From NCBI RefSeq assembly GCF_001937195.1, contig NZ_MSDO01000017.1:186001-250000 (forward strand): 64,000 nt of DNA. The letters run 5' to 3'. Below, piece by piece: positions 1 to 64,000 of this stretch. This DNA is from Salinicola socius. GTDB taxonomy: Bacteria > Pseudomonadota > Gammaproteobacteria > Pseudomonadales > Halomonadaceae. The number at the start of each line of letters is the position of its first letter. Within the stretch, counting starts at the first letter, position 1. The notes under the pieces are model-generated. The model saw only the letters and a program-made list of their open reading frames with translations. It did no database searches and was not told where the DNA came from. Position numbers and translations under genes: made by a program.

Positions 1-1806
1 GTGGCGATGCTCGGCGGTGCGGCATTGGCGCTGGCGGGCTGCTTGATGCAACAGGTACTGCGCAATCCGCTCGCCTCTCCGGCGACGCTCGGCGTCACCA
101 GCGGCGCGCAGCTGGCGCTGGTCGTCGCCACGCTGTGGGCACCGAGCTGGATGCTGGCCGGCAAGGAATGGATCGCGCTGGCGGGCGGTATCGTGGCGAC
201 ACTGCTGGTTTTCGCGCTCTCGTGGAAACGTCGCCTGGCGCCGATGGTAGTGGTGCTATCCGGCATGGTGGTCAGCCTGTACTTCAGCGCCATCAACAGT
301 GCCCTGCTGCTGTTCCATCAGGAGAGTCTGTCGGGGCTGTTCATCTGGGGATCCGGTGCGCTGGCGCAGGACAACTGGCACGACACGCAGTTTCTGCTGC
401 TTCGTCTGGGTATCGTGATGGTGCTGGCACTACTGCTGTTGCGCCCGCTGTCTCTCCTCGATCTCGAGGAGGACGGCGCCAAGAGTCTGGGCATCTCTCT
501 GCGCAAGCTGCGTTTCGCCGGTCTGGGCCTCGGCGTTTTCATGACCGCCTGCGTGGTCAGCGCCATCGGACTGATCGGTTTCATCGGTCTAGCCGCTCCT
601 GCCATCGCCCGCCTGTCCGGGGCCCGCACCCTGGCCCAGCGGCTCGTCTGGTCGATGATCCTGGGCGCCCTTCTGCTCCTCGTCACCGATCTGGCCGTAC
701 AGCAACTCGCGCCGTTCACCGCGTCGCTGCTGCCGACAGGTGCCATGACAGCGGCGCTTGGCGCCCCGCTGCTGCTATGGCTGCTGCCACGACTGAAAAT
801 CGGCGGCTCGCGGCCGACGCCCAGCACGGGTCTGACCATGCCACGCCAGTCAGCCCCCAATCGACGCTTGTGGATGCTGGGAGGGCTGACGGTCGTCGCC
901 TGCGCCGTGGCACTCGTCGTCGGTTTCATGCTCGACAGTCATGCCCGGTATCCGAGCCTGGCCGGCATCGACGACCTGGGGCTGATCGTGGACTGGCGGC
1001 TGCCACGCGTGGCGACTGCGGCAGCGGCAGGGTTGATGCTGGCCATTGCCGGTACGCTGCTGCAGCGGATGACCGGGAACCCCATGGCCAGCCCGGAAGT
1101 GCTGGGAATCAGCGCCGGCGTGGCGATCGGTGTGATCGCCCTGATGCTGTTGCCGCTGGGCATCGCCCCGCTCAGCGGCTCGGTCATGGGATTCAGCGGT
1201 GCGGTCGTCGCCCTGCTGGTGCTGATCATCTGCAACCGACGCAGCGGCTTCGCGCCGGAGCGGCTGCTGCTGACCGGCATTGCCATCTCTTCGTTGCTGG
1301 ATGCCATGCGCGCCATCGTGCTGGCGAGCGAGGATCCTCGCGCACAGCAGTTGCTCTCCTGGCTGGGCGGTTCGACCTACTACGCCAGCTTGACCTCCAG
1401 CACCTGGATCGTGGTCATCGCTATCGTGCTGGCGGCGATGGCATTGCCGCTGCAGCGCTGGTTGACCCTGCTGCCGCTGGGAGCGCCCACCGCCAAGGCG
1501 CTGGGGGTCGACGTGGATCGCAGCCGTTTGCTGCTGCTCGCGCTGGTCGCCCTGTTGACCGTCGCCGCGACGCTGGTGATCGGGCCGCTCTCGTTCATCG
1601 GGCTGATGGCCCCCCACATGGCTCGTCTGATGGGATTTCATGGGGCCCGGCACCAACTGATCGGAGCCGGGCTGCTGGGGATGCTGGTCATGGTGAGCGC
1701 CGACTGGCTGGGCAGAAACCTGTTCTTTCCCTACCAGCTACCGGCGGGTTTGATCGCCGCGCTGATCGGCGGCGTCTACTTCATGTGGGGATTGCGGCGG
1801 CTTTGA
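1..1806 (+). CDS. fhuB: FhuB-type ferric siderophore ABC permease, fused double FecCD (5' partial)
   Basis: This is the inner-membrane permease of an iron(III)-siderophore ABC importer. The readable 601 residues hold two consecutive FecCD halves. Each half has an N-terminal signature (RNPLASPATLG near residue 21 and GNPMASPEVLG near 359) and a C-terminal GFIGL-AP-type coupling loop (near 191 and 532). E. coli FhuB is about 660 residues, so roughly 60 N-terminal residues lie before the window; the GTG at base 1 is probably internal. The binding protein and ATPase genes would be upstream and are not visible. The siderophore substrate cannot be told from the permease alone. Confidence 0.92.
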   Translation: MAMLGGAALALAGCLMQQVLRNPLASPATLGVTSGAQLALVVATLWAPSWMLAGKEWIALAGGIVATLLVFALSWKRRLAPMVVVLSGMVVSLYFSAINSALLLFHQESLSGLFIWGSGALAQDNWHDTQFLLLRLGIVMVLALLLLRPLSLLDLEEDGAKSLGISLRKLRFAGLGLGVFMTACVVSAIGLIGFIGLAAPAIARLSGARTLAQRLVWSMILGALLLLVTDLAVQQLAPFTASLLPTGAMTAALGAPLLLWLLPRLKIGGSRPTPSTGLTMPRQSAPNRRLWMLGGLTVVACAVALVVGFMLDSHARYPSLAGIDDLGLIVDWRLPRVATAAAAGLMLAIAGTLLQRMTGNPMASPEVLGISAGVAIGVIALMLLPLGIAPLSGSVMGFSGAVVALLVLIICNRRSGFAPERLLLTGIAISSLLDAMRAIVLASEDPRAQQLLSWLGGSTYYASLTSSTWIVVIAIVLAAMALPLQRWLTLLPLGAPTAKALGVDVDRSRLLLLALVALLTVAATLVIGPLSFIGLMAPHMARLMGFHGARHQLIGAGLLGMLVMVSADWLGRNLFFPYQLPAGLIAALIGGVYFMWGLRRL

Positions 1807-1897
1807 CGCGACGCATTGACCTGGGCCGGAGATCGGCGCGGTACACCCGTAGGTACGTCGCTGTCTCTCGCTACCGCCACCCGGCATTTCCCGTCGT

Positions 1898-2143
1898 TCA
1901 GACAGCGCTGAACACGGGCAGCAGATGGCGCTCTATCGCCTCCCGGACCGAGGGCAACATCACATCGGTATGCTGCATCAGCTCACGGATGGCGGACTCC
2001 AGGCCTTCGACACCCTTGGCGCGGTGGCAACCGGCCGCCAGTCTGGCGCAGGTTTCGGGGCACGCCTCTTTTGGAATACGCACGCCCAGCGAGACCAATC
2101 GCTGGCGAAAATCCTCGCCATCGATGAGATCGACGATCATCAT
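1898..2143 (-). CDS. small uncharacterised protein, 81 aa
   Basis: An 81-codon frame starts with two consecutive ATG codons (2141-2143 and 2138-2140) behind a strong ribosome site GGGAGGTAG ending five bases upstream, which is the main reason to call it a gene. The protein is soluble and mostly helical, with three cysteines within 12 residues (about 28, 32 and 39). No family was recognised. It is divergent from the LapG-like gene and points toward the end of fhuB. Function unknown. Confidence 0.6.
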   Translation of the reverse strand: MMIVDLIDGEDFRQRLVSLGVRIPKEACPETCARLAAGCHRAKGVEGLESAIRELMQHTDVMLPSVREAIERHLLPVFSAV

Positions 2144-2301
2144 GCTCTACCTCCCGTTCGACGTTATTGGCGTTCACCACGCATCACACCGCTAAAATAC
2201 ATCTCGCAACGCCAATCTTTATCTCAACCGGTGGGCCGTCGTCGATACGCGAATCGTCGATCTGTCGGTTTCGAGATATTCAACGTCACTCATGGAGTGC
2301 C

Positions 2302-2937
2302 ATGTTTTCGAACTGTCTTTCTCATCGGGTTCGGCGCCAGCTCGTTCGCATCGTCGTGCTGGCGGTGATCGGGCTGCATGCCGTGGCATCGCACGCAGCG
2401 AGCTTCGTCTACTGGGATGATCCAACGGCGACGGCCATCACGCTCACGCGCACGCAGTTCGTGGAAGCAGCGCGAGGCTATCGAGGCGAGGCGAGGCTCG
2501 CCTTCGTCAACCGCGTGGTCAATAACGCCGCCCGCCAGCAGTTCGAGAAGATCGACACCTGGAAAGGTTTCGACCGGTTGGTTCGGGATCAATATGGCGA
2601 TTGCGAGGATTTCGCCATTGCCAAATATCAGATTCTGATCGATGCCGGCACATCAGCGAATCGGCTCGATTTCCTCGCCGCCGATGACAAGCTGACACCG
2701 ACTTATCATGCCGTGCTGCGTTATCGACGGGACGACGGCAGCCATCTGATTCTGGACAACCTGACCCCGATGATGCTGCCGCAATCGCACCGTACCGATC
2801 TGGCGCCGATCGTGACTTTCGACAGCGGGAAAGCCCAAATCTACCGCGACGGCGCGTTTCACCCCGTCGATCCGGCCCGCATCGTGCTCGGCGGGCAGCC
2901 GCTGTCGCAACGGCTACCGAAGCTGATGGATTACTGA
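2302..2937 (+). CDS. LapG-like periplasmic transglutaminase-like cysteine protease
   Basis: A 211-residue member of the bacterial transglutaminase-like cysteine protease family (BTLCP). The predicted triad is Cys101 (in GDCEDFA), His136 (in YHAVL) and Asp152 (in LILDN). The ATG at 2302 gives a signal peptide with cleavage near ASHA-A; the longer open frame from 2167 lacks a convincing start. In Pseudomonas, LapG cleaves the LapA adhesin and is held inactive by the c-di-GMP receptor LapD. No lapD or adhesin gene is visible here, so the adhesin-processing role is inferred from family only. Its stop overlaps the convergent etfB stop by 7 bp. Confidence 0.82.
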   Translation: MFSNCLSHRVRRQLVRIVVLAVIGLHAVASHAASFVYWDDPTATAITLTRTQFVEAARGYRGEARLAFVNRVVNNAARQQFEKIDTWKGFDRLVRDQYGDCEDFAIAKYQILIDAGTSANRLDFLAADDKLTPTYHAVLRYRRDDGSHLILDNLTPMMLPQSHRTDLAPIVTFDSGKAQIYRDGAFHPVDPARIVLGGQPLSQRLPKLMDY

Positions 2938-3782
2938 TCGCCCGGAGCGAGCACCTTCTCGGCACGTAGATACGCGATCAGCTTGTCGGCCGCCTCCTCC
3001 GACGTGAGATCGGTCAACACCTGCCCATTCGATGCCGACGACTTGGCCGCGGCGGCACGGAAGCGGTCGCGGGCATTGGTCGACTTCACCACCTTGAGAC
3101 GCTTGGGCCGCGCCCGTGCCGGCTCCCACTGCCAATCGCGCCTGGCGGCATCGACCCGCGCCTCGCTCGCCAATGCGAGATCGGTGACGAGCTCGATCCT
3201 GCCGCGCCGCGCCGGGCCGAAGGCGCTCTGCCGCGGGGCATCGGCGACGGAGTCCACGGCGATCAGACACGGCAGACGAATCTCGAGTCGCCGACGCTGG
3301 CCCTGCGGTAGCGCCTGCAGCACGGTCACGCTGTGATCATCGCAGTGCTCGATGGCGGCGACGCCGGTGGCGATCGACCAGCCCAGCCGCTCGGCCAGGA
3401 GATACCCGACCATGCCCGAACCTTCGCCGCACTCGGCGCGCTGGCCGGTGAGGACCAACCGCACACCGCTCTGCTCGAGCCAGGCCGCAAGACGTGGCAC
3501 GGCGTCATCCTCGGCGCTCATGGCCAGCAGCGACAGCCTTCCGCCGCGATCGTCGTCGAGCCCGTGGAACATCCCCAGGTATTCTTTCAGGCACGCTTGC
3601 AGCGAGGCATCCTGAGGATCGCCGGCGTGTCCCAGCGAGAGTTCGGCGCCGACCAGCGCCAGCCCCATCTCGACGGCGCGGGCGTCTTCGCGCGCGCGGC
3701 CGGCGCGCCCGGAGACCGGGTGACGGCCACTCGAAACCAGCGCCACCGTCTTCGGCGAAACGGTCGATTCACGCGGCGACAT
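2931..3782 (-). CDS. etfB: electron transfer flavoprotein, beta subunit (dimethylglycine demethylase-associated)
   Basis: A 283-residue EtfB-family protein and the last gene of the dimethylglycine operon. It should pair with the EtfA encoded upstream to accept electrons from the DgcA/DgcB demethylase and pass them to the respiratory chain. The start chosen is ATG 3780-3782 (MSPREST), which overlaps the etfA stop by 14 bp and implies translational coupling. A longer in-frame extension to 3878 would lie inside etfA. The AECGEGSG stretch sits in the expected nucleotide-binding part. Gene order matches PA5401 in Pseudomonas aeruginosa, which supports the role. Confidence 0.85.
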   Translation of the reverse strand: MSPRESTVSPKTVALVSSGRHPVSGRAGRAREDARAVEMGLALVGAELSLGHAGDPQDASLQACLKEYLGMFHGLDDDRGGRLSLLAMSAEDDAVPRLAAWLEQSGVRLVLTGQRAECGEGSGMVGYLLAERLGWSIATGVAAIEHCDDHSVTVLQALPQGQRRRLEIRLPCLIAVDSVADAPRQSAFGPARRGRIELVTDLALASEARVDAARRDWQWEPARARPKRLKVVKSTNARDRFRAAAAKSSASNGQVLTDLTSEEAADKLIAYLRAEKVLAPGDQ

Positions 3783-5076
3783 GTCGGGACTCCTCAGCGT
3801 GCCATTGATCCGCCGGTGCGGACGCGATCCTCGGCTGGCCAAGGCGTTCGCAAACGGCCGCCAGCAGCGCGTCGCCATCGGCGATGATCGCCAGGTCGGC
3901 GCGTTTGACCATGTCGCAGCTGGGATCGCTGTTGATCGCGATCACTCGCTGGCATCGAGCAATGCCCTGGAGGTGCTGAACCGCACCGGAGATTCCCACC
4001 GCGATATAGCAGCTCGCGGACACGAAGGTGCCGGTGGCACCGACTTGCCGCGCCCGTGGCATGTTGCCGTCGTCGACGGCGACACGAGAAGCGCCTTCGC
4101 TGGCCCCCAGCACCCGAGCGGCGTGATGGTAGCCCTCCCAGTCCGAGACACCACGTCCGGCAGAGAGAATGAACGGTGCCTGGGCCAACGGAATCTGCTG
4201 CGGGTCCACCGTCACCCGGCCTCGATCGATCACGCCGGATGGCCGGTTTTCGTCGCCCGTTTCCTCGCTCGTTCGAGCTACGGGCTCCAACACGATGGTC
4301 CTCGCCTCGTGACGCGTCTCGCTGACCGGCTCGGCGCACTCGGGCAACGCCAGCAGCACGCGTGGCACGTCGCGCAGGATATCCAGACGATCCCCCGCCC
4401 GAGAACGCGTCTTGCCATCGGCGAACTGCCACACCCTCGTGGCCGGGGGCGGGTCTTCCGCGCCCCGACTCTCGCCCCGACTCGAGAGACGCGCCGACAG
4501 ACGTCGCCCCAGGTCTCCGCCGTCGGGCAGCGAATCGGCGAAGATCCAGTGCCGCGGTGCGAGCATGTCCTCCACTTCAACTAGCGCCGCCAGCCGCGAT
4601 TCCGGGTCGTAGCGCCCCTCGATGTCCTCGGATAAATCCATGATGCGATCGGCCACGGCCTCCTCGAATCCGTCGACGTCGCTCCGGAACGTGACCGCCG
4701 TCACCGCCAGATCGGTTCCGTCGGCGAGCTGACGGGCGAGGCCGAACAGGTCGCGGTCGTGATCGCCAAGCCGCCCCTCGGGCAGTTCCGGCACGACGAG
4801 GATGTAGCCTGCAGGGTCGTCGATCGTGATCCGGCGGCGTACGGGTTCGGCGCTGGTCTGCGGGCCCCCCGCGGCACTTGTCTCTACCGAGGCACCGCTG
4901 CGGTCGATTCGCTTGATGCCGTTGGGGCCGATCGCGCCCAGGGCGTGGGGATTGATCCGGGTCACGCCGTCGACGCTGGTCCAGCGCCACGCCGGACGAG
5001 CGAATTCGAGATGACGGGCGTGCAGCCGATTGCGTCGGGCGCGTTCGGCGTGGGGGTCGAGTCGTCTGACACTCAT
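3769..5076 (-). CDS. etfA: electron transfer flavoprotein, alpha subunit (dimethylglycine demethylase-associated)
   Basis: A 435-residue EtfA-family protein. The C-terminal third is the typical FAD-binding domain: SGAVQHLQGI near residue 362, followed by INSDPSCDMVKRADLAI. The N-terminal part is longer and less conserved than in housekeeping EtfA, as in the homologue next to Pseudomonas dgcAB. Its ATG (5074-5076) overlaps the dgcB TGA in an ATGA arrangement, with GGAGGAACC upstream. It likely forms a dedicated heterodimer with the following etfB product to drain electrons from methyl-group oxidation. Confidence 0.87.
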   Translation of the reverse strand: MSVRRLDPHAERARRNRLHARHLEFARPAWRWTSVDGVTRINPHALGAIGPNGIKRIDRSGASVETSAAGGPQTSAEPVRRRITIDDPAGYILVVPELPEGRLGDHDRDLFGLARQLADGTDLAVTAVTFRSDVDGFEEAVADRIMDLSEDIEGRYDPESRLAALVEVEDMLAPRHWIFADSLPDGGDLGRRLSARLSSRGESRGAEDPPPATRVWQFADGKTRSRAGDRLDILRDVPRVLLALPECAEPVSETRHEARTIVLEPVARTSEETGDENRPSGVIDRGRVTVDPQQIPLAQAPFILSAGRGVSDWEGYHHAARVLGASEGASRVAVDDGNMPRARQVGATGTFVSASCYIAVGISGAVQHLQGIARCQRVIAINSDPSCDMVKRADLAIIADGDALLAAVCERLGQPRIASAPADQWHAEESRHVAA

Positions 5077-7136
5077 GCCGGTTCCTCCTCGCGACTCGGG
5101 CTGGAAGTGCTCGTCTCAGGCACGGCCGGAGCCGGTTCCACCAGCGCCTCGGCAACCAGTTCGGCGAGATCCAGAATCCGCGGTCGCGGTTCGACCACGC
5201 CTTCGAGCATTGCAGTGCACTGCGGGCAGGCGACGGCAACGGTGGTCGCGCCGGTAGTACGCACGTCCTCCATGCGCATGTCGGGAATTCGCGCGCGGCC
5301 GGGTACGTCGGAGAGCGCAGCCCCGCCACCGCCACCGCAACAGCGCGAGCGATAGCCGGAGCGCTCCATCTCGACGACGTCGACGCCGAGTGCGGCGAGC
5401 ACCTGCCGGGGGGCAGCGAATTCACCGTTGTAACGGCCCAGATAGCAGGGATCGTGATAGGTGACGGTCTCGGCCTGCGCCGGGGCTGCCACGCTGATGC
5501 GGCCGCCGTCGAAGAGTTCGGCGATAAAGGTCGAATGGTGCCTGACGACGTAATCCCCGCCAAAGGCACCGTATTCGCGTCCCAGCACATGGAAGCTGTG
5601 CGGGTCGGCAGTGACGATGCGGGCAAAGCGATAGCGTGAGAGTGTGGCGATATTGCGCTCGGCGAGCCGCTGGAACGTCGCTTCATCCCCCAGCCGTCGG
5701 GCCACGTCGCCGCTGTCGCGTTCTTCCTCGCCGAGCACGGCGAAATCGACGCCGCCGGCACGCAGGATCTTCACCAGCGAGCGCAGCGTACGCTGGTTGC
5801 GCATATCGAAGGCGCCGTCTCCCAGCCACAGCAGCACGTCGACCCCCTCGGGGCGATCCTGAATACGCGGAATCTCCAGATCCGCCGCCCAGTCGAGCCG
5901 CGAGGCGTTGTCGAGCCCGCCGGGGTTATCGGTGGCAATCAGGTTGTCGATCGCCGCGGCGCCCTTCTCCGGAGTCTCGCCCCGCTCCAGGGTGATGAAG
6001 CGGCGCATGTCGACGATGGCATCGACGTGTTCGATCATCATCGGACACTCCTCGACGCAGGCGCGGCAGGTGGTGCACGCCCACAGGGTCTGCGCCTCCA
6101 CCAGTTGCGGCACGATGGCATCGGAGGGGCCGCCCCTGTGGTGTCCAAAACCGGGCTTGCCGACATCGATGCCGCCCGCTTGTTGTGGATGCCCGGAGCC
6201 GGCGTAGCGGGCATCGCTGCCGCCGGCCATGCCCACGACCATGTCCTGGATCAGCTTCTTGGGGTTGAGCGGCTGGCCGGCGGCATAGGCCGGGCAGACG
6301 CTCTGGCAGCGGCCGCACTGGACGCAGGCATCGAATCCCAGCAGCTGCTCCCATTGGAAATCGGCTGGCTTCTCAACGCCCAGCGTCTTCGCCGTGAGGT
6401 CCAGCGGGAAGAGCGCGGTGGAGCGGCTGCCGCGATGGACGTCATGTGTCTTTTTCGGGGACGCGTCCGGATGATTATCATCGAACCGCTCGGGGCGCCG
6501 GTGGAAGGCCAGATGGAAGGAGCCGGCGAAGGCGTGCTTCATCGGCCCGCCCCAGCCCATGCCGACCAACATCTCCAGCAGCCCCCAGACCAGCACGGCG
6601 GCGAGCACGATCGCCAGCACGCCGCCACCGAGGACGGTCGGCGCGACGCCGACCAGATTCCCTGGGGTGAAACCGACGATCGGCAGGCTCACCAGGAACA
6701 TGCCCAACGAGTAGGCGATCAGGCTCTTGGAAAGTCGCTGCCACGGGCCTCTTGACAGCTTCCTGGGGAAGGGCCGGGTGGGCGAATTCAGGCGCCGGCG
6801 ATTGACCGCCAGCGCGCCAACGAACATGACCGCGCTCGCCGCCAGCAGCAGCCCGCCGAGAATCGGATTGCGCCAGCCGAAGCCATGCACCACCAGCGCC
6901 AGCGCCATGGCGGCGACGAAGCCCCCGGCGGTCGCCACGTGGGTGTGCGCCATCGCCTTGTCGCGAGCGACGATGTGGTGCAGATCGTTGAGATAGCGCC
7001 TGGGCATCAGCAACAGCCGGCGCCATACCATCGGCGTGCGCTGGCCCTGGCGCCACAGCCGAATACGACGTACCGCGCCCGCCGCACCCAGCGCCAGCGC
7101 CGCAAAGATCAGAATGGGGAGTAGCGTCTGCAACAT
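5073..7136 (-). CDS. dgcB: DgcB: membrane iron-sulfur subunit of dimethylglycine demethylase
   Basis: A 687-residue integral membrane Fe-S protein. About five hydrophobic segments fill the first 210 residues. Two 4Fe-4S motifs follow, CVQCGRCQSVCP near residues 271-283 and CTTCRACVEECP near 352-363. The C-terminal half is a CCG (heterodisulfide reductase-like) domain with HDPCYLGRYN near 560 and RCCGGGGG near 599. Known role in Pseudomonas: with DgcA it demethylates dimethylglycine to sarcosine. Start ATG 7134-7136 has GGAGAA upstream. It is 217 bp downstream of dgcA and translationally coupled to etfA. Confidence 0.92.
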   Translation of the reverse strand: MLQTLLPILIFAALALGAAGAVRRIRLWRQGQRTPMVWRRLLLMPRRYLNDLHHIVARDKAMAHTHVATAGGFVAAMALALVVHGFGWRNPILGGLLLAASAVMFVGALAVNRRRLNSPTRPFPRKLSRGPWQRLSKSLIAYSLGMFLVSLPIVGFTPGNLVGVAPTVLGGGVLAIVLAAVLVWGLLEMLVGMGWGGPMKHAFAGSFHLAFHRRPERFDDNHPDASPKKTHDVHRGSRSTALFPLDLTAKTLGVEKPADFQWEQLLGFDACVQCGRCQSVCPAYAAGQPLNPKKLIQDMVVGMAGGSDARYAGSGHPQQAGGIDVGKPGFGHHRGGPSDAIVPQLVEAQTLWACTTCRACVEECPMMIEHVDAIVDMRRFITLERGETPEKGAAAIDNLIATDNPGGLDNASRLDWAADLEIPRIQDRPEGVDVLLWLGDGAFDMRNQRTLRSLVKILRAGGVDFAVLGEEERDSGDVARRLGDEATFQRLAERNIATLSRYRFARIVTADPHSFHVLGREYGAFGGDYVVRHHSTFIAELFDGGRISVAAPAQAETVTYHDPCYLGRYNGEFAAPRQVLAALGVDVVEMERSGYRSRCCGGGGGAALSDVPGRARIPDMRMEDVRTTGATTVAVACPQCTAMLEGVVEPRPRILDLAELVAEALVEPAPAVPETSTSSPSREEEPA

Positions 7137-7353
7137 GGTGCTTCTCCGAAAAAGCCGCTGGTGCCGGTCATATCGACGCTTGCAGCCAGCGATGTCCTGC
7201 CGCCCACCTTCGCCATGGGACGGCTACGAGCGATGCCACGACCGGGGCGCGTAGCCCAGGCGAATTGTGAGGAGCCAGCGGAGTGGACGTATCTGTCCAT
7301 GAGCATGGCGACGAGCCATTCACCGCCGACTCGTCGAGGGCAGTCCGTTCCCT

Positions 7354-9423
7354 TCACAAATCCTTGCAGAGGCGGAGCGCATCATAGATCGCCGCGTGCG
7401 TATTCCGCTGCGCCACGCAGTCACCGATCCGGAACAGCGCGAAATCGCCGCTCCCGGCCAGTGTCGGCTGCGCCGTCGCCGCGTAGAGCGCCTCGAGATC
7501 GATCTGCCCCTTGTTGCGCGAACGCTCCTTGAGCGCATAGTAGAGCGACTCGTCCGGACGCACGCCGTTCTCGATCACCACCTGATCGACCACCCGCTCC
7601 TCGTGCTCGCCGGTGTACTCGTTCTCGAACAGCGCCACCAGCTTGTCGCCTTCGCGATAGACCTTGTGCAACCCCAGATCGCCGGTCATCACCACCGACT
7701 GCTGATAGAGGCTGCGGTAGTAGGTCGGGAAGGTGGTGCCGCCAATCGCCACGCCGGGCTTGGTGTCGTCGGTGACGATCTCCACCGTCGAGCCCTTGCT
7801 GGCACAGTAGTCGGCGGTCGACATGCCGCTGAATTCGCACATGGTGTCGTAGACCAGCACGTTGCTGGCGGGCTCGACCTTGCCCGACAGGATGTCCCAG
7901 CTGCTGACCACCAGGCTCTCGTCAGGATTGTCCGAGTAGCCCCACTCCGGCACCTGCTCGAGGAAGGGATGGCCGCCGTTGGCCAGCACGACCACGTCAG
8001 GCTGCAGATCGCGGATCATCGAATCGTCGGCGCGGGTCTCGAGCTGGACATCGACGCCAAGGCGCGCCAGCTCCATTTCGTACCAGCGCGTGATCCCGGC
8101 AATCTGGTCGCGCTGCGGCGCCTTGGCCGCCAGCGTGATCTGCCCGCCGAGCTGCGGCTCGGCCTCGAACAGGATGACGTCGTGCCCGCGCTCCGCCGCC
8201 ACGCGCGCTGCCTCCATGCCGCCGGGACCGCCGCCGACCACCACGACCTTGCGCTTGGAGCCCGTCGTCTTCTCGATAATGTGCGGCAGGCCCATGTACT
8301 CCCGCGAGGTCGCCGCATTCTGGATGCAGAGCACGTCGAGCCCCTGGTACTGGCGATCGATGCAGTAGTTGGCACCGACGCACTGGCGGATCTGGTCGGT
8401 TTGCCCCGCCTTGATCTTGGCGATGATGTGCGGGTCGGCGATGTGCGCGCGGGTCATCCCCACCAGGTCGACGTAGCCGCCCTTGAGGATGCGTTCGGCC
8501 TGGGTCGGATCCTTGATGTTCTGAGCGTGGATGACCGGCACCGAGACCGCTTCCTTGATCCCGGCCGCCAGATGGAGAAACGGTTCCGGCGGATAGGACA
8601 TGTTGGGAATGACGTTGGCCAGCGTGTCGTGGGTATCGCAACCGGAACCGACGACGCCGAAGAAGTCGACCATGCCGGTCGCGTCGTAATAGGTCGCGAT
8701 CTGCTTCATGTCATCCTGAGAGAGCCCGTCGGGGTGAAATTCGTCACCACAGATGCGCATGCCGACGCAGAAGTCGTCACCGACCTCGGCCCGGACCGCC
8801 TTGAGCACCTCCATGCCGAAGCGCATGCGATTTTCGAAGCTGCCACCCCACTGGTCGGTACGCTTGTTGACGCGCGGGCTCCAGAACTGGTCGATCAGGT
8901 GCTGATGCACGGCGGAGAGTTCGCAGCCGTCGAGCCCACCCTCCTTGACCCGACGTGCGCCCTGGGCGAAGTCGCCGATGATGCGCCAGATCTCCTCCTC
9001 TTCAATGGTCTTGCAGGTGGCGCGATGAACCGGCTCACGAATACCCGACGGCGACAGCAGCGTCGACCAGTGGTGACCGTCCCAGCGCGAGCGCCGCCCC
9101 ATGTGGGTGATCTGGATCATGATCTTGCCACCGTGCCTGTGAACGGCATCGGCGAGATTCTGGAAGTGGGGAATGATGCGGTCGGTCGAGACATTGACCG
9201 AACTCCACCACTGCTGAGGGCTGTCGATGGAGACCGGCGAGGAGCCACCGCAGATGCAGAGCCCGCAACCGCCCTTCGACTTCTCTTCGTAGTATTTGAC
9301 GTAACGCTCCGTGGTCATGCCGCCGTCGGTGGCGTAGACCTCGGCATGCGCCGTGCTGACGACCCGGTTGCGAATGGTCAGCTTGCCGATCTGGATCGGC
9401 TTGAACAGGGCTTCGTGAGCCAT
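7354..9423 (-). CDS. dgcA: DgcA: dimethylglycine demethylase catalytic subunit (TMADH family)
   Basis: A 689-residue flavoprotein of the trimethylamine dehydrogenase / Old Yellow Enzyme family. Residues 1 to about 340 form the FMN TIM barrel. A cysteine cluster (CVGANYC... then C about 12 residues on, near 346-361) should bind one 4Fe-4S centre. A GGGPGGMEAA dinucleotide fold near 395 starts the C-terminal module. It removes a methyl group from dimethylglycine, an intermediate of glycine betaine catabolism. ATG 9421-9423 (MAHEALF) was preferred over the GTG three codons upstream because GAGAGGTG sits about 7 bases before it. Gene order and length match PA5398. Confidence 0.93.
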   Translation of the reverse strand: MAHEALFKPIQIGKLTIRNRVVSTAHAEVYATDGGMTTERYVKYYEEKSKGGCGLCICGGSSPVSIDSPQQWWSSVNVSTDRIIPHFQNLADAVHRHGGKIMIQITHMGRRSRWDGHHWSTLLSPSGIREPVHRATCKTIEEEEIWRIIGDFAQGARRVKEGGLDGCELSAVHQHLIDQFWSPRVNKRTDQWGGSFENRMRFGMEVLKAVRAEVGDDFCVGMRICGDEFHPDGLSQDDMKQIATYYDATGMVDFFGVVGSGCDTHDTLANVIPNMSYPPEPFLHLAAGIKEAVSVPVIHAQNIKDPTQAERILKGGYVDLVGMTRAHIADPHIIAKIKAGQTDQIRQCVGANYCIDRQYQGLDVLCIQNAATSREYMGLPHIIEKTTGSKRKVVVVGGGPGGMEAARVAAERGHDVILFEAEPQLGGQITLAAKAPQRDQIAGITRWYEMELARLGVDVQLETRADDSMIRDLQPDVVVLANGGHPFLEQVPEWGYSDNPDESLVVSSWDILSGKVEPASNVLVYDTMCEFSGMSTADYCASKGSTVEIVTDDTKPGVAIGGTTFPTYYRSLYQQSVVMTGDLGLHKVYREGDKLVALFENEYTGEHEERVVDQVVIENGVRPDESLYYALKERSRNKGQIDLEALYAATAQPTLAGSGDFALFRIGDCVAQRNTHAAIYDALRLCKDL

Positions 9424-9529
9424 CGCAATCACCTCTCAGGAGACGGCACGAAAACGGCTTGTCAGCGGCGCTCCGTATCGATCTCGACCATCACGAATTC
9501 AGGGTTTGTCATGTGCGAACAGATCGCTT

Positions 9530-10060
9530 TCAGCGTGGAGAGACCTGGAAATAGCCCACGTCACAGCCGTCTTCAGCACCGCTCTGAGTCTGCTCGGCGC
9601 GAGTGCGAACGTCGCTACCGCGCGCTTCGAGAATCTGATCCATCGCGCCGGCAAACCAGCCGGTGAACATGTACTCCTCGCGCTTGCCGGTCTTGCCGAG
9701 CTGGTAGACGAAACAGGAGTGCTCGAGGCGTACTCGAGCGGTTCCCGCGTCGAGCTCGATCGCCTCGGTGACGAACTTACCCCAGCCCCGCTGGGACAAT
9801 CGGTTCATGTAGTGCTCGAACACTTCGACACCCTCGATGCCATGCAGCTCGGCTTCCTTCTCGCACCAGAACCAGGCCGACTTGTAGCCGGCGTCGTAGA
9901 GGATCCTCGCGTAAGTCTCGACGCCCAGCGCTTGCTCGACGGCCGTATGGTTGTTGATGAAGAAGTGCCGCGGCACGTAGAGCATCGGCAGTGCATCGGT
10001 CGTCCAGACACCAGTATCGCTGTCCACGTCGATCGGCAGTTCCGGGGCTATTTGGGTCAT
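9530..10060 (-). CDS. DUF5943-type protein of the dimethylglycine operon
   Basis: A 176-residue soluble protein equivalent in position to PA5397, between the dipeptidase and dgcA. The fold may be related to 4-vinyl reductase (V4R) small-molecule-binding domains; that is from memory of the family and is uncertain. Start ATG 10058-10060 (MTQIAPELP) has GAGGTAA upstream; the open frame extends further only into the intergenic region. Conservation within dgc operons suggests an accessory role in betaine catabolism, but no activity can be assigned. Confidence 0.8.
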   Translation of the reverse strand: MTQIAPELPIDVDSDTGVWTTDALPMLYVPRHFFINNHTAVEQALGVETYARILYDAGYKSAWFWCEKEAELHGIEGVEVFEHYMNRLSQRGWGKFVTEAIELDAGTARVRLEHSCFVYQLGKTGKREEYMFTGWFAGAMDQILEARGSDVRTRAEQTQSGAEDGCDVGYFQVSPR

Positions 10061-10125
10061 TTCGGTTACCTCAAGAATTGTTCTTTGGCACGAGCCAAAC
10101 CTTCCAAGACGCTCGAGGAGCCGGC

Positions 10126-11103
10126 TTATTCGCCCCAGACGTCGCGTAGTGTCCGCACCCAGTTCTCTCCCATGATCTTGCGCACCACCGGCTCGGAGAG
10201 TCCGTGGTCCAGCAGCGCCTGAGTCAGGTTGGGGAACTCGCCGATGGTGCGGATGCCCTTGGGATTGATGATCTCGCCGAAGCGGGTCAGGCGGCGCGCG
10301 TAGCCCTTGTCGTGGGTCAGCCACTCGAAGAAGGCTTCGTCCTGGCCCTGGGTGAAGTCAGTACCGATGCCGATGGCGTCTTCGCCGACGATATTCATGA
10401 TGTAGACGATCGCTTCGACGTAATCCTCGATCGTGGCGTTGACGCCGGCACGCAGGAACGGGGTGAACATGGTGACGCCGACGAAACCGCCGTGATCGGC
10501 GATGAACTTGAGCTCGTCGTCACGCTTGTTGCGGGGATGTTCCTTGAGTCCGGTAGGCAGGCAGTGGGAGTAGCAGACCGGTTTTTTCGACTCGAGGATG
10601 ACTTCTTCCGAGGTCTTGGAGCCGACGTGAGAGAGATCGCACATCATCCCGACCCGATTCATCTCGGCGATCACTTCGCGCCCGTAGCCGGAGAGCCCGC
10701 CGTCGCGCTCGTAGCAGCCGGTGCCGACCAGATTCTGGGTGTTGTAGCAGAGCTGGGTAATCCCGACACCGAGCTTCTTGAAGATCTCGATGTAGCCGAG
10801 CTTGTCTTCGAAGGCGTAGGCGTTCTGGAAACCCAGGATGATGCCGGTCTTGCCCTCCTCCTTGGCGCGAGTGATATCGCGGGTGGTATGCACCGGACGC
10901 ACCAGCTCGGCGTTGTCACGCATCAACTGATTGACGCCAACGATGTTGTCGACGGTGGATTCGAAGTCCTCCCATACCGAAACGGTGCAGTTGGCGGCCG
11001 TCAGCCCTCCCTTGCGCATATCCTCGAACAGGGCACGATCCCATTTGGCGATGATCAGGCCATCGATGATGATGGCGTCGTCGTGGAGCGTTGACGTCGG
11101 CAT
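10126..11103 (-). CDS. M19 renal-dipeptidase-like protein of the dimethylglycine operon
   Basis: A 325-residue membrane-dipeptidase (M19) family protein, first gene of the operon and equivalent to PA5396. Start ATG 11101-11103 has a strong AAGGAGGAG site. Recognisable family blocks are MCDLSHVG, CYSHCLPTGLKEHPRN and GIGTDFTQG. The usual N-terminal HxD metal-binding pair of M19 (IDGHND in typical members) is replaced by IDGLII at residues 13-18, so a normal two-zinc site looks incomplete. Its role in betaine catabolism is unclear; it may not be a dipeptidase. Confidence 0.87.
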   Translation of the reverse strand: MPTSTLHDDAIIIDGLIIAKWDRALFEDMRKGGLTAANCTVSVWEDFESTVDNIVGVNQLMRDNAELVRPVHTTRDITRAKEEGKTGIILGFQNAYAFEDKLGYIEIFKKLGVGITQLCYNTQNLVGTGCYERDGGLSGYGREVIAEMNRVGMMCDLSHVGSKTSEEVILESKKPVCYSHCLPTGLKEHPRNKRDDELKFIADHGGFVGVTMFTPFLRAGVNATIEDYVEAIVYIMNIVGEDAIGIGTDFTQGQDEAFFEWLTHDKGYARRLTRFGEIINPKGIRTIGEFPNLTQALLDHGLSEPVVRKIMGENWVRTLRDVWGE

Positions 11104-11389
11104 GCGGAACTCCTCCTTGGTTTGTGCGCCTTTCAGGCCGTCGCGGCGTCGGATGGTGCGACCGGAGACCAGAAGACGAGCGTTCCGCGCAGCATATCCC
11201 CGCGCTCGCCTCACCCGACGACCGAAAGCGAATCCGAGTGTTCCGATTGCGCCACCTTCAATGTCCTGTACGCGACAGCGCGAGCCGGCGGTGCCGACGA
11301 TGCGAAGCGAGATTGACGCACGCGGGCGCGTTGGATAGAACGTTCAGATCCGCTGCTCACTACCGTCTCTGCCAGGGAAGACAGACCGA

Positions 11390-12127
11390 ATGTCCGATAT
11401 CGAACCATCGCGCCAGTCCAGCGGATGGCTGACAGGCGTGCGCGAGGCGATGCCCCTGCTGGGCGGCTACATCCCGGTGGCCGTCTCGTTCGGCCTGATC
11501 TCCACCCAGGCCGGCTTCAGTACCGCCGAAACCCTGGCGATCTCGGCCCTGATCTACGCCGGGGCCTCGCAGTTCCTGTTCGTCGGCATGATCGCCAGCG
11601 GCTCTCCGCTGTGGCTGACCGTGGCGATGACCCTGCTGATCAACGTGCGCCATGTCGTCTACGCCCCCAACATCGCCCCTTGGCTGCCGCAGAGCCGCTG
11701 GTGGCCGTGGCTGATGCACGGTCTGACCGATCAGGTCTTCGCCCTGGCCCACAGCCGTTTGCCCCAGTTGCCGGCATCCCGGCGTGTCGGCTGGTTCTTC
11801 GGTGCGGCCATGCTCGCCTGGCTCAGCTGGATCGCAGGCTCCCTGCTGGGCGCGGTCGCAGGGGAATGGCTGACGAGCCGCTGGCCGTTGCTCGGCGAAG
11901 TGATGCCCTTCGCGCTGCCGGCGCTGTTTCTGGTATTGATCGTGCCGCGATTCACCTCGCGGCGCTGGGCGGCCGCACTCGGTGTCACCATTGCCATCGC
12001 TCTGCTCTGCACGTTGACGGGATTGACCAATATCGGGATTCCGCTGGCAGCCGCCTGCGGCGCGCTCTGCTTCTACATGATCCGCCTGCCGGAGACGGCC
12101 GGGCCCACCCGGGGAGGACGCCCATGA
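11390..12127 (+). CDS. azlC: AzlC family branched-chain amino acid exporter, large subunit
   Basis: A 245-residue polytopic membrane protein with the AzlC hallmarks: GGYIPVAVSFGL near residue 25, ALIYAGASQFLFVG near 52 and LLINVRHVVYAP near 82. AzlC with AzlD exports branched-chain amino acids, including toxic analogues such as azaleucine, in Bacillus. The gene is divergent from the dgc operon, sharing a 286-bp intergenic region, and its stop overlaps azlD by ATGA. The ribosome site is weak (GGGAAG about 10 bases upstream). Confidence 0.88.
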   Translation: MSDIEPSRQSSGWLTGVREAMPLLGGYIPVAVSFGLISTQAGFSTAETLAISALIYAGASQFLFVGMIASGSPLWLTVAMTLLINVRHVVYAPNIAPWLPQSRWWPWLMHGLTDQVFALAHSRLPQLPASRRVGWFFGAAMLAWLSWIAGSLLGAVAGEWLTSRWPLLGEVMPFALPALFLVLIVPRFTSRRWAAALGVTIAIALLCTLTGLTNIGIPLAAACGALCFYMIRLPETAGPTRGGRP

Positions 12128-12471
12128 GCCTCTCACTCTGGATCGCCATGATCATCGCCGCTTTGGGCACCTATCTGCTCCGGCTGCTGCCACTGCTGTG
12201 GATACAGCGGCGACTGACGCGTACCGATGACGACGGCCCTGTCGATGCACTGCCGAAGTGGCTGGTGATTCTGGGCCCGATGATGATCGCCGCGGTGCTG
12301 GGCGTGTCGCTGGTGCCACGGACTGCCGATGTCCCCGGTTGGCTGGCGACGGTCATCGGACTCGGTGTGACGCTCGCGGTGTGGCGGCGGACACGCTCGT
12401 TGGGTTGGCCGGTGGTGGCTGGCGTATTCACTTTCGGGCTGATGGTCGTTGCGACCAGAATGGTCGTCTAG
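12124..12471 (+). CDS. azlD: AzlD family branched-chain amino acid exporter, small subunit
   Basis: A 115-residue hydrophobic protein with three to four membrane spans. The GTYLLRLLPLL segment near residue 15 and its position directly after azlC (ATGA overlap) identify AzlD. It is required with AzlC for export. A GC-rich hairpin at 12492-12515 follows and probably ends the transcript against the convergent regulator gene. Confidence 0.88.
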   Translation: MSLSLWIAMIIAALGTYLLRLLPLLWIQRRLTRTDDDGPVDALPKWLVILGPMMIAAVLGVSLVPRTADVPGWLATVIGLGVTLAVWRRTRSLGWPVVAGVFTFGLMVVATRMVV

Positions 12472-12491
12472 GTGACGCGGGCGAAACGACA

Positions 12492-12515
12492 TCGGGCGGC
12501 CCTGGGGCCGCCCGA
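12492..12515. terminator. perfect GC hairpin between convergent azlD and gbdR-like gene
   Basis: A 10-bp perfect stem (TCGGGCGGCC / GGCCGCCCGA) with a CTGG loop sits between two convergent stops. There is no clear U-run on either side, so termination efficiency is uncertain. Confidence 0.5.
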
Positions 12516-12540
12516 CCGATAGCGTTCCGATCCACCGCCT

Positions 12541-13662
12541 TCAGCCCAGCGCGATGCTGGCGTAGGTCGGCTCTCCCCGAGCATGGCTCAAGGCGACGGT
12601 GGCGCTGCTGGACTGCATCAGCGGTTCGCTGCCCGCCAGCGGGATTATCGCCGGCTCCAGCCTTCGAATCTTCAGCGTCTCGCCGCGATCCTCACGCGGT
12701 GGCGTACCGAAAAACTCCCGGTAGCACTTCGAGAAATGCGGCGTGGAGACGAAACCGCACGCCGAGGCGATTTCGATGATCGGCAGCGGCGTCTGCTTGA
12801 GCAGCTGCCGCGCTCGCGTCAGTCGCAGCTTGAGATAGTAGCGCGACGGCGAACAGTGGAGATGACGCTGGAACAGGCGTTCCAGCTGGCGCCGGGAGAC
12901 GTCGACGTAGTTCGCCAGTTCGTCGAGCTCGATCGGCTCCTCGATATTGGCTTCCATCAACGCCACGATTTCCAGCAGCTTGGGCTGCGTGGTGCCCAGC
13001 ACATGCTTGAGCGGCACCCGCTGCTGATCTTCCTCGCCCCGCACCCGTTCGTAGATGAACATCTCGGAGATGGCCGCCGACAGCTCCCGACCGTGATCGC
13101 GCCCGATCAGATTGAGCATCATGTCCAGCGGCGCGGTCCCCCCGGAAGCGGTGAAGCGATCGCGATCGATCGAGAACAGCCGCGTGCTCCAGGCCGTGCG
13201 CGGATAGGCTTCCTGAATCGCGGCCAGACACTCCCAATGGATGCTGGCATCGTAACCATTCAGCAGGCCGGCCTGAGCCAGCGCCCAGCTACCGGTACAC
13301 ACCGAACCGATTCGCCGTAGCTGGCGTTGACGGCTCTGCAGCCAGGTCAGCAATGCCGGCGTAACGGAGCGCTGCGGCGCGACGCCGCCACATACTACCA
13401 GCCAGTCGAGTCTCAACGGCGCGTGAGCGCTGGCGTCCGGCGTCACCTGCATGCCGTCGCTGGCTCTCACCGGCGCCCCGTCCATCGTCATTACGTACCA
13501 GCGGTAGAGTTCGCGGCCGGCGAGCTGGTTGGCCATGCGCAACGGCTCGATCGCCGAGGCGAGCGAGATCAGGGTGAAGTCTTCCAGCAGCAGAAAACCG
13601 AGTGTCTGGGGCTCAGGCGCAGCGCCTTTTCGGGCGGCGCCTTGAGGGGGATAGATTGCCAT
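12541..13662 (-). CDS. gbdR: GbdR-like AraC/GlxA family regulator of glycine betaine catabolism
   Basis: A 373-residue regulator with an N-terminal DJ-1/PfpI-like (GATase1) sensor domain (GSVCTGSWALA near residue 120) and a C-terminal AraC helix-turn-helix pair (about residues 225-320: VSRRQLERLFQRHL, IASACGFVSTPHFSK). A tail of about 50 residues follows the DNA-binding domain, as in Pseudomonas GbdR, which senses betaine and dimethylglycine and activates the gbc/dgc genes. Close linkage to the dgc operon supports that role. Start ATG 13660-13662 has TTGGAGGAG. Related GlxA regulators (carnitine, sarcosine) cannot be wholly excluded. Confidence 0.82.
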   Translation of the reverse strand: MAIYPPQGAARKGAAPEPQTLGFLLLEDFTLISLASAIEPLRMANQLAGRELYRWYVMTMDGAPVRASDGMQVTPDASAHAPLRLDWLVVCGGVAPQRSVTPALLTWLQSRQRQLRRIGSVCTGSWALAQAGLLNGYDASIHWECLAAIQEAYPRTAWSTRLFSIDRDRFTASGGTAPLDMMLNLIGRDHGRELSAAISEMFIYERVRGEEDQQRVPLKHVLGTTQPKLLEIVALMEANIEEPIELDELANYVDVSRRQLERLFQRHLHCSPSRYYLKLRLTRARQLLKQTPLPIIEIASACGFVSTPHFSKCYREFFGTPPREDRGETLKIRRLEPAIIPLAGSEPLMQSSSATVALSHARGEPTYASIALG

Positions 13663-14053
13663 TTCACTTCTCCTCCAAGGATATAACGGTGGTTATTGTT
13701 ATTACGGTTCCCTGGCGTCTGTCGCTCTCGGTCCATGGCGATTCATCAGCGCTGGACAGCTCCTGACAGCGACCGTTATCCGACTGTCCTTGCGTCTTTT
13801 CGGTCTGATTCGACTGTAATCCCTGTGACGGTACGACGCATGCGTTTTTATCTCTGCGCGACATCGTCATCGTCATTAGGCACCTCGATGTCGTTTTTAG
13901 AACAAACTATCTCCCCACGCTGCAGCGGTGTCGCGATTCGAGCAGAACGTGAAAAAGTGTTACCGGGCGGAGGTGATAACGAGTATCATTCACAGCGTTA
14001 CCGTTACCCTTGTCGCCTCGTCGTTCGCCGCGACCCACCGTGGGATTTCTGCC
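13663..14053. other. divergent intergenic region between gbdR-like gene and efeU
   Basis: This 391-bp gap carries no convincing gene. It holds the outward promoter of the regulator, near an AT-rich GTTATTGTTATTACGG stretch at 13690-13706, and the Fur-box-containing efe promoter at 13960-13993. Upstream in-frame codons continuous with efeU exist from 13928 but have no ribosome site. Confidence 0.6.
13975..13993 (+). promoter_or_regulatory. putative Fur box overlapping the efe operon -10 element
   Basis: The 19-mer starting GATAACGAG and ending ATCATTCAC matches the GATAATGATAATCATTATC Fur consensus at 14 of 19 positions. It overlaps a possible -10 (TATCAT, 13984-13989; 5 of 6) and lies 60 bp before the efeU start. 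This is consistent with iron repression of the ferrous uptake operon. The -35 (TTACCG, 13960-13965) is poor. Confidence 0.65.
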
Positions 14054-14902
14054 ATGTTGGTACCGTTTCTGATCATGCTGAGAGAGGGGCTGGAAGCCGC
14101 TCTCGTCGTCGGCATCATTGCCAGCTATCTACGCCAGACCGGTCGCGCCGCCTGGATGCCTGCGGTGTGGATCGGCATTTTTCTGGCGGTCTCCTTCGCC
14201 CTGTTCGTCGGCGCCGGGCTGCAGTTTGCGAGCGCGGAGTTCCCGCAGCGCCAGCAGGAACTGTTCGAAGCGATAGTGGGCTTCTTCGCCGTCGGCGTTC
14301 TGACCTGGATGGTGCTGTGGATGCGCCGCGCCGCTCGCGGTATGCGCGACGAGCTGACACAGGCGCTCGACCAGGCGTTCCGCAGCGGTCGGCGGCACAC
14401 CTACGCGCTGATCGCGATGGTATTTCTCGCCGTGGCGCGCGAAGGACTGGAATCGATCTTCTTTCTGCTGGCGGTCTTTCAGCAGAGTCACGGCGCTCAT
14501 GCACCACTGGGGGCACTCCTCGGTCTGGGCCTGGCCGCGCTCATCGGTCTGGCACTCTACCGCGGCAGCCTGCGGTTACCGCTGGGGCACTTCTTCCGGG
14601 CCACCGGTCTGTTCATTCTGCTGGTCGCCGCCGGGCTGCTTTCGGGGTCCGTCCGCGCGCTGCATGAAGCGGGACTCTGGAACCATGCTCAGCAAGTGGT
14701 TTTCGACCTGAGCGATAGCCTGCCGCTGGATACGCCGTTGGGTTCGCTGTTCTCCGGCATCTTCGGCTATCAACCAGCGCCGACCGTCAGCGAGGTCGTG
14801 GCATACCTCGGCTATCTGCTCGTTGCGCTGTGGCTGTTACGCACGCCCTCGGCGCGAGCCTACGTAACGGCGCCGGCGTCTTCCCGGCAGGAACGAGACT
14901 GA
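14054..14902 (+). CDS. efeU: EfeU/FTR1 family ferrous iron permease
   Basis: A 282-residue FTR1-type permease with about seven membrane spans. The two diagnostic REGLE iron-binding motifs are at residues 10-14 and 129-133. In E. coli, EfeU imports Fe2+ with EfeO and EfeB under acidic or aerobic conditions. The start chosen is ATG 14054 (MLVPFLIMLREG), which puts the first motif at the usual distance from the N terminus; a longer frame to 13928 crosses the Fur box. It is first in an operon with efeO only 3 bp downstream. Confidence 0.92.
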   Translation: MLVPFLIMLREGLEAALVVGIIASYLRQTGRAAWMPAVWIGIFLAVSFALFVGAGLQFASAEFPQRQQELFEAIVGFFAVGVLTWMVLWMRRAARGMRDELTQALDQAFRSGRRHTYALIAMVFLAVAREGLESIFFLLAVFQQSHGAHAPLGALLGLGLAALIGLALYRGSLRLPLGHFFRATGLFILLVAAGLLSGSVRALHEAGLWNHAQQVVFDLSDSLPLDTPLGSLFSGIFGYQPAPTVSEVVAYLGYLLVALWLLRTPSARAYVTAPASSRQERD

Positions 14903-14905
14903 CCC

Positions 14906-16063
14906 ATGACCCGGACCGCCGCTCAACTTGCCCCGCCATCACCGCGCGCCATGCGCCTGGGCCTGGTGCTTTCCCTGCTCCTGATGATCGTCGCGCTGGG
15001 CGTTTTCACGCTCTCGCTGAAGGCCGTTCAGCCCGTCGGCGACAGTGATTACATCGTCAACGTCACCGCCACCGGCTGTCAGCCCGATCAACTGGAAGTC
15101 GCCGCCGGACGACGCACCTTCACCGTGGTCAACCAGTCCGACCGCGCCATCGAATGGGAGATCATCGACGGCGTGATGGTGCTCGCGGAGCGCGAGAATA
15201 TCGCGCCCGGATTGCGTCAGCCGCTGACCGCCACGCTGAAAGCCGGCGACTACGTGATGACCTGCGGCCTGCTCAGCAACCCGCAGGGTGCGCTGCATGT
15301 CAGGGCCAGCGAGTCGGACGCCGAAGCTTCGCCACTTCCGGCGACCGCCTTCATCGGGCCATTGGCGGAATATCGCGTCTATACCACCCTGCAGCTGCGA
15401 AAGCTGCAGGCCAGCGCCGGCGACCTGCGCGATGCCATCGCCACCGATGACCTCGAGGCGGCCCGCCAGGCGTTCCGCCAGGCGCGTCGTATCGATCTGC
15501 ATCTGGCCATGCCGATCGGTCTTTACAGCGATCTCGATCAGCGTCTCAACGCTCATGCCGACGATTTCGAGAAACGCGGTGAGGACCCTGAATTCGTCGG
15601 CTTCCATCGGCTTGCCGAGGGCCTGTTCACCGATGAAAGCACTGCCGGGTTGAACGCGATTGCCGACCGGCTGGTCACGGATGTGGACACGCTTGCCGCT
15701 CGACTCAAGAGTGCATCGATTCCTCCCGCGCAGCTGGCCGACGGCACCGCTCGCGTGCTCGAGACGTGGCTCGACCATCACCGTGACGACCGCACCATCG
15801 GGGAGCGTGATCTCGACGATCTCGTGGCACTGACGGAAGGCGCCGACAAGATCGTCTCGTTGCTCTCGCCGCTGCTGGAGCGTCAGTCTCCCGATACCTT
15901 GCAGACGCTCCAGACCCAGTTGAATTCGCTGCAGCAGGAACTCCCGACCGCGTCCGGATCATCGACATCGGGGCAAGGCGACGCCGATGGCCTGCTGCGG
16001 GCGACCGATGCCGTGGCCAAGTCGCTCGCCGGCATCAACCAAGCTCTCACTCTGGAAGGTTAA
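14906..16063 (+). CDS. efeO: EfeO: cupredoxin plus imelysin (M75) iron-uptake protein
   Basis: A 385-residue exported protein anchored or secreted through a hydrophobic segment at about residues 17-37. The N-terminal cupredoxin domain includes GCQPDQ near 58 and a YVMTCG copper/iron-site loop near 113. The M75 imelysin domain covers about 140-380. It delivers ferrous iron to EfeU. The M75 signature normally reads HxxE; here it is His234-Arg-Leu-Ala-Glu238, so the glutamate is displaced by one residue, unlike the intact HRLE in the second imelysin protein of this operon. Confidence 0.9.
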   Translation: MTRTAAQLAPPSPRAMRLGLVLSLLLMIVALGVFTLSLKAVQPVGDSDYIVNVTATGCQPDQLEVAAGRRTFTVVNQSDRAIEWEIIDGVMVLAERENIAPGLRQPLTATLKAGDYVMTCGLLSNPQGALHVRASESDAEASPLPATAFIGPLAEYRVYTTLQLRKLQASAGDLRDAIATDDLEAARQAFRQARRIDLHLAMPIGLYSDLDQRLNAHADDFEKRGEDPEFVGFHRLAEGLFTDESTAGLNAIADRLVTDVDTLAARLKSASIPPAQLADGTARVLETWLDHHRDDRTIGERDLDDLVALTEGADKIVSLLSPLLERQSPDTLQTLQTQLNSLQQELPTASGSSTSGQGDADGLLRATDAVAKSLAGINQALTLEG

Positions 16064-16087
16064 TCGACACCGGTCAGGTCACCGCTT

Positions 16088-17542
16088 ATGAGCCAATCAG
16101 ATCGTTCTTCACGCTGCCCTTTCACCACTCTGCAGACAGCGTGTCAGCAGACGACGTCTCAAAAGACAAAGCCTCAAAAGACAAAGCCTCAGCAGGCAGA
16201 CGACCGGCAGGCAGGTCATCCGCCAACGGATCCCCCGTCGCCCGCCCACGCCGAGCGCCGCCGTTTTCTCAAGGGCGCCAGCTTGACCGGCCTGGGACTG
16301 GGTCTAGGGTTCACCGGTCTCGGTGGAGCCTGTCCGGCCCGGGCATTGGCCGCCACCGGACACGGCGAAGATGTCACCAGCGCGCCGCAGCAACAGGATG
16401 CCGAGCTGCGCTACCCCTTTCACGGCGAGCATCAGCAGGGCATCGTCACACCCCGCCCCGCGACCGGCATGCTGGTGGCGTTCGACGTACTGGCGCGAGA
16501 TCGGGACGACCTCGAAAAACTGATGAGGGTTCTGACCGAGCGCATCGCCTTTTTGACCCAGGGCGGCAGGATACCCGAACGCGATCCGCTGTTCCCGCCG
16601 CCGGACTCCGGCACTCTGGGTCCCGTGATCGCCCCTGACGGGTTGACCGTGACCGTCGCGGTCGGCGACTCCCTGTTCGACGAACGCTACGGTCTGGCGA
16701 GTGCCCGGCCGAAACGCCTGCAGCGCATGGAAGGTTTTCCCAACGACGCCCTGGACGCCGCCCGCTGTCATGGCGACCTCGCGCTGCAGATCTGCGCCAA
16801 CACGCTGGATACCGGCTATCACGCCCTGCGCGACATCATCAAGAACACGCCGGGACTGCTGATGGTGCGCTGGAAGCAGGAAGGCACCGTACCGCTGCTG
16901 CCGCCCGCGCCGGGCGATATCGATGGCAGTGCCCGCAACTTCCTCGGCTTCCGCGACGGCTCCGCCAATCCCGACGGCGACGACGAGGCGCTGATGGATG
17001 AGCTGGTGTGGGTCGGTCGGGATCATGACGAGCCGGCCTGGGCACAAGGCGGCAGTTACCTCGCGGCGCGCATCATCCGCAATTTCGTCGAACGCTGGGA
17101 TCGTACCCCGTTGAATGAGCAGGAGACGATCTTCGGCCGGCGCAAGATGAGCGGCGCGCCGCTTTCCGACGGCGCCGCGGAAGGCAGGGAGCAGGACGTG
17201 CCCGATTACACGCTGGATCCGGAGGGCAAGATCACCCCGCTCGACGCGCATATCCGCCTGGCCAATCCTCGCACGCCCGCCACTGAGAAAAATCGCATCC
17301 TGCGGCGCCCGTTCAATTACTCCAACGGCGTCGAGGCCAACGGACAGCTGGACATGGGCCTTTTGTTCCTCTGTTTCCAGGCCGATCTGGAAGCCGGTTT
17401 CATTACTGTCCAGCGTCGCCTGGATGGTGAACCGCTGGAGGAGTACATCAAGCCGGTGGGCGGTGGCTATTTCTTCGTCTTGCCTGGCGCGAGAGACGAT
17501 AACGATTACCTGGGGCGCAGCCTGCTGGCGGCGACCGCTTGA
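16088..17542 (+). CDS. efeB: EfeB: Tat-exported DyP-type heme peroxidase
   Basis: A 484-residue dye-decolorising peroxidase. The twin-arginine signal RRRFLK is at residues 57-62 and followed by a glycine-rich hydrophobic stretch, so folded heme enzyme is exported by Tat. The DyP GFRDG motif lies at 287-291 with catalytic Asp290. In EfeUOB systems it oxidises or extracts iron for EfeO. The 55 residues before the Tat motif are unusually long and contain a KTKPQ duplication encoded by a perfect 15-bp tandem repeat at 16158-16187. No later Met fits before the Tat motif. Confidence 0.92.
16158..16187 (+). repeat. 15-bp perfect tandem duplication inside efeB N-region
   Basis: Two head-to-tail copies of CTCAAAAGACAAAGC encode KTKPQ twice in the cytoplasmic n-region of the EfeB signal. 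Slippage here would change the protein by five residues without a frameshift. Confidence 0.9.
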
Positions 17543-17638
17543 GCCAATTCGATTTTTGGAAGACGACATCGCTCGCGAAGACGGGCCGTGGATTCACGAC
17601 CGCCGACTGGCACCCGGATCATTCAATGGAGCCTCACA

Positions 17639-18496
17639 ATGAAAATACCGAAACCCTGCAAGACATCGAAAACCTGGATCGCGGCAGGCACCCTCGGCCT
17701 GCTGTCGGTGACCGCCACCGCGCAGGCTGCCGTGGCACCGGAGGCGCTGGTCGGCCCCGTCGCCGACTACAAGCTGTATGTCCTGGACAATCTGGAGCAA
17801 CTGGTCACGCATACCGAGGATTTCACCGCCGCGATCGAAGCCGGTGACTTGGCGAAGGCCAAGGCGCTCTATGCCCCCACGCGGGTGTACTACGAGCGCA
17901 TCGAGCCGATCGCCGAGCTGTTCGCCGATCTCGACGTCAGCATCGATGCTCGCGAAGACGACTACGAACAAGGGGTCGAGGATCCCGATTTCACCGGTTT
18001 CCATCGTCTGGAGTACGGGCTGTTCCACGACGCCAGCACCGATGGCATGAAGACCTATGCGCAAGGCCTCATGGCCGACGTCGAGGAGCTGGACAGCCGC
18101 GTTCAGGCGCTGACTTTTCCGCCGGAAACCGTCGTTGGCGGCGCTGCCGCACTGATGGAAGAGGTCGCAGCGACCAAGATCTCCGGTGAAGAGGATCGTT
18201 ACAGCCGCACCGATCTATGGGACTTTCAGGGCAACGTCGATGGCGCTCGCGAAATCTTCGAGCTGTTCAGGCCGCTGGCGGCCCAGGAAGACGCCGATTT
18301 CGTGGCGCGCGTCGAGGACAATTTCGACGACGTGGAAAAGACGCTGGCCGACTACCGCCTGGATCCCGACGATCCCCAGGCGGGGTTCGAATCCTATGAC
18401 GAGGTCAGCGATGCCGACCGTCGCGCCTTGACGGGTCCGGTAACGGTCCTCGCCGAGGATCTGTCGACGCTGCGCGGCCTGCTCGGATTGAACTGA
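17639..18496 (+). CDS. EfeM-like imelysin (M75) iron-uptake lipoprotein-type protein without cupredoxin domain
   Basis: A 285-residue exported protein with a signal peptide (cleavage near AQA-A, about residue 31) followed directly by an M75 domain. The metal motif HRLE is at 122-125 (FTGFHRLEYGLF). It lacks the cupredoxin domain of EfeO and therefore resembles the EfeM class. Start ATG 17639 with TGGAG upstream was chosen over a longer frame from 17588. It is the fourth gene of the efe operon, 96 bp after efeB, and is followed by a terminator. Confidence 0.87.
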   Translation: MKIPKPCKTSKTWIAAGTLGLLSVTATAQAAVAPEALVGPVADYKLYVLDNLEQLVTHTEDFTAAIEAGDLAKAKALYAPTRVYYERIEPIAELFADLDVSIDAREDDYEQGVEDPDFTGFHRLEYGLFHDASTDGMKTYAQGLMADVEELDSRVQALTFPPETVVGGAAALMEEVAATKISGEEDRYSRTDLWDFQGNVDGAREIFELFRPLAAQEDADFVARVEDNFDDVEKTLADYRLDPDDPQAGFESYDEVSDADRRALTGPVTVLAEDLSTLRGLLGLN

Positions 18497-18518
18497 GTCA
18501 TCCCGCGACAGTGTGCCG

Positions 18519-18558
18519 AAGCCCGCAATGGCTCTTTGACAGCCAGGGTGGGCTTTTT
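18519..18558 (+). terminator. rho-independent terminator of the efe operon
   Basis: A nested hairpin (outer AAGCCC / GGGCTT, inner TGGCT / AGCCA) is followed by TTTTT at 18554-18558, about 20 bp after the last efe gene. Confidence 0.7.
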
Positions 18559-18636
18559 AACTGGGCCGGCTGACCGCCGGCCCCGTTCGTTCGGCGCCGC
18601 CGTTCGAATGCTGTCCGCCATCGCGTCGGAACCGGT

Positions 18637-19884
18637 TCATGCCGTCCGCGCCGCCTTCACACGCTGACGGTCCTCTTCCAGCGTCAGTCCGATATCGAAG
18701 CGCTTGACGAGCCGTTCACGATGTTCGTCGACGAGGCGCTTGACGCGGTTGTCCCCGATCGCCCCCAGCGCGCTCAGTGCCTTCTGCAGGCGAATGCCGA
18801 CCTCTACCGTCGCGGCGCCGTCGCGAGCGATGGGAGTGAAGAAATCCTCGAACAGGTCTTTCGTTTGTAATGCCTCGACATACACATGCCGGACCGGCTG
18901 GTCCGACTCGTCGATACCGCCCTCGGCATGCCGTACCCACGGCGTCAGCACCCGAACGCCGCAGCCGATGATGTCGATCGCCGTACCGGGGTCGTTGATT
19001 CCCGGCGATAACGCTCTCGACGCCACCTCCGCCAGCACGATGATGCCGAATCGCGGATCCTCCTCGAAACGCCGCGACGGACTGATCGTGAAGGCCTCGG
19101 CAATCTTCTCGGCACGCGTCTCGTCCAGCGTGGGCGTCGACGCCAGCACTTTGGTCATGTCGAGGAACGTTCCCGGCAATGCCTGCACGTAGATGGCATG
19201 TCCCAGATCCTCGGCCAGCGAATCCAGTAGCGGCATGTCGATGTGCTGAAGATAACCCACCTTGCCGGCACGAACCGGCTCGAGCCCTTCCGGCACCGTG
19301 GAAGGCATCGCCTGGCCACCCAGATAGGGTTGATCCATGCGCCCTTCGAGCGCTTTCCTGGCCGCCGTTTCCACTTTGTCGATGGTGTCTCGCACCCGAC
19401 CCAGCCGAGTCAGATATCCGGCCCACTTGATCAACTGGTAGACCGTCATCACGATGACGACGAGCGTCGCCGCGAACAGCAGTGTCCGGCCATCCTCATC
19501 GTAGATGCCGGCCGCCAGTGCAATGATTCCGACCAGACTGAACAGGAACGCGCCGATGAAGGTTGCCAGCGTGTTCTGTGTCACGCGGTCCTCGATCAGC
19601 AGAAGGTTGGCTCGCGGACTGACGTTACTGGTCGCCGAACCGTAGGCCGTCACCATCGCGCCGAGCGAGAACGTGGTCACCGCCAGCATGCTCGAGGCGA
19701 TGATATTGAGAATGCTGTCCACCGCGCGGGCGCCGATGCTGACCACCGACGGCACGTCCAGCCAGGGCGTCACCAGCCAGGCGACCAGTGCCGTGACCAC
19801 GCCGCCCAACGAAAAGAGCGTCGCGCGGTACCACAAAGAGCGGCGCAGCTGACGCCACACCCATTGAAAGCGCCCCATTAACAT
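18637..19884 (-). CDS. DUF2254 family inner-membrane protein
   Basis: A 415-residue protein with about four membrane spans in the first 150 residues and a long cytoplasmic C-terminal part. The SRALSPGINDPGTA block (about residues 285-300) is characteristic of DUF2254. No biochemical function is established. ATG 19882-19884 was chosen; a GTG nine codons upstream has no good ribosome site. It converges on the efe operon and is divergent from the topoisomerase gene. Confidence 0.85.
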   Translation of the reverse strand: MLMGRFQWVWRQLRRSLWYRATLFSLGGVVTALVAWLVTPWLDVPSVVSIGARAVDSILNIIASSMLAVTTFSLGAMVTAYGSATSNVSPRANLLLIEDRVTQNTLATFIGAFLFSLVGIIALAAGIYDEDGRTLLFAATLVVIVMTVYQLIKWAGYLTRLGRVRDTIDKVETAARKALEGRMDQPYLGGQAMPSTVPEGLEPVRAGKVGYLQHIDMPLLDSLAEDLGHAIYVQALPGTFLDMTKVLASTPTLDETRAEKIAEAFTISPSRRFEEDPRFGIIVLAEVASRALSPGINDPGTAIDIIGCGVRVLTPWVRHAEGGIDESDQPVRHVYVEALQTKDLFEDFFTPIARDGAATVEVGIRLQKALSALGAIGDNRVKRLVDEHRERLVKRFDIGLTLEEDRQRVKAARTA

Positions 19885-20033
19885 ACGGTTCCCATCCCTG
19901 GACTGAATCACCCTCAGTCTACGCCAAACGGGCTATCGACGAGCCTTTTGCCGAGGCTGGTCTATTCTGATCGAACCTGTTCATCATGATGACGGACAGC
20001 ATCGACAATCGGTTTGGGCAAAAGGAGCTTGCC

Positions 20034-21044
20034 ATGACCAAGACGCCCCCACGGGTGGTGACCCGCCATCGTCGCGGCAAGGGCTTCACTTACCGTACAC
20101 CGGCCGGGACCACGCTGAGCGACGACGCCTGGCGCGACTGGATCCGGTCGCTCGCGATTCCACCTGCCTGGCGCGATGTCGAAATCGTGCTCGACAAACG
20201 CCACCACATTCATGCCACCGGCCGCGACAGCGCCGGACGCAAGCAGTACATCTACAACGCCGAATGGCGCGAAAAGCGCGAGATTCTCAAGTTCGATCGG
20301 ATCGTCGAATTCGCCCGCCGCCTGACCCCCATGCGTCGCGTCACCGGCCAGCATCTCACCCTCGAGGGAATGCCTCGAGAGAAGGTGCTCGCCTGCATGG
20401 TGAGGCTGATCGACAGCGCCTACTTTCGCCCCGGGAGCGAGCGCTACCGGGAAGAGAACGAATCCTATGGCCTGACCACCATGCGCTCCAAACACCTGAC
20501 CATCGACGGCGACGAGCTGGTTTTCGATTATCAGGGCAAGAGCGGCCAGCAGCAGCATCGCGTGGTCGAGGATGAGCGCCTGGCCAGGATCGTCGGCGAG
20601 CTCGATGACATCCCTGGCTACGAAATCTTCAAGTACTTCGACGAAGACGGCCGCAAGGTGAGAGTCGACAGTCACGATCTCAACGATTACATCCACGAGG
20701 TCATGGGCGAGCGTTTCAGCGCCAAGGATTTTCGTACCTGGGCCGGCACGTCGATTGCCGCGCTGGCACTGGAGGAGCTCGGCCCCGGCGACAACGACAA
20801 GGTCAGCCAGAGCAACGTGCGCCAGGCGATCGAGCGGGTCGCCAAGACGCTGGGCAACACGCCGAGCATCGCCAAGGCGAGCTACATCGATCCGCGCGTG
20901 GTGGAAAGCTATCTCGACGGCCGGACACTGGACCATTTTCGCAAGCTGGTCGAGACCGAGCTGGATACCGATGACAAGCTCACCGGGCCGGACGAACGGG
21001 CCATTCTCAGGCTGCTGCAGAGCCGTCTGAAAACGTCAGGTTGA
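20034..21044 (+). CDS. DNA topoisomerase IB (poxvirus/bacterial type)
   Basis: A 336-residue bacterial type IB topoisomerase, which relaxes supercoils through a 3'-phosphotyrosyl intermediate. The active-site Tyr284 lies in KASYIDPRV. Further family blocks are YGLTTMRSKHL and FRTWAGTSIAA, carrying the conserved basic residues. Start ATG 20034 has AAAGGAGC; the in-frame ATG at 19986 lacks a site. The gene stands alone. The family is sporadic in bacteria and its physiological role is not settled. Confidence 0.92.
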   Translation: MTKTPPRVVTRHRRGKGFTYRTPAGTTLSDDAWRDWIRSLAIPPAWRDVEIVLDKRHHIHATGRDSAGRKQYIYNAEWREKREILKFDRIVEFARRLTPMRRVTGQHLTLEGMPREKVLACMVRLIDSAYFRPGSERYREENESYGLTTMRSKHLTIDGDELVFDYQGKSGQQQHRVVEDERLARIVGELDDIPGYEIFKYFDEDGRKVRVDSHDLNDYIHEVMGERFSAKDFRTWAGTSIAALALEELGPGDNDKVSQSNVRQAIERVAKTLGNTPSIAKASYIDPRVVESYLDGRTLDHFRKLVETELDTDDKLTGPDERAILRLLQSRLKTSG

Positions 21045-21153
21045 CGATCGCACCTTCACTCGTCGATTGATCTATCGACCTATCGGCAATCGACGTCACC
21101 AAGTCGCCGGTGCTAGAAAGGAGGTTTATCCTCGACCGCTGGTCGCCCATCGA

Positions 21154-21174
21154 CCGTCAACCGTCAACCGTCAA
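21154..21174 (+). repeat. 7-bp triplicate tandem repeat upstream of the lactonase gene
   Basis: Three perfect CCGTCAA copies end 19 bp before the downstream ATG, just ahead of its ribosome site AAGGAAA. Confidence 0.85.
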
Positions 21175-21192
21175 CCGCCCAAGGAAAGCCCC

Positions 21193-22266
21193 ATGAACCC
21201 AGCCGAGCCCTCGACCGATACTGTCGTCTACGTTGCCAATGCAGGGGATGGCACCATCGGCAGCTATCGCCTGGATCGCCAGACCGAACGGTTGCTGCCG
21301 CTGGCCACGACCGAAGCGGCCGAAAACGTGATGCCGCTGGCCGTGAGTCCGGACAGGCAGACGCTCTACGCCGCCATTCGCAGCGACCCGCTGCGGGTGC
21401 TGAGCTACCGTATCGAGGCGGGCACGGGCGCCTTGACCCCGCTCGGCAGCGGCGCGCTCTACGGCAGCATGGCCTACATCACCACCGACCGCTCCGGACG
21501 TTATCTGCTGGCCGCCTCCTATGGCGGCAACCTCGTCAGCGTCAGCCCTATCGACGGCAACGGTGTCGCCGGCGACGCCACCCAGACGCTGGAAACCGGC
21601 AGCCGGGCGCATGCGATCATGGCAACGCCGGACAATCACCACGTGTTCGCCACCAACCTGGGCGACGACCGTGTGGCCCAGTTCCATTTTGCCGACGGCG
21701 CCCTCGTTCCCAATGAAACGCCCGCCGCAGACACCGCCAGTGGCACCGGCCCGCGCCACTTCGTCTTCTCGCCCAATGGTCGGTTCGTCTACGTGCTGGG
21801 GGAGTTCGACGCGACGGTAACGACCTTCGCGCTGGATGCCGACGATGGCACGTTGTCTCGAGTCGCGGTCAGCCAGGGCCTGCCGGATACGCTCGAGCTG
21901 GCGCCGGGCATGCCTCGGGAAGAGATCCCCGCCGGTGACGATACGCCACGTGTGTGGGCGGCCGATCTTCATATCACCCCGGACGGTCGCTATCTTTACC
22001 TTTCCGAGCGCACCAGCAGCACCTTGAGCATATTGCGCGCCGACCCCGACTCAGGCGAGCTGCATCTCGTCGCCAATCAGCCGACCGTGAAGCAGCCGCG
22101 CGGCTTCGAGATCGATCCCACCGGCCGCTATCTGATCGCAGCCGGCGAGCTGAGCGATCATCTGGCGCTCTATCGCATCGACTCGGCGAGCGGAGCATTG
22201 ACGCACCTCAGCGACACACCGGTCGGCAGCAAGACCAACTGGGTGGAAATCGTCTCTCTCGGCTAG
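21193..22266 (+). CDS. pgl: 6-phosphogluconolactonase-like beta-propeller (lactonase family)
   Basis: A 357-residue seven-bladed propeller of the YbhE/Pgl lactonase family, with repeated blade signatures (VYVANAGDGTIGSYRLD, HFVFSPNGRFVYVLGE, LHITPDGRYLYLSER). Family members hydrolyse 6-phosphogluconolactone in the pentose phosphate or Entner-Doudoroff route, though some homologues have other lactone substrates. Start ATG 21193 has AAGGAAA. A strand of in-frame codons extends back to 21067 through a tandem repeat and is unlikely to be translated. No glycolytic partner genes are adjacent. Confidence 0.8.
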   Translation: MNPAEPSTDTVVYVANAGDGTIGSYRLDRQTERLLPLATTEAAENVMPLAVSPDRQTLYAAIRSDPLRVLSYRIEAGTGALTPLGSGALYGSMAYITTDRSGRYLLAASYGGNLVSVSPIDGNGVAGDATQTLETGSRAHAIMATPDNHHVFATNLGDDRVAQFHFADGALVPNETPAADTASGTGPRHFVFSPNGRFVYVLGEFDATVTTFALDADDGTLSRVAVSQGLPDTLELAPGMPREEIPAGDDTPRVWAADLHITPDGRYLYLSERTSSTLSILRADPDSGELHLVANQPTVKQPRGFEIDPTGRYLIAAGELSDHLALYRIDSASGALTHLSDTPVGSKTNWVEIVSLG

Positions 22267-24833
<2,567 letters not shown>

Positions 24834-24839
24834 TCGGCG

Positions 24840-24864
24840 ACCGGCTCGGGACTCCCGAGCCGGT
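24840..24864 (+). terminator. hairpin directly after icd
   Basis: An 11-bp perfect stem (ACCGGCTCGGG / CCCGAGCCGGT) with a 3-nt loop begins 7 bp after the icd stop. It lacks a U-run and may act as an RNA 3'-end stabiliser in front of the stronger terminator downstream. Confidence 0.5.
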
Positions 24865-24908
24865 GCCAGCGCTGTCCGCCCTGCTTCGGCAGCGGCGGAG
24901 TCAAAAAG

Positions 24909-24941
24909 AAACGGGCCCGTGCCAATGGCACGGGCCCGTTT
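24909..24941. terminator. bidirectional terminator between icd and cstA
   Basis: A 15-bp perfect stem (AAACGGGCCCGTGCC and its complement) with an AAT loop is bordered by a TCAAAAAGAAA run on one side and TTTGATT on the other. It can serve both convergent genes. Confidence 0.75.
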
Positions 24942-24959
24942 GATTGCGCTTGGGAGACT

Positions 24960-26456
24960 TTACCAAAAACGCGATATCGACAATAAACTCGTTGCCAGCA
25001 ATCCGGTCGCCTTACCATTCTGGTAGGTCGGCACTTCCGGCTCGTCAACGGCAAAGATGCCGCCGCTCAGGCGGCGCACCCGCTTCATGAACAGGGCGAT
25101 GCAGATCAGCGTGCCAATGGCGGCAACGACATAGCTGGTCTGCAACGACAGACCGAACCCGATTGGCGCGTAGGCCAGATAGGTGAAGGTCGCCATGGTC
25201 ATGAAGGTCGCCGGAATCGACGTGATGAGGTGCGGCTTGCGCGCCAGTACCAGATACATGGTGGCGACCCACAGGGCGATGACCGCCGTGGTCTGGTTGG
25301 CCCAGGAAAAGTAGCGCCACAGCAGCGTGAAGTCCATGTGCGTCAGCGCGTAGGAAACCACGAACAGCGGTGCGGCGATGAATATGCGCTTGACGATGGG
25401 ACGCTGGTCGATCTTCAGGTAGTCGGCAATGATCATGCGCGCGCTGCGGAAAGCCGTATCGCCCGAGGTGATCGGTAGCACGATGACACCGAGAATTGCC
25501 AGCGTTCCGCCGATGGCGCCGAGCATGGTGGTCGACACTTCACTGACCACCGCGGCAGGGCCGCCGGCCGCGAGCACGTCGGACAGTGACTGGTCGCCAT
25601 GGAACAGGCTCATCGCAGCCGCCGCCCAGATCATCGCGATGACGCCTTCGGTGATCATCATGCCGTAGAAGATCTTGCGGCCATTGCCCTCGTTCTCTGT
25701 CGTCCGCGAAATGATCGGCGTCTGGGTGGCGTGAAAACCGGAGAGCGCACCACAGGAGATGGTCAGGAACAGCAGCGGGAAGATCGGAGCACCCTGTGGA
25801 TGCATATTCTGGAAAGAGAGTTCGGGGATCGGCGCGCCGGTGAAGATCATGCCGAGCCCGATACCCAACGCACTGAACAGCAACAGCGCGCCGAAATAGG
25901 GATAGATGCGCCCGATCACCTTGTCGATCGGCAGCAGCGTTGCCAGCAGATAGTAGGCGAAGATCACCATCGTGATCAGCGTGATCGACAGCGGCGTCAT
26001 GTTGGCCAGCAGCGCCGCCGGCGAGGTGACGAAAACGGTGCCGACCAACAGCAGCAGCAGGATGGCGAAACCGTTGACGACGTGCTTCATCACCTTGCCC
26101 AGGAACTTGCCCGCCAGCTGCGGCAGGTGAGCGCCGTGATTACGGATCGAGATCATGCCGGTGAGATAGTCATGCACCGCGCCCGCAAAGATGCAGCCGA
26201 TCACGATCCAGATGAACGCCACCGGACCGTAAAGGGCGCCCAGGATCGGGCCGAAGATGGGGCCAACGCCAGCGATATTGAGAAGCTGGATCAACGAGTT
26301 ACGCGTCGTATTCATTGGCACGTAGTCGATGTTGTCGCGCATGGTAAACGCGGGCGTGCGTCGCTTGCGATCGGTGACGAATACGCGTTCCACGAATTTG
26401 CCATACGTGAAGTAGCCCGCTATCAATAGCAGGATCGATCCAATGAATGTAATCAT
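24960..26456 (-). CDS. cstA: CstA family carbon-starvation/pyruvate-type transporter
   Basis: A 498-residue polytopic membrane protein of the short CstA type. Family blocks include RTPAFTMRDNIDYVPMN near residue 33, GPIFGPILGALYGPVAF near 65, GALSGFHATQTPIISRT near 230 and PITSGDTAFRSARM near 326. CstA-family proteins import pyruvate or peptides under carbon limitation. A good promoter lies about 115 bp upstream. It converges on icd across a bidirectional terminator. The exact substrate is not determinable here. Confidence 0.9.
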   Translation of the reverse strand: MITFIGSILLLIAGYFTYGKFVERVFVTDRKRRTPAFTMRDNIDYVPMNTTRNSLIQLLNIAGVGPIFGPILGALYGPVAFIWIVIGCIFAGAVHDYLTGMISIRNHGAHLPQLAGKFLGKVMKHVVNGFAILLLLLVGTVFVTSPAALLANMTPLSITLITMVIFAYYLLATLLPIDKVIGRIYPYFGALLLFSALGIGLGMIFTGAPIPELSFQNMHPQGAPIFPLLFLTISCGALSGFHATQTPIISRTTENEGNGRKIFYGMMITEGVIAMIWAAAAMSLFHGDQSLSDVLAAGGPAAVVSEVSTTMLGAIGGTLAILGVIVLPITSGDTAFRSARMIIADYLKIDQRPIVKRIFIAAPLFVVSYALTHMDFTLLWRYFSWANQTTAVIALWVATMYLVLARKPHLITSIPATFMTMATFTYLAYAPIGFGLSLQTSYVVAAIGTLICIALFMKRVRRLSGGIFAVDEPEVPTYQNGKATGLLATSLLSISRFW

Positions 26457-26577
26457 CTAGGGCCCCTGGAGCGATGAGGACGCCTTGTGGGCATCCGGCA
26501 GGTACTGTGATCCGGCAGGCGCTTTCATCCTGCAGGTACGTGGACAGGTGCGTGGCGAACCACGCGTTCGCGGTCTG

Positions 26578-26606
26578 ATTATCCGCGCCAATTTACGAAA
26601 GGTCAA
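26578..26606 (-). promoter_or_regulatory. sigma70-type promoter of cstA
   Basis: On the minus strand TTGACC (26606-26601) and GATAAT (26583-26578) are separated by exactly 17 bp, giving 5 of 6 matches in each hexamer. The predicted leader is about 115 nt. Confidence 0.7.
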
Positions 26607-26713
26607 ATAATTACATTTAGACTTTAGTGGCGGATTCGGCCCCGAGGCGCTTGCCGGGTCTCGCCTTGTCCCGCATGCTGACGCCTTTCCCGTCACATCG
26701 GGTAACCGCTTCG

Positions 26714-27517
26714 ATGATCAAGACATATGTTTCCTTACTCTCGGCGCCTCTTGTCGACTCCCTGACCTCGAGAGCCGTAACGGCTGCCATCGTGATATCG
26801 ATGTCGATCTTTCCCGCGGTCGCGTCGACACCACCGCCCTCTCCCGATCTTCTGGCTCGTGCCGATGTGGTGTATCAACCCACCGCGACATCCCTCGAGC
26901 AGCTCGCCCCGGACGCCGATCCCGACGTCATCGCCCTGGGTCTTGCCACCATGCAGTGCGCCCAGCGCCACGGCGTGGGCGAAGCTGCGCAGCGCCTGGC
27001 GATCATCGATTACAGCCGCTCCTCGCAGACACCACGCCTGTGGGTTTTCGACCTCGCCCGGCACAAGCTGCTATACCGTGAAGTCGTGGCCCACGGGCAA
27101 GGTTCCGGGGGCGACGTTCCCGATCGATTTTCCAATCAGGAAGGCTCGCACGCCTCGAGCCTGGGTCTGTTCGTGACGCGTCGGACCTACGAGGGCAAGA
27201 ACGGCTACTCGTTGCGTATGGATGGGCTCGAGCCCGGCTTCAACGATGCCGCCATGAGCCGCGCGATCGTGATGCACGGCGCCGATTACGTCGATCCTGG
27301 CATCGCCGAGCGTCAGGGACGACTCGGACGTAGCTGGGGATGCCCCGCTCTGCGTCCCGGCGTCGCAGGGGATGTCATCGACGTGCTCAAGGAGGGCCAG
27401 TTCATCTTCTCCTACTATCCCGAACGGGAATGGCTGATGAATTCGGCGCTGGCGCAGTGCGCTCAGGCCCGCGTCGAGCAACAGGACACCGCCGAGTATT
27501 TCCTCGGCACGCGCTGA
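26714..27517 (+). CDS. murein L,D-transpeptidase catalytic domain protein (YkuD_2 type)
   Basis: A 267-residue exported protein of the YkuD_2 family. After a hydrophobic leader, the C-terminal catalytic block runs from VMHGADYVDPG to SWGCPALRPG, with catalytic Cys210. Such enzymes form or trim L,D-crosslinks or attach residues to peptidoglycan in the periplasm. The start is uncertain: ATG 26714 gives a leader with cleavage near AVA-S, while in-frame codons continue to 26627 with no ribosome site. A second, unrelated-subfamily L,D-transpeptidase gene follows 183 bp downstream. Confidence 0.82.
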   Translation: MIKTYVSLLSAPLVDSLTSRAVTAAIVISMSIFPAVASTPPPSPDLLARADVVYQPTATSLEQLAPDADPDVIALGLATMQCAQRHGVGEAAQRLAIIDYSRSSQTPRLWVFDLARHKLLYREVVAHGQGSGGDVPDRFSNQEGSHASSLGLFVTRRTYEGKNGYSLRMDGLEPGFNDAAMSRAIVMHGADYVDPGIAERQGRLGRSWGCPALRPGVAGDVIDVLKEGQFIFSYYPEREWLMNSALAQCAQARVEQQDTAEYFLGTR

Positions 27518-27700
27518 TCAAGCCTCGCCTTTATCGAGTGCAGGAGGGGGCGCGCACGACGTCGATAGCGAGTACCCTGTTCATGGCAGTCACCCCATCG
27601 TTGGCGGCCGCCCCACCAACAGCAGCCACCGATCCCGGCAGTGGGGACGACGTGAATCGAGAATGCGTCGTTCTGCGGCGCGTCGGTCGAGGGAGTCAGC

Positions 27701-28807
27701 ATGTCACGCACGGCAATTACACTGCTGCTATTGATCGTCACCCTGCTGGTGTCGCCAGCGAGCTTCGCCGTGCCCTACTGGGGCGAGAAACAGTCAAGCC
27801 CTGTCGATACGCCGATCGATCAGCTTCCTCCCGGCGCCTGGATCTGGGGTGGCGATAACAGGCATGCCGGCCCGATGGCCGTCGTCGTCAGCCTCACCGA
27901 GCAGCGCGCCTACGTCTATCGCAACGGGATCCTCATCGGCGTGACGAGCATCAGTACCGGTCGCGAGGGTTACGAGACGCCGACCGGCGTCTTTACCGTG
28001 CTCCAGAAGGACAAGGACCACTACTCCAATCTCTACGGCAATGCACCGATGCCGTATCAGCAACGCCTGACCTGGGACGGCGTGGCGCTGCATGCCGGCG
28101 GGCTGCCCGGTTACCCGGAATCCCACGGCTGCGTCCACTTGCCGACCGAATTCGCTCGCCTGTTGTTCGATGCTTCCAACCTGGGCATGACGGTGGTCGT
28201 GGCGGAGGCGGGCCAGGCGCCGATCTCCGTGGTTCACCCGGGACCATTGAGCCCCATCGATGCCCATACTGGCAGTGGTGTCGAGATTCCTCTGCTGGAC
28301 AGTGGCAGCAGCTGGCGCTGGGCCATGGACCCTCCTTCCGAAGGCCCGGTCTCGATGGTTCTCAGCCGTAGCGATCGCCTGATCGTGGTCTATCGCAATG
28401 GCGTCGAGATTGGCCGTTCGCGCGTCGAGATCGGCAGCCCCGATAGGGTGACGGGTACGCGCGCCTATATCGTCGAAGGCCATTTCCATCCACCGCCGGC
28501 TCGAGAGAGCGATGAAATGCCCCTGCGTACTCTTCCCATGCCGACCTGGATTGCGATTGGCGTACCCGGCTACGAAAGCACTGCCGGCCATCCTGTCTCG
28601 ACCAGCCTCGTCAATCAGGTGGTCGTGCCCGATGGTTTCAAGCGGAAGGTGTTACCTCTGCTGGAACCCGGCACCGTGCTGGTCGCGACCGATGCCCATC
28701 TCACCGCGGAAAATAGCGGTGAGCCTATCCGGGTGATCGATAGCGTCGGCCCCCGTAGCTGGCTCGATGATGCCGTGACGCTGCCCCCATCCGCCGCCGA
28801 CCGCTGA
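27701..28807 (+). CDS. YkuD-family L,D-transpeptidase with a degenerate second YkuD-like half
   Basis: A 368-residue exported protein (signal peptide to about residue 23, SFA-V). The N-terminal half is a canonical YkuD domain with His131 in HAGGLPGYP and SHGCVH carrying catalytic Cys144. The C-terminal half repeats the same plan (MVLSRSDRLIVVYRNGVEIG mirrors VVVSLTEQRAYVYRNGILIG, and IGVPGYESTAGHPVS mirrors the catalytic loop) but has lost the catalytic Cys. It looks like an internal duplication with one dead copy. Start ATG has GAGGGAG upstream. Confidence 0.86.
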   Translation: MSRTAITLLLLIVTLLVSPASFAVPYWGEKQSSPVDTPIDQLPPGAWIWGGDNRHAGPMAVVVSLTEQRAYVYRNGILIGVTSISTGREGYETPTGVFTVLQKDKDHYSNLYGNAPMPYQQRLTWDGVALHAGGLPGYPESHGCVHLPTEFARLLFDASNLGMTVVVAEAGQAPISVVHPGPLSPIDAHTGSGVEIPLLDSGSSWRWAMDPPSEGPVSMVLSRSDRLIVVYRNGVEIGRSRVEIGSPDRVTGTRAYIVEGHFHPPPARESDEMPLRTLPMPTWIAIGVPGYESTAGHPVSTSLVNQVVVPDGFKRKVLPLLEPGTVLVATDAHLTAENSGEPIRVIDSVGPRSWLDDAVTLPPSAADR

Positions 28808-28866
28808 CGCCGGCAGGCATCCCCGCTCGTCCTGGGGTGCGTCACACTGTGCGACATTTATCCGCT

Positions 28867-28894
28867 ATGACATTCATCGCGGGTAGCCTATGTT
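28867..28894 (+). promoter_or_regulatory. possible promoter of the uspA-type gene
   Basis: ATGACA (28867-28872) and TATGTT (28889-28894) are spaced 16 bp apart, roughly 100 bp before the universal stress protein start. The match is moderate. Confidence 0.35.
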
Positions 28895-28995
28895 GAGAGT
28901 CGAAAGGCGACTCGGCTCGCCGCAGCGACAGGCAATCAGCAACCAGGCGGTACCCGAGCGCTTCCATTCGATGCTTTCACGATTGCGAGGTGTCC

Positions 28996-29499
28996 ATGTT
29001 CAAGTCTCTGCTGGTCCCCATCGATGGTTCCGAGGACTCCCATATCGCGCTCAACGTTGCCTGCCAGTTGGCAGCACCGGTTCAGGGCAAGCTGTATCTG
29101 CTCAACGTTCGCGACCCTTACCCACAACTGCATAAGGGCGAACTGCTCAGCGTGGAAGCAGCGATCAAGGCGGCTTCGGTGGATACCGCCGATCGCGAGG
29201 GTCACGCCATAATCGATGCCGCGCTCGATACGCTACCCTCCTTCCCCGGCTATAACGGGGAGTTCGATACGCTCGTCAAGCAGGGTTCGCCGGCACGCAT
29301 GATCGTCTCCGAAGCCGAACGGCTGGGCGTCGATGCCATCGTGATGGGCAGCCGGGGCATGGGGCAGTTCAAAGGGCTGATGATCGGCAGCGTGTCGCAC
29401 AAGGTGACCCATGTTGCCAACTGTCGTGTTATCTGCGTACACGAGACTCCGCATCGGCATGCAACTCAGGCACCCCACGAGTTCGTCGACTTCGACTGA
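28996..29499 (+). CDS. universal stress protein, UspA family
   Basis: A 167-residue single-domain Usp protein. The start LLVPIDGSEDS and the ATP-binding GSRGMGQFKGLMIGSVSHKV segment (GxxG-x9-GS pattern) are intact, so nucleotide binding is likely. ATG 28996 with GAGGTG upstream was preferred to the GTG two codons earlier. It probably acts in stress adaptation; a DksA-like zinc finger gene lies next to it. Confidence 0.9.
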   Translation: MFKSLLVPIDGSEDSHIALNVACQLAAPVQGKLYLLNVRDPYPQLHKGELLSVEAAIKAASVDTADREGHAIIDAALDTLPSFPGYNGEFDTLVKQGSPARMIVSEAERLGVDAIVMGSRGMGQFKGLMIGSVSHKVTHVANCRVICVHETPHRHATQAPHEFVDFD

Positions 29500-29621
29500 T
29501 CTTCGGCGACAGCCCGGCATTGCCGTCATGGCGAGCTTGCGGGACTTGCGCATCGCCACCATGCTGAATGGACTCGGAGAGCCTCAAGCGCTCTCGAAGG
29601 ACGCCCATAAGGAGGCATTCC

Positions 29622-29891
29622 ATGGCTAGCGGTTGGGCAAAGGACGGCGCGGTGCAGGAGCAGATCGACAGCACCGTCGAAGATGGCATCGAGCAGGCGC
29701 GCCAGCGGCTGCGAAACCAGGGCCCCAGTCTGACGATCTGTGAAGAGTGCGAGGCTCCGATCCCGGAGGCCCGCCGTCAGGCGGTGCCCGGCGTTCGCCT
29801 GTGCATCGACTGTCAGGCGGAAGCGGACCGCCATCAGACCCATCACGCCAACTACAATCGTCGCGGCAGCAAGGATAGCCAGTTGCGTTAG
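29622..29891 (+). CDS. DksA/TraR family C4-type zinc finger protein (YbiI-like)
   Basis: An 89-residue protein with the four-cysteine zinc finger CEEC-x17-CIDC near residues 41-65, typical of short DksA/TraR proteins such as E. coli YbiI (88 aa). A strong ATAAGGAGG site precedes ATG 29622. It lacks the long coiled coil of true DksA, so binding to the RNA polymerase secondary channel is uncertain. Confidence 0.87.
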   Translation: MASGWAKDGAVQEQIDSTVEDGIEQARQRLRNQGPSLTICEECEAPIPEARRQAVPGVRLCIDCQAEADRHQTHHANYNRRGSKDSQLR

Positions 29892-30011
29892 CGACCAGAC
29901 TCCCATGCCAACACGATCGGCTGGCACGGTGTGCCGGGCATCGGCCAAGGGTGATGATAGAATCATCGGATCGCTGTCACAGCCTGCCGAGCGCTGAAGG
30001 AGTCCGACCTC

Positions 30012-30938
30012 ATGCATTTCGATCTCGCGGACCTGCGCATTTTCGTTCATGTGGCGGAAGAGAGCAGCCTGACGGCCGGGGCTCAGCGCGCGCACCTTTC
30101 CACCGCCGCGGTCAGCGGTCGGATCAAGTCACTCGAAGCGCAACTGGAAAGCCGGCTGTTCTATCGCAGCAGCCAGGGCGTCGAACTGACACCGGCGGGA
30201 GAGCGCCTTTTGCAGCATGCGCGTCTCATCCTGCACCAGGTCGAACGTGTCAAAAGCGAATTCTCCGGCTATGCCAGTGATGTCATTGGCCATCTCCGGA
30301 TATTTGCCAACACCACTGCGGTGATCGAGTTCATGCCCGAGGTGCTGTCCGATTTTCTCGCTTCGCGTCCCGGCATCACCGTGGATCTTCAGGAACGCCT
30401 GACCAGCGATATCATTCGCGGCGTTCTCGATGGCACGGCCGACATGGGAATTCTGGGCATCATGGTCGGCGTCGAGGTACCTTCGCGGTTGAAGACGCTG
30501 CCTTTCAGCCGGGACCGGCTGGTATTGGCGACCCCGCTCGATCATCCCCTGACCGAGCGTGACGAGATCACCTACGAAGATGCGCTGGACTACCCACATG
30601 TCACTCTGCATGAGGGCAGTACCCTCTTCCACTATCTGGAAAGAAAGGCGCTGGAGTTCGGCAAGCCGCTACCGGTCAGAATTCAGGTGTTCGGGTTCGA
30701 ATCGGCATGTCGCATGATCGAAGCCGGCGTCGGCGTGGGGATTCTTCCGGAATCCTGTGCGCTACGCTATCAGGATCATATGCGACTGAGCGTCCGGCAC
30801 TTGAGCGACGCCTGGGCATATCGAGAGCGCAGCGTGCTGATCCGCGAAGATCACGTCCTGCCCGGTTTCGGGCAGGAGCTGCTGGATATCATCACCCAGT
30901 ATCAGTCCTCCCGATCGCTGGCGTCGACATCGGGATAG
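30012..30938 (+). CDS. LysR family transcriptional regulator
   Basis: A 308-residue LysR-type regulator. The N-terminal winged helix-turn-helix (DLRIFVHVAEESSLTAGAQ..., about residues 6-65) is followed by a substrate-binding domain from about residue 92. An AAGGAG site precedes the ATG. No neighbouring operon gives a clear target; the nearest divergent gene is not adjacent, since the convergent norspermidine operon lies downstream. Effector unknown. Confidence 0.9.
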   Translation: MHFDLADLRIFVHVAEESSLTAGAQRAHLSTAAVSGRIKSLEAQLESRLFYRSSQGVELTPAGERLLQHARLILHQVERVKSEFSGYASDVIGHLRIFANTTAVIEFMPEVLSDFLASRPGITVDLQERLTSDIIRGVLDGTADMGILGIMVGVEVPSRLKTLPFSRDRLVLATPLDHPLTERDEITYEDALDYPHVTLHEGSTLFHYLERKALEFGKPLPVRIQVFGFESACRMIEAGVGVGILPESCALRYQDHMRLSVRHLSDAWAYRERSVLIREDHVLPGFGQELLDIITQYQSSRSLASTSG

Positions 30939-30976
30939 TCTGCGTTTCGTTTCGTCGCGAGAACGCGCCCGCCATG

Positions 30977-31001
30977 AAAAACGCCCCGCAGTGCGAGGCG
31001 T
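30977..31001 (-). terminator. terminator of the norspermidine operon
   Basis: On the minus strand a 9-bp stem (ACGCCTCGC / GCGGGGCGT, one mismatch) with an ACT loop is followed by TTTTT. It lies 25 bp after the nspC stop. Confidence 0.7.
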
Positions 31002-31025
31002 CGAATCATGCGCGAGTCGAGCCGA

Positions 31026-32189
31026 TCAGCTCAGCCGCTGCATGTAGTCCACGTAGCCGAAGGTCTTGACCGTGCGTACCTCGCGGCTTGCCTCGTCGAT
31101 CCGGCAGATCGCCGGCAGACGGATGCCATTGAAGGTGGTGGTCTTGACCATGGTGTAGTGGGCCATGTCGGTAAACACGAGACGATCGCCGATCTCAAGC
31201 GGCGCATCGAACGCATAATCGCCGATCACGTCGCCGGCCAGGCAGGTCGTTCCGCCCAGGCGATAGGTGTGCGCCTTCTCGCCAGGCTTGGCACCGCCGA
31301 TGATCTCCGGACGATAGGGCATTTCCAGCACATCGGGCATGTGCGCCGTGGCCGAAGTGTCCAGGATCGCGATGAGGCCATCGTTTTCGACGATATCCAG
31401 CACGCTGCAAACGAGATAGCCGGTGTTGAGCGCAATCGCCTCCCCCGGCTCCAGGTACACCGTCAGGTGTGGATGGCGCGACTTGAACTCACGAATCACC
31501 CGCACCAGCCGCTCGACATCGTAGTCGGCCCGCGTGATGTGATGACCGCCGCCGAAATTCACCCATCGCAGATTGGCAAGATACTGGCCGAACTTCCGCT
31601 CGAAGGCACCCAGAGTCGCTTCCAGCGCGTCGCTGTTCTGCTCGCAGAGCGCGTGAAAGTGCAGCCCCTCCAGCCCCTCGATGTCTTCCGGCGCCAGATC
31701 CGCAGCCCTTGTGCCCAGCCGTGAGCCCGGCGCGCAGGGGTCGTACAGCGCCACGTCGCCGGTGGAATGCTCGGGATTCACTCGCAGCCCGCAGGAGACC
31801 CTCCGCGGCGACGCTAGCACGGTCTCACGAAAGTGCCGCCACTGCCGCGGCGAATTGAAGCTCAGGTGGTCGGCGTAGCGCAGCACCACGTCCATCTCCG
31901 GCGCGGTGAACGCCGGCGAATAGACATGCACCTCGCCACCGAAGGTCTCGGCACCCAGGCGCGCTTCATCCTGACCGCTGGCGGTGGTCCCGACCAGATA
32001 CTGGCTGACCAACGGGAAAGTATCCCACATGGCGAAACCCTTCAGCGCCAGCAGAATTTTCGCGCCGCTGTCGGCCTGCACCCGGCCCAGCAGCTCGAGG
32101 TTGCGACGCAGCAAGGCGTCGTCGACCACGTAGGCCGGCGACGGGCAGGCGCCCACGTCGAAGGGATAGGCGATGTCGTTCGTTGCCAT
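31026..32189 (-). CDS. nspC: carboxynorspermidine decarboxylase
   Basis: A 387-residue PLP enzyme of the alanine-racemase-fold decarboxylases. The PLP-binding Lys50 lies in ALKGFAMW, the phosphate loop in NFGGGHH, and the active-site region GLHFHALCEQN is typical of NspC. It decarboxylates carboxy(nor)spermidine to (nor)spermidine. ATG 32187-32189 overlaps the upstream dehydrogenase stop by one base (TGATG), so the two are translationally coupled. The product polyamine could be spermidine or norspermidine. Confidence 0.92.
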   Translation of the reverse strand: MATNDIAYPFDVGACPSPAYVVDDALLRRNLELLGRVQADSGAKILLALKGFAMWDTFPLVSQYLVGTTASGQDEARLGAETFGGEVHVYSPAFTAPEMDVVLRYADHLSFNSPRQWRHFRETVLASPRRVSCGLRVNPEHSTGDVALYDPCAPGSRLGTRAADLAPEDIEGLEGLHFHALCEQNSDALEATLGAFERKFGQYLANLRWVNFGGGHHITRADYDVERLVRVIREFKSRHPHLTVYLEPGEAIALNTGYLVCSVLDIVENDGLIAILDTSATAHMPDVLEMPYRPEIIGGAKPGEKAHTYRLGGTTCLAGDVIGDYAFDAPLEIGDRLVFTDMAHYTMVKTTTFNGIRLPAICRIDEASREVRTVKTFGYVDYMQRLS

Positions 32190-33388
32190 CAGGCCAGCGG
32201 ATCCTGGTCGGGATCGAGCTCGACCATCTGCCACGGCAGTCCCATCTCACCGATGCGCTCCATGAACGGGTCGGGATCGAGCTGCTCGACGTTGTAAACG
32301 CCCTCACCTTTCCAGATGCCCTGCAGCATCAGCATCGCGCCGGTCACGGCCGGTACGCCGGTGGTGTAGGAGATCGCCTGAGACTGGACTTCCTCGTAGC
32401 ACTTCTCGTGATCGCAGATGTTGTAGATGTACACCTTGCGACGCTTGCCATCCTTGATGCCGTCGAGGATGACGCCAATGTTGGTCTTGCCCTTGGTGCG
32501 CGGGCCGAGTGACGCCGGGTCCGGCAGCACCTGCTTCAGGAACTGCAGCGGTGAAATCTCGACCCCGTTGACATTGATCGGCTCGATGCGGGTCATGCCC
32601 ACGTTCTCGAGCACGTTGAGGTGGGTGATGTACTTCTCGGAGAAGGTCATCCAGAAGCGGATACGCTCGAGCCCCTTGATGTTCTGGGACAGCGATTCCA
32701 GCTCTTCGTGATAGAGCAGATACAGATCCTTCTCGCCGATGCCGTCGAAGTCGAACTTGCGCTTCTCGGCCAGCGGCGGTGTTTCGACCCACTCGCCCTT
32801 CTCCCAGTAGCGACCGTTCGCGGTAATTTCGCGAATATTGATCTCCGGGTTGAAGTTGGTGGCGAACGGATAGCCGTGGTCGCCGCCGTTGGCGTCCAGA
32901 ATGTCGATCCGGTGAATCTCGTCGAACAGATTCTTCTGGCCGTAGGCGCAGTAGATGTTGGTCATGCCCGGGTCGAACCCGCAGCCCAAGGTGGCCATCG
33001 CGCCCGCTTTGGCGTAGCGATCCTGGAACGCCCACTGCTCCTTGTATTCGAACTTGGCCTCGTCGGGATGCTCGTAGTTGGCCGTATCCAGATACGGTAC
33101 GCCGGTCTGAAGGCACGCTTCCATGATGGTCAGATCCTGATACGGCAGGGCCACATGGATGAGGATGTCCGGCTTGAAAGACTCGATCAGCGCAACCAGC
33201 GCCTCGACGCTGTCGGCATCGACCTGGGCGGTCTGGATCGGACGCGACAACTGCTCGGCGATCGCCTTGCATTTGGCTTCGTTACGGCTGGCGAGACAGA
33301 TCTCGCTGAATACCTCGGGATGCTGGGCACACTTGTGAGTAACGACACCACCGACGCCGCCGGCGCCAACAATCAGGACTTTGCTCAT
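32189..33388 (-). CDS. lys1: carboxynorspermidine synthase (dehydrogenase), saccharopine dehydrogenase family
   Basis: A 399-residue NAD(P)-dependent enzyme with an N-terminal Rossmann motif VLIVGAGGVGGVV. Conserved segments such as TLGCGFDPGMTN and TGVPAVTGAMLMLQGIWK mark the carboxynorspermidine dehydrogenase branch. It reductively condenses aspartate semialdehyde with a diamine (putrescine or diaminopropane), giving the NspC substrate. GGAAGTG precedes the ATG. A promoter with an overlapping inverted repeat lies 34-70 bp upstream. Confidence 0.92.
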   Translation of the reverse strand: MSKVLIVGAGGVGGVVTHKCAQHPEVFSEICLASRNEAKCKAIAEQLSRPIQTAQVDADSVEALVALIESFKPDILIHVALPYQDLTIMEACLQTGVPYLDTANYEHPDEAKFEYKEQWAFQDRYAKAGAMATLGCGFDPGMTNIYCAYGQKNLFDEIHRIDILDANGGDHGYPFATNFNPEINIREITANGRYWEKGEWVETPPLAEKRKFDFDGIGEKDLYLLYHEELESLSQNIKGLERIRFWMTFSEKYITHLNVLENVGMTRIEPINVNGVEISPLQFLKQVLPDPASLGPRTKGKTNIGVILDGIKDGKRRKVYIYNICDHEKCYEEVQSQAISYTTGVPAVTGAMLMLQGIWKGEGVYNVEQLDPDPFMERIGEMGLPWQMVELDPDQDPLA

Positions 33389-33421
33389 GAATTCACTTCC
33401 AGATCGGGAAAAGTCAACAGT

Positions 33422-33458
33422 GATAAGGTCTTATCGATAGTGGTCAAGGGCTTGTCAA
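33422..33458 (-). promoter_or_regulatory. lys1-nspC promoter with overlapping inverted repeat
   Basis: On the minus strand TTGACA (33458-33453) and GATAAG (33435-33430) are 17 bp apart. A perfect 6-2-6 inverted repeat GATAAG-GT-CTTATC (33422-33435) covers the -10 and start region, a position suited to a repressor. The leader would be about 35 nt. Confidence 0.6.
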
Positions 33459-33518
33459 ATGATTGGGCAACTCTTCAGCGCACCCCGACCCGATGCCACC
33501 CCGGTCTTGGTCCCTCTT

Positions 33519-33550
33519 CATATCCACCGGAATGGATCCATATCCACCGG
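33519..33550. repeat. 12-bp direct repeat, 20-bp period
   Basis: CATATCCACCGG occurs at 33519-33530 and 33539-33550, with partial similarity continuing downstream. Spacing of two helical turns could suit a regulator, or it may be a local duplication. Confidence 0.7.
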
Positions 33551-33696
33551 GATTGGCGAGAGGCCGCAGATAATGACCTCGTCAGAGACTGGCCTCAAGA
33601 GTTTTTCGCGTCAAATCTAGACCGAATCCAGGACAGGTTCATGACATCGACATCAAGCCCCTCGCCATGTGACGAGCGCGCGCTCCCGTGTGCCGC

Positions 33697-34059
33697 TCAG
33701 CCACGCGGCCCCCAAAGTATGATACCGGCACCGAGCAAGCAAATCGCCGCGCCAATGACGTCCCAGCGATCCGGCAGACGCTGCTCGACGAGCCACAGCC
33801 ACAATAGCGAGGTGACAATGTAGACACCGCCATAGGCAGCATACGCCCGGCCCGCGTAGTCACTATCGACCAGCGTCAGTAGCCAGGCGAACAGGACCAG
33901 GCTGAAGACACCGGGCAGCAACCACAGCGGGGCTTTATCCAGCCGCCACCAAGCCCAGAAGGCGAAACATCCGGCGATTTCCGCGAGTGCCGCGGCGAGA
34001 TAGAGGACAGGTGTCAACACAATGCTGGCCTGCGTGGCGTGGGAGAAAACGTCTCGCAT
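33697..34059 (-). CDS. ynfA: YnfA/UPF0060 family small membrane protein
   Basis: A 120-residue protein with four membrane spans. The [17 protein letters not shown] segment (about residues 73-89) is diagnostic of UPF0060. E. coli YnfA is an SMR-like protein of 108 residues with a possible efflux role. The N-terminal 12 residues may be over-called; a GTG at residue 14 is an alternative start, and the ribosome site before the ATG is poor. Confidence 0.82.
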
Positions 34060-34091
34060 CCCGCCCGAGATCGTCGAGGAAGCTCAAACGA

Positions 34092-34116
34092 CGACCCCGG
34101 CCGAAAGCCGGGGTCG
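34092..34116 (-). terminator. hairpin after the csbD-like gene
   Basis: A 10-bp perfect stem (CGACCCCGGC / GCCGGGGTCG) with a 5-nt loop lies 35 bp after the csbD-like stop; a short T-rich stretch follows on the minus strand. Confidence 0.55.
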
Positions 34117-34150
34117 AAATGCATTCTTGTCGGAACCGTGAGAGATATCC

Positions 34151-34402
34151 TCAGCGACGGCCGAGAAGAATCCCCAGAAACACGCCGACGCCGCCAGCGA
34201 TGGCAAGCGCACTGATCGGATTCTTGACCGTGGCTTCACGGACGTCGTCGATTTTCTCGCCGTAGTTGGCCTGCAGCTTACCGGCAGTCTGGCGTGCCTT
34301 GCCCTCGCTCCGCATGTCATCGTCTTCGGTGAAGCTGCCAACGGCTTCCTGAGCGCGACCCTTGAGTTCTTCGGTGCGTCCTTTCACTTGATCTTCGTAC
34401 AT
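34151..34402 (-). CDS. CsbD-like stress protein with glycine-zipper C-terminal anchor
   Basis: An 83-residue protein. The N-terminal part reads like CsbD (DQVKGRTEELKGRAQEAVG), and the C-terminal 27 residues form a glycine-rich hydrophobic tail ending in LLGRR, as in ElaB/YqjD/DUF883 proteins. It is therefore a CsbD-DUF883 hybrid. CsbD proteins are general-stress induced; C-tail-anchored relatives bind ribosomes to the inner membrane in E. coli. AAGGAGATCGAG before ATG 34400-34402 fixes the start. Confidence 0.82.
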   Translation of the reverse strand: MYEDQVKGRTEELKGRAQEAVGSFTEDDDMRSEGKARQTAGKLQANYGEKIDDVREATVKNPISALAIAGGVGVFLGILLGRR

Positions 34403-34622
34403 CTCGATCTCCTTGATCTCTGTTCTGGCAGCAGACACATTCCGCTGACGCTTAAGCATAGTTGTCTTGAAGGATCTCGCCAAAAATCGGAGCGCTCGAG
34501 CCTGGCGCAGCCATGAAAGCGGTGGCCCCGAACGAGAAAGAACGCCAGCGCCGAAAACTGCCGGACAGCGATGCCTCGCCGGTTTACGCTACGCCTCGGT
34601 CATACCGCTAGGGTTTGCTTGG

Positions 34623-35543
34623 ATGTCGATAATCTCGCTGGGTCGCTTGTTACTGCTTTCCGCCCTCTGGGGCGCCAGCTTTCTGTTCATGCGTATCGCC
34701 ACGCCGGCACTCGGCGCCTTTCCCACGGCGTTCTTTCGAGTGTTGCTGGGTGCTCTTGGGCTGGTAGTCATTCTGGCCTTGATGCGAGCGCGTTGGCGGT
34801 TCAATGGCAAACTCGGGGCCACACTGGCGATCGGAATGATCAATTCCGGGATCCCGTTCGGCATGTTCTGCATCGCGGCGCAGTACTTGCCCGCCGGTTA
34901 TTCCGCCATGCTCAACGCCTCGACGCCATTGATGGGCGTGGTGATCGGCGCCCTGTTCTTTCAGGAAAGACTCACGCGGGATCGCCTGATCGGCGTGGCG
35001 CTGGGCGTACTGGGCGTCGGCGTTCTGGTCGGGACCGGCCCGGTCGCGATAGGCAGTGGCCTGCTGATCGGTGCTGTCGCCTGCCTGACTGCCGCCGCCT
35101 GCTACGGGCTGGGCGGTTTCGTGGTCAAACGCTGGATTGCCGAACGTGGCGGACTCGACTCCCGTCTCATCGCATTGGGTTCACAGTTCGGTGCGACGCT
35201 GCTGCTCGCACCCTTCATGCTTGGGCAGGTAGCACTGGCGCCACAGGCGCTGGTCTGGGATGACACCGGCGTCTGGTGGGCAATGCTGGCGCTGGGTATC
35301 GGCTGCACTTCGCTGGCCTATCTGCTCTATTTCCGCCTGGTCGAGGATCTCGGACCGATCAAGCCGCTGACGGTCACCATGCTGGTGCCGCTGTTCGGGG
35401 TGCTGTGGGGCGCGCTCTTCCTCGGTGAAAAGGTCACCTGGGCGCACGCCGCCGGCGGCTTGCTGATAGGGCTCGCGTTGTGGCTGATCCTGTTCAAGCG
35501 TCACCGCACAACCCTGACCCCACCAGGCGAAAATAGCGACTGA
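34623..35543 (+). CDS. EamA (DMT superfamily) metabolite exporter
   Basis: A 306-residue ten-span transporter with two EamA repeats; the first begins SALWGASFLFMRIA and the second near residue 155. The GERLT / GEKVT motifs close each repeat, as is usual. Start ATG 34623 was chosen because earlier in-frame codons (to 34467) are hydrophilic and lack a ribosome site. Substrate unknown; DMT members export amino acids and other metabolites. Confidence 0.87.
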   Translation: MSIISLGRLLLLSALWGASFLFMRIATPALGAFPTAFFRVLLGALGLVVILALMRARWRFNGKLGATLAIGMINSGIPFGMFCIAAQYLPAGYSAMLNASTPLMGVVIGALFFQERLTRDRLIGVALGVLGVGVLVGTGPVAIGSGLLIGAVACLTAAACYGLGGFVVKRWIAERGGLDSRLIALGSQFGATLLLAPFMLGQVALAPQALVWDDTGVWWAMLALGIGCTSLAYLLYFRLVEDLGPIKPLTVTMLVPLFGVLWGALFLGEKVTWAHAAGGLLIGLALWLILFKRHRTTLTPPGENSD

Positions 35544-35607
35544 CCCGCCGCTCGCTGAATTCGCGTCTATACTCACTTGGCAAACTTTTCTAATGAAGGA
35601 AAAGAAT

Positions 35608-36033
35608 ATGAAAAAGCAAGGATGGCTGGGTGCCGGGATCATCGGACTGGGATTGATGCTGAGTGCGTGCTCGAGCGCACCGCCCTCGCCCTATCAGAAA
35701 GCGGCCGGCGACTATGAAGGCGTGCTTCCCTGCGCCGACTGTTCCGGTATCAACGTCGACCTGCAGATGATGAACATGGACGACACCGGTGGCGCCTATG
35801 TCCTGAACAGCCTGTATCAGGGTCGCAGCGACGAGCCGATGGTCACCAAGGGCAATTACATCGTGCTCGAAGACGCTGGCATGCAGCAGCTACCGCTCGT
35901 CTACCAGTTGAAGGGCGCCCAGGGTAATACGATCTATTATCTGCGTCCGCTGGATAATGGCGATCTCGAGGTCCTGGACCCCAATATGCAACCCGTACAG
36001 TCCGGTGCCGACATGACGCTGAAGCGTCAGTGA
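35608..36033 (+). CDS. NlpE N-terminal-domain-like outer-membrane lipoprotein
   Basis: A 141-residue lipoprotein. The signal peptide ends in the lipobox LMLSAC, giving a lipidated Cys19. The mature part is the NlpE N-terminal (copper resistance) domain, with the CADC motif in GVLPCADCSGI near residue 45. E. coli NlpE signals surface sensing or copper stress to Cpx and has a second OB domain, absent here. GAAGGA precedes ATG 35608, and a TATACT -10-like element lies at 35568-35573. Confidence 0.85.
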   Translation: MKKQGWLGAGIIGLGLMLSACSSAPPSPYQKAAGDYEGVLPCADCSGINVDLQMMNMDDTGGAYVLNSLYQGRSDEPMVTKGNYIVLEDAGMQQLPLVYQLKGAQGNTIYYLRPLDNGDLEVLDPNMQPVQSGADMTLKRQ

Positions 36034-36050
36034 GGTTCCACCGGAGCCAG

Positions 36051-36078
36051 AATGAACCGGGCCGAGGCCCGGTTCATT
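36051..36078. terminator. bidirectional terminator between nlpE-like gene and rsmJ
   Basis: A 13-bp perfect stem (AATGAACCGGGCC / GGCCCGGTTCATT) with a 2-nt centre is followed by CGTTT. Its distal arm runs into the last codons of the convergent rsmJ. Confidence 0.7.
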
Positions 36079-36868
36079 CGTTTCCGCCCCCGGATTTCAG
36101 GGAGCGATGCACGTAGAGGTCGTAACGGCTCGTCTTGCTCTCGATGACATGCTGCGGCGGCGGTCCCTCGATGGGAGGTGCCTTGCGCGGGCGCTTGACC
36201 ACCACACGATGTGTGGCAACCTCCAGCGCCGCTTCCAGCAACCGAGAAGCATCCTCGTCATCCCCGGCCAGTTCGCGAAACACCCGCATCTCTTTCTTGA
36301 CCAGCGCCGACTTCTCGCGATGCGGAAACATCGGATCGAGATGGACGACCTGAGGCTGATGCGGCCAGTCGCTGACCGCCGCCTCCAGAGCCGTTGCGCT
36401 ATCGGCGTGTCTCAGGGAAATGCGCCGAGCGATCTGCGCCACTTCCTCGTCATTCAAAGCCGACGTCAGCGCCGCTTCCAGCAGGGCGTGAATGGCCGCC
36501 ACCCGCTCGACCATCAACACCTCGGCCCCGAGCGATGCCAGCACGAAAGCGTCTCGCCCAAGACCCGCCGTCGCGTCGACGACCTGCGGCACCACACCAG
36601 TGCCGAAACCGCAGGCCCGGGCCACGAGCTGGCCTCGACCGCCCCCGTAACGGCGCCGGTGTGCCGCGGCCCCGGAAACGAAATCGGCGCTGATCGGCAA
36701 CCCGTAACGCTTGATATCACCGGCGATTTCCAGGCCCCGCTCGGCACGTTGCAAGACCAGGCCGCCGCCGGGTGCCGTCAGCGACCAGGGCAGCCCGTAG
36801 CGCTCGGCCAGATCGGTCAGCGTTTCGCCGACCACGACCAGCGAGGCTGCGTCGTTCACGTCGCCCAT
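36074..36868 (-). CDS. rsmJ: 16S rRNA m2G1516 methyltransferase RsmJ
   Basis: A 264-residue SAM-dependent methyltransferase of the RsmJ (YhiQ) family, which methylates G1516 of 16S rRNA. The SAM motif DATAGLGRDAF near residue 98, the catalytic-type HLDPMFPHR near 176 and VVKRPRKAPPI near 223 are conserved. It overlaps the uppP end by 13 bp. A terminator at its stop faces the NlpE-like gene. Confidence 0.93.
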   Translation of the reverse strand: MGDVNDAASLVVVGETLTDLAERYGLPWSLTAPGGGLVLQRAERGLEIAGDIKRYGLPISADFVSGAAAHRRRYGGGRGQLVARACGFGTGVVPQVVDATAGLGRDAFVLASLGAEVLMVERVAAIHALLEAALTSALNDEEVAQIARRISLRHADSATALEAAVSDWPHQPQVVHLDPMFPHREKSALVKKEMRVFRELAGDDEDASRLLEAALEVATHRVVVKRPRKAPPIEGPPPQHVIESKTSRYDLYVHRSLKSGGGNE

Positions 36869-37653
36869 ACGAACAACGCGACGCCGAGCAGCAACCGATA
36901 GATCACGAACGGCATCATTCCAATTCTGTCCAGCGCGGCCAGAAACAGCTTGATGCAGAGCCAGGCGGCAACGAACGAGAACGCCACGCCCAGCAGAATT
37001 TCATGCCACTGGGTTGCCGTGCCGGACTGCACCAACTCGACACCTTTCAACGAACCGGCCGCCAGGATCAGCGGGATGGATAGCAGAAACGAAAAGCGTG
37101 CGGCCGCCTGACGGGTGAAACCGAGCATCAATGCCGCCGTCATGGTAATACCCGAGCGCGACGTGCCCGGGATCAACGCGATGGCTTGCGCCAGTCCGAT
37201 CAGCAGCGCGGTCTTTAGCGTCATCTGTTCGATCGGCTGAATCCGACTTCCGCGCTTGTCGGCGATCCCCAGCAGCACCCCGAAAATGATCGTCGTCGTC
37301 GCAATGACCAGTACCGATCGGCCCGCACTCTCGACCCAATCCTCGATCAACAGGCCGACGATCACGGCAGGGATGGTACCGACGATGATCGCCCAACCCA
37401 GACGGCTTTCGGGCGTCTGGCCCCGCTCGCCGAACTGAGTGAACCAGGCGTGAAGAATGCGCCAGACCTCGTGACGGAACGCGAACAACACGGCTCCAAG
37501 AGAACCGATGTGGACGGCGACATCGAAGGCCAGCCCCTGATCGGACCAGCCGAACAGTTGGGAGGGTAAAATCAGATGAGCGGAAGAGGAGATAGGCAGA
37601 AATTCGGTCAAGCCTTGGATGATGGCGAGTGCGGCCAGCTGAAAAACATCCAT
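36856..37653 (-). CDS. uppP: undecaprenyl-diphosphatase UppP (BacA)
   Basis: A 265-residue integral membrane enzyme that recycles the undecaprenyl carrier for cell-wall synthesis. Conserved motifs are GLTEFLPISSSAHL near residue 15 and PGTSRSGITMTAAL near 160. Eight membrane spans are expected. It lies just upstream of rsmJ in the same direction. Confidence 0.95.
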   Translation of the reverse strand: MDVFQLAALAIIQGLTEFLPISSSAHLILPSQLFGWSDQGLAFDVAVHIGSLGAVLFAFRHEVWRILHAWFTQFGERGQTPESRLGWAIIVGTIPAVIVGLLIEDWVESAGRSVLVIATTTIIFGVLLGIADKRGSRIQPIEQMTLKTALLIGLAQAIALIPGTSRSGITMTAALMLGFTRQAAARFSFLLSIPLILAAGSLKGVELVQSGTATQWHEILLGVAFSFVAAWLCIKLFLAALDRIGMMPFVIYRLLLGVALFVWAT

Positions 37654-37705
37654 TTTCGTTCAATATCCTTGTGCGAAGAGGTCGCCATCGTGGACCTCGA
37701 TCTTG

Positions 37706-38395
37706 TCACGCCTTGCGCCACGCCACCTCATCACGCAGATAGACGGGTATTACCTCGTGAGGCGCGTTACCACGCGCGCCACGCTCCCATGAGGCAACGG
37801 CCAGACGTGCGATATCCTCCGCCGCCGGCAGCTCGTCGGGGAGGGTTTGAGCCAATGTAGCGTGTACATCGACAGGTATATTAGACAAAAGTTGCCAACC
37901 GCTGCCTATCCCCAACCACTCGATGCCGCGGTCGGATGGCGGCAGTCGCAGCTTCGACGGCGGCATGACACGCTCTTCGAGGGCCACGGTCAGCGCCCCC
38001 TCGAGACAGTGATAGGCACCCACGTAGATCTCGTCCATGCGGGCGTCGAGCGCGGCGATGACATGGCGGGCATGCCATTTGCGATGCGCCGCCAGCGCCA
38101 GCGCCTCCAGCGTCGAGATACCCATCAGCGGCAGATCAGCACCGTAGGCGAGCCCTTGCGCGACCCCGGCCGCGATCCGCAGACCGGTGAAAGAGCCCGG
38201 CCCTTGTCCATACGCGATCGCATCGAGCTGGCCAAGCGACACGCCGGCTTGCGCCAACACGTCGTCGATCATCGGCAGTAATAGACGGGTATGCTCTCGC
38301 GGCGCGATCTCGAAACGCTGAACGATGAGTCGATCCTGGATCAGGGCACAGGAGCAGGCAGTAGAAGAGGCGTCCAGCGCCAGCAACGTCGGCAT
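37706..38395 (-). CDS. tsaB: TsaB, tRNA t6A37 biosynthesis subunit
   Basis: A 229-residue ASKHA-fold protein (LALDASSTACSCAL at the start, YGQGPGSFTGLRI near residue 67). With TsaC, TsaD and TsaE it forms threonylcarbamoyladenosine at position 37 of ANN-decoding tRNAs. ATG 38393-38395 was chosen over an upstream TTG. It precedes uppP on the same strand. Confidence 0.92.
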   Translation of the reverse strand: MPTLLALDASSTACSCALIQDRLIVQRFEIAPREHTRLLLPMIDDVLAQAGVSLGQLDAIAYGQGPGSFTGLRIAAGVAQGLAYGADLPLMGISTLEALALAAHRKWHARHVIAALDARMDEIYVGAYHCLEGALTVALEERVMPPSKLRLPPSDRGIEWLGIGSGWQLLSNIPVDVHATLAQTLPDELPAAEDIARLAVASWERGARGNAPHEVIPVYLRDEVAWRKA

Positions 38396-38504
38396 CGGTT
38401 TCCCGGGGAATGGCAGCAAAGAGAAGTCAGCGAGTATAGCGTATCGAGGCGTCGAAACGATCGCTCCGCCAAGTGGCGGAGCGAAAGTCGGAGCCGGGTG
38501 GGAG

Positions 38505-39245
<741 letters not shown>

Positions 39246-39311
39246 TCAAGACGATACCTGCCGTTCGAGGAGCGCACAAGACTCGACTGCCCTCACGCTG
39301 CACCTGTCGAC

Positions 39312-39348
39312 AAAAACGCCAACGGCCCCCGAAGGAGCCGCTGGCGTT
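39312..39348 (-). terminator. terminator of the aceEF operon
   Basis: On the minus strand a 12-bp stem (AACGCCAGCGGC / GCCGTTGGCGTT, one G-T pair) is followed by TTTTTG. It lies 21 bp after the aceF stop. Confidence 0.75.
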
Positions 39349-39368
39349 CGACAGACCCGCTCGCCGTA

Positions 39369-41504
39369 TCAGACCAGCATGCGGCGAATATCGGTCAGCA
39401 CCTGCGCCAGGAAGGCAGTGAAGCGTGCCGCGTCGGCGCCATTGACCGCACGGTGGTCGTAGGAGAGAGACAGCGGCAGCATCAGGCGCGGCTCGAAGTC
39501 GCTACCGTTCCAGACCGGCTTCATCGACGACTTGGAAACACCCAGAATCGCTACTTCCGGCGTGTTGACGATTGGCGTGAAGGCCGTACCACCGATCGAA
39601 CCGAGGCTCGAGATGGTGAAACTGGCGCCGCTCATTTCCTCGCGGGACAGCTTCTTGTTCTGCGCCTTCTTGGCCAACTCGACCGACTCCTTGGCCAGAT
39701 CGATCAAGGATTTCCTGTCGGCATCGCGGATCACCGGCACCATCAAACCATCCGGCGTATCGACCGCAACGCCGATGTGCACGTAATGCTTGATGACCAG
39801 CTTGTCGCCGTCCGGATGCAGGCTCGAGTTGAACTGCGGGAACTTGCGCAGCGCATAGGCACACGCCTTGATCATGAACGGCAGCGGCGTCAGCTTGGCA
39901 CCCTGAGACTCGGCTTCCGCCTTCATCGACTTGCGGAACGCTTCCAGCTCGGTGATATCGGCTTCGTCGAACTGGGTAACGTGCGGCACGTTGAGCCAGC
40001 TGCGGTGCAGGTTGTTGGCGCCCGCCCGCATCAGGCGACTCATCGGCTTCTCTTCGACCTCGCCGAACTGGCTGAAATCGATCGCCGGAACCTGCGGAAT
40101 ACCCGCCCCGCCAGTCGCCGGGGCTGCCGAGGCACCCCCGCCGCTCTTGCGCTGTTTCATCACCTGCTTGACGAAGCCGTCGACGTCGTCCTTCAGGATC
40201 CGACCCTTGGGACCGGAACCCTTGATTTCGCCGAGCTCGACACCCAGCTCGCGGGCCAGTTTACGTACCGCCGGACCGGCATGAACGTGGGCACCTTCGG
40301 ATTTGTCATCGCCATGCTTGTGGCGCGCTTCCGGGCTGGGCTCACCGCTGACGTCTTTCTGCGCCTGGGCGTCGGATGACTTGTCGGCCTTGGACGTCTT
40401 TTCGGCGTCGGACTTGGCCGGTGCCGGTTTCGACTCGTCGCTTTTGTTCGAGGAAGACTTCTTCGTCGCCGGCGTCTTGGCACCCACCATCTGGACGTAA
40501 CCGATCAGATCGCCTTCCGAAACGCTGTCCCCTTCCTTGACCGCGACCTCGACGATCTTACCCTTGTACGGGCTCGGCACGTCCATCGACGCCTTGTCGG
40601 ATTCCAGCGTGATCAAGGTGTCTTCTTCGTTGATCTCGTCGCCTTCACTGATCGCGACTTCGATGATCTCGACGCCATCGCTACCGCCGATATCGGGTAC
40701 GCGAATCTCCTTGCGACCGCCTTCGTCGCCGCCCTGATCATCATCGTCCTGATCTTGGGACGCCTGACCTTCGCCGCCATCGTCCGCTTCGGCGTCGTCG
40801 TCGGCGGATTCGTCTTCCGCCGTCGCGTCTTCGCCATCGTCCTCTTCGGCGCCCTCATCGGCGACTTCCATGGTGCCGATCAGGTCGCCCTCGGAGACGC
40901 TGTCGCCCTCCTTGATCGAAAGCGAAACGATCTTGCCAGTGTAGGGGCTGGGTACGTCCATCGAGGCCTTGTCGGACTCGAGCGTGATCAGCGTGTCTTC
41001 TTCGCCGATCTCGTCGCCCTCGCTGACGGCCACTTCGATGATCTCGACACCATCGCCGCCACCGATGTCCGGCACCTTCACTTCGACGGTGCGCTTGCCA
41101 CCACCGGAGGATTTCTTCTTCGGCGCGGCCTTCACGGGCTCTGCCGAATCCTTGTCTGAAGACTTGGCGTCGTCTTTCGGCTCGTTGTCGCGGTCGGATG
41201 CGGCGGCGTCCCGCGACGTCTCGCCATCGGCATCCGACGCATCGTCACCCTGATCGTCGCCAGCCCCTTCGGCTTCGAGTTCGAGGATGTCGTCGCCTTC
41301 GGAGACGGTGTCGCCCTCCTTGACCAGAATCTTGACGACCTTGCCACCTTTCGGTGCGGGAACGTCCATGCTGGCCTTGTCGGACTCCAGCGTGATCATG
41401 GTGTCTTCGGCGGAGATGACATCGCCAACGCTCACCGCGATCTCGATGATTTCGACATCGTCGCTGCCGCCGATGTCGGGAACTTTGATGATTTCGCTAC
41501 TCAA
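39369..41504 (-). CDS. aceF: pyruvate dehydrogenase E2 (dihydrolipoyl acetyltransferase), three lipoyl domains
   Basis: A 711-residue E2 core of pyruvate dehydrogenase. Three N-terminal lipoyl domains carry lipoyl lysines at 43, 179 and 304 (each in ESDKAS), joined by acidic Asp/Glu/Ser-rich linkers. A peripheral subunit-binding domain is near 405-440, then the catalytic domain with His684 in DHRAVNGAD. The residue four after His is Asn instead of the Asp of E. coli, as known for Azotobacter and Pseudomonas E2. The start is TTG (41502-41504), supported by AAAGGAGC 8 bases upstream and no nearby ATG. Confidence 0.95.
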   Translation of the reverse strand: MSSEIIKVPDIGGSDDVEIIEIAVSVGDVISAEDTMITLESDKASMDVPAPKGGKVVKILVKEGDTVSEGDDILELEAEGAGDDQGDDASDADGETSRDAAASDRDNEPKDDAKSSDKDSAEPVKAAPKKKSSGGGKRTVEVKVPDIGGGDGVEIIEVAVSEGDEIGEEDTLITLESDKASMDVPSPYTGKIVSLSIKEGDSVSEGDLIGTMEVADEGAEEDDGEDATAEDESADDDAEADDGGEGQASQDQDDDDQGGDEGGRKEIRVPDIGGSDGVEIIEVAISEGDEINEEDTLITLESDKASMDVPSPYKGKIVEVAVKEGDSVSEGDLIGYVQMVGAKTPATKKSSSNKSDESKPAPAKSDAEKTSKADKSSDAQAQKDVSGEPSPEARHKHGDDKSEGAHVHAGPAVRKLARELGVELGEIKGSGPKGRILKDDVDGFVKQVMKQRKSGGGASAAPATGGAGIPQVPAIDFSQFGEVEEKPMSRLMRAGANNLHRSWLNVPHVTQFDEADITELEAFRKSMKAEAESQGAKLTPLPFMIKACAYALRKFPQFNSSLHPDGDKLVIKHYVHIGVAVDTPDGLMVPVIRDADRKSLIDLAKESVELAKKAQNKKLSREEMSGASFTISSLGSIGGTAFTPIVNTPEVAILGVSKSSMKPVWNGSDFEPRLMLPLSLSYDHRAVNGADAARFTAFLAQVLTDIRRMLV

Positions 41505-41615
41505 GGTCGCGCTCCTTTAATCATCTGCCAACCTGCCTCGGGGGCAGGTCGGCTAATTCAGGCAATCTGGCCGCCGCCCTTCATCGGCGACGGCACCCTG
41601 ACGTGATCCGCCAGT

Positions 41616-44306
41616 TCAAGACACCAGAGGGCTGGGCTTGGCGGGGTCGATGCCGTACTTCTTCATGGCATCATTGACGACCTTGACGTCGATCTCGCCG
41701 CGATTGGCCAGCGCACGCAGTGCCTGAATCGTCACGTAGTAGCGGTCGACCTCGAAGAAGCGACGCAGCTGCTCACGAGTGTCCGAGCGGCCGAAGCCAT
41801 CCGTGCCGAGCACGTGGAAGTCATTCGGAACCCAGGCGCGAATCTGATCGGCGTAGAGCTTCATGTAGTCGGTCGAGGCGATGACCGGCCCTTCGGTTCC
41901 GTCGAGCTGCTGCACCACCCACGGCTTCTCGCGATTTTCATCGTAGTCGAGGAACTGCTGACGGTCGTACTCGAGCGCTTCGCGACGCAGTTCGTTGAAA
42001 CTGGTCACGCTCCAGACATCGGCAACCACGCCATGATCTTCTGCCAGCAGCTCCGCGGCCGCCTCGACTTCGCGCAGGATCGTGCCGCTGCCCATGAGCT
42101 GGACGCGCGGCTGCTTCTTCTTGCCGGAAACCTTGCCCTCCTGCAACCGGTACATACCGCGAACGATACCTTCCTCGCTACCTTCCGCCATTTCGGGGTG
42201 CGAGTAGTTTTCGTTCATCACGGTCAGGTAGTAGAAGCAGCTCTCCTTGTCCTGGAACATCCGCTTGAGGCCGTCCTGCAGGATCACCGCCAGCTCGTGC
42301 CCGTAGCACGGGTCATAGGCGCGGCAGCTCGGCACGGTGGACATCAGGATATGACTGTGGCCGTCCTGGTGCTGCAGGCCTTCGCCGTTGATGGTGGTTC
42401 GCCCGGCGGTCCCGCCGACCATGAAACCACGCGCCTGCAGGTCGCCAGCGGCCCACACCAGATCACCGATGCGCTGGTAGCCGAACATCGAGTAGTAGAC
42501 GTAGAACGGAATCAGCGGCAGATGATGGTTGGCGTACGACGTCGCCGCCGCGATCCACGCCGACATGGAACCGGCTTCGGTGATGCCTTCCTCGAGGATC
42601 TGACCCTTCTTGTCCTCGCGGTAATACATGATCTGACCGGCATCCATCGGCTCGTACTTCTGGCCTTCGGCGGCGTAGATCCCGAGCTGACGGAACATGC
42701 CTTCCATCCCGAACGTTCGCGCTTCGTCGGGAATGATCGGCACCACGCGGGAACCCAGCTGCTTGTGCTTGACCAGACCGTTGAGCACGCGCACGAACGA
42801 CATCGTGGTCGAGACTTCACGATCGCCGGAGCCTTTCAACTGAGCCGCGAACATCTTGTCGTCGAGACCGGGGATTTCCATCGCCTCGAAGTCGGGTTTC
42901 CGCGCCGGCAGGAAGCCACCGAGCTTCTCGCGCTGGAGATGCAGGTACTTCATCTCCGGGCTGTCGTCTTCGGGCTTGTAGTACGGGATATCGCCGCTTT
43001 CGATCTGCTTGTCGGAAACCGGGATGCCGAACCGATCGCGGAAGGCCTTGAGCGCGTCGACGTCCATCGACTTGATCTGGTGGGCTTCCATATCGGCTTC
43101 GCCGTGACCGCCACCCATGCCGTAACCCTTGACGGTATGCGCCAGAATCACGGTGGGACGACCATTGGCCTTGTTGACCGCTTCGTGGTACGCCGCGTAG
43201 ACCTTCTGCGGATCGTGGCCGCCGCGGTTGAGACGGAAGACCTCCTCGTCGGAGTAGTCCTTGACCATCTCGGCGGTTTCGTCGTACTTGCCGAAGAAGT
43301 TGTCGCGCGTGTACTTGCCACCCTGAGCCTTGTAGTTCTGGTACTCGCCGTCGACCGCCTCGTCCATGCGCTTTTGCAGCATGCCCTTGGTGTCCTTCTC
43401 GAACAGCGGGTCCCACAGACCGCCCCAGACCACCTTGATCACGTTCCAGCCGGCACCGCGGAAGACGCCCTCGAGCTCGTCGATGACCCGCGAGTTGCCG
43501 CGCACCGGACCGTCGAGACGCTGCAGGTTGCAATTGATGACGAAGATCAGGTTGTCGAGCTTTTCGCGGCTCGCCAGATGCAGCGCACCCAGGGATTCCG
43601 GCTCGTCGCATTCGCCGTCACCCAGGAACGCCCAGACCTTGCGGTCCTTCATGTCTTCCATCTCGCGCGAGTGCAGATACTTCATCACGTGAGCCTGGTA
43701 GATCGACTGGATAGGCCCCAGACCCATGGAAACGGTCGGGAACTGCCAGTAGTCCGGCATCAGGTACGGGTGTGGATAGGACGGCAGCGAATCGCCATCC
43801 ACTTCCTGACGGAAGTTGTCCATCTGCTCCTGGGTCAGCCGGCCTTCCAGGAACGAACGTGCATAGATACCGGGGGTGACGTGCCCCTGGATATAAAGCA
43901 GATCGCCCTTGTGGTCACCGTTATCGGCGCGGAAGAAGTGATTGAAACCGACTTCGTAGAGCGTGGCGCTAGACTGGTAACTGGCGATATGGCCGCCCAA
44001 CCCCTTGTGCTTCTTGTTCGCCCGCAGCACCTGCACCATGGCGTTCCAGCGAATCGCCGAGCGGATCTTGCGCTCGATGAACATGTCGCCGGGAATCTTG
44101 GCTTCACGATGCTTGGGAATGGTATTGCGGTGAGGCGTGGTACCGGAAAACGGCGGTGAAGAACCGTCGCGACGCAGACGATCCGCCAGCCGGCTCAAGA
44201 TATACCGAGCGCGCTCTTCGCCCTCATGCTCGACGACCGAGGCCAGGGAATCCAACCATTCCGTGGTTTCGACCGGATCGAGATCTTCTCGTGTCTCCAG
44301 ACTCAT
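41616..44306 (-). CDS. aceE: pyruvate dehydrogenase E1 component, homodimeric
   Basis: An 896-residue thiamine diphosphate enzyme that decarboxylates pyruvate and acetylates E2. The ThDP motif GDGECDEPESLGALH... (about residues 233-262) and the KGYGMG region near 393 are conserved. ATG 44304-44306 (MSLETRED) with GGAGAG was chosen over a longer frame. aceF follows after 110 bp containing a hairpin (CCTGCC-TCGGG-GGCAGG, about 41531-41547). A promoter and operator-like palindrome lie upstream. Confidence 0.97.
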   Translation of the reverse strand: MSLETREDLDPVETTEWLDSLASVVEHEGEERARYILSRLADRLRRDGSSPPFSGTTPHRNTIPKHREAKIPGDMFIERKIRSAIRWNAMVQVLRANKKHKGLGGHIASYQSSATLYEVGFNHFFRADNGDHKGDLLYIQGHVTPGIYARSFLEGRLTQEQMDNFRQEVDGDSLPSYPHPYLMPDYWQFPTVSMGLGPIQSIYQAHVMKYLHSREMEDMKDRKVWAFLGDGECDEPESLGALHLASREKLDNLIFVINCNLQRLDGPVRGNSRVIDELEGVFRGAGWNVIKVVWGGLWDPLFEKDTKGMLQKRMDEAVDGEYQNYKAQGGKYTRDNFFGKYDETAEMVKDYSDEEVFRLNRGGHDPQKVYAAYHEAVNKANGRPTVILAHTVKGYGMGGGHGEADMEAHQIKSMDVDALKAFRDRFGIPVSDKQIESGDIPYYKPEDDSPEMKYLHLQREKLGGFLPARKPDFEAMEIPGLDDKMFAAQLKGSGDREVSTTMSFVRVLNGLVKHKQLGSRVVPIIPDEARTFGMEGMFRQLGIYAAEGQKYEPMDAGQIMYYREDKKGQILEEGITEAGSMSAWIAAATSYANHHLPLIPFYVYYSMFGYQRIGDLVWAAGDLQARGFMVGGTAGRTTINGEGLQHQDGHSHILMSTVPSCRAYDPCYGHELAVILQDGLKRMFQDKESCFYYLTVMNENYSHPEMAEGSEEGIVRGMYRLQEGKVSGKKKQPRVQLMGSGTILREVEAAAELLAEDHGVVADVWSVTSFNELRREALEYDRQQFLDYDENREKPWVVQQLDGTEGPVIASTDYMKLYADQIRAWVPNDFHVLGTDGFGRSDTREQLRRFFEVDRYYVTIQALRALANRGEIDVKVVNDAMKKYGIDPAKPSPLVS

Positions 44307-44683
44307 AGACAACTCTCCGAATGGGAAAAGGTTTGCCATTCGCCCGGCCATGGCGGGTAGCCGCAGCGGGGCTTGGGAATATGCGCTCTTCGGTGCCGGC
44401 GCAGCTCTTGTAGGGCCGCTTTCCGAGATTTATTGGCTGTAATTGAACTACAGCGGGCGTGCGTGACGCGAGAAATCAGGCGAAGAAGATACCGCAAACG
44501 CCCGCATCTGCCAATTCACGGACGCATCGATTGTGCTGGAGAATGCGCCGAAATACCGCGACATCAGTCGCTTAGCGAACAATCACCCAGACAGAAATGA
44601 GTCTGCGCTTCATGTCGCCAATTTACCGACGCCACGAATGTCGCAGCGATCCGGATGTATCACGCCACGCACAAGCATAGCTT
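44307..44683. other. 377-bp gap upstream of aceE
   Basis: No gene seen. It holds the aceE promoter (44486-44514), a palindrome CTGTA-N7-TACAG in the leader (44438-44454), and the end of ampD on its far side. Confidence 0.6.
44486..44514 (-). promoter_or_regulatory. putative aceEF promoter
   Basis: On the minus strand TTGGCA (44514-44509) and TATCTT (44491-44486) are spaced 17 bp. The leader would be about 170 nt and include a CTGTA-N7-TACAG inverted repeat at 44438-44454, where a PdhR-like or other regulator could bind; its sequence does not match the E. coli PdhR site. Confidence 0.5.
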
Positions 44684-45307
44684 TCAAACGCTCTCTGTCA
44701 GGCAGCGACGCAGGTAGGCCCAATCGAAGGCGGGGCCCGGATCCGTCTTGCGCAGCGGCGCGATGTGCGCATGACCGGTCAACCGCGACGTGGTGATCGC
44801 AGGGTAGTGCTGAATCAATGCCCGCAACACATCTGCCAGCACACGATACTGCGCCTCCCGATAGGGGGTCTCGTCGGCCCCCTCGAGTTCGATGCCGATG
44901 GTGAAATCATTGAGACCCTGGCGCCATCGTGCCTTGCCTGCCCGATCGACATCCCGCCAGCGCGACTTGCCGGCGTGCCAGGCACGACGGTCGAACGCCA
45001 CGAACTGGACACACTCGCCGTCGCGTCGAATCAGCAGATGAGCCGACACTCGCAGCGACGCGATCGTCGCGAACGCCGGATGCCCGGCGGGATCTAGGGT
45101 ATTGGTGAAAAGCCGTTCGATGGCGTCACCGCCGAACTTGCCTGGCGGCAGACTGATACCGTGCAGAACGACCGCAGAGACCTCCCCCGCCGGCCTATCG
45201 TTGGCGTTGGGTGACACCACCCGTCGCGCCGAGCTCAGCCAGTGATCGTCGATTCCGGACGGGTCGTCGATCCCGGACTGGCCGTCGATTCCACGCTGTT
45301 GCGACAT
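44684..45307 (-). CDS. ampD: 1,6-anhydro-N-acetylmuramyl-L-alanine amidase AmpD
   Basis: A 207-residue cytosolic zinc amidase that removes the peptide from anhydro-muropeptides during wall recycling and so controls AmpR-type beta-lactamase induction where present. Zinc and catalytic elements are the first-strand VVLHGISLP and GHAHIAPLRKTDPGPAFDW (His and Asp ligands). The N terminus carries three imperfect SGIDD-like repeats before the domain. ATG 45305-45307 overlaps the upstream regulator stop by one base, with GGGGGAG upstream. Confidence 0.9.
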   Translation of the reverse strand: MSQQRGIDGQSGIDDPSGIDDHWLSSARRVVSPNANDRPAGEVSAVVLHGISLPPGKFGGDAIERLFTNTLDPAGHPAFATIASLRVSAHLLIRRDGECVQFVAFDRRAWHAGKSRWRDVDRAGKARWRQGLNDFTIGIELEGADETPYREAQYRVLADVLRALIQHYPAITTSRLTGHAHIAPLRKTDPGPAFDWAYLRRCLTESV

Positions 45308-46293
45308 CACGTTTCGACTCCCCCATGGCCCAGTCGCTCATCCCGCGGACTGATGCCGAAATGATGACGATAGGCCGTGGAAAAATGCGCGCCCGACGAA
45401 AAACCGTGAGCCAGCGCGATCTCTCCCACCGCCTGATCGCTCTCTCTCAGCAACCTGCGCGCCTGCTGCAAGCGCAGATTCAAGTAGTAGCGACTGGGCA
45501 CGGCCTGCAGATGTTTCTTGAACAATCTTTCCAGCTGGCGCCGGGAGATACCCAGGTGCGCCGACAGCTCATGGGTCGTCAGCGGCTCCTCGATATTGGC
45601 TTCCATCAAGGCCACCGCATCGATCAGGCTCTGCGGCGCATGCCCCAGCCGTGAGCGCAGCGGGATCTGCTGCGGCTCGTCGGCCATGCGGATCCGCTCG
45701 CAGACGAAATGCTCGGAGATCTTCTGGGCCAGTCCGGCACCTTGCTGCTGGCCGATCAGCGTCATCAACATGTCCATCGCCGCGGTGCCGCCCCCACAGG
45801 TGAGGCGGTTGCGGTCGATCTCGAACAGCTGATGCGATACGTGAATCGTCGGAAATGTCCGCGCGAACGCATCGGCACTGGCGTAGGGAATCGAGGCCCG
45901 GTAGCCATCCAGCACGCCGGCTCTCGCCAGCCAGTGCGTGCCGCCGGCAATACCGCCCAGCATCACGCCCCGACTCGCCAGACGATGAAGCCAGTGGATC
46001 AGCGGTCCGCTCTCCTCCCCTGCGGCAACCGGCCAACCCGGCGTGGGAGCGCAGACGAACAGCATGTCGAGATGGCGCGCATCGCTGCCGGCGACGCTCT
46101 CCGGCGAAAGCGCCAGCTCCGCCACGCTTTTCACCGATCGACCATCGATACCGAAGGTGGTCGTGGTGTAGAGCCGCCGCTCCGACAGCGTGTTGGCGAT
46201 GATCAGCGGCTCGATGGCACAGGCCTGCGCCAGCAGGGAAAAGCCGGGGAGCATGACGAACCCCACCTGGCGCGGGGTGTCCTGTGCGTTCAT
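45307..46293 (-). CDS. GlxA family AraC-type regulator
   Basis: A 328-residue regulator with an N-terminal DJ-1/PfpI-like domain and a C-terminal AraC DNA-binding domain (about residues 220-315: ISRRQLERLFKKHL, IALAHGFSSGAHFSTAYR). It resembles the betaine/carnitine/arginine regulators of pseudomonads, but no matching catabolic genes are adjacent. It is coupled to ampD by a one-base overlap, which is an unusual partner for this class. Ribosome site weak. Effector unknown. Confidence 0.85.
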   Translation of the reverse strand: MNAQDTPRQVGFVMLPGFSLLAQACAIEPLIIANTLSERRLYTTTTFGIDGRSVKSVAELALSPESVAGSDARHLDMLFVCAPTPGWPVAAGEESGPLIHWLHRLASRGVMLGGIAGGTHWLARAGVLDGYRASIPYASADAFARTFPTIHVSHQLFEIDRNRLTCGGGTAAMDMLMTLIGQQQGAGLAQKISEHFVCERIRMADEPQQIPLRSRLGHAPQSLIDAVALMEANIEEPLTTHELSAHLGISRRQLERLFKKHLQAVPSRYYLNLRLQQARRLLRESDQAVGEIALAHGFSSGAHFSTAYRHHFGISPRDERLGHGGVET

Positions 46294-46326
46294 GGTTGAT
46301 GTGTCATGCAGCAGAGCGCGGCGCGA

Positions 46327-47526
46327 TCAAACCTGAACGACGTCGAATGTCACCAGCGGATCGACATCGGCGTCGTAATCCACATCATCGCGCTCGAAGC
46401 CGAACAGCTTGAGAAATTCATGCTTGTAGCCGGCGTAGTCGGTCAGCGCGAACAGGTTGTCGCTGGTCACCTGCGGCCAAAGATCCTTGCATGCCTGCTG
46501 GATATCGTCGCGGAGCTCCCAGTCATCCAGACGCACGCGTCCGGCTTCGTCCAGCTCGGGCTCGCCGTCGGCATACAGACGCTCGCCGAACAGGCGGTTG
46601 AGCTGGTCGATGGTGCCTTCGTGGACGCCCTGCTCTTTCATGACCTTGTAGACCATGGAAATGTAGAGCGGCATCACCGGTATCGCGGCACTGGCCTGGG
46701 TCACCACGGACTTGAGCACGGCCACGTTGGCGCCGCCACCGGTCGCCTTGAGGCGTTGATCGATTTCGCTCGCCGCGCGGTCGAGATCCTCTTTCGCCTT
46801 GCCCAACGCCCCATGCCAGTAGATCGGCCAGGTAATGTCGGTGCCGATGTAGCTGAACGCCACGGACCTGGCACCCGGCGCCAGCACGCCCGCCTTGTCC
46901 AGCGCGTCCATCCACAGCTCCCAGTCCTGGCCACCCATCACCTCGATGGTATCGGCCACTTCCTGCTCGGTCGCCGGCTCCACGGAGGCCTGGGTAATCG
47001 TATCCTTGTTGGTGTCGATGGCGGTCGCCGTGTAGGTCTCGCCGATCGGCTTGAGGCTGGAGCGCTTGAGCTCGCCGCTGTCCGGCAGCTTGCGCACCGG
47101 CGAGGCCAGCGAGTAGATCACCAGATCGATCTGCCCCATGTCTTCCCGGATCAGCTCGATCGCCTTGTCGCGAACCTCATGGGAAAACGCGTCGCCGTTG
47201 ATCGACTTGCTGTAGAGACCTTCGGCCTTGGCGAACTTGTCGAACGCCGCCGAGTTGTACCAGCCGGCCGTGCCGGGCTTGGTCTCGGTCGCGGGCTTTT
47301 CGAAGAACACGCCCAGCGTATCGGCGCCGTAACCGAAAGCCGCCGTGATGCGAGCCGCCAGGCCATATCCGCTGGAAGCGCCGATGACCAGCACGTTGCG
47401 CGGGCCGGCCTTTTCACCGCTCAGGTTGGCGCGAGTGGTCTCGATCTGTTCGAGTACGTTGCGCTCGCAGCCGAGCGGATGCGTCGTGGTACAGATGAAA
47501 CCGCGAACCTTGGGCTTGATGATCAC
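46327..47526 (-). CDS. fabV: FabV trans-2-enoyl-ACP reductase
   Basis: A 399-residue NADH-dependent enoyl-ACP reductase, last step of fatty-acid elongation. The start [19 protein letters not shown], the nucleotide motif [13 protein letters not shown] and the catalytic Tyr-x8-Lys in [11 protein letters not shown] are intact. Start is GTG 47524-47526 with AGGTTAG upstream; this matches the start of known FabV proteins, so the longer open frame to 47571 is rejected. FabV is naturally insensitive to triclosan in characterised cases. Confidence 0.95.
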
Positions 47527-47818
47527 GTCTAACCTCGTCTTCTTGAGCCGAAACGGAAGCCCCGGCGACATTCACCGGGAGCTGGCATGGATCGAATTCT
47601 ATCAGGTCGAATGCTGTCCGGGCGCATTCTAACAGGGTGGCAAAACCGGGGGCGAACTCGTGACATGCGGCTGTCAGTTGATCGTCGCCGACGCCTCGTC
47701 GATCATAGTTCAATAGCGCGCCCCCGACGGTGGCGCGCATCGGGCTTGTCACGTCACCCCGCGTATTCGAAGATGACCGGCCGCAAGCCGAGCCAGCCCA
47801 GAGAGCAGAGAAAGCCCC

Positions 47819-48226
47819 ATGCATCACGAGCAAGAGATCGAAGATCTGGTCGTCAAGCGCGGTGCGCTATGGCTGGCACTGTCACCGCTGTGGCTCGAGC
47901 GCGACCCCCGCGAGTCCGAATACGCTCGCATGATTCGGGAGGTCGACGCCAGCGAGCTGACGCTGCAACAGCTGGAGTGGATCTATCGGCTGGAGATGTC
48001 GCCGGTCATGGCGCGCTACCAGCTATCGATGGCGGGGGAATGGCGCGCTTTCGACGAAACCGTGCTGCTGACGCGCCTGGTTCGCCACAATCGCAAGCTC
48101 GCCGGCTGGCGCAAGGCCACCTGGTCGCTGTTCTCCGGCTTGACGACGATGATGAGCCGCCCGCGCTTCAACGAACTGGCCATGCGGGTCATGGTCGCCC
48201 GCGGCGAGCATCCGCCGCGGAGATGA
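47819..48226 (+). CDS. conserved hypothetical protein (resembles DUF7079 pattern)
   Basis: A 135-residue soluble, helical protein. The pattern ALSPLWLERDP near residue 20, then an EL-x-L-EWIYRLEM block and SMAGEWRAFD near 70, recalls a family I remember as DUF7079; this assignment is tentative. AGAGAAAG precedes ATG 47819. It is divergent from fabV across 292 bp and convergent with the glutathione peroxidase gene, 7 bp apart. No function is known. Confidence 0.7.
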   Translation: MHHEQEIEDLVVKRGALWLALSPLWLERDPRESEYARMIREVDASELTLQQLEWIYRLEMSPVMARYQLSMAGEWRAFDETVLLTRLVRHNRKLAGWRKATWSLFSGLTTMMSRPRFNELAMRVMVARGEHPPRR

Positions 48227-48233
48227 CGCCGAC

Positions 48234-48728
48234 TCAGGCCGAGAATGGCGTCTCCAGCGCCGCTTCGATGGCAGGGCGCAGTGCTCGCGGCACGTCTCGC
48301 GGGCCGAAGCGACGAATGATCTGGCCGTCACGACCCACCAGAAACTTGGTGAAATTCCACTTGATGGGCGTACTTCCCAGCACCCCGGGCGCCTGGCGTC
48401 GCAGATGTCTGAACAGCGGATGTGCGTCACGGCCGTTGACCTTGACCTTCTCCATCAGCGGAAATGTCACCGCGTAGCGCTGTTCACAGAATGCCCCGAA
48501 CATGGCCGAGGACTCCGGTGACTGGCGGGCAAACTGATTGCACGGGAATGCCAGCACGGTGAACCCCTGGTCGCGATATTCGCGGTAGAGTTTTTCCAGC
48601 CCTTCCATCTGCGGAGTGAAGCCGCAGCGGCTGGCGACGTTGACGACCAGCAGCACCTGACCCCGCAGCGCGCGCAGATTGAAGGCTTCGCCGGTGTGGG
48701 TCCGGCAGTCTTGCGTATAGAACGACAT
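48234..48728 (-). CDS. glutathione peroxidase family thiol peroxidase
   Basis: A 164-residue enzyme reducing peroxides with thioredoxin or glutathione. The active-site set is complete: peroxidatic Cys in NVASRCGFTPQ (about 35), Gln in FPCNQFA (about 70) and Trp in KWNFTKF (about 123). It is a cysteine, not a selenocysteine, enzyme. It lies 4 bp after the Nudix gene on the same strand, so the two are an operon. Confidence 0.92.
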   Translation of the reverse strand: MSFYTQDCRTHTGEAFNLRALRGQVLLVVNVASRCGFTPQMEGLEKLYREYRDQGFTVLAFPCNQFARQSPESSAMFGAFCEQRYAVTFPLMEKVKVNGRDAHPLFRHLRRQAPGVLGSTPIKWNFTKFLVGRDGQIIRRFGPRDVPRALRPAIEAALETPFSA

Positions 48729-48732
48729 CGTT

Positions 48733-49239
48733 TCACCAGTGATCGAAATCGATGGCTTTCGACAGTGCCATTCGCGTATCCGGCGTCGCCTTTTCCAGCG
48801 CCAGCGCCTCGGGTATCGACAGCCAGCGTACGGCAGCCACCTCCTCCAGCTGCAGGCAGAGTGGCCCGCCGTAGTTCACCCAGTAGAGGCTGCCGTAGAG
48901 ATTCAGCCCGGCTTCCCGGAACACGAATTCTCCCCCACTTATCAGCTCGACGCCACGAACGCCGAGCTCCTCGAACAGCTCCCGCCTTGCCGCCGGCCGA
49001 GAGGCCTCCCCTGCCGCCACCACCCCACCGGCGGCCAGATCGAACCAGCCCGGGTGCGTTTCCTTGATCGAGGTTCGCTGCTGCACGCAGATCTCCCCCT
49101 TCACGTTGCGCACGACGATGTACGTTGCCCGATGCCAGCAGTTCAGACGCCGCATCATGACTCGCGAGGCACTGCCACAGGGTCGATTGTACGGATCGAC
49201 GAGCTGAACCTGCTCGTCGGCGATGACGGTCTCGCTCAT
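48733..49239 (-). CDS. YfcD-like Nudix hydrolase
   Basis: A 168-residue Nudix protein with the box pattern GGVVAAGE-x7-RELFEELGV at about residues 70-92. The N-terminal part (VDPYNRPCGSASRVMMRR) matches the E. coli YfcD/IPP isomerase-like group. It should hydrolyse a nucleoside-diphosphate-linked substrate, which is not known. GGTAAG precedes the ATG, and the glutathione peroxidase gene follows immediately. Confidence 0.88.
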   Translation of the reverse strand: MSETVIADEQVQLVDPYNRPCGSASRVMMRRLNCWHRATYIVVRNVKGEICVQQRTSIKETHPGWFDLAAGGVVAAGEASRPAARRELFEELGVRGVELISGGEFVFREAGLNLYGSLYWVNYGGPLCLQLEEVAAVRWLSIPEALALEKATPDTRMALSKAIDFDHW

Positions 49240-49445
49240 GAAGACTTACCGGTCGGAAAACGGGTTAGCAGCGTATCACGTGATCCCCGCAATCCGGGTC
49301 CCTGGTATCTGAGTGATGTCCTCTGGCTGGCGTTCAGCTCGAGTCGCATCGCTAGAGCCCCGATAGTCGCACCGCTTTGGTCGAATAGACCGCACAGCGG
49401 TAAGTGTCCGGTTTATGCTTGAGCCAGCCAACTCGGAGTCATCCC

Positions 49446-51104
49446 ATGGCCGACTACGCGCCCCGCACCGAACTGACCACGCATCGGGTCGAAAACCAGC
49501 CGGGCCCCAACAGCGCAGGCGACCTGTGGCGCTCGGACCGGGCGCTGTGTGATGCCGTCGTGCAGTTCGCGCCGGCCTGGGTGGGGGAGCGTCTCGCAAC
49601 GCTGGGCCAGCGGCTGGCCTCCTCGGATGTCGCCCGCTGGGGCGAACAGGCCAATCGTTTTCCGCCCCAGCTTCACGCCTTCGACCGCCACGGTCGGCGC
49701 CTGGACGAGGTCGACTACCACCCCAGCTACCATGCCCTGATGGATCTCGCGATCGCCGGCGGCTGGCACGCCGTCGCCTGGGAACACGAACATCACGGCG
49801 GGCATCAGGCCCACGTCGCCGCACTCTATCTGTTGACCCAGGCCGAACCCGGCTTCTGCTGCCCGATCACCATGACGCACGCGGCGATGCCGGTACTGCG
49901 CCAGCTGCGAGACGGCCAGGCGTGGCAGACGCGTCTTCTGGGGCGAGAGTACGACGCCTCGGCCATTCCCGCCTGGCACAAGACGACCAACACCTTCGGC
50001 ATGGCCATGACCGAAAAGCAGGGTGGCAGCGACGTGCGCCGCAACAGCACTCGGGCCCAACCGATCGCGTCGGCGGGTCCGGGCGAATGGTATCGGCTCG
50101 ACGGTCACAAGTGGTTCTGCAGCGCGCCGATGTCGGATGCCTTCCTGACGCTGGCCCAGACCGACGACGGTCTCTCCTGCTTTCTGGCCCCGCGATTCAC
50201 CCCGGAAGGCCAGCGTAATGCCATCGAGATTCAACGGCTCAAGGACAAGTGCGGCAACCGCGCCAATGCGTCGGCAGAGATCGAATACGTCGGCGCCTGG
50301 GCGCAGCTCGTCGGCGAGCCAGGCCGCGGCGTGCCGGCGATACTGGAGATGGTGCAACAGACCCGGCTGGATGCCGCCACGGCACCGGCGGGCATGATGC
50401 GTCAGGCGGTGAGAGAGGTCTGGAGCCACGTGCAGGCGCGGCAGGTCTTCGATCGACGGTTGGCCGATCAGCCGCTGATGCAGCGTGTCGTCGCCGATCT
50501 GGCGATCGAGGCCGAGGCCAGCCTGCTGCTGGCGATGCGAGGCGCCCGCGCCATGGATCGATTCCTCGACGACGAAGGGGAAGCCGCTCTGGCGCGCCTG
50601 CTTCCTGCGCTGGCCAAGTTCTGGCACAACAAGCGCGGCCCGGCGTTCATGGCCGAGGCGATGGAGTGCCTGGGCGGCATCGGCTACGTCGAAGAGACCC
50701 CGCTGGCACGGCTCTATCGCGAGGCACCGGTCAACTCGATCTGGGAAGGCTCCGGCAACGTCATCTGTCTGGACGTGCTGAGAATTCTGGACCGCCACCC
50801 GGCCAGCATCGAGGCCTTTCGACAGGAGCTGAGTCTGTCGCGCGGCCATCATCCGGCCTTCGACGCTGCCATCGACTCGCTCGAGGCGCGTTTGACGGCC
50901 AGCCCCGAACGGCTGCAGGCAGAGGCGCGCTGGCTGACCCAATGCATGGCCCAAACACTGCAGGCCGCCCTGCTGATTCGCCATGCGCCCCGTGCCATCG
51001 CGGACACGTTCTGTGCCACGAGGCTGGCAAACGTCTCGCCCATTTTTGGCGTGCTTCCGGCCGGCGCGCCCTTGCCAGCAATTCTCGAGCGCCTGGGCGA
51101 ATGA
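49446..51104 (+). CDS. aidB: AidB-like acyl-CoA dehydrogenase family flavoprotein
   Basis: A 552-residue flavoprotein close in layout to E. coli AidB (541 aa), the adaptive alkylation-response protein. Shared blocks include MTEKQGGSDV-x4-TRA near residue 190, HKWF near 220, and RLYREAPVNSIWEGSGN near 420, with a basic C-terminal domain that in AidB binds DNA. AidB protects DNA from alkylation and has weak isovaleryl-CoA dehydrogenase activity. CGGAG precedes ATG 49446. No ada or alk genes are adjacent. Confidence 0.9.
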   Translation: MADYAPRTELTTHRVENQPGPNSAGDLWRSDRALCDAVVQFAPAWVGERLATLGQRLASSDVARWGEQANRFPPQLHAFDRHGRRLDEVDYHPSYHALMDLAIAGGWHAVAWEHEHHGGHQAHVAALYLLTQAEPGFCCPITMTHAAMPVLRQLRDGQAWQTRLLGREYDASAIPAWHKTTNTFGMAMTEKQGGSDVRRNSTRAQPIASAGPGEWYRLDGHKWFCSAPMSDAFLTLAQTDDGLSCFLAPRFTPEGQRNAIEIQRLKDKCGNRANASAEIEYVGAWAQLVGEPGRGVPAILEMVQQTRLDAATAPAGMMRQAVREVWSHVQARQVFDRRLADQPLMQRVVADLAIEAEASLLLAMRGARAMDRFLDDEGEAALARLLPALAKFWHNKRGPAFMAEAMECLGGIGYVEETPLARLYREAPVNSIWEGSGNVICLDVLRILDRHPASIEAFRQELSLSRGHHPAFDAAIDSLEARLTASPERLQAEARWLTQCMAQTLQAALLIRHAPRAIADTFCATRLANVSPIFGVLPAGAPLPAILERLGE

Positions 51105-51126
51105 GCCGCCGTAAGGCAGCGACCGT

Positions 51127-51735
51127 TCAGCCCATTGCCACTCGAGCCGCCAGTCCCAGCAGCACGATGCCCGTCAATCGATGTATCCACGCGGCGTGTC
51201 GCTGCAACCACGGCAGCACGCGGGAGTGGGACAGCAACAGCGCCACCAGCACGTACCAGCCGCCGTCCACCAGCGTCGCGGTGGCGACGATCGACCAGCG
51301 TCCGGCCGCGCTCAAGTCGGCGCTGACGAACTGACTCAACAGCGCGACGAAGAACACGATCAGCTTGGGATTGCCCAGTGCCACCAGCAGGCCGTCGCGC
51401 ATGGCACGGCGCCAATCGCTGGCCTGATCGGTAAAGCTGAAACCGTCGCCGCCGCTGGCCCTGAGCGCCTGAATGCCCATCCACGCCAGATAGAGCGCGC
51501 CACCCCAGGTCACCACGCGGTACAGCCACGGCTGATGGACGATGACTGCCGCCAACCCCAGCACCGTCAGCCCCGCGTACAGCCCGACGCCCAGCGCGTG
51601 GGTCATGCCGGCGATGACACCGCAAAGTCGCCCCCCGCCGACGGTGTTCTGCATCACCATGGCCAGGCTGGGGCCGGGCGACATGGCGCCAAGCGCGCAG
51701 ATCGCCAAAAGAGGCAACCAGAGTTGCAACGACAC
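51127..51735 (-). CDS. LysE/RhtB family amino-acid exporter
   Basis: A 202-residue, six-span LysE-superfamily exporter. The MSPGPSLAMVMQNT segment near residue 20 and GNPKLIVFFVALLSQF near 120 are typical. The start is GTG 51733-51735 with GGGGAG seven bases upstream; an upstream TTG would add nine hydrophilic residues. It is convergent with aidB. Substrate (a neutral or basic amino acid) is not determinable. Confidence 0.88.
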   Translation of the reverse strand: MSLQLWLPLLAICALGAMSPGPSLAMVMQNTVGGGRLCGVIAGMTHALGVGLYAGLTVLGLAAVIVHQPWLYRVVTWGGALYLAWMGIQALRASGGDGFSFTDQASDWRRAMRDGLLVALGNPKLIVFFVALLSQFVSADLSAAGRWSIVATATLVDGGWYVLVALLLSHSRVLPWLQRHAAWIHRLTGIVLLGLAARVAMG

Positions 51736-51909
51736 GTTTCGCTCCCCGTCTACCCCATCCAAATCGCACGCCGACTATACCTGACGCTCGCCGATTCGAC
51801 CGCCGGGCGAGAATCGGATCCGGAAACGCGGACAATTCCGGCGGCACGGGCACTTCACAGCGACTACGCTGTCATACGCATTCAGGCCCATCCATCAGGG
51901 AGGTGAAAC

Positions 51910-52233
51910 ATGAGCCTATTCAAACGTGAAGACCGCGAAGCCCGTACCGATCGCATTCGAGACGATCTGCATGACATCGGTGACCAGGGCCAGGCGTTGG
52001 GACGTGACTTGCGAGACGACGCCCAGGACGCGATCGAAGAGGCACGCCTGCAGAGCGAGGAACAGTACGCTCGCATGGCGGCAGAAGCGCGTCGCCGCAA
52101 CCGCCGTTTCAAGCGCTCGGCGAACCAGTCCCTCAACGAGTGCGATCGCTACGTGCATGAAAATCCATGGCCCAGCATCGGCGCCGCCACGCTGGCAGGG
52201 GCCGTGATCGGCTTGTTGATCGGTCGCCGTTGA
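51910..52233 (+). CDS. DUF883 (ElaB/YqjD-like) C-tail-anchored protein
   Basis: A 107-residue protein with a long charged amphipathic helix (about residues 5-80) and one C-terminal glycine-rich membrane segment ending LLIGRR. ElaB/YqjD proteins tether ribosomes to the inner membrane in stationary phase in E. coli. The AGGGAGGTGA site is strong. A terminator follows. Its tail is similar to that of the CsbD-like protein at 34151-34402. Confidence 0.9.
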   Translation: MSLFKREDREARTDRIRDDLHDIGDQGQALGRDLRDDAQDAIEEARLQSEEQYARMAAEARRRNRRFKRSANQSLNECDRYVHENPWPSIGAATLAGAVIGLLIGRR

Positions 52234-52243
52234 CACGCTTTCG

Positions 52244-52271
52244 ACGCCCCGCTCCGCGGGGCGTTTGGTTT
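52244..52271 (+). terminator. terminator after the DUF883 gene
   Basis: A 9-bp perfect stem (ACGCCCCGC / GCGGGGCGT) with a TCC loop is followed by TTGGTTT. Confidence 0.7.
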
Positions 52272-52309
52272 CCTGATGACATCTAAACCATAGTTTCACT
52301 CTTTAACCG

Positions 52310-52328
52310 TGATTGAACTTTCCAATCA
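52310..52328. promoter_or_regulatory. inverted repeat upstream of the AhpD-like gene
   Basis: TGATTG-N7-CAATCA is a perfect 6-7-6 inverted repeat, 65 bp before the start. It lies just upstream of a weak -35 candidate (TTGAGA, 52342-52347), suitable for an activator site. Confidence 0.45.
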
Positions 52329-52392
52329 AAGCTGTGGAAACTTGAGAACGATAGTCGTTTAATCGCATTACACCTGAATTCAGGAGACCGAG

Positions 52393-52803
52393 ATGAACGC
52401 TGACAAGTGGCAAACGATCGATGTCAAAAACATCGATAAATCTGCAAGATCCCTGCACGCCTGCTCACTGGATCCGTCCATTCGCTGCCTGGCGGAATTA
52501 CGCGCCTCCCAGATCAATGGTTGCCTGAGCTGCACGCATTTTCGTCGCGAGCAGGCAGAAGCCCTGGGTATCTCTTCCAGCAAGCTGCAGGCACTGACCG
52601 CCTGGGCAGAGTCCGACGAATTCGATGAGCGCGAAAAAGCGGCGCTGGCGTGGTGTGAATCTTTCACCCACTTCCGTCCTGCCAACCCGACGACTCGCAA
52701 GCTGGCGCTGAATGCGTTCTCCCCGCGGGAGCTGGCAGATCTGACCATGGCGATCGAAATGACCAGTGCGCTGAGCCGCGCTTCGCGACGCGCAGCGGTC
52801 TAG
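52393..52803 (+). CDS. AhpD-like / carboxymuconolactone decarboxylase family protein
   Basis: A 136-residue AhpD-like protein. The redox motif CLSC with the following His (NGCLSCTHF, about residues 43-51) is the AhpD-type CxxC-x-H site, so a thiol reductase or peroxidase role is likely rather than lactone decarboxylation. AGGAGA precedes ATG 52393. The gene stands alone with an upstream inverted repeat and a downstream terminator. Confidence 0.88.
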   Translation: MNADKWQTIDVKNIDKSARSLHACSLDPSIRCLAELRASQINGCLSCTHFRREQAEALGISSSKLQALTAWAESDEFDEREKAALAWCESFTHFRPANPTTRKLALNAFSPRELADLTMAIEMTSALSRASRRAAV

Positions 52804-52831
52804 CAGGCACCGTTGCCAGGTGTCATCTCGG

Positions 52832-52863
52832 CTCGCTCTCGTGACTGACGAGGGCGAGTTTTT
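52832..52863 (+). terminator. terminator after the AhpD-like gene
   Basis: An 11-bp stem (CTCGCTCTCGT / ACGAGGGCGAG, one wobble pair) with a GACTG loop is followed by TTTTT at 52859-52863. Confidence 0.85.
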
Positions 52864-53017
52864 CGTGTCTGGCATTCGGCCTCAGATAGCTATCTTTTCG
52901 CCACTACCGCCAGGCCCCGCCGGTATAACCACTGTTGGCAAACCCGGATCGCCACTTCGAAAACCGCCCTTGCATGCCGATGGGTTCATGCGTCGTAGAG
53001 ATCCAGGAGAACCTCGT

Positions 53018-53746
53018 TCAGACCGTCAGCTCGACGTGGTGATGCAGACAGCCCACGATACTGCCCTCGTTGGCCAACGCCTGCATATCCAGCATATGCA
53101 CCCAACCCCGCGAAAGCTTGAGCAGCCCTTCCTGTCGAAACGCCGTCAGCGTACGACTGACGTGGACCGGCGACAGCCCCAACGCATCGGCGAGCTGCTG
53201 TTGAGACAACGGCAAGCGAAAGCACTCCCCCGGGGTATGACGGTTACGTCGCAGACGGCAGGCAATTTCGAACAGCAGATAGGCCACGCGTTGACGGGCA
53301 CTGCGACGAGACAGATGCACCAGGCGCTCACTCAACACGGCCTGCTGATAGGAGCAGGCGGCGAAGCAGACCGACATGAGACTCGATGACTCACGGAACA
53401 GGTTCAGTAGCTGTCGGGTCGCGACCGGCACGATGGCGCCGTCCTCCAGCATGGCGACGCTAGACGGGCGCTGCTTGAATGCAAAATCACTCAGCCCGAT
53501 GACATCGCCGGGTAAATAGATCTCGAGAATATGGCGGGTACCACTTTCCAGATAACGGGACGCGTAGGCCCAACCCTTGCGCAAGATATAAAAATCCCGC
53601 GCCATATCTCCTTCATGCCACAGTACCTGTCCCTTGATAACGTCAGTCGCAGGCCCCTCCAGAGCATCGAGCTGTCGCCGGTCATTGTCGGAGAGTTTTG
53701 CATAGTGACTGAAATGGTGGGCAATACATCCTTCCTGCTGACCCAT
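53018..53746 (-). CDS. Crp/Fnr family regulator without Fe-S cysteines (first copy)
   Basis: A 242-residue regulator with a cyclic-nucleotide-binding-type sensor domain (YLPGDVIGLSDF near residue 100) and a C-terminal winged helix (LSQQQLADALGLSPVHVSRTL near 185). The FNR N-terminal cysteine set is absent; only one N-terminal Cys occurs. ATG 53744-53746 was preferred over an ATG 13 codons upstream that lacks a ribosome site. A perfect 15-bp palindrome (53760-53774) lies just upstream. Signal unknown. Confidence 0.87.
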   Translation of the reverse strand: MGQQEGCIAHHFSHYAKLSDNDRRQLDALEGPATDVIKGQVLWHEGDMARDFYILRKGWAYASRYLESGTRHILEIYLPGDVIGLSDFAFKQRPSSVAMLEDGAIVPVATRQLLNLFRESSSLMSVCFAACSYQQAVLSERLVHLSRRSARQRVAYLLFEIACRLRRNRHTPGECFRLPLSQQQLADALGLSPVHVSRTLTAFRQEGLLKLSRGWVHMLDMQALANEGSIVGCLHHHVELTV

Positions 53747-54097
53747 GCACGCTTGCCTTCTTGAATTTTTCAAGCATGACAGCATGTTAGCTGGATCAAT
53801 TACATAACATCGGTTAGGTAGACAGGGGAAAACCGCCGCCAGGATCACTGGAGCAGCCGCCATCCGGCGTCGACTGGCAACCCGCCAACGGCTGATTCAG
53901 TGAGGACTTATACTGGGCTCGCGCCGGTGCTCGGGGCTTGATCCTCAAGCGCTGTAGAACTCAGGGGCTTGAAGAGCCCACGACTGACATCGACGACAGC
54001 AGCAACGGGTCGCGCCAACCCCGCTCGACCCGACTCCGAATGACCGATATTTTATATTAGAATTGCCTAATTATAAGAAGCGAGACAGGGACTCGAA
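53747..54097. other. 351-bp divergent gap between a Crp/Fnr gene and a small gene
   Basis: No gene seen. It contains the palindrome CTTGAA-TTT-TTCAAG (53760-53774) 14 bp from the regulator start, an AT-rich TGTTATGTAATTG stretch on the minus strand that may be its -10 region, and an AT-rich TTTTATATTAG run (54050-54060) before the small gene at 54098. Confidence 0.5.
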
Positions 54098-54307
54098 ATG
54101 TTCAGCCGCTACATTGTGAAGACCAAGCAGGCCGGTACGCCTCACGAACACTTCATCATTTCCGATACCCATCACCGCAACTGGACCGTGGGCGTGTACC
54201 ATCGCGAGTGCAATGCAAGGCAACGCGTCAAAGAACTCAATGAACTGGAGACGAGCGGCCCCGGCATCTGGAACCGCCCCGCTCGGGACACCTCTCTCGA
54301 GGAGTAG
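54098..54307 (+). CDS. small hypothetical protein, 69 aa
   Basis: A 69-codon frame with CAGGGA upstream and an AT-rich promoter-like region (TATATT at 54053-54058). The protein is hydrophilic and His/Arg-rich in its middle part (ISDTHHRNWTVG, HRECNARQR). No family recognised. Frame bias and the upstream region argue for a real gene, but evidence is modest. Confidence 0.5.
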   Translation: MFSRYIVKTKQAGTPHEHFIISDTHHRNWTVGVYHRECNARQRVKELNELETSGPGIWNRPARDTSLEE

Positions 54308-54358
54308 CGGGAGACGGGCCCGAGACGCCGATGGAGCCCATGACGCGGTAACAGCTGC

Positions 54359-54973
54359 TCAGATGGTCGGGCGACTCAGGGTGCCGATCAGATAGAGATC
54401 GTGCAGGTAGGCGTCGAGCCGGGAAATGCCATGCGTGATCGCGATCACGACGTAGATGAGCAGCATCAGAACCCACTCGCTGTTCATCCACGCCAGTGAC
54501 TCCACGGAGAGCTGGTAAGCGATCGTGTAGAGACTGAGCCCTCCGAAGAACATCACCACCAGGCAATTGATCAACACCAGCGACAACAGCACCGGCCGAC
54601 TATCGCTGGTGGGAGGATTGGTCTTCCAGGACAGCGGGTGACGAACCCGAACGCGTCCGTTGGAGACGATCTGGCGCTGACGTCGCAGCAGCGCCGCCAG
54701 ATACTGCGAGGCGTTCGGGCGGGAGGCTGCGGAGAGCACAAGGCCCTGGTCAAAGCGCGCGCCAAACAGCCGGCTGACAAGATCGAGAAAACTCTGGGAC
54801 TCGCCGGTCGCCGCATACTGCTCGGCCTGTCGTGACAGCTGACCGAGCGGGCTATCGCGATGGGTCTGGCGCTCGTCATCCTCGAAGTTCTGGGCGTAAT
54901 AGATGTCATAGACCTGATAGACGGAAATCGCGACGCCTACGAAAATCAGCAGGAACATCAATACGCTCAGCAT
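54359..54973 (-). CDS. uncharacterised inner-membrane protein, three predicted spans
   Basis: A 204-residue protein. One membrane segment is at residues 1-22, a hydrophilic stretch with Gln/Arg-rich helices covers about 25-125, and two further segments lie near 128-150 and 165-185. GGGGAG precedes the ATG. No domain was recognised. It is convergent with the 69-residue gene. Topology suggests a small bitopic/polytopic protein with a cytosolic or periplasmic middle domain. Confidence 0.7.
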   Translation of the reverse strand: MLSVLMFLLIFVGVAISVYQVYDIYYAQNFEDDERQTHRDSPLGQLSRQAEQYAATGESQSFLDLVSRLFGARFDQGLVLSAASRPNASQYLAALLRRQRQIVSNGRVRVRHPLSWKTNPPTSDSRPVLLSLVLINCLVVMFFGGLSLYTIAYQLSVESLAWMNSEWVLMLLIYVVIAITHGISRLDAYLHDLYLIGTLSRPTI

Positions 54974-55667
54974 GCTTGTCTACTCCCCAAGGCCTTCTCA
55001 CGATAACGCTCATCATAGCAAGTGGGCGTCACCGCAAGCCATGCAGGGAGGTGCGGCAATTGGTCACCGAGGTCGCGCGCGGACCGTCGATGGACGAAAA
55101 AGCTGATGCTTTTTTCACGACACATTTCATGCATTGATGACGATGCGAAGTTCAGTGTAGCCGCTGCAGCGGGAAATCTGTCGTCGTCACGCTTTTCACA
55201 TCGCACTTTACCCTGACGTGCTTATCCCAACGCGCTTATCCCAACGCGCTTATCCCAACGCGCTTATCTCCGTGATCTGTCGAACACCAGGAATAAAGGG
55301 AGCATCTCAATCGACACCCTCCATCAGTAACATGCCGCCGATAAAGCCCGAGGCACATCTCTTTCTTGGAAAATGCCAAACAAAATCATTAATTTCCCGG
55401 CCCATTCCCCGTTCAAAGCATTAATCTGGATAAATAGATTCGATATTAAGGCAGCGTCCTTAATCTGCGTTGCCAACTTGTTTCTGATCGTCGGTTAGCC
55501 TCACAGAGTGCCAGGGAACGCCGCCCTTTTTCCGTGACGACAGGCAGCGCCGGTTCCAGCACGCTCATCGGAACTTGCTGGTTTTTCGCTGAGACGGTCG
55601 TAGCCTCTTGTGGAGGGATGTTGCCGATCTGGAAATATCCGGTGAGCGTTCAATAACGACTATTCTC
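54974..55667. other. 694-bp intergenic stretch with a minisatellite
   Basis: No supported gene. A 14-bp tandem repeat lies at 55221-55268. Bases 55370-55460 are AT-rich (GCATTAATCTGGATAAATAGATTCGATATTAAGG), with a loose TTCAAA-17-TAGATT promoter match. This is the left border of the accessory segment containing the four-gene cluster. Confidence 0.55.
55221..55268 (+). repeat. 14-bp minisatellite, three full copies plus a partial
   Basis: CTTATCCCAACGCG is repeated perfectly at 55221, 55235 and 55249, followed by a truncated CTTATC copy. It is intergenic. Confidence 0.95.
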
Positions 55668-56852
55668 ATGGATGAATGGGCGCGCCGCCCGACAGGATTG
55701 CTAGCCGTGATGCATACCCCGGTGTCGAACGAACTCGACATGCCCTCTCCCGACGAGGTCGAGACGTTGATTCAACTGGCCAAGGAATGGCCCTCACCGG
55801 CTGACGAGCCCGAAGTCCTGGCAAACCGATTCGCGCATTTGCTGACGTTGCAGCTTGATCAGCTCCCGTTACCCGCAGGCGGTCGAACGCTGGAGCGGTG
55901 GCAGCGCCTGTCGAACGTCGCCAGCCTCGACCTCGGCCTGGCCAAGCTGTTCGAAGGCCATACCGATGCCATGGCTATCCTCGAAGAGATTTCCCGTCCT
56001 CGACGCTACCCGGCGACCGCGCGCTGGGCCGTCTGGGCTGCCGAGCCACCGTTCGCCCGACTGACGCTCGCGCCACGAGGACCGCTGCCAATGGCCGACG
56101 GTGACCGCGTCGTGCTCAACGGCAAGAAGGCGTGGTGTTCCGGGGCCCATGCGGTGACCCATGCACTGGTGACGACCTGGTACGAGACAGTTCCCTATCT
56201 CGCGGCCGTCGACTTGGCGCAGCCGGGCGTCAGGCTGATGCAGTCGGGCTGGTCCGCCGTCGGTATGGCCGCGACCGCAAGCATCGAGGTTGAGTTCGCT
56301 GACGTCGAAGCGACCCTCGTCGGCGGCGCGGAGGCATATCTGCAACGGCCCGGCTTCTGGCATGGCGGTATCGGCGTCGCCGCCTGCTGGTGGGGCGGCG
56401 CCGTGCGCATCGGCGACACCCTGCTGGCCGCAACGACCTCCGAGGAGCCACATCGATTGGCCCACCTCGGCATGGTGGACGTGGTTCTCGACAATGGCGC
56501 TTCGAGGCTGCGTGATGCTGCAGCCTGGATCGACTGCCATCCTCACCAGAATGCCCGGCATCTTGCGCTGTCGGTGCGCGCCGCTATCGATGACATCGTC
56601 TCGACGGTCATCGAGCACGCCGGGCGGGCGCTTGGCGCTGGCCCCTACTGTCGTGACGCAGCGTTCGCCAGAATGGTCGCGGACCTGCCGGTGTTCGTGC
56701 GTCAGGCACACGCGGAGCGGGACCTCGAGGCGATAGGACGAAGCCTGCAGCAACGCGCCCGGCAAAATAGCGCCACCGGCACCGAAAAGGCCTGCGCGCC
56801 CGATGATAGCGGCCCCAAACATTGCGCGCGCCAGGGATGGAGATTGACGTGA
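55668..56852 (+). CDS. acyl-CoA dehydrogenase-like flavoprotein of a four-gene cluster
   Basis: A roughly 394-residue protein with acyl-CoA dehydrogenase fold features: GKKAWCSGA in the middle domain (about residue 150), GVRLMQSGWSAVGMAATAS followed by VEFADVEATLVGG (about 185-220), and a helical C-terminal domain. The start is uncertain: ATG 55668 is used; ATG 55710 and 55740 are in frame, and none has a good ribosome site. It is divergent from typical fatty-acid enzymes, and a catalytic glutamate cannot be placed. It is the first gene of a coupled cluster; its TGA overlaps the next ATG by one base. Confidence 0.78.
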   Translation: MDEWARRPTGLLAVMHTPVSNELDMPSPDEVETLIQLAKEWPSPADEPEVLANRFAHLLTLQLDQLPLPAGGRTLERWQRLSNVASLDLGLAKLFEGHTDAMAILEEISRPRRYPATARWAVWAAEPPFARLTLAPRGPLPMADGDRVVLNGKKAWCSGAHAVTHALVTTWYETVPYLAAVDLAQPGVRLMQSGWSAVGMAATASIEVEFADVEATLVGGAEAYLQRPGFWHGGIGVAACWWGGAVRIGDTLLAATTSEEPHRLAHLGMVDVVLDNGASRLRDAAAWIDCHPHQNARHLALSVRAAIDDIVSTVIEHAGRALGAGPYCRDAAFARMVADLPVFVRQAHAERDLEAIGRSLQQRARQNSATGTEKACAPDDSGPKHCARQGWRLT

Positions 56853-57643
56853 TGAGTGCTGATGGCATCAATCCCGATGCAGCGCTGGCCGCCGATGATC
56901 GCCGGATACTCGGCACGGGCACGGCGCTCGACGAGTGGAATCAGTGGCCCGGGCTTGCCGCCCTCCCCAGGGTCGACGCCGAGACAGTGGCTCCCGCGGG
57001 AGCCCGCATCGTCGTCGTCGCCCCACACCCAGACGACGAGATTCTTGGCTGCGGTGCGCTGCTGCAACAGTGGTCGGCACTTGGCCGCGAACTGCTGGTG
57101 GTTTCGGTCACCGATGGCACCGGCAGCCATCCAGGCTCCAGCGCGTGGCCAGAAGAACGATTGGGCCAAATAAGGGCGGAAGAGAGTCGGCGAGCGTTAT
57201 CGCGACTCGGTATCCAGCGCCTGGATGTCATTCGGCTGCATCTCACCGACACCCGGGTCGGCGAAGAGACCCATGAACTGGCCTATCGTCTGCATCAGCT
57301 GCTGCGAGCCGATGACGTGATCGTCACCACCTGGCGGGGTGACGGCCACCCGGATCACGAGGCGACGGGACGGGTCTGTGCCCGGTTGGCGGAGGATCGC
57401 AAGCTGGCGCTGATCGAACTGCCCATCTGGATGTGGCATTGGGCCGAGCCGGGCGACAGCCGTGTTCCCTGGCACCGGGCCAGACGCATTGCGGTCGGTA
57501 CGCCCGAGCTGGCGCGCAAACGAACGGCGATGATCGAGCATGCCAGCCAGTGCGAAGCCGATCCCTCGACCGGCCGGCCGGCGGTCCTCTCGAGTCACAC
57601 GCTCGCTCGGCTGATGCAGGACCACGAAGTCGTGCTGCTATGA
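56852..57643 (+). CDS. PIG-L family deacetylase of the four-gene cluster
   Basis: A 263-residue zinc deacetylase of the PIG-L/LmbE family. PHPDDE is at residues 58-63, and the distal zinc His lies in GDGHPDHEATGR. Relatives remove acetyl groups from N-acetylglucosaminyl compounds (GPI, mycothiol, bacillithiol synthesis). ATG 56852 overlaps the upstream stop (TGATG), with GGAG ten bases before; an ATG five codons earlier is possible. Its own stop overlaps the methyltransferase by ATGA. Confidence 0.88.
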   Translation: MSADGINPDAALAADDRRILGTGTALDEWNQWPGLAALPRVDAETVAPAGARIVVVAPHPDDEILGCGALLQQWSALGRELLVVSVTDGTGSHPGSSAWPEERLGQIRAEESRRALSRLGIQRLDVIRLHLTDTRVGEETHELAYRLHQLLRADDVIVTTWRGDGHPDHEATGRVCARLAEDRKLALIELPIWMWHWAEPGDSRVPWHRARRIAVGTPELARKRTAMIEHASQCEADPSTGRPAVLSSHTLARLMQDHEVVLL

Positions 57644-58245
57644 GTGACCCGCGACTGTTGGCACACTTCGAGCGGCTGCATGCCGATTCCATCGATCCCT
57701 GGGGGTACGACACCCGCTGGTACGAGGCCCGCAAGCGCGCGCTGACCCTGGCGATGCTGCCTCGCCAGCGCTATCGCCACGGCTTCGAGCCTGGCTGTTC
57801 CATCGGCGCCCTGAGCGCGGAACTGATTCAGCGTTGCGACGCCTTTACCGGTTGGGATGCCAGCCCCAGCGCCGTGGCCAGCGCCAGAAGACGCCTCGGC
57901 CATCTCGATAACGCCCGCTTCGAACAGCGAACGTTACCCACCGCCTTGCCCGCGTCCACCTTCGATCTCATCGTTTTCAGCGAGGTGGGCTATTACCTGC
58001 AGGAGCCAGCATTGGTCGCCACGATCTACAACTTGCAGCGAGCGCTACGACCCTCCGGCGATCTGATCGCCTGTCATTGGCGTCACCCTCTCCAGGACGG
58101 CTATCGCTCCGGCGATGACGTGCATGAACGCTTGCATGACTGCCTCGAACTTCATGCCGTATCGAGCCTGGTGGAACGTGATTTTCGCATCGACCTGTGG
58201 TCTCGGGATGCGCTCGATGTGGGACGCTGGGAGGCATTGAAATGA
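57640..58245 (+). CDS. NodS-like SAM-dependent methyltransferase of the four-gene cluster
   Basis: A 201-residue class I methyltransferase. SAM motif I (FEPGCSIGALSAEL) is at about residues 49-62, DASPSAVASAR near 74, and LIVFSEVGYYL near 108. The arrangement is like NodS, which N-methylates deacetylated chitooligosaccharides. A deacetylase directly upstream is consistent with methylation of a freed amine, but this is inference. ATG 57640 overlaps the deacetylase TGA (ATGA). Confidence 0.87.
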   Translation: MSDPRLLAHFERLHADSIDPWGYDTRWYEARKRALTLAMLPRQRYRHGFEPGCSIGALSAELIQRCDAFTGWDASPSAVASARRRLGHLDNARFEQRTLPTALPASTFDLIVFSEVGYYLQEPALVATIYNLQRALRPSGDLIACHWRHPLQDGYRSGDDVHERLHDCLELHAVSSLVERDFRIDLWSRDALDVGRWEALK

Positions 58246-58291
58246 CGTTCGCCACGGCAGTGAACCGATTGCCTCGCCAGAGCACCGCGCC

Positions 58292-58960
58292 TTGATCGGG
58301 ATCGTGGTACCGGCTCATGACGAGGAGGAAACGCTCGACGCCTGTATTGCCTCGCTCAGGCTCGCCGCCTGCCATCCGCAATTGGACGGTGAGGCCGTTC
58401 GGATCGTGATCGTGCTGGATGCCTGCACCGACGACTCGGCGGCGATCGCCCGGCGGGCAGGGGTCGATGTACTGGAAGTCGCCTTTACCAACGTTGGGCT
58501 GGCTCGCCATCGCGGCGCGAACTGGCTGATAGACCAGGGCGCGCGCTGGCTGGCGTTCACCGACGCCGATACCGTCGTCGAAGCGGACTGGCTGGTGCAC
58601 CAACTCACCAGTCGCGCCGACGCCGTCTGTGGTGGTGTCCACCTGCTCGATTGGGCGAATCTGTCCCAGGAGATCCGTCGCCGCTATCTGGCTCATCGTC
58701 GTTCAGTCGCCGATGGACGCCATATTCATGGCGCCAACCTGGGCGTCAGCGTTGCCGCCTATCTCGCCGTGGGTGGATTCGCGCCCCTGGTCGCCCACGA
58801 AGACGTCAAGCTCGTCGGCACCTTGCAACAACACGGATTTACCATCGACTGGTTGCAGACCATGCGCGTCAAGACCAGCTCGCGACGCGACGCCAGAGCC
58901 CCTGAAGGCATGGGCGCCCTGCTACGGTCGCTGGAAAGAAATGATGCCGGTATTGGATGA
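58292..58960 (+). CDS. family 2 glycosyltransferase of the four-gene cluster (TTG start or frameshifted 5' end)
   Basis: A 222-residue GT-A fold transferase: IGIVVPAHDEEETLDAC at the N terminus, a DAD-type metal motif at residues 91-93 (TDADT), and HGANLGVS with AHEDVKL further on. The only near-cognate start in frame is TTG 58292, with a poor ribosome site. The coupled ATG at 58242 (overlapping the methyltransferase stop) is in another frame and ends after 17 codons at 58293. Either the protein starts at TTG or a one-base indel has split the 5' end. Donor and acceptor unknown. Confidence 0.78.
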   Translation: MIGIVVPAHDEEETLDACIASLRLAACHPQLDGEAVRIVIVLDACTDDSAAIARRAGVDVLEVAFTNVGLARHRGANWLIDQGARWLAFTDADTVVEADWLVHQLTSRADAVCGGVHLLDWANLSQEIRRRYLAHRRSVADGRHIHGANLGVSVAAYLAVGGFAPLVAHEDVKLVGTLQQHGFTIDWLQTMRVKTSSRRDARAPEGMGALLRSLERNDAGIG

Positions 58961-59069
58961 AGAACGCACAGTGACCGTGTGCGCCACAATGATCCTGCGC
59001 GCCCACTCCTTGAGCCGAAACCGATTCCACCGATGCGTCATCAGCGTTTCATCCCTCCCAAGTCTTTTA

Positions 59070-59210
59070 AGCTCTGTCTGAAAAATCGGCGAGCGATGGC
59101 CAGACTAGGCAAAAATTGACGAAAAAGCGGAGTTTACGAGGTGTAAATGAGCATTTTGAGTCAATTTTTAACGCCGGATGGGCGAGCGCAGGCATTTTTC
59201 AGACAGAGCG
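59070..59210. mobile_element. 141-bp MITE-like element with 17-bp terminal inverted repeats and TA flanks
   Basis: Ends read AGCTCTGTCTGAAAAAT and, reverse-complemented, CGCTCTGTCTGAAAAAT: 16 of 17 identical. A TA dinucleotide borders both sides (59068-59069 and 59211-59212), as after IS630/Tc1-mariner-type insertion. Inside are further inverted repeats: AAAAATTGAC (59111-59120) with GTCAATTTTT (59160-59169), and TTTAC (59133-59137) with GTAAA (59143-59147). There is no coding capacity, so it would move only in trans. Confidence 0.75.
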
Positions 59211-59450
59211 TAGCTTCTCTTCTCAGTGCCGCAGCTAGCGAATACGTGCGGCGTGACAGCCGTGGGCCGCACCAACTCTCGCGACCTTTCTTTCAGGAGC
59301 AGTAAAAAGATTCCAATCAACGATCCAAAAAGAGGGATTTTTTTGTAATCAACCGAGTTGCACATAAGTTAATTTTCACATCGACTTTTCCGTCTATAAC
59401 AACGCTTAGCGTTAGCCGCACTCTAAAACAAGCTAAAAATCCAACAACAA

Positions 59451-59464
59451 TTGACACAGATCAA
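59451..59464. promoter_or_regulatory. FNR/ANR-type box
   Basis: TTGAC-ACAG-ATCAA matches the TTGAT-N4-ATCAA consensus in 9 of 10 fixed positions, with exact spacing. It lies 216 bp before the small gene at 59680 and 376 bp before the Crp/Fnr gene, so a direct -41.5 activator position for either start is not established. Confidence 0.55.
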
Positions 59465-59679
59465 GTTTGAAAAGGATTGGACAATTACTGGTGGAATACA
59501 GCAGGTTGCACCTAACTAAAACTAGCCTTACCAAAAGGAAATAAAAAACGTCATTTCTTAACTACAATGAATAACATTTAAGAACACGATCCACTCGACG
59601 GGAATTGGATATCCACTAGATTCATAAGCAGTGGCAACGCCAAACCACGACATGAACCCAAGGATAGGGAGAGTTTCGT

Positions 59680-59778
59680 ATGAGTTATTTCAACCCGCGT
59701 AAATTTCATGACTATCGCCCGGACACACCGGGTCCGGCTGATACAAGGACGGCCAATCAGGTCGATCAACCTGCATAG
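59680..59778 (+). CDS. small protein, 32 aa
   Basis: A 32-codon frame from ATG 59680 to TAG 59778 with a strong GGGAGAG ribosome site seven bases upstream. The product begins MSYFNPRKFHDYRPD and is Pro/Asp-rich with no membrane segment. It sits between the FNR-type box and the Crp/Fnr gene, 61 bp before the latter, so it may be a leader or an independent small protein. No family recognised. Confidence 0.5.
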   Translation: MSYFNPRKFHDYRPDTPGPADTRTANQVDQPA

Positions 59779-59839
59779 AAAGAATTTCAAGTCAAACCCG
59801 GCGAGCAATATGACCGGGTATTCATCGAGGTAGATTTCC

Positions 59840-60670
59840 ATGTCTTCGTTAGTCGAAGCCGCCGCGCCATCGCTCAACATTTCCCAGCGCCCCGCGGCGA
59901 ACTCACAGCCGTGGCAAGGTTATTCACTTTATTTCGAGATTCTTTCGCGTCACTCGCCGCTGTCGATCACCAATCGTGAAACCTTGACCGAACTCCAGCA
60001 AGCGCCACGCCGGTTCAAAAAAGGCAGCGTGATCAAGAATCACGAATTGAACACCAAGTATGTGCTGGCCATTCAGAATGGCTGGGCGTGTTCCTGTCGC
60101 GTCACGGAAGAGGGCAAACGTCAGATCATCGATCTCTATCTACCGGGTGACATCGTGGGCCTGCGCGACTATCACGCAGGCGGGCGCTTCGATGAAGTCA
60201 TCATGCTCACCGAGGGTCTGGTCATCCCCATGCATAAATCCCAACTCGACCTGGGGATGCAGAAAGATCACAGCCTGGTGAATGCCGTGCTGGCGACCTC
60301 CATGCATCAATGCAACATCATGGCGGATCGGCTCAACAATCTGATCAGCCACGACGCCACGACCCGGATCGCCTATTTCATTCTGGAGCTGCATGCACGT
60401 CTCAATCTGGCGCGTGGCGAAATCCAGGAACTGACGCTTCCCGTTTCCCAACAGGTCATCGGCGATTTACTGGGAATGACCAATGTGCACGTCTGTCGCT
60501 GTCTCAGTCAGCTCGAGTTCCAGGGGCTGCTGACGCGCGACAAGGAGTCGCGCAACATTCGAATTCTCGATTATGCAGCCTTGTTGACGTTAGCCGAATT
60601 CAACACGTCCTACCTATACTCTTGCCGTGTTGATAACCCTAGAGCCAGCCGTCCTTTGAATCCACATTGA
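59840..60670 (+). CDS. Crp/Fnr family regulator without Fe-S cysteines (second copy)
   Basis: A 276-residue regulator. The sensor domain contains NGWACSCRVTEEGKRQI and YLPGDIVGLRDY (about residues 80-115), and the C-terminal winged helix VSQQVIGDLLGMTNVHVCRCL lies near 205-225. The N-terminal cysteine ligands of FNR are absent. It resembles the regulator at 53018-53746 in the effector-domain core but has a longer N terminus and C-terminal tail. GAGGTAG precedes the ATG. Signal and targets unknown. Confidence 0.87.
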   Translation: MSSLVEAAAPSLNISQRPAANSQPWQGYSLYFEILSRHSPLSITNRETLTELQQAPRRFKKGSVIKNHELNTKYVLAIQNGWACSCRVTEEGKRQIIDLYLPGDIVGLRDYHAGGRFDEVIMLTEGLVIPMHKSQLDLGMQKDHSLVNAVLATSMHQCNIMADRLNNLISHDATTRIAYFILELHARLNLARGEIQELTLPVSQQVIGDLLGMTNVHVCRCLSQLEFQGLLTRDKESRNIRILDYAALLTLAEFNTSYLYSCRVDNPRASRPLNPH

Positions 60671-60788
60671 GTCAATGGATAAATTTCAGCGATAGCGAAC
60701 CCATGAAAATCGAGTAGCGGCGCGTAGAGCATGTTCCGTCATACTGTGATGCACTGACGCCTGCCGCATCGTCCCGATTTTCTGCCGT

Positions 60789-61244
60789 TCATGGCGCATG
60801 CTCCAGAACCGATTTCTCTTCCTCGTTGACGACGATCAGGTGACAGGACGTCGACTGTTTGATCTCGCCGATCGTCCCTTTCCATCCCGGTGATCGCCTT
60901 GAGGTCCCCATGATGATCGCATCGACCGCGAGTCGTCGGGCTTCTTCAGCGATGGTCTCGGACAGTTTTCCATCCCTGACCAGGAAGTTCACCGCGGCCA
61001 TGGGTTCGTTCAGCCGCTCCCACCACGCTTCCAGCAACGCTTGGCCCCGTGCCAGATCCTCGCGATCCAGTCCGTGCGTGGGAGCGCCGGTCGCGGCGCC
61101 AAGCACATCGCCCTTCTCCCGAGGTTCGACGACATGCAGCAGGTAGAGTCGGGAGTGTTCGTGCTGGGCGATCCCTCTCGCTTTACGCAACGCTGCCATG
61201 GAGGCCGGATTTTTCCCCATGGGAATCAGAATGGAATTCTGCAT
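60789..61244 (-). CDS. universal stress protein, UspA family (divergent)
   Basis: A 151-residue Usp-fold protein (SILIPMGKNPASMAAL start, LLHVVEPRE, IIMGTSRRSPGWKGTIG). The nucleotide-binding GxxG-x9-GS element of ATP-binding Usp proteins is altered to GTSRRSPGWKGTIGE, so ATP binding is doubtful. ATG 61242-61244 with AGGAGAG was chosen over a longer frame. It is divergent from greB. Confidence 0.83.
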   Translation of the reverse strand: MQNSILIPMGKNPASMAALRKARGIAQHEHSRLYLLHVVEPREKGDVLGAATGAPTHGLDREDLARGQALLEAWWERLNEPMAAVNFLVRDGKLSETIAEEARRLAVDAIIMGTSRRSPGWKGTIGEIKQSTSCHLIVVNEEEKSVLEHAP

Positions 61245-61444
61245 TCTTCGCTCTCCTCGCCATTTCACTGCCGAGTATAGCGGCCCCACCCTCCCCCTCT
61301 TTGACCTCGATTAATGCCACAAACCTGCCCGGCCAACACATATGGGGCGAGCGTATTCGATATGCCCATAGTGGTGATCGGCGAATTCGCGTTAGGCTAT
61401 CTCGATCCTCAAGACTCGAGAGATTTTACATGCAAGGTCGAAAC

Positions 61445-61969
61445 ATGACGCGCTGGCGCGATCCCAAGACAGATCCGCGCCAGGAGAAGAAAAGCAATCT
61501 GATCACGCCTCAGGGGTTCGATCGACTGCAGGGTATTCATGATCATCTATCGCGTATCAAACGGCCGCAGTTATCGACGAAAGTCGGTGAAGCCGCCGCA
61601 TTGGGTGACCGCAGCGAAAATGCGGACTACACCTATAACAAGAAAGAGCTCAATCGGGTCATCGCGCGGATCCGATACCTGCGCAAGCGACTCGACGAGC
61701 TGCAGGTCGTCGATCGTCTGCCGTCGGATCTGGGGCGAGTCTACTTCGGCGCTTGTGTCGTGCTGGAAGACGATGATGGCGAAACGCTATCGGTGCGCCT
61801 GGTCGGCCATGACGAAACCGATACCGCCAGGCACTGGATCAGTGTCGACGCGCCGCTGGCCCGGGCGATGCTGGGGAAAGCGCTCGATGATGATGTCATC
61901 GTCGCGGCCCCCGGCGGCGAGACGCACTATATCATCACCGATATCACCTACGCGGATCAGAATGGCTAG
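61445..61969 (+). CDS. greB: transcription elongation factor GreB
   Basis: A 174-residue Gre factor that rescues backtracked RNA polymerase by stimulating transcript cleavage. The N-terminal coiled coil carries the acidic tip GDRSENADYTYNKKELN (about residues 54-70), the GreA/GreB catalytic loop. The pattern and length favour GreB. AAGGTCG precedes ATG 61445; an in-frame ATG five codons earlier is less well placed. Confidence 0.93.
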   Translation: MTRWRDPKTDPRQEKKSNLITPQGFDRLQGIHDHLSRIKRPQLSTKVGEAAALGDRSENADYTYNKKELNRVIARIRYLRKRLDELQVVDRLPSDLGRVYFGACVVLEDDDGETLSVRLVGHDETDTARHWISVDAPLARAMLGKALDDDVIVAAPGGETHYIITDITYADQNG

Positions 61970-62050
61970 CTCGATAGGCAAATCGAACCATAGCCACTGA
62001 GGTTCAACCAGCCACCGGGCCGCAACGAACGAGCTCATCGAGGACAGCCC

Positions 62051-63295
62051 ATGTCGCAGGCCTCCGAAACCCCAGCAGCATCGGTACTGTTCGCGCGACA
62101 ACCTATCTTCGACGCCGCTCTCGAGATCGTCGCCTTCGAGCTGCTGTTCCGCCCGACCGATGGCGGGCCGATGCCGATGCCCTTCGATGGCAATCGCGCA
62201 ACCAGCACGGTTCTGCTGAACGCTTTCACCCAGGGCGATCTGCAGACGGTCAGCCAGGGCAAGCCGCTATACGTCAATTTTACCGCGGAGACGCTGAGCA
62301 ACGACTTGCCGTTCGACCCGGCCCGTCTGATCGTCGAGATACTCGAGGACATTCCGTTCGACGATGTCATGCATGACCAACTGGTTCGGCTCCGACAGCG
62401 CGGATTCACGCTTGCGCTGGACGACTACACCGATGCAGATGCCGAGAACCCTTACCTGCCTCTCGTGGATATTGTCAAACTCGAATATCCCCATTACTGC
62501 AACGAAGGCTTCGAACAGATCGTCGGCGCGCTACGCCAGCGACACCCGCATATCCGGATACTGGCCGAGAAGCTGGAGACGGAAGACGACCTCAGATGCT
62601 GTCGGCACGTCGGCTGCGATCTGTTCCAGGGCTATTTCCTGGCTCGCCCTCAGATCATGCATGGCGCCGCGGTCGCCACCGATCGTATCGCCACGCTCAA
62701 GCTCATAGCCACGCTCAACAAACCCAAAGTGAGCGTGCGCGAGATATCCAACGCCATCGAGTGCGATCCCACCCTGGGCGTGCGCCTGCTCAAGCTGGTC
62801 AATACCGCGAAATATCGGCGTCAGGCCGACATCACCTCTCTCACGCAAGCCGTCGCCTTGATCGGCACGCAGCGCATCCGCAGCCTGGCAACCTTGCTGG
62901 CGCTGACGGAGATGGAAGACAAGCCGGAATCGCTACTGCAGTTGGCGCTCTCCCGCGCCTGCCTGTGCCGTGAGCTCGCCGGCAGCGAGGCGGAGCTGGC
63001 CGAAAAAGCCTTCATCGCGGGTCTGTTTTCCTACCTGGAAGCATTCTTCAATCGCCCGCTGGCGGAGCTCGTCGACTCGCTGCCCCTGCATCCCTCGATC
63101 ACCGAGGCGCTGTTGAATCATGTCGGCCCGGTCGGCACGTTGCTCGAGACCGCCATCCGGCTGGAAAGCGGTGAATGGAACGAGATCCCCTGGGCTCCCC
63201 TGAAAGAAATCGGCATTCAGGCCACGGACGTCAGCGCGGCCAACCGGCGAGCGATCCAGACCGTGCGTGAGCTTCAGACTAACGCCGGGTCTTGA
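62051..63295 (+). CDS. EAL-HDOD two-domain signalling protein
   Basis: A 414-residue YuxH-like protein: N-terminal EAL domain (about residues 10-205) and C-terminal HDOD domain (about 210-400, SNAIECDPTLGVRLLKLVN). The EAL signature reads FELLFRP, but LDDYT, VKLE, AEKLET and LFQGYFLARP are kept, so c-di-GMP binding or weak hydrolysis is possible. Proteins of this layout often act as inactive effectors controlling motility or type IV pili. GAGGAC precedes the ATG. The 3' end overlaps convergent rsmC by 17 bp. Confidence 0.9.
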   Translation: MSQASETPAASVLFARQPIFDAALEIVAFELLFRPTDGGPMPMPFDGNRATSTVLLNAFTQGDLQTVSQGKPLYVNFTAETLSNDLPFDPARLIVEILEDIPFDDVMHDQLVRLRQRGFTLALDDYTDADAENPYLPLVDIVKLEYPHYCNEGFEQIVGALRQRHPHIRILAEKLETEDDLRCCRHVGCDLFQGYFLARPQIMHGAAVATDRIATLKLIATLNKPKVSVREISNAIECDPTLGVRLLKLVNTAKYRRQADITSLTQAVALIGTQRIRSLATLLALTEMEDKPESLLQLALSRACLCRELAGSEAELAEKAFIAGLFSYLEAFFNRPLAELVDSLPLHPSITEALLNHVGPVGTLLETAIRLESGEWNEIPWAPLKEIGIQATDVSAANRRAIQTVRELQTNAGS

Positions 63296-64000
63296 CCGCT
63301 CGATAGACCCGAAAACGGCGATTGTCGGCCAGGATCTCGAAACTCCCGAATGCGGCTTCGAGCCAGTCCGGGTACGGCAGAAAGGCGTTGGCGACCAGCG
63401 TCAGACTGCCGCCTTCGACGAGATGCGCCGGCGCCTCGCGGATCAAGCGCTCGGCGGGGCCATAATCGATCGAGCGCTGCTGATGAAACGGCGGGTTGCT
63501 GACGATGGCGTCGAAGCTACCTTCCAACTGGCGATAGACGTCGCTCTGGAGAACCGTTCCGGCCAACTGATTGGCCGCCAGCGTACGGCGTGTCGCCTCG
63601 ACCGCGAATTCATTGATGTCCACCGCGGTGACTTCACAGCCCTGCAGTGCCAGCCACGCCGCCAGAATGCCGTCTCCACAGCCGACATCCAGCGCGTGTA
63701 GCGGCGCGTTGCCAAGCGCCGGCAACGGCGACTGCGTCAATGCCTCCATCAACAGCCGCGTGCCCTCGTCGAGCTTGCCGTGACCGAAGACGCCGGGGTG
63801 TGTCTCAAGCGTCAGCCCCTCTGCCGTGAAACTCTGCCAGACGGCCTCCGGGTTGCGAACGGATTCGACCGTCCGGCTCGCGAACAGCGTGCAGCGACGT
63901 GCCGTATCCAGCTTGCGGCACACCTGCTGAAAGCCTTCCAACATCTTCGGCACCCGTTTGATGCCGCCCTGATTCTCGCCGACGACCTGCAGCGGCGTGC
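63279..64000 (-). CDS. rsmC: 16S rRNA m2G1207 methyltransferase RsmC (5' partial)
   Basis: The C-terminal 240 residues of an RsmC-type methyltransferase; the frame stays open to the window edge, where GENQGGIKRVPKML, a typical RsmC linker segment, is encoded at about 63940-63980. SAM motif LDVGCGDGILAAW and catalytic SNPPFHQ are present. It methylates G1207 of 16S rRNA. The N-terminal pseudo-methyltransferase half lies outside the window. Confidence 0.92.
   Translation of the reverse strand, partial: TPLQVVGENQGGIKRVPKMLEGFQQVCRKLDTARRCTLFASRTVESVRNPEAVWQSFTAEGLTLETHPGVFGHGKLDEGTRLLMEALTQSPLPALGNAPLHALDVGCGDGILAAWLALQGCEVTAVDINEFAVEATRRTLAANQLAGTVLQSDVYRQLEGSFDAIVSNPPFHQQRSIDYGPAERLIREAPAHLVEGGSLTLVANAFLPYPDWLEAAFGSFEILADNRRFRVYRAVKTRR

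Follow-up and report, generated by a model that had tools for sequence, protein, structure and literature searches.

In Nod factor synthesis, NodC, NodB (of the PF01522 family) and NodS account for GT2 glycosyl transfer, de-N-acetylation and N-methylation, respectively. Mycothiol and bacillithiol pathways likewise combine a glycosyltransferase with a PIG-L deacetylase, MshA and BshA both belonging to GT4. Flavoenzymes of the acyl-CoA dehydrogenase (ACAD) fold include monooxygenases such as DszC, in which the His of a TLHDP segment is catalytic, and the nitrososynthases KijD3 and DnmZ, which act on amino sugars. Compatible solutes help decide bacterial survival of drying and salt, and the list of those known is, to our knowledge, short. 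Here we describe a four-gene cassette of Salinicola socius, the analysis of which bears on all of these.

Four coupled genes conserved as a unit

The cassette lies on the forward strand of the window, the 64-kb stretch of DNA that was analyzed. It encodes a flavoenzyme of ACAD fold, probably of FMN monooxygenase type (55707..56852, A), a PIG-L family N-deacetylase (56852..57643, D), a NodS-like SAM-dependent methyltransferase (57640..58245, M) and a short GT2 glycosyltransferase of 222 aa (58292..58960, G). As stated in the preliminary description, all four run in one direction (open reading frames 55668-56852, 56852-57643, 57640-58245 and 58292-58960). The overlaps of 1 and 4 nt and the 46-nt gap that it listed are real, but its "first three joins" is an error, as four genes have three joins altogether. 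Its ATG start at 55668 for the flavoenzyme is probably too far upstream: as the reading frame in Salinicola relatives begins at a GTG aligned with 55707, the likelier start is GTG 55707 or ATG 55710. In the predicted model of the protein read from 55668 (P0001), residues 1-16 and 18-22 have a pLDDT below 50. Other in-frame starts of the PIG-L gene are GTG 56849 and ATG 56837. The GT gene has a TTG start codon which, like the 46-nt gap, recurs in the two Salinicola relatives L088 and L089. A block conserved upstream in Salinicola relatives (55655..55677, forward strand) contains CTATTCT (CTACGCT in L005 and L006), which we take to resemble a sigma-S -10 element, as a candidate only; the underlying alignment has seven rows, in which the pairs L088/L003 and L089/L004 seem to be duplicated. 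A scan for sigma-70 promoters gave 0 sites against 1.7 expected.

A co-occurrence survey found the four families together in many unrelated bacteria, mostly as a compact run of genes. Within the order, 293 genomes were sampled for the flavoenzyme, the methyltransferase and PIG-L. The flavoenzyme and the methyltransferase were present in exactly the same 12 genomes and PIG-L in those 12 plus G538; the chance of identical sets for the first two is 1/C(293,12), about 1.5e-21, not corrected for phylogeny. In G546 the PIG-L gene lies about 12 kb away. All 27 family loci (L003-L029, from 26 genomes) carry A-D-M on the same strand. At the 30 phylum loci (L040-L069), which include four genomes also in the family set (G000, G003, G015 and G036), M was found beside A in every case and D in 25. 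Across the 80 named loci, the methyltransferase is on the same strand at 80, PIG-L at 72 and GT2 at 68, with GT2 on the opposite strand in one more. Starts at exactly -4 nt were counted for 59/72 A-D, 62/72 D-M and 56/68 M-G junctions, taking the start nearest a 4-nt overlap, a procedure that favors overlaps. All four are genuine genes that have been kept together as a unit, and the single coupled cluster proposed earlier is borne out.

PIG-L is absent at 8 of the 80 named loci, whose genomes have distant PIG-Ls only, outside the flank examined. In Rubrobacter, where no PIG-L was found, a PF01522 polysaccharide deacetylase stands beside the flavoenzyme and methyltransferase; a tblastn search of 14 loci for this type of deacetylase in lineages without PIG-L gave none at E 0.1. 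At a threshold of E 0.001, the flavoenzyme had a match in 11 of the 274 genomes searched in the class, with ten new loci (L030-L039): A-D-M at L030, A-D at a contig end at L031, G-A-D-M at L033 and A without partners at L032 (188 bits); L076 is alone in the stretch examined as well. Six of the ten, with a weak or no profile match, were taken as ordinary acyl-CoA dehydrogenases. Besides Proteobacteria, the cassette reaches Actinomycetota and a cyanobacterium. Among plasmids, 18 of the 61 records with a match were examined, chosen for diversity, two of them without gene annotation at the cassette. A distant blastn search of E. coli genomes with the PIG-L/methyltransferase stretch gave no match. 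Phage records held two PIG-L matches, both labelled Acinetobacter phage MD-2021a (records of 232 and 306 kb).

Distant lineages have other gene orders, such as D-M-G-A in Legionella and G-A-D-M in several more, and, as described below, unrelated stress genes surround the cassette. Both would suit genes of a common stress regulon that move as a group, yet act in separate pathways. We regard this as quite unlikely, since the same families remain together after rearrangement and across phyla, the flavoenzyme and methyltransferase co-occur exactly, and 4-nt overlaps dominate.

The accessory character suspected from the window was confirmed, the flavoenzyme being present in 9 of the 18 listed genomes of the genus (the window's own included) and 27/151 of the family. 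So were the neighboring MITE and AT-rich DNA: directly downstream of the cassette and outside the pathway lies a MITE (59068..59212) with 19-nt inverted ends at 95%. A total of 48 matches to it occur in the genome, a figure that takes in the element itself, fragments and some hits on the opposite strand at the same place; six matches are at 97-100%. G+C is 0.47 at 59000-59999 versus 0.63-0.68 in the cluster.

Enzyme families and the chemistry of the flavoenzyme

The PIG-L protein matches PF02585 above cut-off (99.8 bits) and keeps the metal-site motifs HPDDE and xxDHE (APHPDDE and GDGHPDHE in the window), APHPDDE being present in 72/72 D copies of the named loci. Among solved structures, those of diacetylchitobiose deacetylases come closest to it (E 2e-15). 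The methyltransferase matches PF05401 (NodS; 52.3 bits, cut-off 24), and its nearest characterized structure is NodS itself (3ofj, E 7.9e-31). It also matches PDB 4isc (E 5e-73), a member of the cassette family (E 6.8e-97 with the copy of P. syringae pv. cilantro); a literature search combining 4ISC, methyltransferase and Pseudomonas syringae found no paper. The glycosyltransferase matches PF00535 (46.7 bits) and has an invariant D91/D93 (DxD) and E170/D171 (ED) across the 28 rows of alignment A7, but is too far from any solved enzyme for its donor or acceptor to be named. Mycofactocin (TIGR03965, 37.5 bits, cut-off 280) and arsenosugar (TIGR04283, 44.7 bits, cut-off 182) glycosyltransferases were rejected. 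An anti-phage defense system was rejected as well: of the PADLOC models, only mad2 was matched, by the methyltransferase (8.9e-15, covering part of the 492 positions of the model), and none by the flavoenzyme, PIG-L or GT2.

The likeness to Nod factor chemistry seen earlier is real: it extends to 3ofj, to the chitobiose deacetylases and to the PF01522 enzyme of Rubrobacter. The same points might be taken to indicate an exported signal, such as a lipochitooligosaccharide resembling Nod factors. However, the set was seen without an acyltransferase or a large chitin synthase, the window GT having 222 aa only. Full Nod factor synthesis was rejected, the model of the nodulation methyltransferase proper (NF041650) giving 65 bits against a cut-off of 300. 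Carriers include Acinetobacter, Kitasatospora and Halomonas/Salinicola, and an exporter is not a recurrent feature, although the Acinetobacter and Bradyrhizobium copies have an MFS gene nearby. An exported signal is very unlikely. The other parallel drawn earlier, with mycothiol or bacillithiol, would imply a pathway for a low-molecular-weight thiol or a cofactor. It would fit the pairing of a GT with PIG-L, the catalase neighbors, which suggest redox defense, and weak PIG-L matches to BshB1 (42.6 bits), BshB2 (38.2) and MshB (31.6). These scores are nevertheless far under the respective cut-offs (182.5, 195.25 and 224.35), so that membership is not upheld. The cassette enzyme is moreover a GT2 rather than a GT4, no cysteine ligase was identified among recurrent neighbors, and the MshC route would be hard to reconcile with an amine that carries an N-methyl group. 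We consider a thiol pathway extremely improbable.

The first gene product had been called acyl-CoA dehydrogenase-like, a label that stands for the fold but is probably misleading for the chemistry. The predicted model (pLDDT 85.9) has the overall ACAD fold, which monooxygenases share. In Pfam, the window protein matches PF02770 only, below cut-off (27.9 versus 33.3 bits), so that none of the curated acyl-CoA dehydrogenase domains is matched above cut-off; at E 0.01 it has no match to the ACAD C-terminal models. At the same E-value, 23 family members match PF02770 (18), PF00441 (7), PF02771 (3) and PF08028 (3). Their commonest NCBIfam matches are SfnB (21/23) and DszC (9/23), the window protein scoring 25.9 bits with the SfnB model (cut-off 430.9). 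Alignments A1-A8 are hand-picked subsets; A4 is a flavoenzyme profile from 23 hand-picked rows, and A6 comprises P0001 and 41 of the 48 loci that remained of the 80 after removal of near-duplicates, L095, L096, L114, L128, L137, L149 and L165 having been left out by hand. Against the PDB, A4 found DszC (1.6e-18), TdsC (5.3e-17), MsuC (1.4e-16) and KijD3 (1.5e-14) ahead of the dehydrogenases ColB1 (2.4e-12), 2dvl (2.5e-12, the best classical ACAD) and TcsD (4e-12). Two chains named 'acyl-CoA dehydrogenase type 2 domain' scored 1e-14, one of which (5z8t) is titled monooxygenase. A KxxCSGA segment, which presumably sits at the flavin site, is common to the flavoenzyme, DszC and MsuC; C157, S158, G159 and A160 are invariant in the 42 rows of A6.

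By family profile, the flavoenzyme is closer to FMN monooxygenases of ACAD fold than to classical acyl-CoA dehydrogenases, and on balance we lean towards oxygenase-type chemistry. This reading is contested, and comparison of folds does not tell the two classes apart. The model has a higher TM-score to the isovaleryl-CoA dehydrogenases 8sgr and 4kto (0.72) than to DszC, MsuC, KijD3 and DnmZ (0.55-0.63), and the best PDB match of P0001 as a single sequence is the dehydrogenase TcsD (6u1v, E 0.0038). Fold and profile comparisons alike give a high rank to ColB1, which dehydrogenates cysteine bound to a carrier. The C-terminal His of MsuC (TLHDP segment) is replaced by a Gln, Q346, invariant in A6 and A4, and the cassette contains no flavin reductase. 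A true dehydrogenase might desaturate an acyl chain, the cassette then making or editing an N-acylated glycolipid that PIG-L would de-N-acylate, or it might dehydrogenate the amine itself; the PF00441 matches and the presence of teicoplanin deacetylase among the PIG-L relatives would agree with this. Set against it are the family profiles, the SfnB and DszC matches, the lack of an ACAD C-terminal match in the window protein and the conserved set itself, which was seen without acyltransferase, acyl carrier or CoA ligase. A true dehydrogenase thus appears unlikely. The nearness of the profiles to FMN monooxygenases weakens the earlier argument that the first gene has no place in any of the pathways compared.

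Stress-gene neighborhood and proposed pathway

The preliminary description missed both the wide distribution of the cassette and its recurrent physical association with genes for trehalose, sucrose, catalase and the joining of DNA ends. Trehalose or glycogen genes are present at 47 of the 80 named loci, a count that does not represent 47 independent events, as the Pseudomonas loci are related. At 40 loci the cassette is joined to Pseudomonas trehalose/glycogen operons through a glgX-A junction. Two Comamonas have the order otsA-A-D-M-G-otsB, a GT4-S6PP (sucrose-type) gene heads the run in G546, and the cassette is often close to catalase or Ku/LigD. Neighbor counts rest on homology to a chosen gene set and miss genes outside it, among them the Mn-catalase found upstream of the cassette in Salinicola relatives; the 23/80 loci without a tested stress gene in the flank examined include Salinicola loci. 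No catalase or trehalose gene of the tested kinds was found within the window, and the annotation of the Roseomonas and Sphingomonas FARSPH plasmid regions shows no trehalose, catalase or Ku gene. A. baumannii carries the cassette (L084). In a published RNA-seq study, an apparent copy, ACICU_02432-02435, matched by annotation and gene order rather than by sequence, is down 31- to 62-fold together with otsAB and catalase (PMC5660220).

Taken together, we put at roughly one half the probability that the cassette is a self-contained, patchily distributed biosynthetic unit of the general or osmotic stress response, making a small N-modified glycoside. From the families and their neighbors we infer donor, acceptor, order of steps, oxidation, end product and biological role as follows. 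The GT2 enzyme would transfer an N-acetyl amino sugar, most likely from UDP-GlcNAc, onto a small acceptor; the PIG-L zinc enzyme would strip the N-acetyl group, and the NodS-like enzyme would methylate the freed amine using SAM. The ACAD-fold flavoenzyme, as an FMNH2-dependent oxygenase served by a reductase encoded elsewhere, would then oxidize the product, the nitrogen or an adjacent position being the likeliest site. The resulting glycoside may be made alongside trehalose and catalase in desiccation, osmotic or stationary-phase stress. Deacetylases and flavin monooxygenases are also common in catabolism, so the pathway might instead degrade or detoxify an N-acetylated or N-methylated sugar. 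Yet both the SAM methyltransferase and the glycosyltransferase consume activated donors, the recurrent neighbors identified showed no uptake system, and the setting is often one of solute biosynthesis, which makes degradation highly improbable.

Returning to the biosynthetic reading, a more specific and rather speculative version would have the GT2 enzyme add an N-acetylamino sugar to trehalose, or to sucrose in the GT4-S6PP lineage. The deacetylated, N-methylated and N-oxidized amino-trisaccharide would be a compatible solute or radical scavenger of a new class. Such a decorated stress disaccharide, if real, would explain why the same genes are attached to TreYZ-GlgX, OtsA/OtsB and sucrose-type genes across lineages. 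Occurring across Proteobacteria, Actinomycetota and a cyanobacterium, and joined to several stress operons, the cassette suggests that a metabolite has been overlooked in many members of Pseudomonas, Acinetobacter, Paraburkholderia, Comamonas and the Halomonadaceae. The pathway would also assign a role to proteins that at present carry the labels 'acyl-CoA dehydrogenase', 'LmbE/PIG-L' and 'NodS'. In agreement with the earlier remark that no product is established, a literature search found no paper assigning the gene set a function; among the texts consulted were PMC6240043, PMC6599016, PMC8092242, PMC12029717, PMC9430913 and PMC4636370.

Comparison with described systems

The cassette shares with Nod factor modification by NodC, NodB and NodS the logic of GT2 transfer, de-N-acetylation and N-methylation. 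It differs in its usual PIG-L deacetylase, its extra flavoenzyme and its stress rather than symbiosis setting, and no acyltransferase or NodC-size synthase was seen in it. Diacetylchitobiose deacetylases of PIG-L fold offer the closest solved structures to the cassette deacetylase, with the metal-site motifs kept, but no chitin gene was seen among annotated cassette neighbors. The FMN monooxygenases of ACAD fold (DszC, TdsC, MsuC, SfnB, KijD3 and DnmZ) provide the closest profiles to the flavoenzyme, which has the KxxCSGA segment of DszC and MsuC. In contrast to them, the cassette enzyme (332-398 aa across 48 non-redundant loci) has a Gln in place of the MsuC His, lacks a linked reductase and scores below the SfnB cut-off. 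The PAO1 operon is reported to consist of glgA, treZ, malQ, treY and glgX, without cassette genes (PMC8084333). In many other species, the cassette extends this Pseudomonas trehalose/alpha-glucan operon type (glgA-treZ-malQ-treY-glgX) downstream.

Gene layout in the window

Four ORFs, all rightward, occupy 55668-58960 of the window, as had been described previously from the sequence. They encode a flavoenzyme of the acyl-CoA dehydrogenase (ACAD) fold (A), a PIG-L deacetylase (D), a NodS-like methyltransferase (M) and a GT2 glycosyltransferase (G). Regarding the joins, that preliminary description held for the 1-nt overlap of A and D, the stop of A at 56852 being the point where the ATG of D begins, for the 4-nt overlap of D and M, and for the 46-nt gap that separates M from the TTG start of G (58292), while the count of three overlaps did not stand. 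An in-frame GTG at 56849 is an alternative start of D, with which the A-D overlap would be 4 nt. Two Salinicola relatives (loci L088 and L089) share both this TTG start and the 46-nt spacing. A probably begins at GTG 55707 or ATG 55710, because in an alignment of upstream DNA the ORF of the Salinicola relatives begins at a GTG aligned with 55707, and the AlphaFold model has pLDDT below 50 at residues 1-16 and 18-22.

The MITE reported beside the cluster was confirmed (59068-59212); its inverted ends measure 19 nt, and the genome contains 48 matches to it, self and fragments counted, six of them at 97-100% identity. Upstream of the cassette lies a tandem 14-nt repeat, TTATCCCAACGCGC (55208-55277). 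Two genes for CRP/FNR-type proteins, at 53018-53863 on the minus strand and 59840-60670 on the plus strand, flank the cassette and could encode its regulators; such a regulator is likewise found downstream of the cassette in L089.

Conservation of the four genes as a unit

A, D, M and G almost certainly constitute a conserved cassette with one joint function. Within the family, A is present in 27 of 151 genomes, and A-D-M lie on one strand in 27/27 loci (26 genomes besides the window's own; most of these loci are too short to include G). Across the 293 genomes of the order sample, the carriers of A and of M are one identical set of 12. D is present in all of that set and in one further genome, G538, which has the cassette-type PIG-L gene (C69:18024-18749) but neither A nor M at the thresholds applied. 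The class sample yielded matches at E 0.001 in 11/274 genomes; among ten new loci, A was accompanied by D in three and clearly present alone in one (L032), the other six giving a weak match or none to the profiles. In the phylum sample, A (hand-picked alignment A1) was detected in 35/398 genomes, and the 30 loci given, four of whose genomes are also in the family set, contain M in all cases and D in 25.

A scan of species-representative contigs revealed at least 566 relatives among at least 598 pattern matches listed, of which the best 80 loci were retained. Among these, M is found in 80/80, D in 72/80 and G in 69/80 (68 on the same strand, one on the other). A start allowing a 4-nt overlap exists at 59/72 A-D, 62/72 D-M and 56/68 M-G junctions. 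Gene order shifts in distant lineages, with G-A-D-M in several and D-M-G-A in Legionella lytica. Copies extend to Actinomycetota (Kitasatospora, Rubrobacter) and to Nostoc, with G on the opposite strand in the latter; one Methylobacterium plasmid carries A alone. In Pseudomonas anatoliensis (L147, ~10041-15643), ~5.6 kb, perhaps an insertion, separate the flavoenzyme and PIG-L genes. A PIG-L relative also occurs in each of two records labelled Acinetobacter phage MD-2021a (CAKLQH020000004.1 and CAKLQF020000002.1, 232 and 306 kb), which may in fact be DNA of a plasmid or of the host under a wrong label.

The cluster of Rubrobacter indicoceani reads polysaccharide deacetylase (PF01522, 92 bits), A, M (PF05401), FAD oxidoreductase, GT, and no PIG-L was found in that stretch. 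A deacetylase of an unrelated family occupies the position of PIG-L, and this one case suggests that the step required there is the loss of an acetyl group. A deacetylase of this type was detected at 0/14 other loci (13 without PIG-L between A and M, and Cupriavidus L074). Next to the Rubrobacter cluster, on its downstream side, come arsM, a gene for an ArsR-type regulator and arsH (L077:15330-16945). The best NCBIfam match of the window's G is an arsenosugar GT model, far under its cut-off, and the two are probably a coincidence.

Protein families and the chemistry of the flavoenzyme

M matches PF05401 (52.3 bits). Its profile retrieves from the PDB 4isc (E 5e-73), a member of the cassette M family that closely resembles the P. 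syringae pv. cilantro copy, followed by NodS (3ofj, 7.9e-31) and phosphoethanolamine-type N-methyltransferases (6.5e-15). D, the only PF02585 match in the window's own genome (4.17-Mb assembly), has intact metal-site motifs, and the solved structures nearest to it are those of diacetylchitobiose deacetylases (2e-15), with TT1542 and LnmX next. G shows weak likeness to chondroitin synthase and others (best 3.5e-12). A second PIG-L gene lies downstream in 30 of the 80 loci, many from Pseudomonas (e.g. L093:12241-12999). In its product HPGDE replaces HPDDE (30/30), and the His that should precede DH in the second motif is absent in 29/29 with that motif located. The Pseudomonas protein is probably a paralogue that has lost its catalytic activity but has been retained at this site.

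Taken alone, the window's A falls under the Pfam cut-off, and its best PDB match is the dehydrogenase TcsD (E 0.0038). The AlphaFold model (mean pLDDT 85.9) has the ACAD fold; in Foldseek, isovaleryl-CoA dehydrogenases reach TM 0.72, the oxygenases DszC, MsuC, KijD3 and DnmZ 0.55-0.63 and the carrier-bound cysteine dehydrogenase ColB1 ~0.60, with similar E-values for dehydrogenase and monooxygenase matches. Family profiles lean to DszC/MsuC-type monooxygenases. The broad alignment A4 (23 rows) ranks DszC (1.6e-18), thermophilic DszC (5.3e-17) and MsuC (1.4e-16) highest, then KijD3 (1.5e-14) alongside two 'acyl-CoA dehydrogenase type 2' chains (1e-14), with ColB1 (2.4e-12), the classical acyl-CoA dehydrogenase 2dvl (2.5e-12) and TcsD (4e-12) lower. 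The narrower A6 (42 rows) gives five DszC/MsuC types (3e-11 to 3e-8), ColB1 (5.4e-8), two type 2 chains, TcsD (7e-7), DnmZ and KijD3, and isobutyryl-CoA dehydrogenase (4.9e-5). Among 23 A members, 21 match the NCBIfam SfnB model and nine that for DszC, and a KxxCSGA segment is common to A, DszC and MsuC. Counting against class membership, an invariant Gln of A aligns with the C-terminal His of MsuC; A would therefore work like a monooxygenase of this class, of which it is a putative member only. Oxygenase-type chemistry is somewhat favoured over dehydrogenation. KijD3 and DnmZ are amino-sugar N-oxygenases, and for that reason we tentatively favour oxidation at nitrogen; dehydrogenation of an amine in the manner of ColB1, itself among the profile matches, is a live alternative.

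Stress-related setting and proposed function

The cassette very probably belongs to a stress or osmotic response. Trehalose/glycogen genes (TreY, TreZ, MalQ, GlgX) occur in the examined flank of 47/80 named loci, and at least one of the tested stress genes (including Ku/LigD, KatE and CsbD) in 57/80, these loci being mostly from related Pseudomonas. In 40/80 the glgX stop is at most 65 nt from the start chosen for A, and in 12 of these the spacing is exactly -4 nt. Elsewhere, two Comamonas species have otsA-A-D-M-G-otsB, Acinetobacter johnsonii a catalase and otsA/otsB nearby, Paracoccus treZ and catalase, Legionella otsB and GH65, Bradyrhizobium Ku and LigD, Pandoraea CsbD and DUF883/YqjD genes, and Sulfitobacter, Novosphingobium and Cupriavidus a catalase. 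In genome G546, a GT4+S6PP protein (sucrose-phosphate synthase/phosphatase architecture), another GT, GT2, M and A follow almost without gaps, with PIG-L ~12 kb away. Near this cluster, a gene (L204:4012-4947) that we take, by eye, to resemble ectoine hydroxylase seems to have its beginning partly repeated at 9122-9514, each copy being followed by a repeated membrane-protein-like start. No trehalose, catalase or Ku genes are annotated near the copies of Roseomonas and Sphingomonas FARSPH.

A manganese catalase gene lies directly upstream of the cassette in the Salinicola relatives L089 (6100-6927), L088 (S. corii), L003 (from G003, a genome of the window's genus) and L004, and upstream DNA is common to L003 and L088. 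The upstream DNA of the window differs from that of these relatives; catalase (including Mn-catalase) and trehalose genes of the tested kinds were not found in the window, whose wider neighbourhood contains a DUF883 gene and a CsbD-like stretch.

The cassette is present in A. baumannii (L084). Table 2 of PMC5660220 presents ACICU_02432-02435 as one operon (glycosyltransferase, SAM-dependent methyltransferase, LmbE protein and putative acyl-CoA dehydrogenase-related protein), which we assign to the cassette by annotation and gene order. Their expression was lowered 31- to 62-fold in two colistin-dependent mutants, in which trehalose-6-phosphate synthase and phosphatase and a catalase were down as well; the text consulted does not take up the operon (PMC5660220). 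Four genes with the same names adjoin blsA in the portion consulted of PMC6240043.

Deacetylation followed by N-methylation of an amino sugar appears likely. The disaccharide itself is an improbable acceptor. For a stress cassette combining glycosyl transfer, deacetylation, N-methylation and flavin oxidation we estimate a probability of about 0.5, since the last steps are put forward as most likely rather than as required.

The literature covered, which excludes most subscription papers, contained no functional study of the gene set, in agreement with the earlier statement that no product is established. The component families are already known; their combination with an ACAD-fold oxidase/oxygenase in a stress context seems to be new to that literature. 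Compared with known systems, the cassette appears to be a facultative addition to the Pseudomonas trehalose operon type, because that of PAO1 is described without cassette genes in the available part of its source (PMC8084333) and P. putida LS46 has, according to the section at hand, a hypothetical protein and an autotransporter past glgX (PMC4636370).
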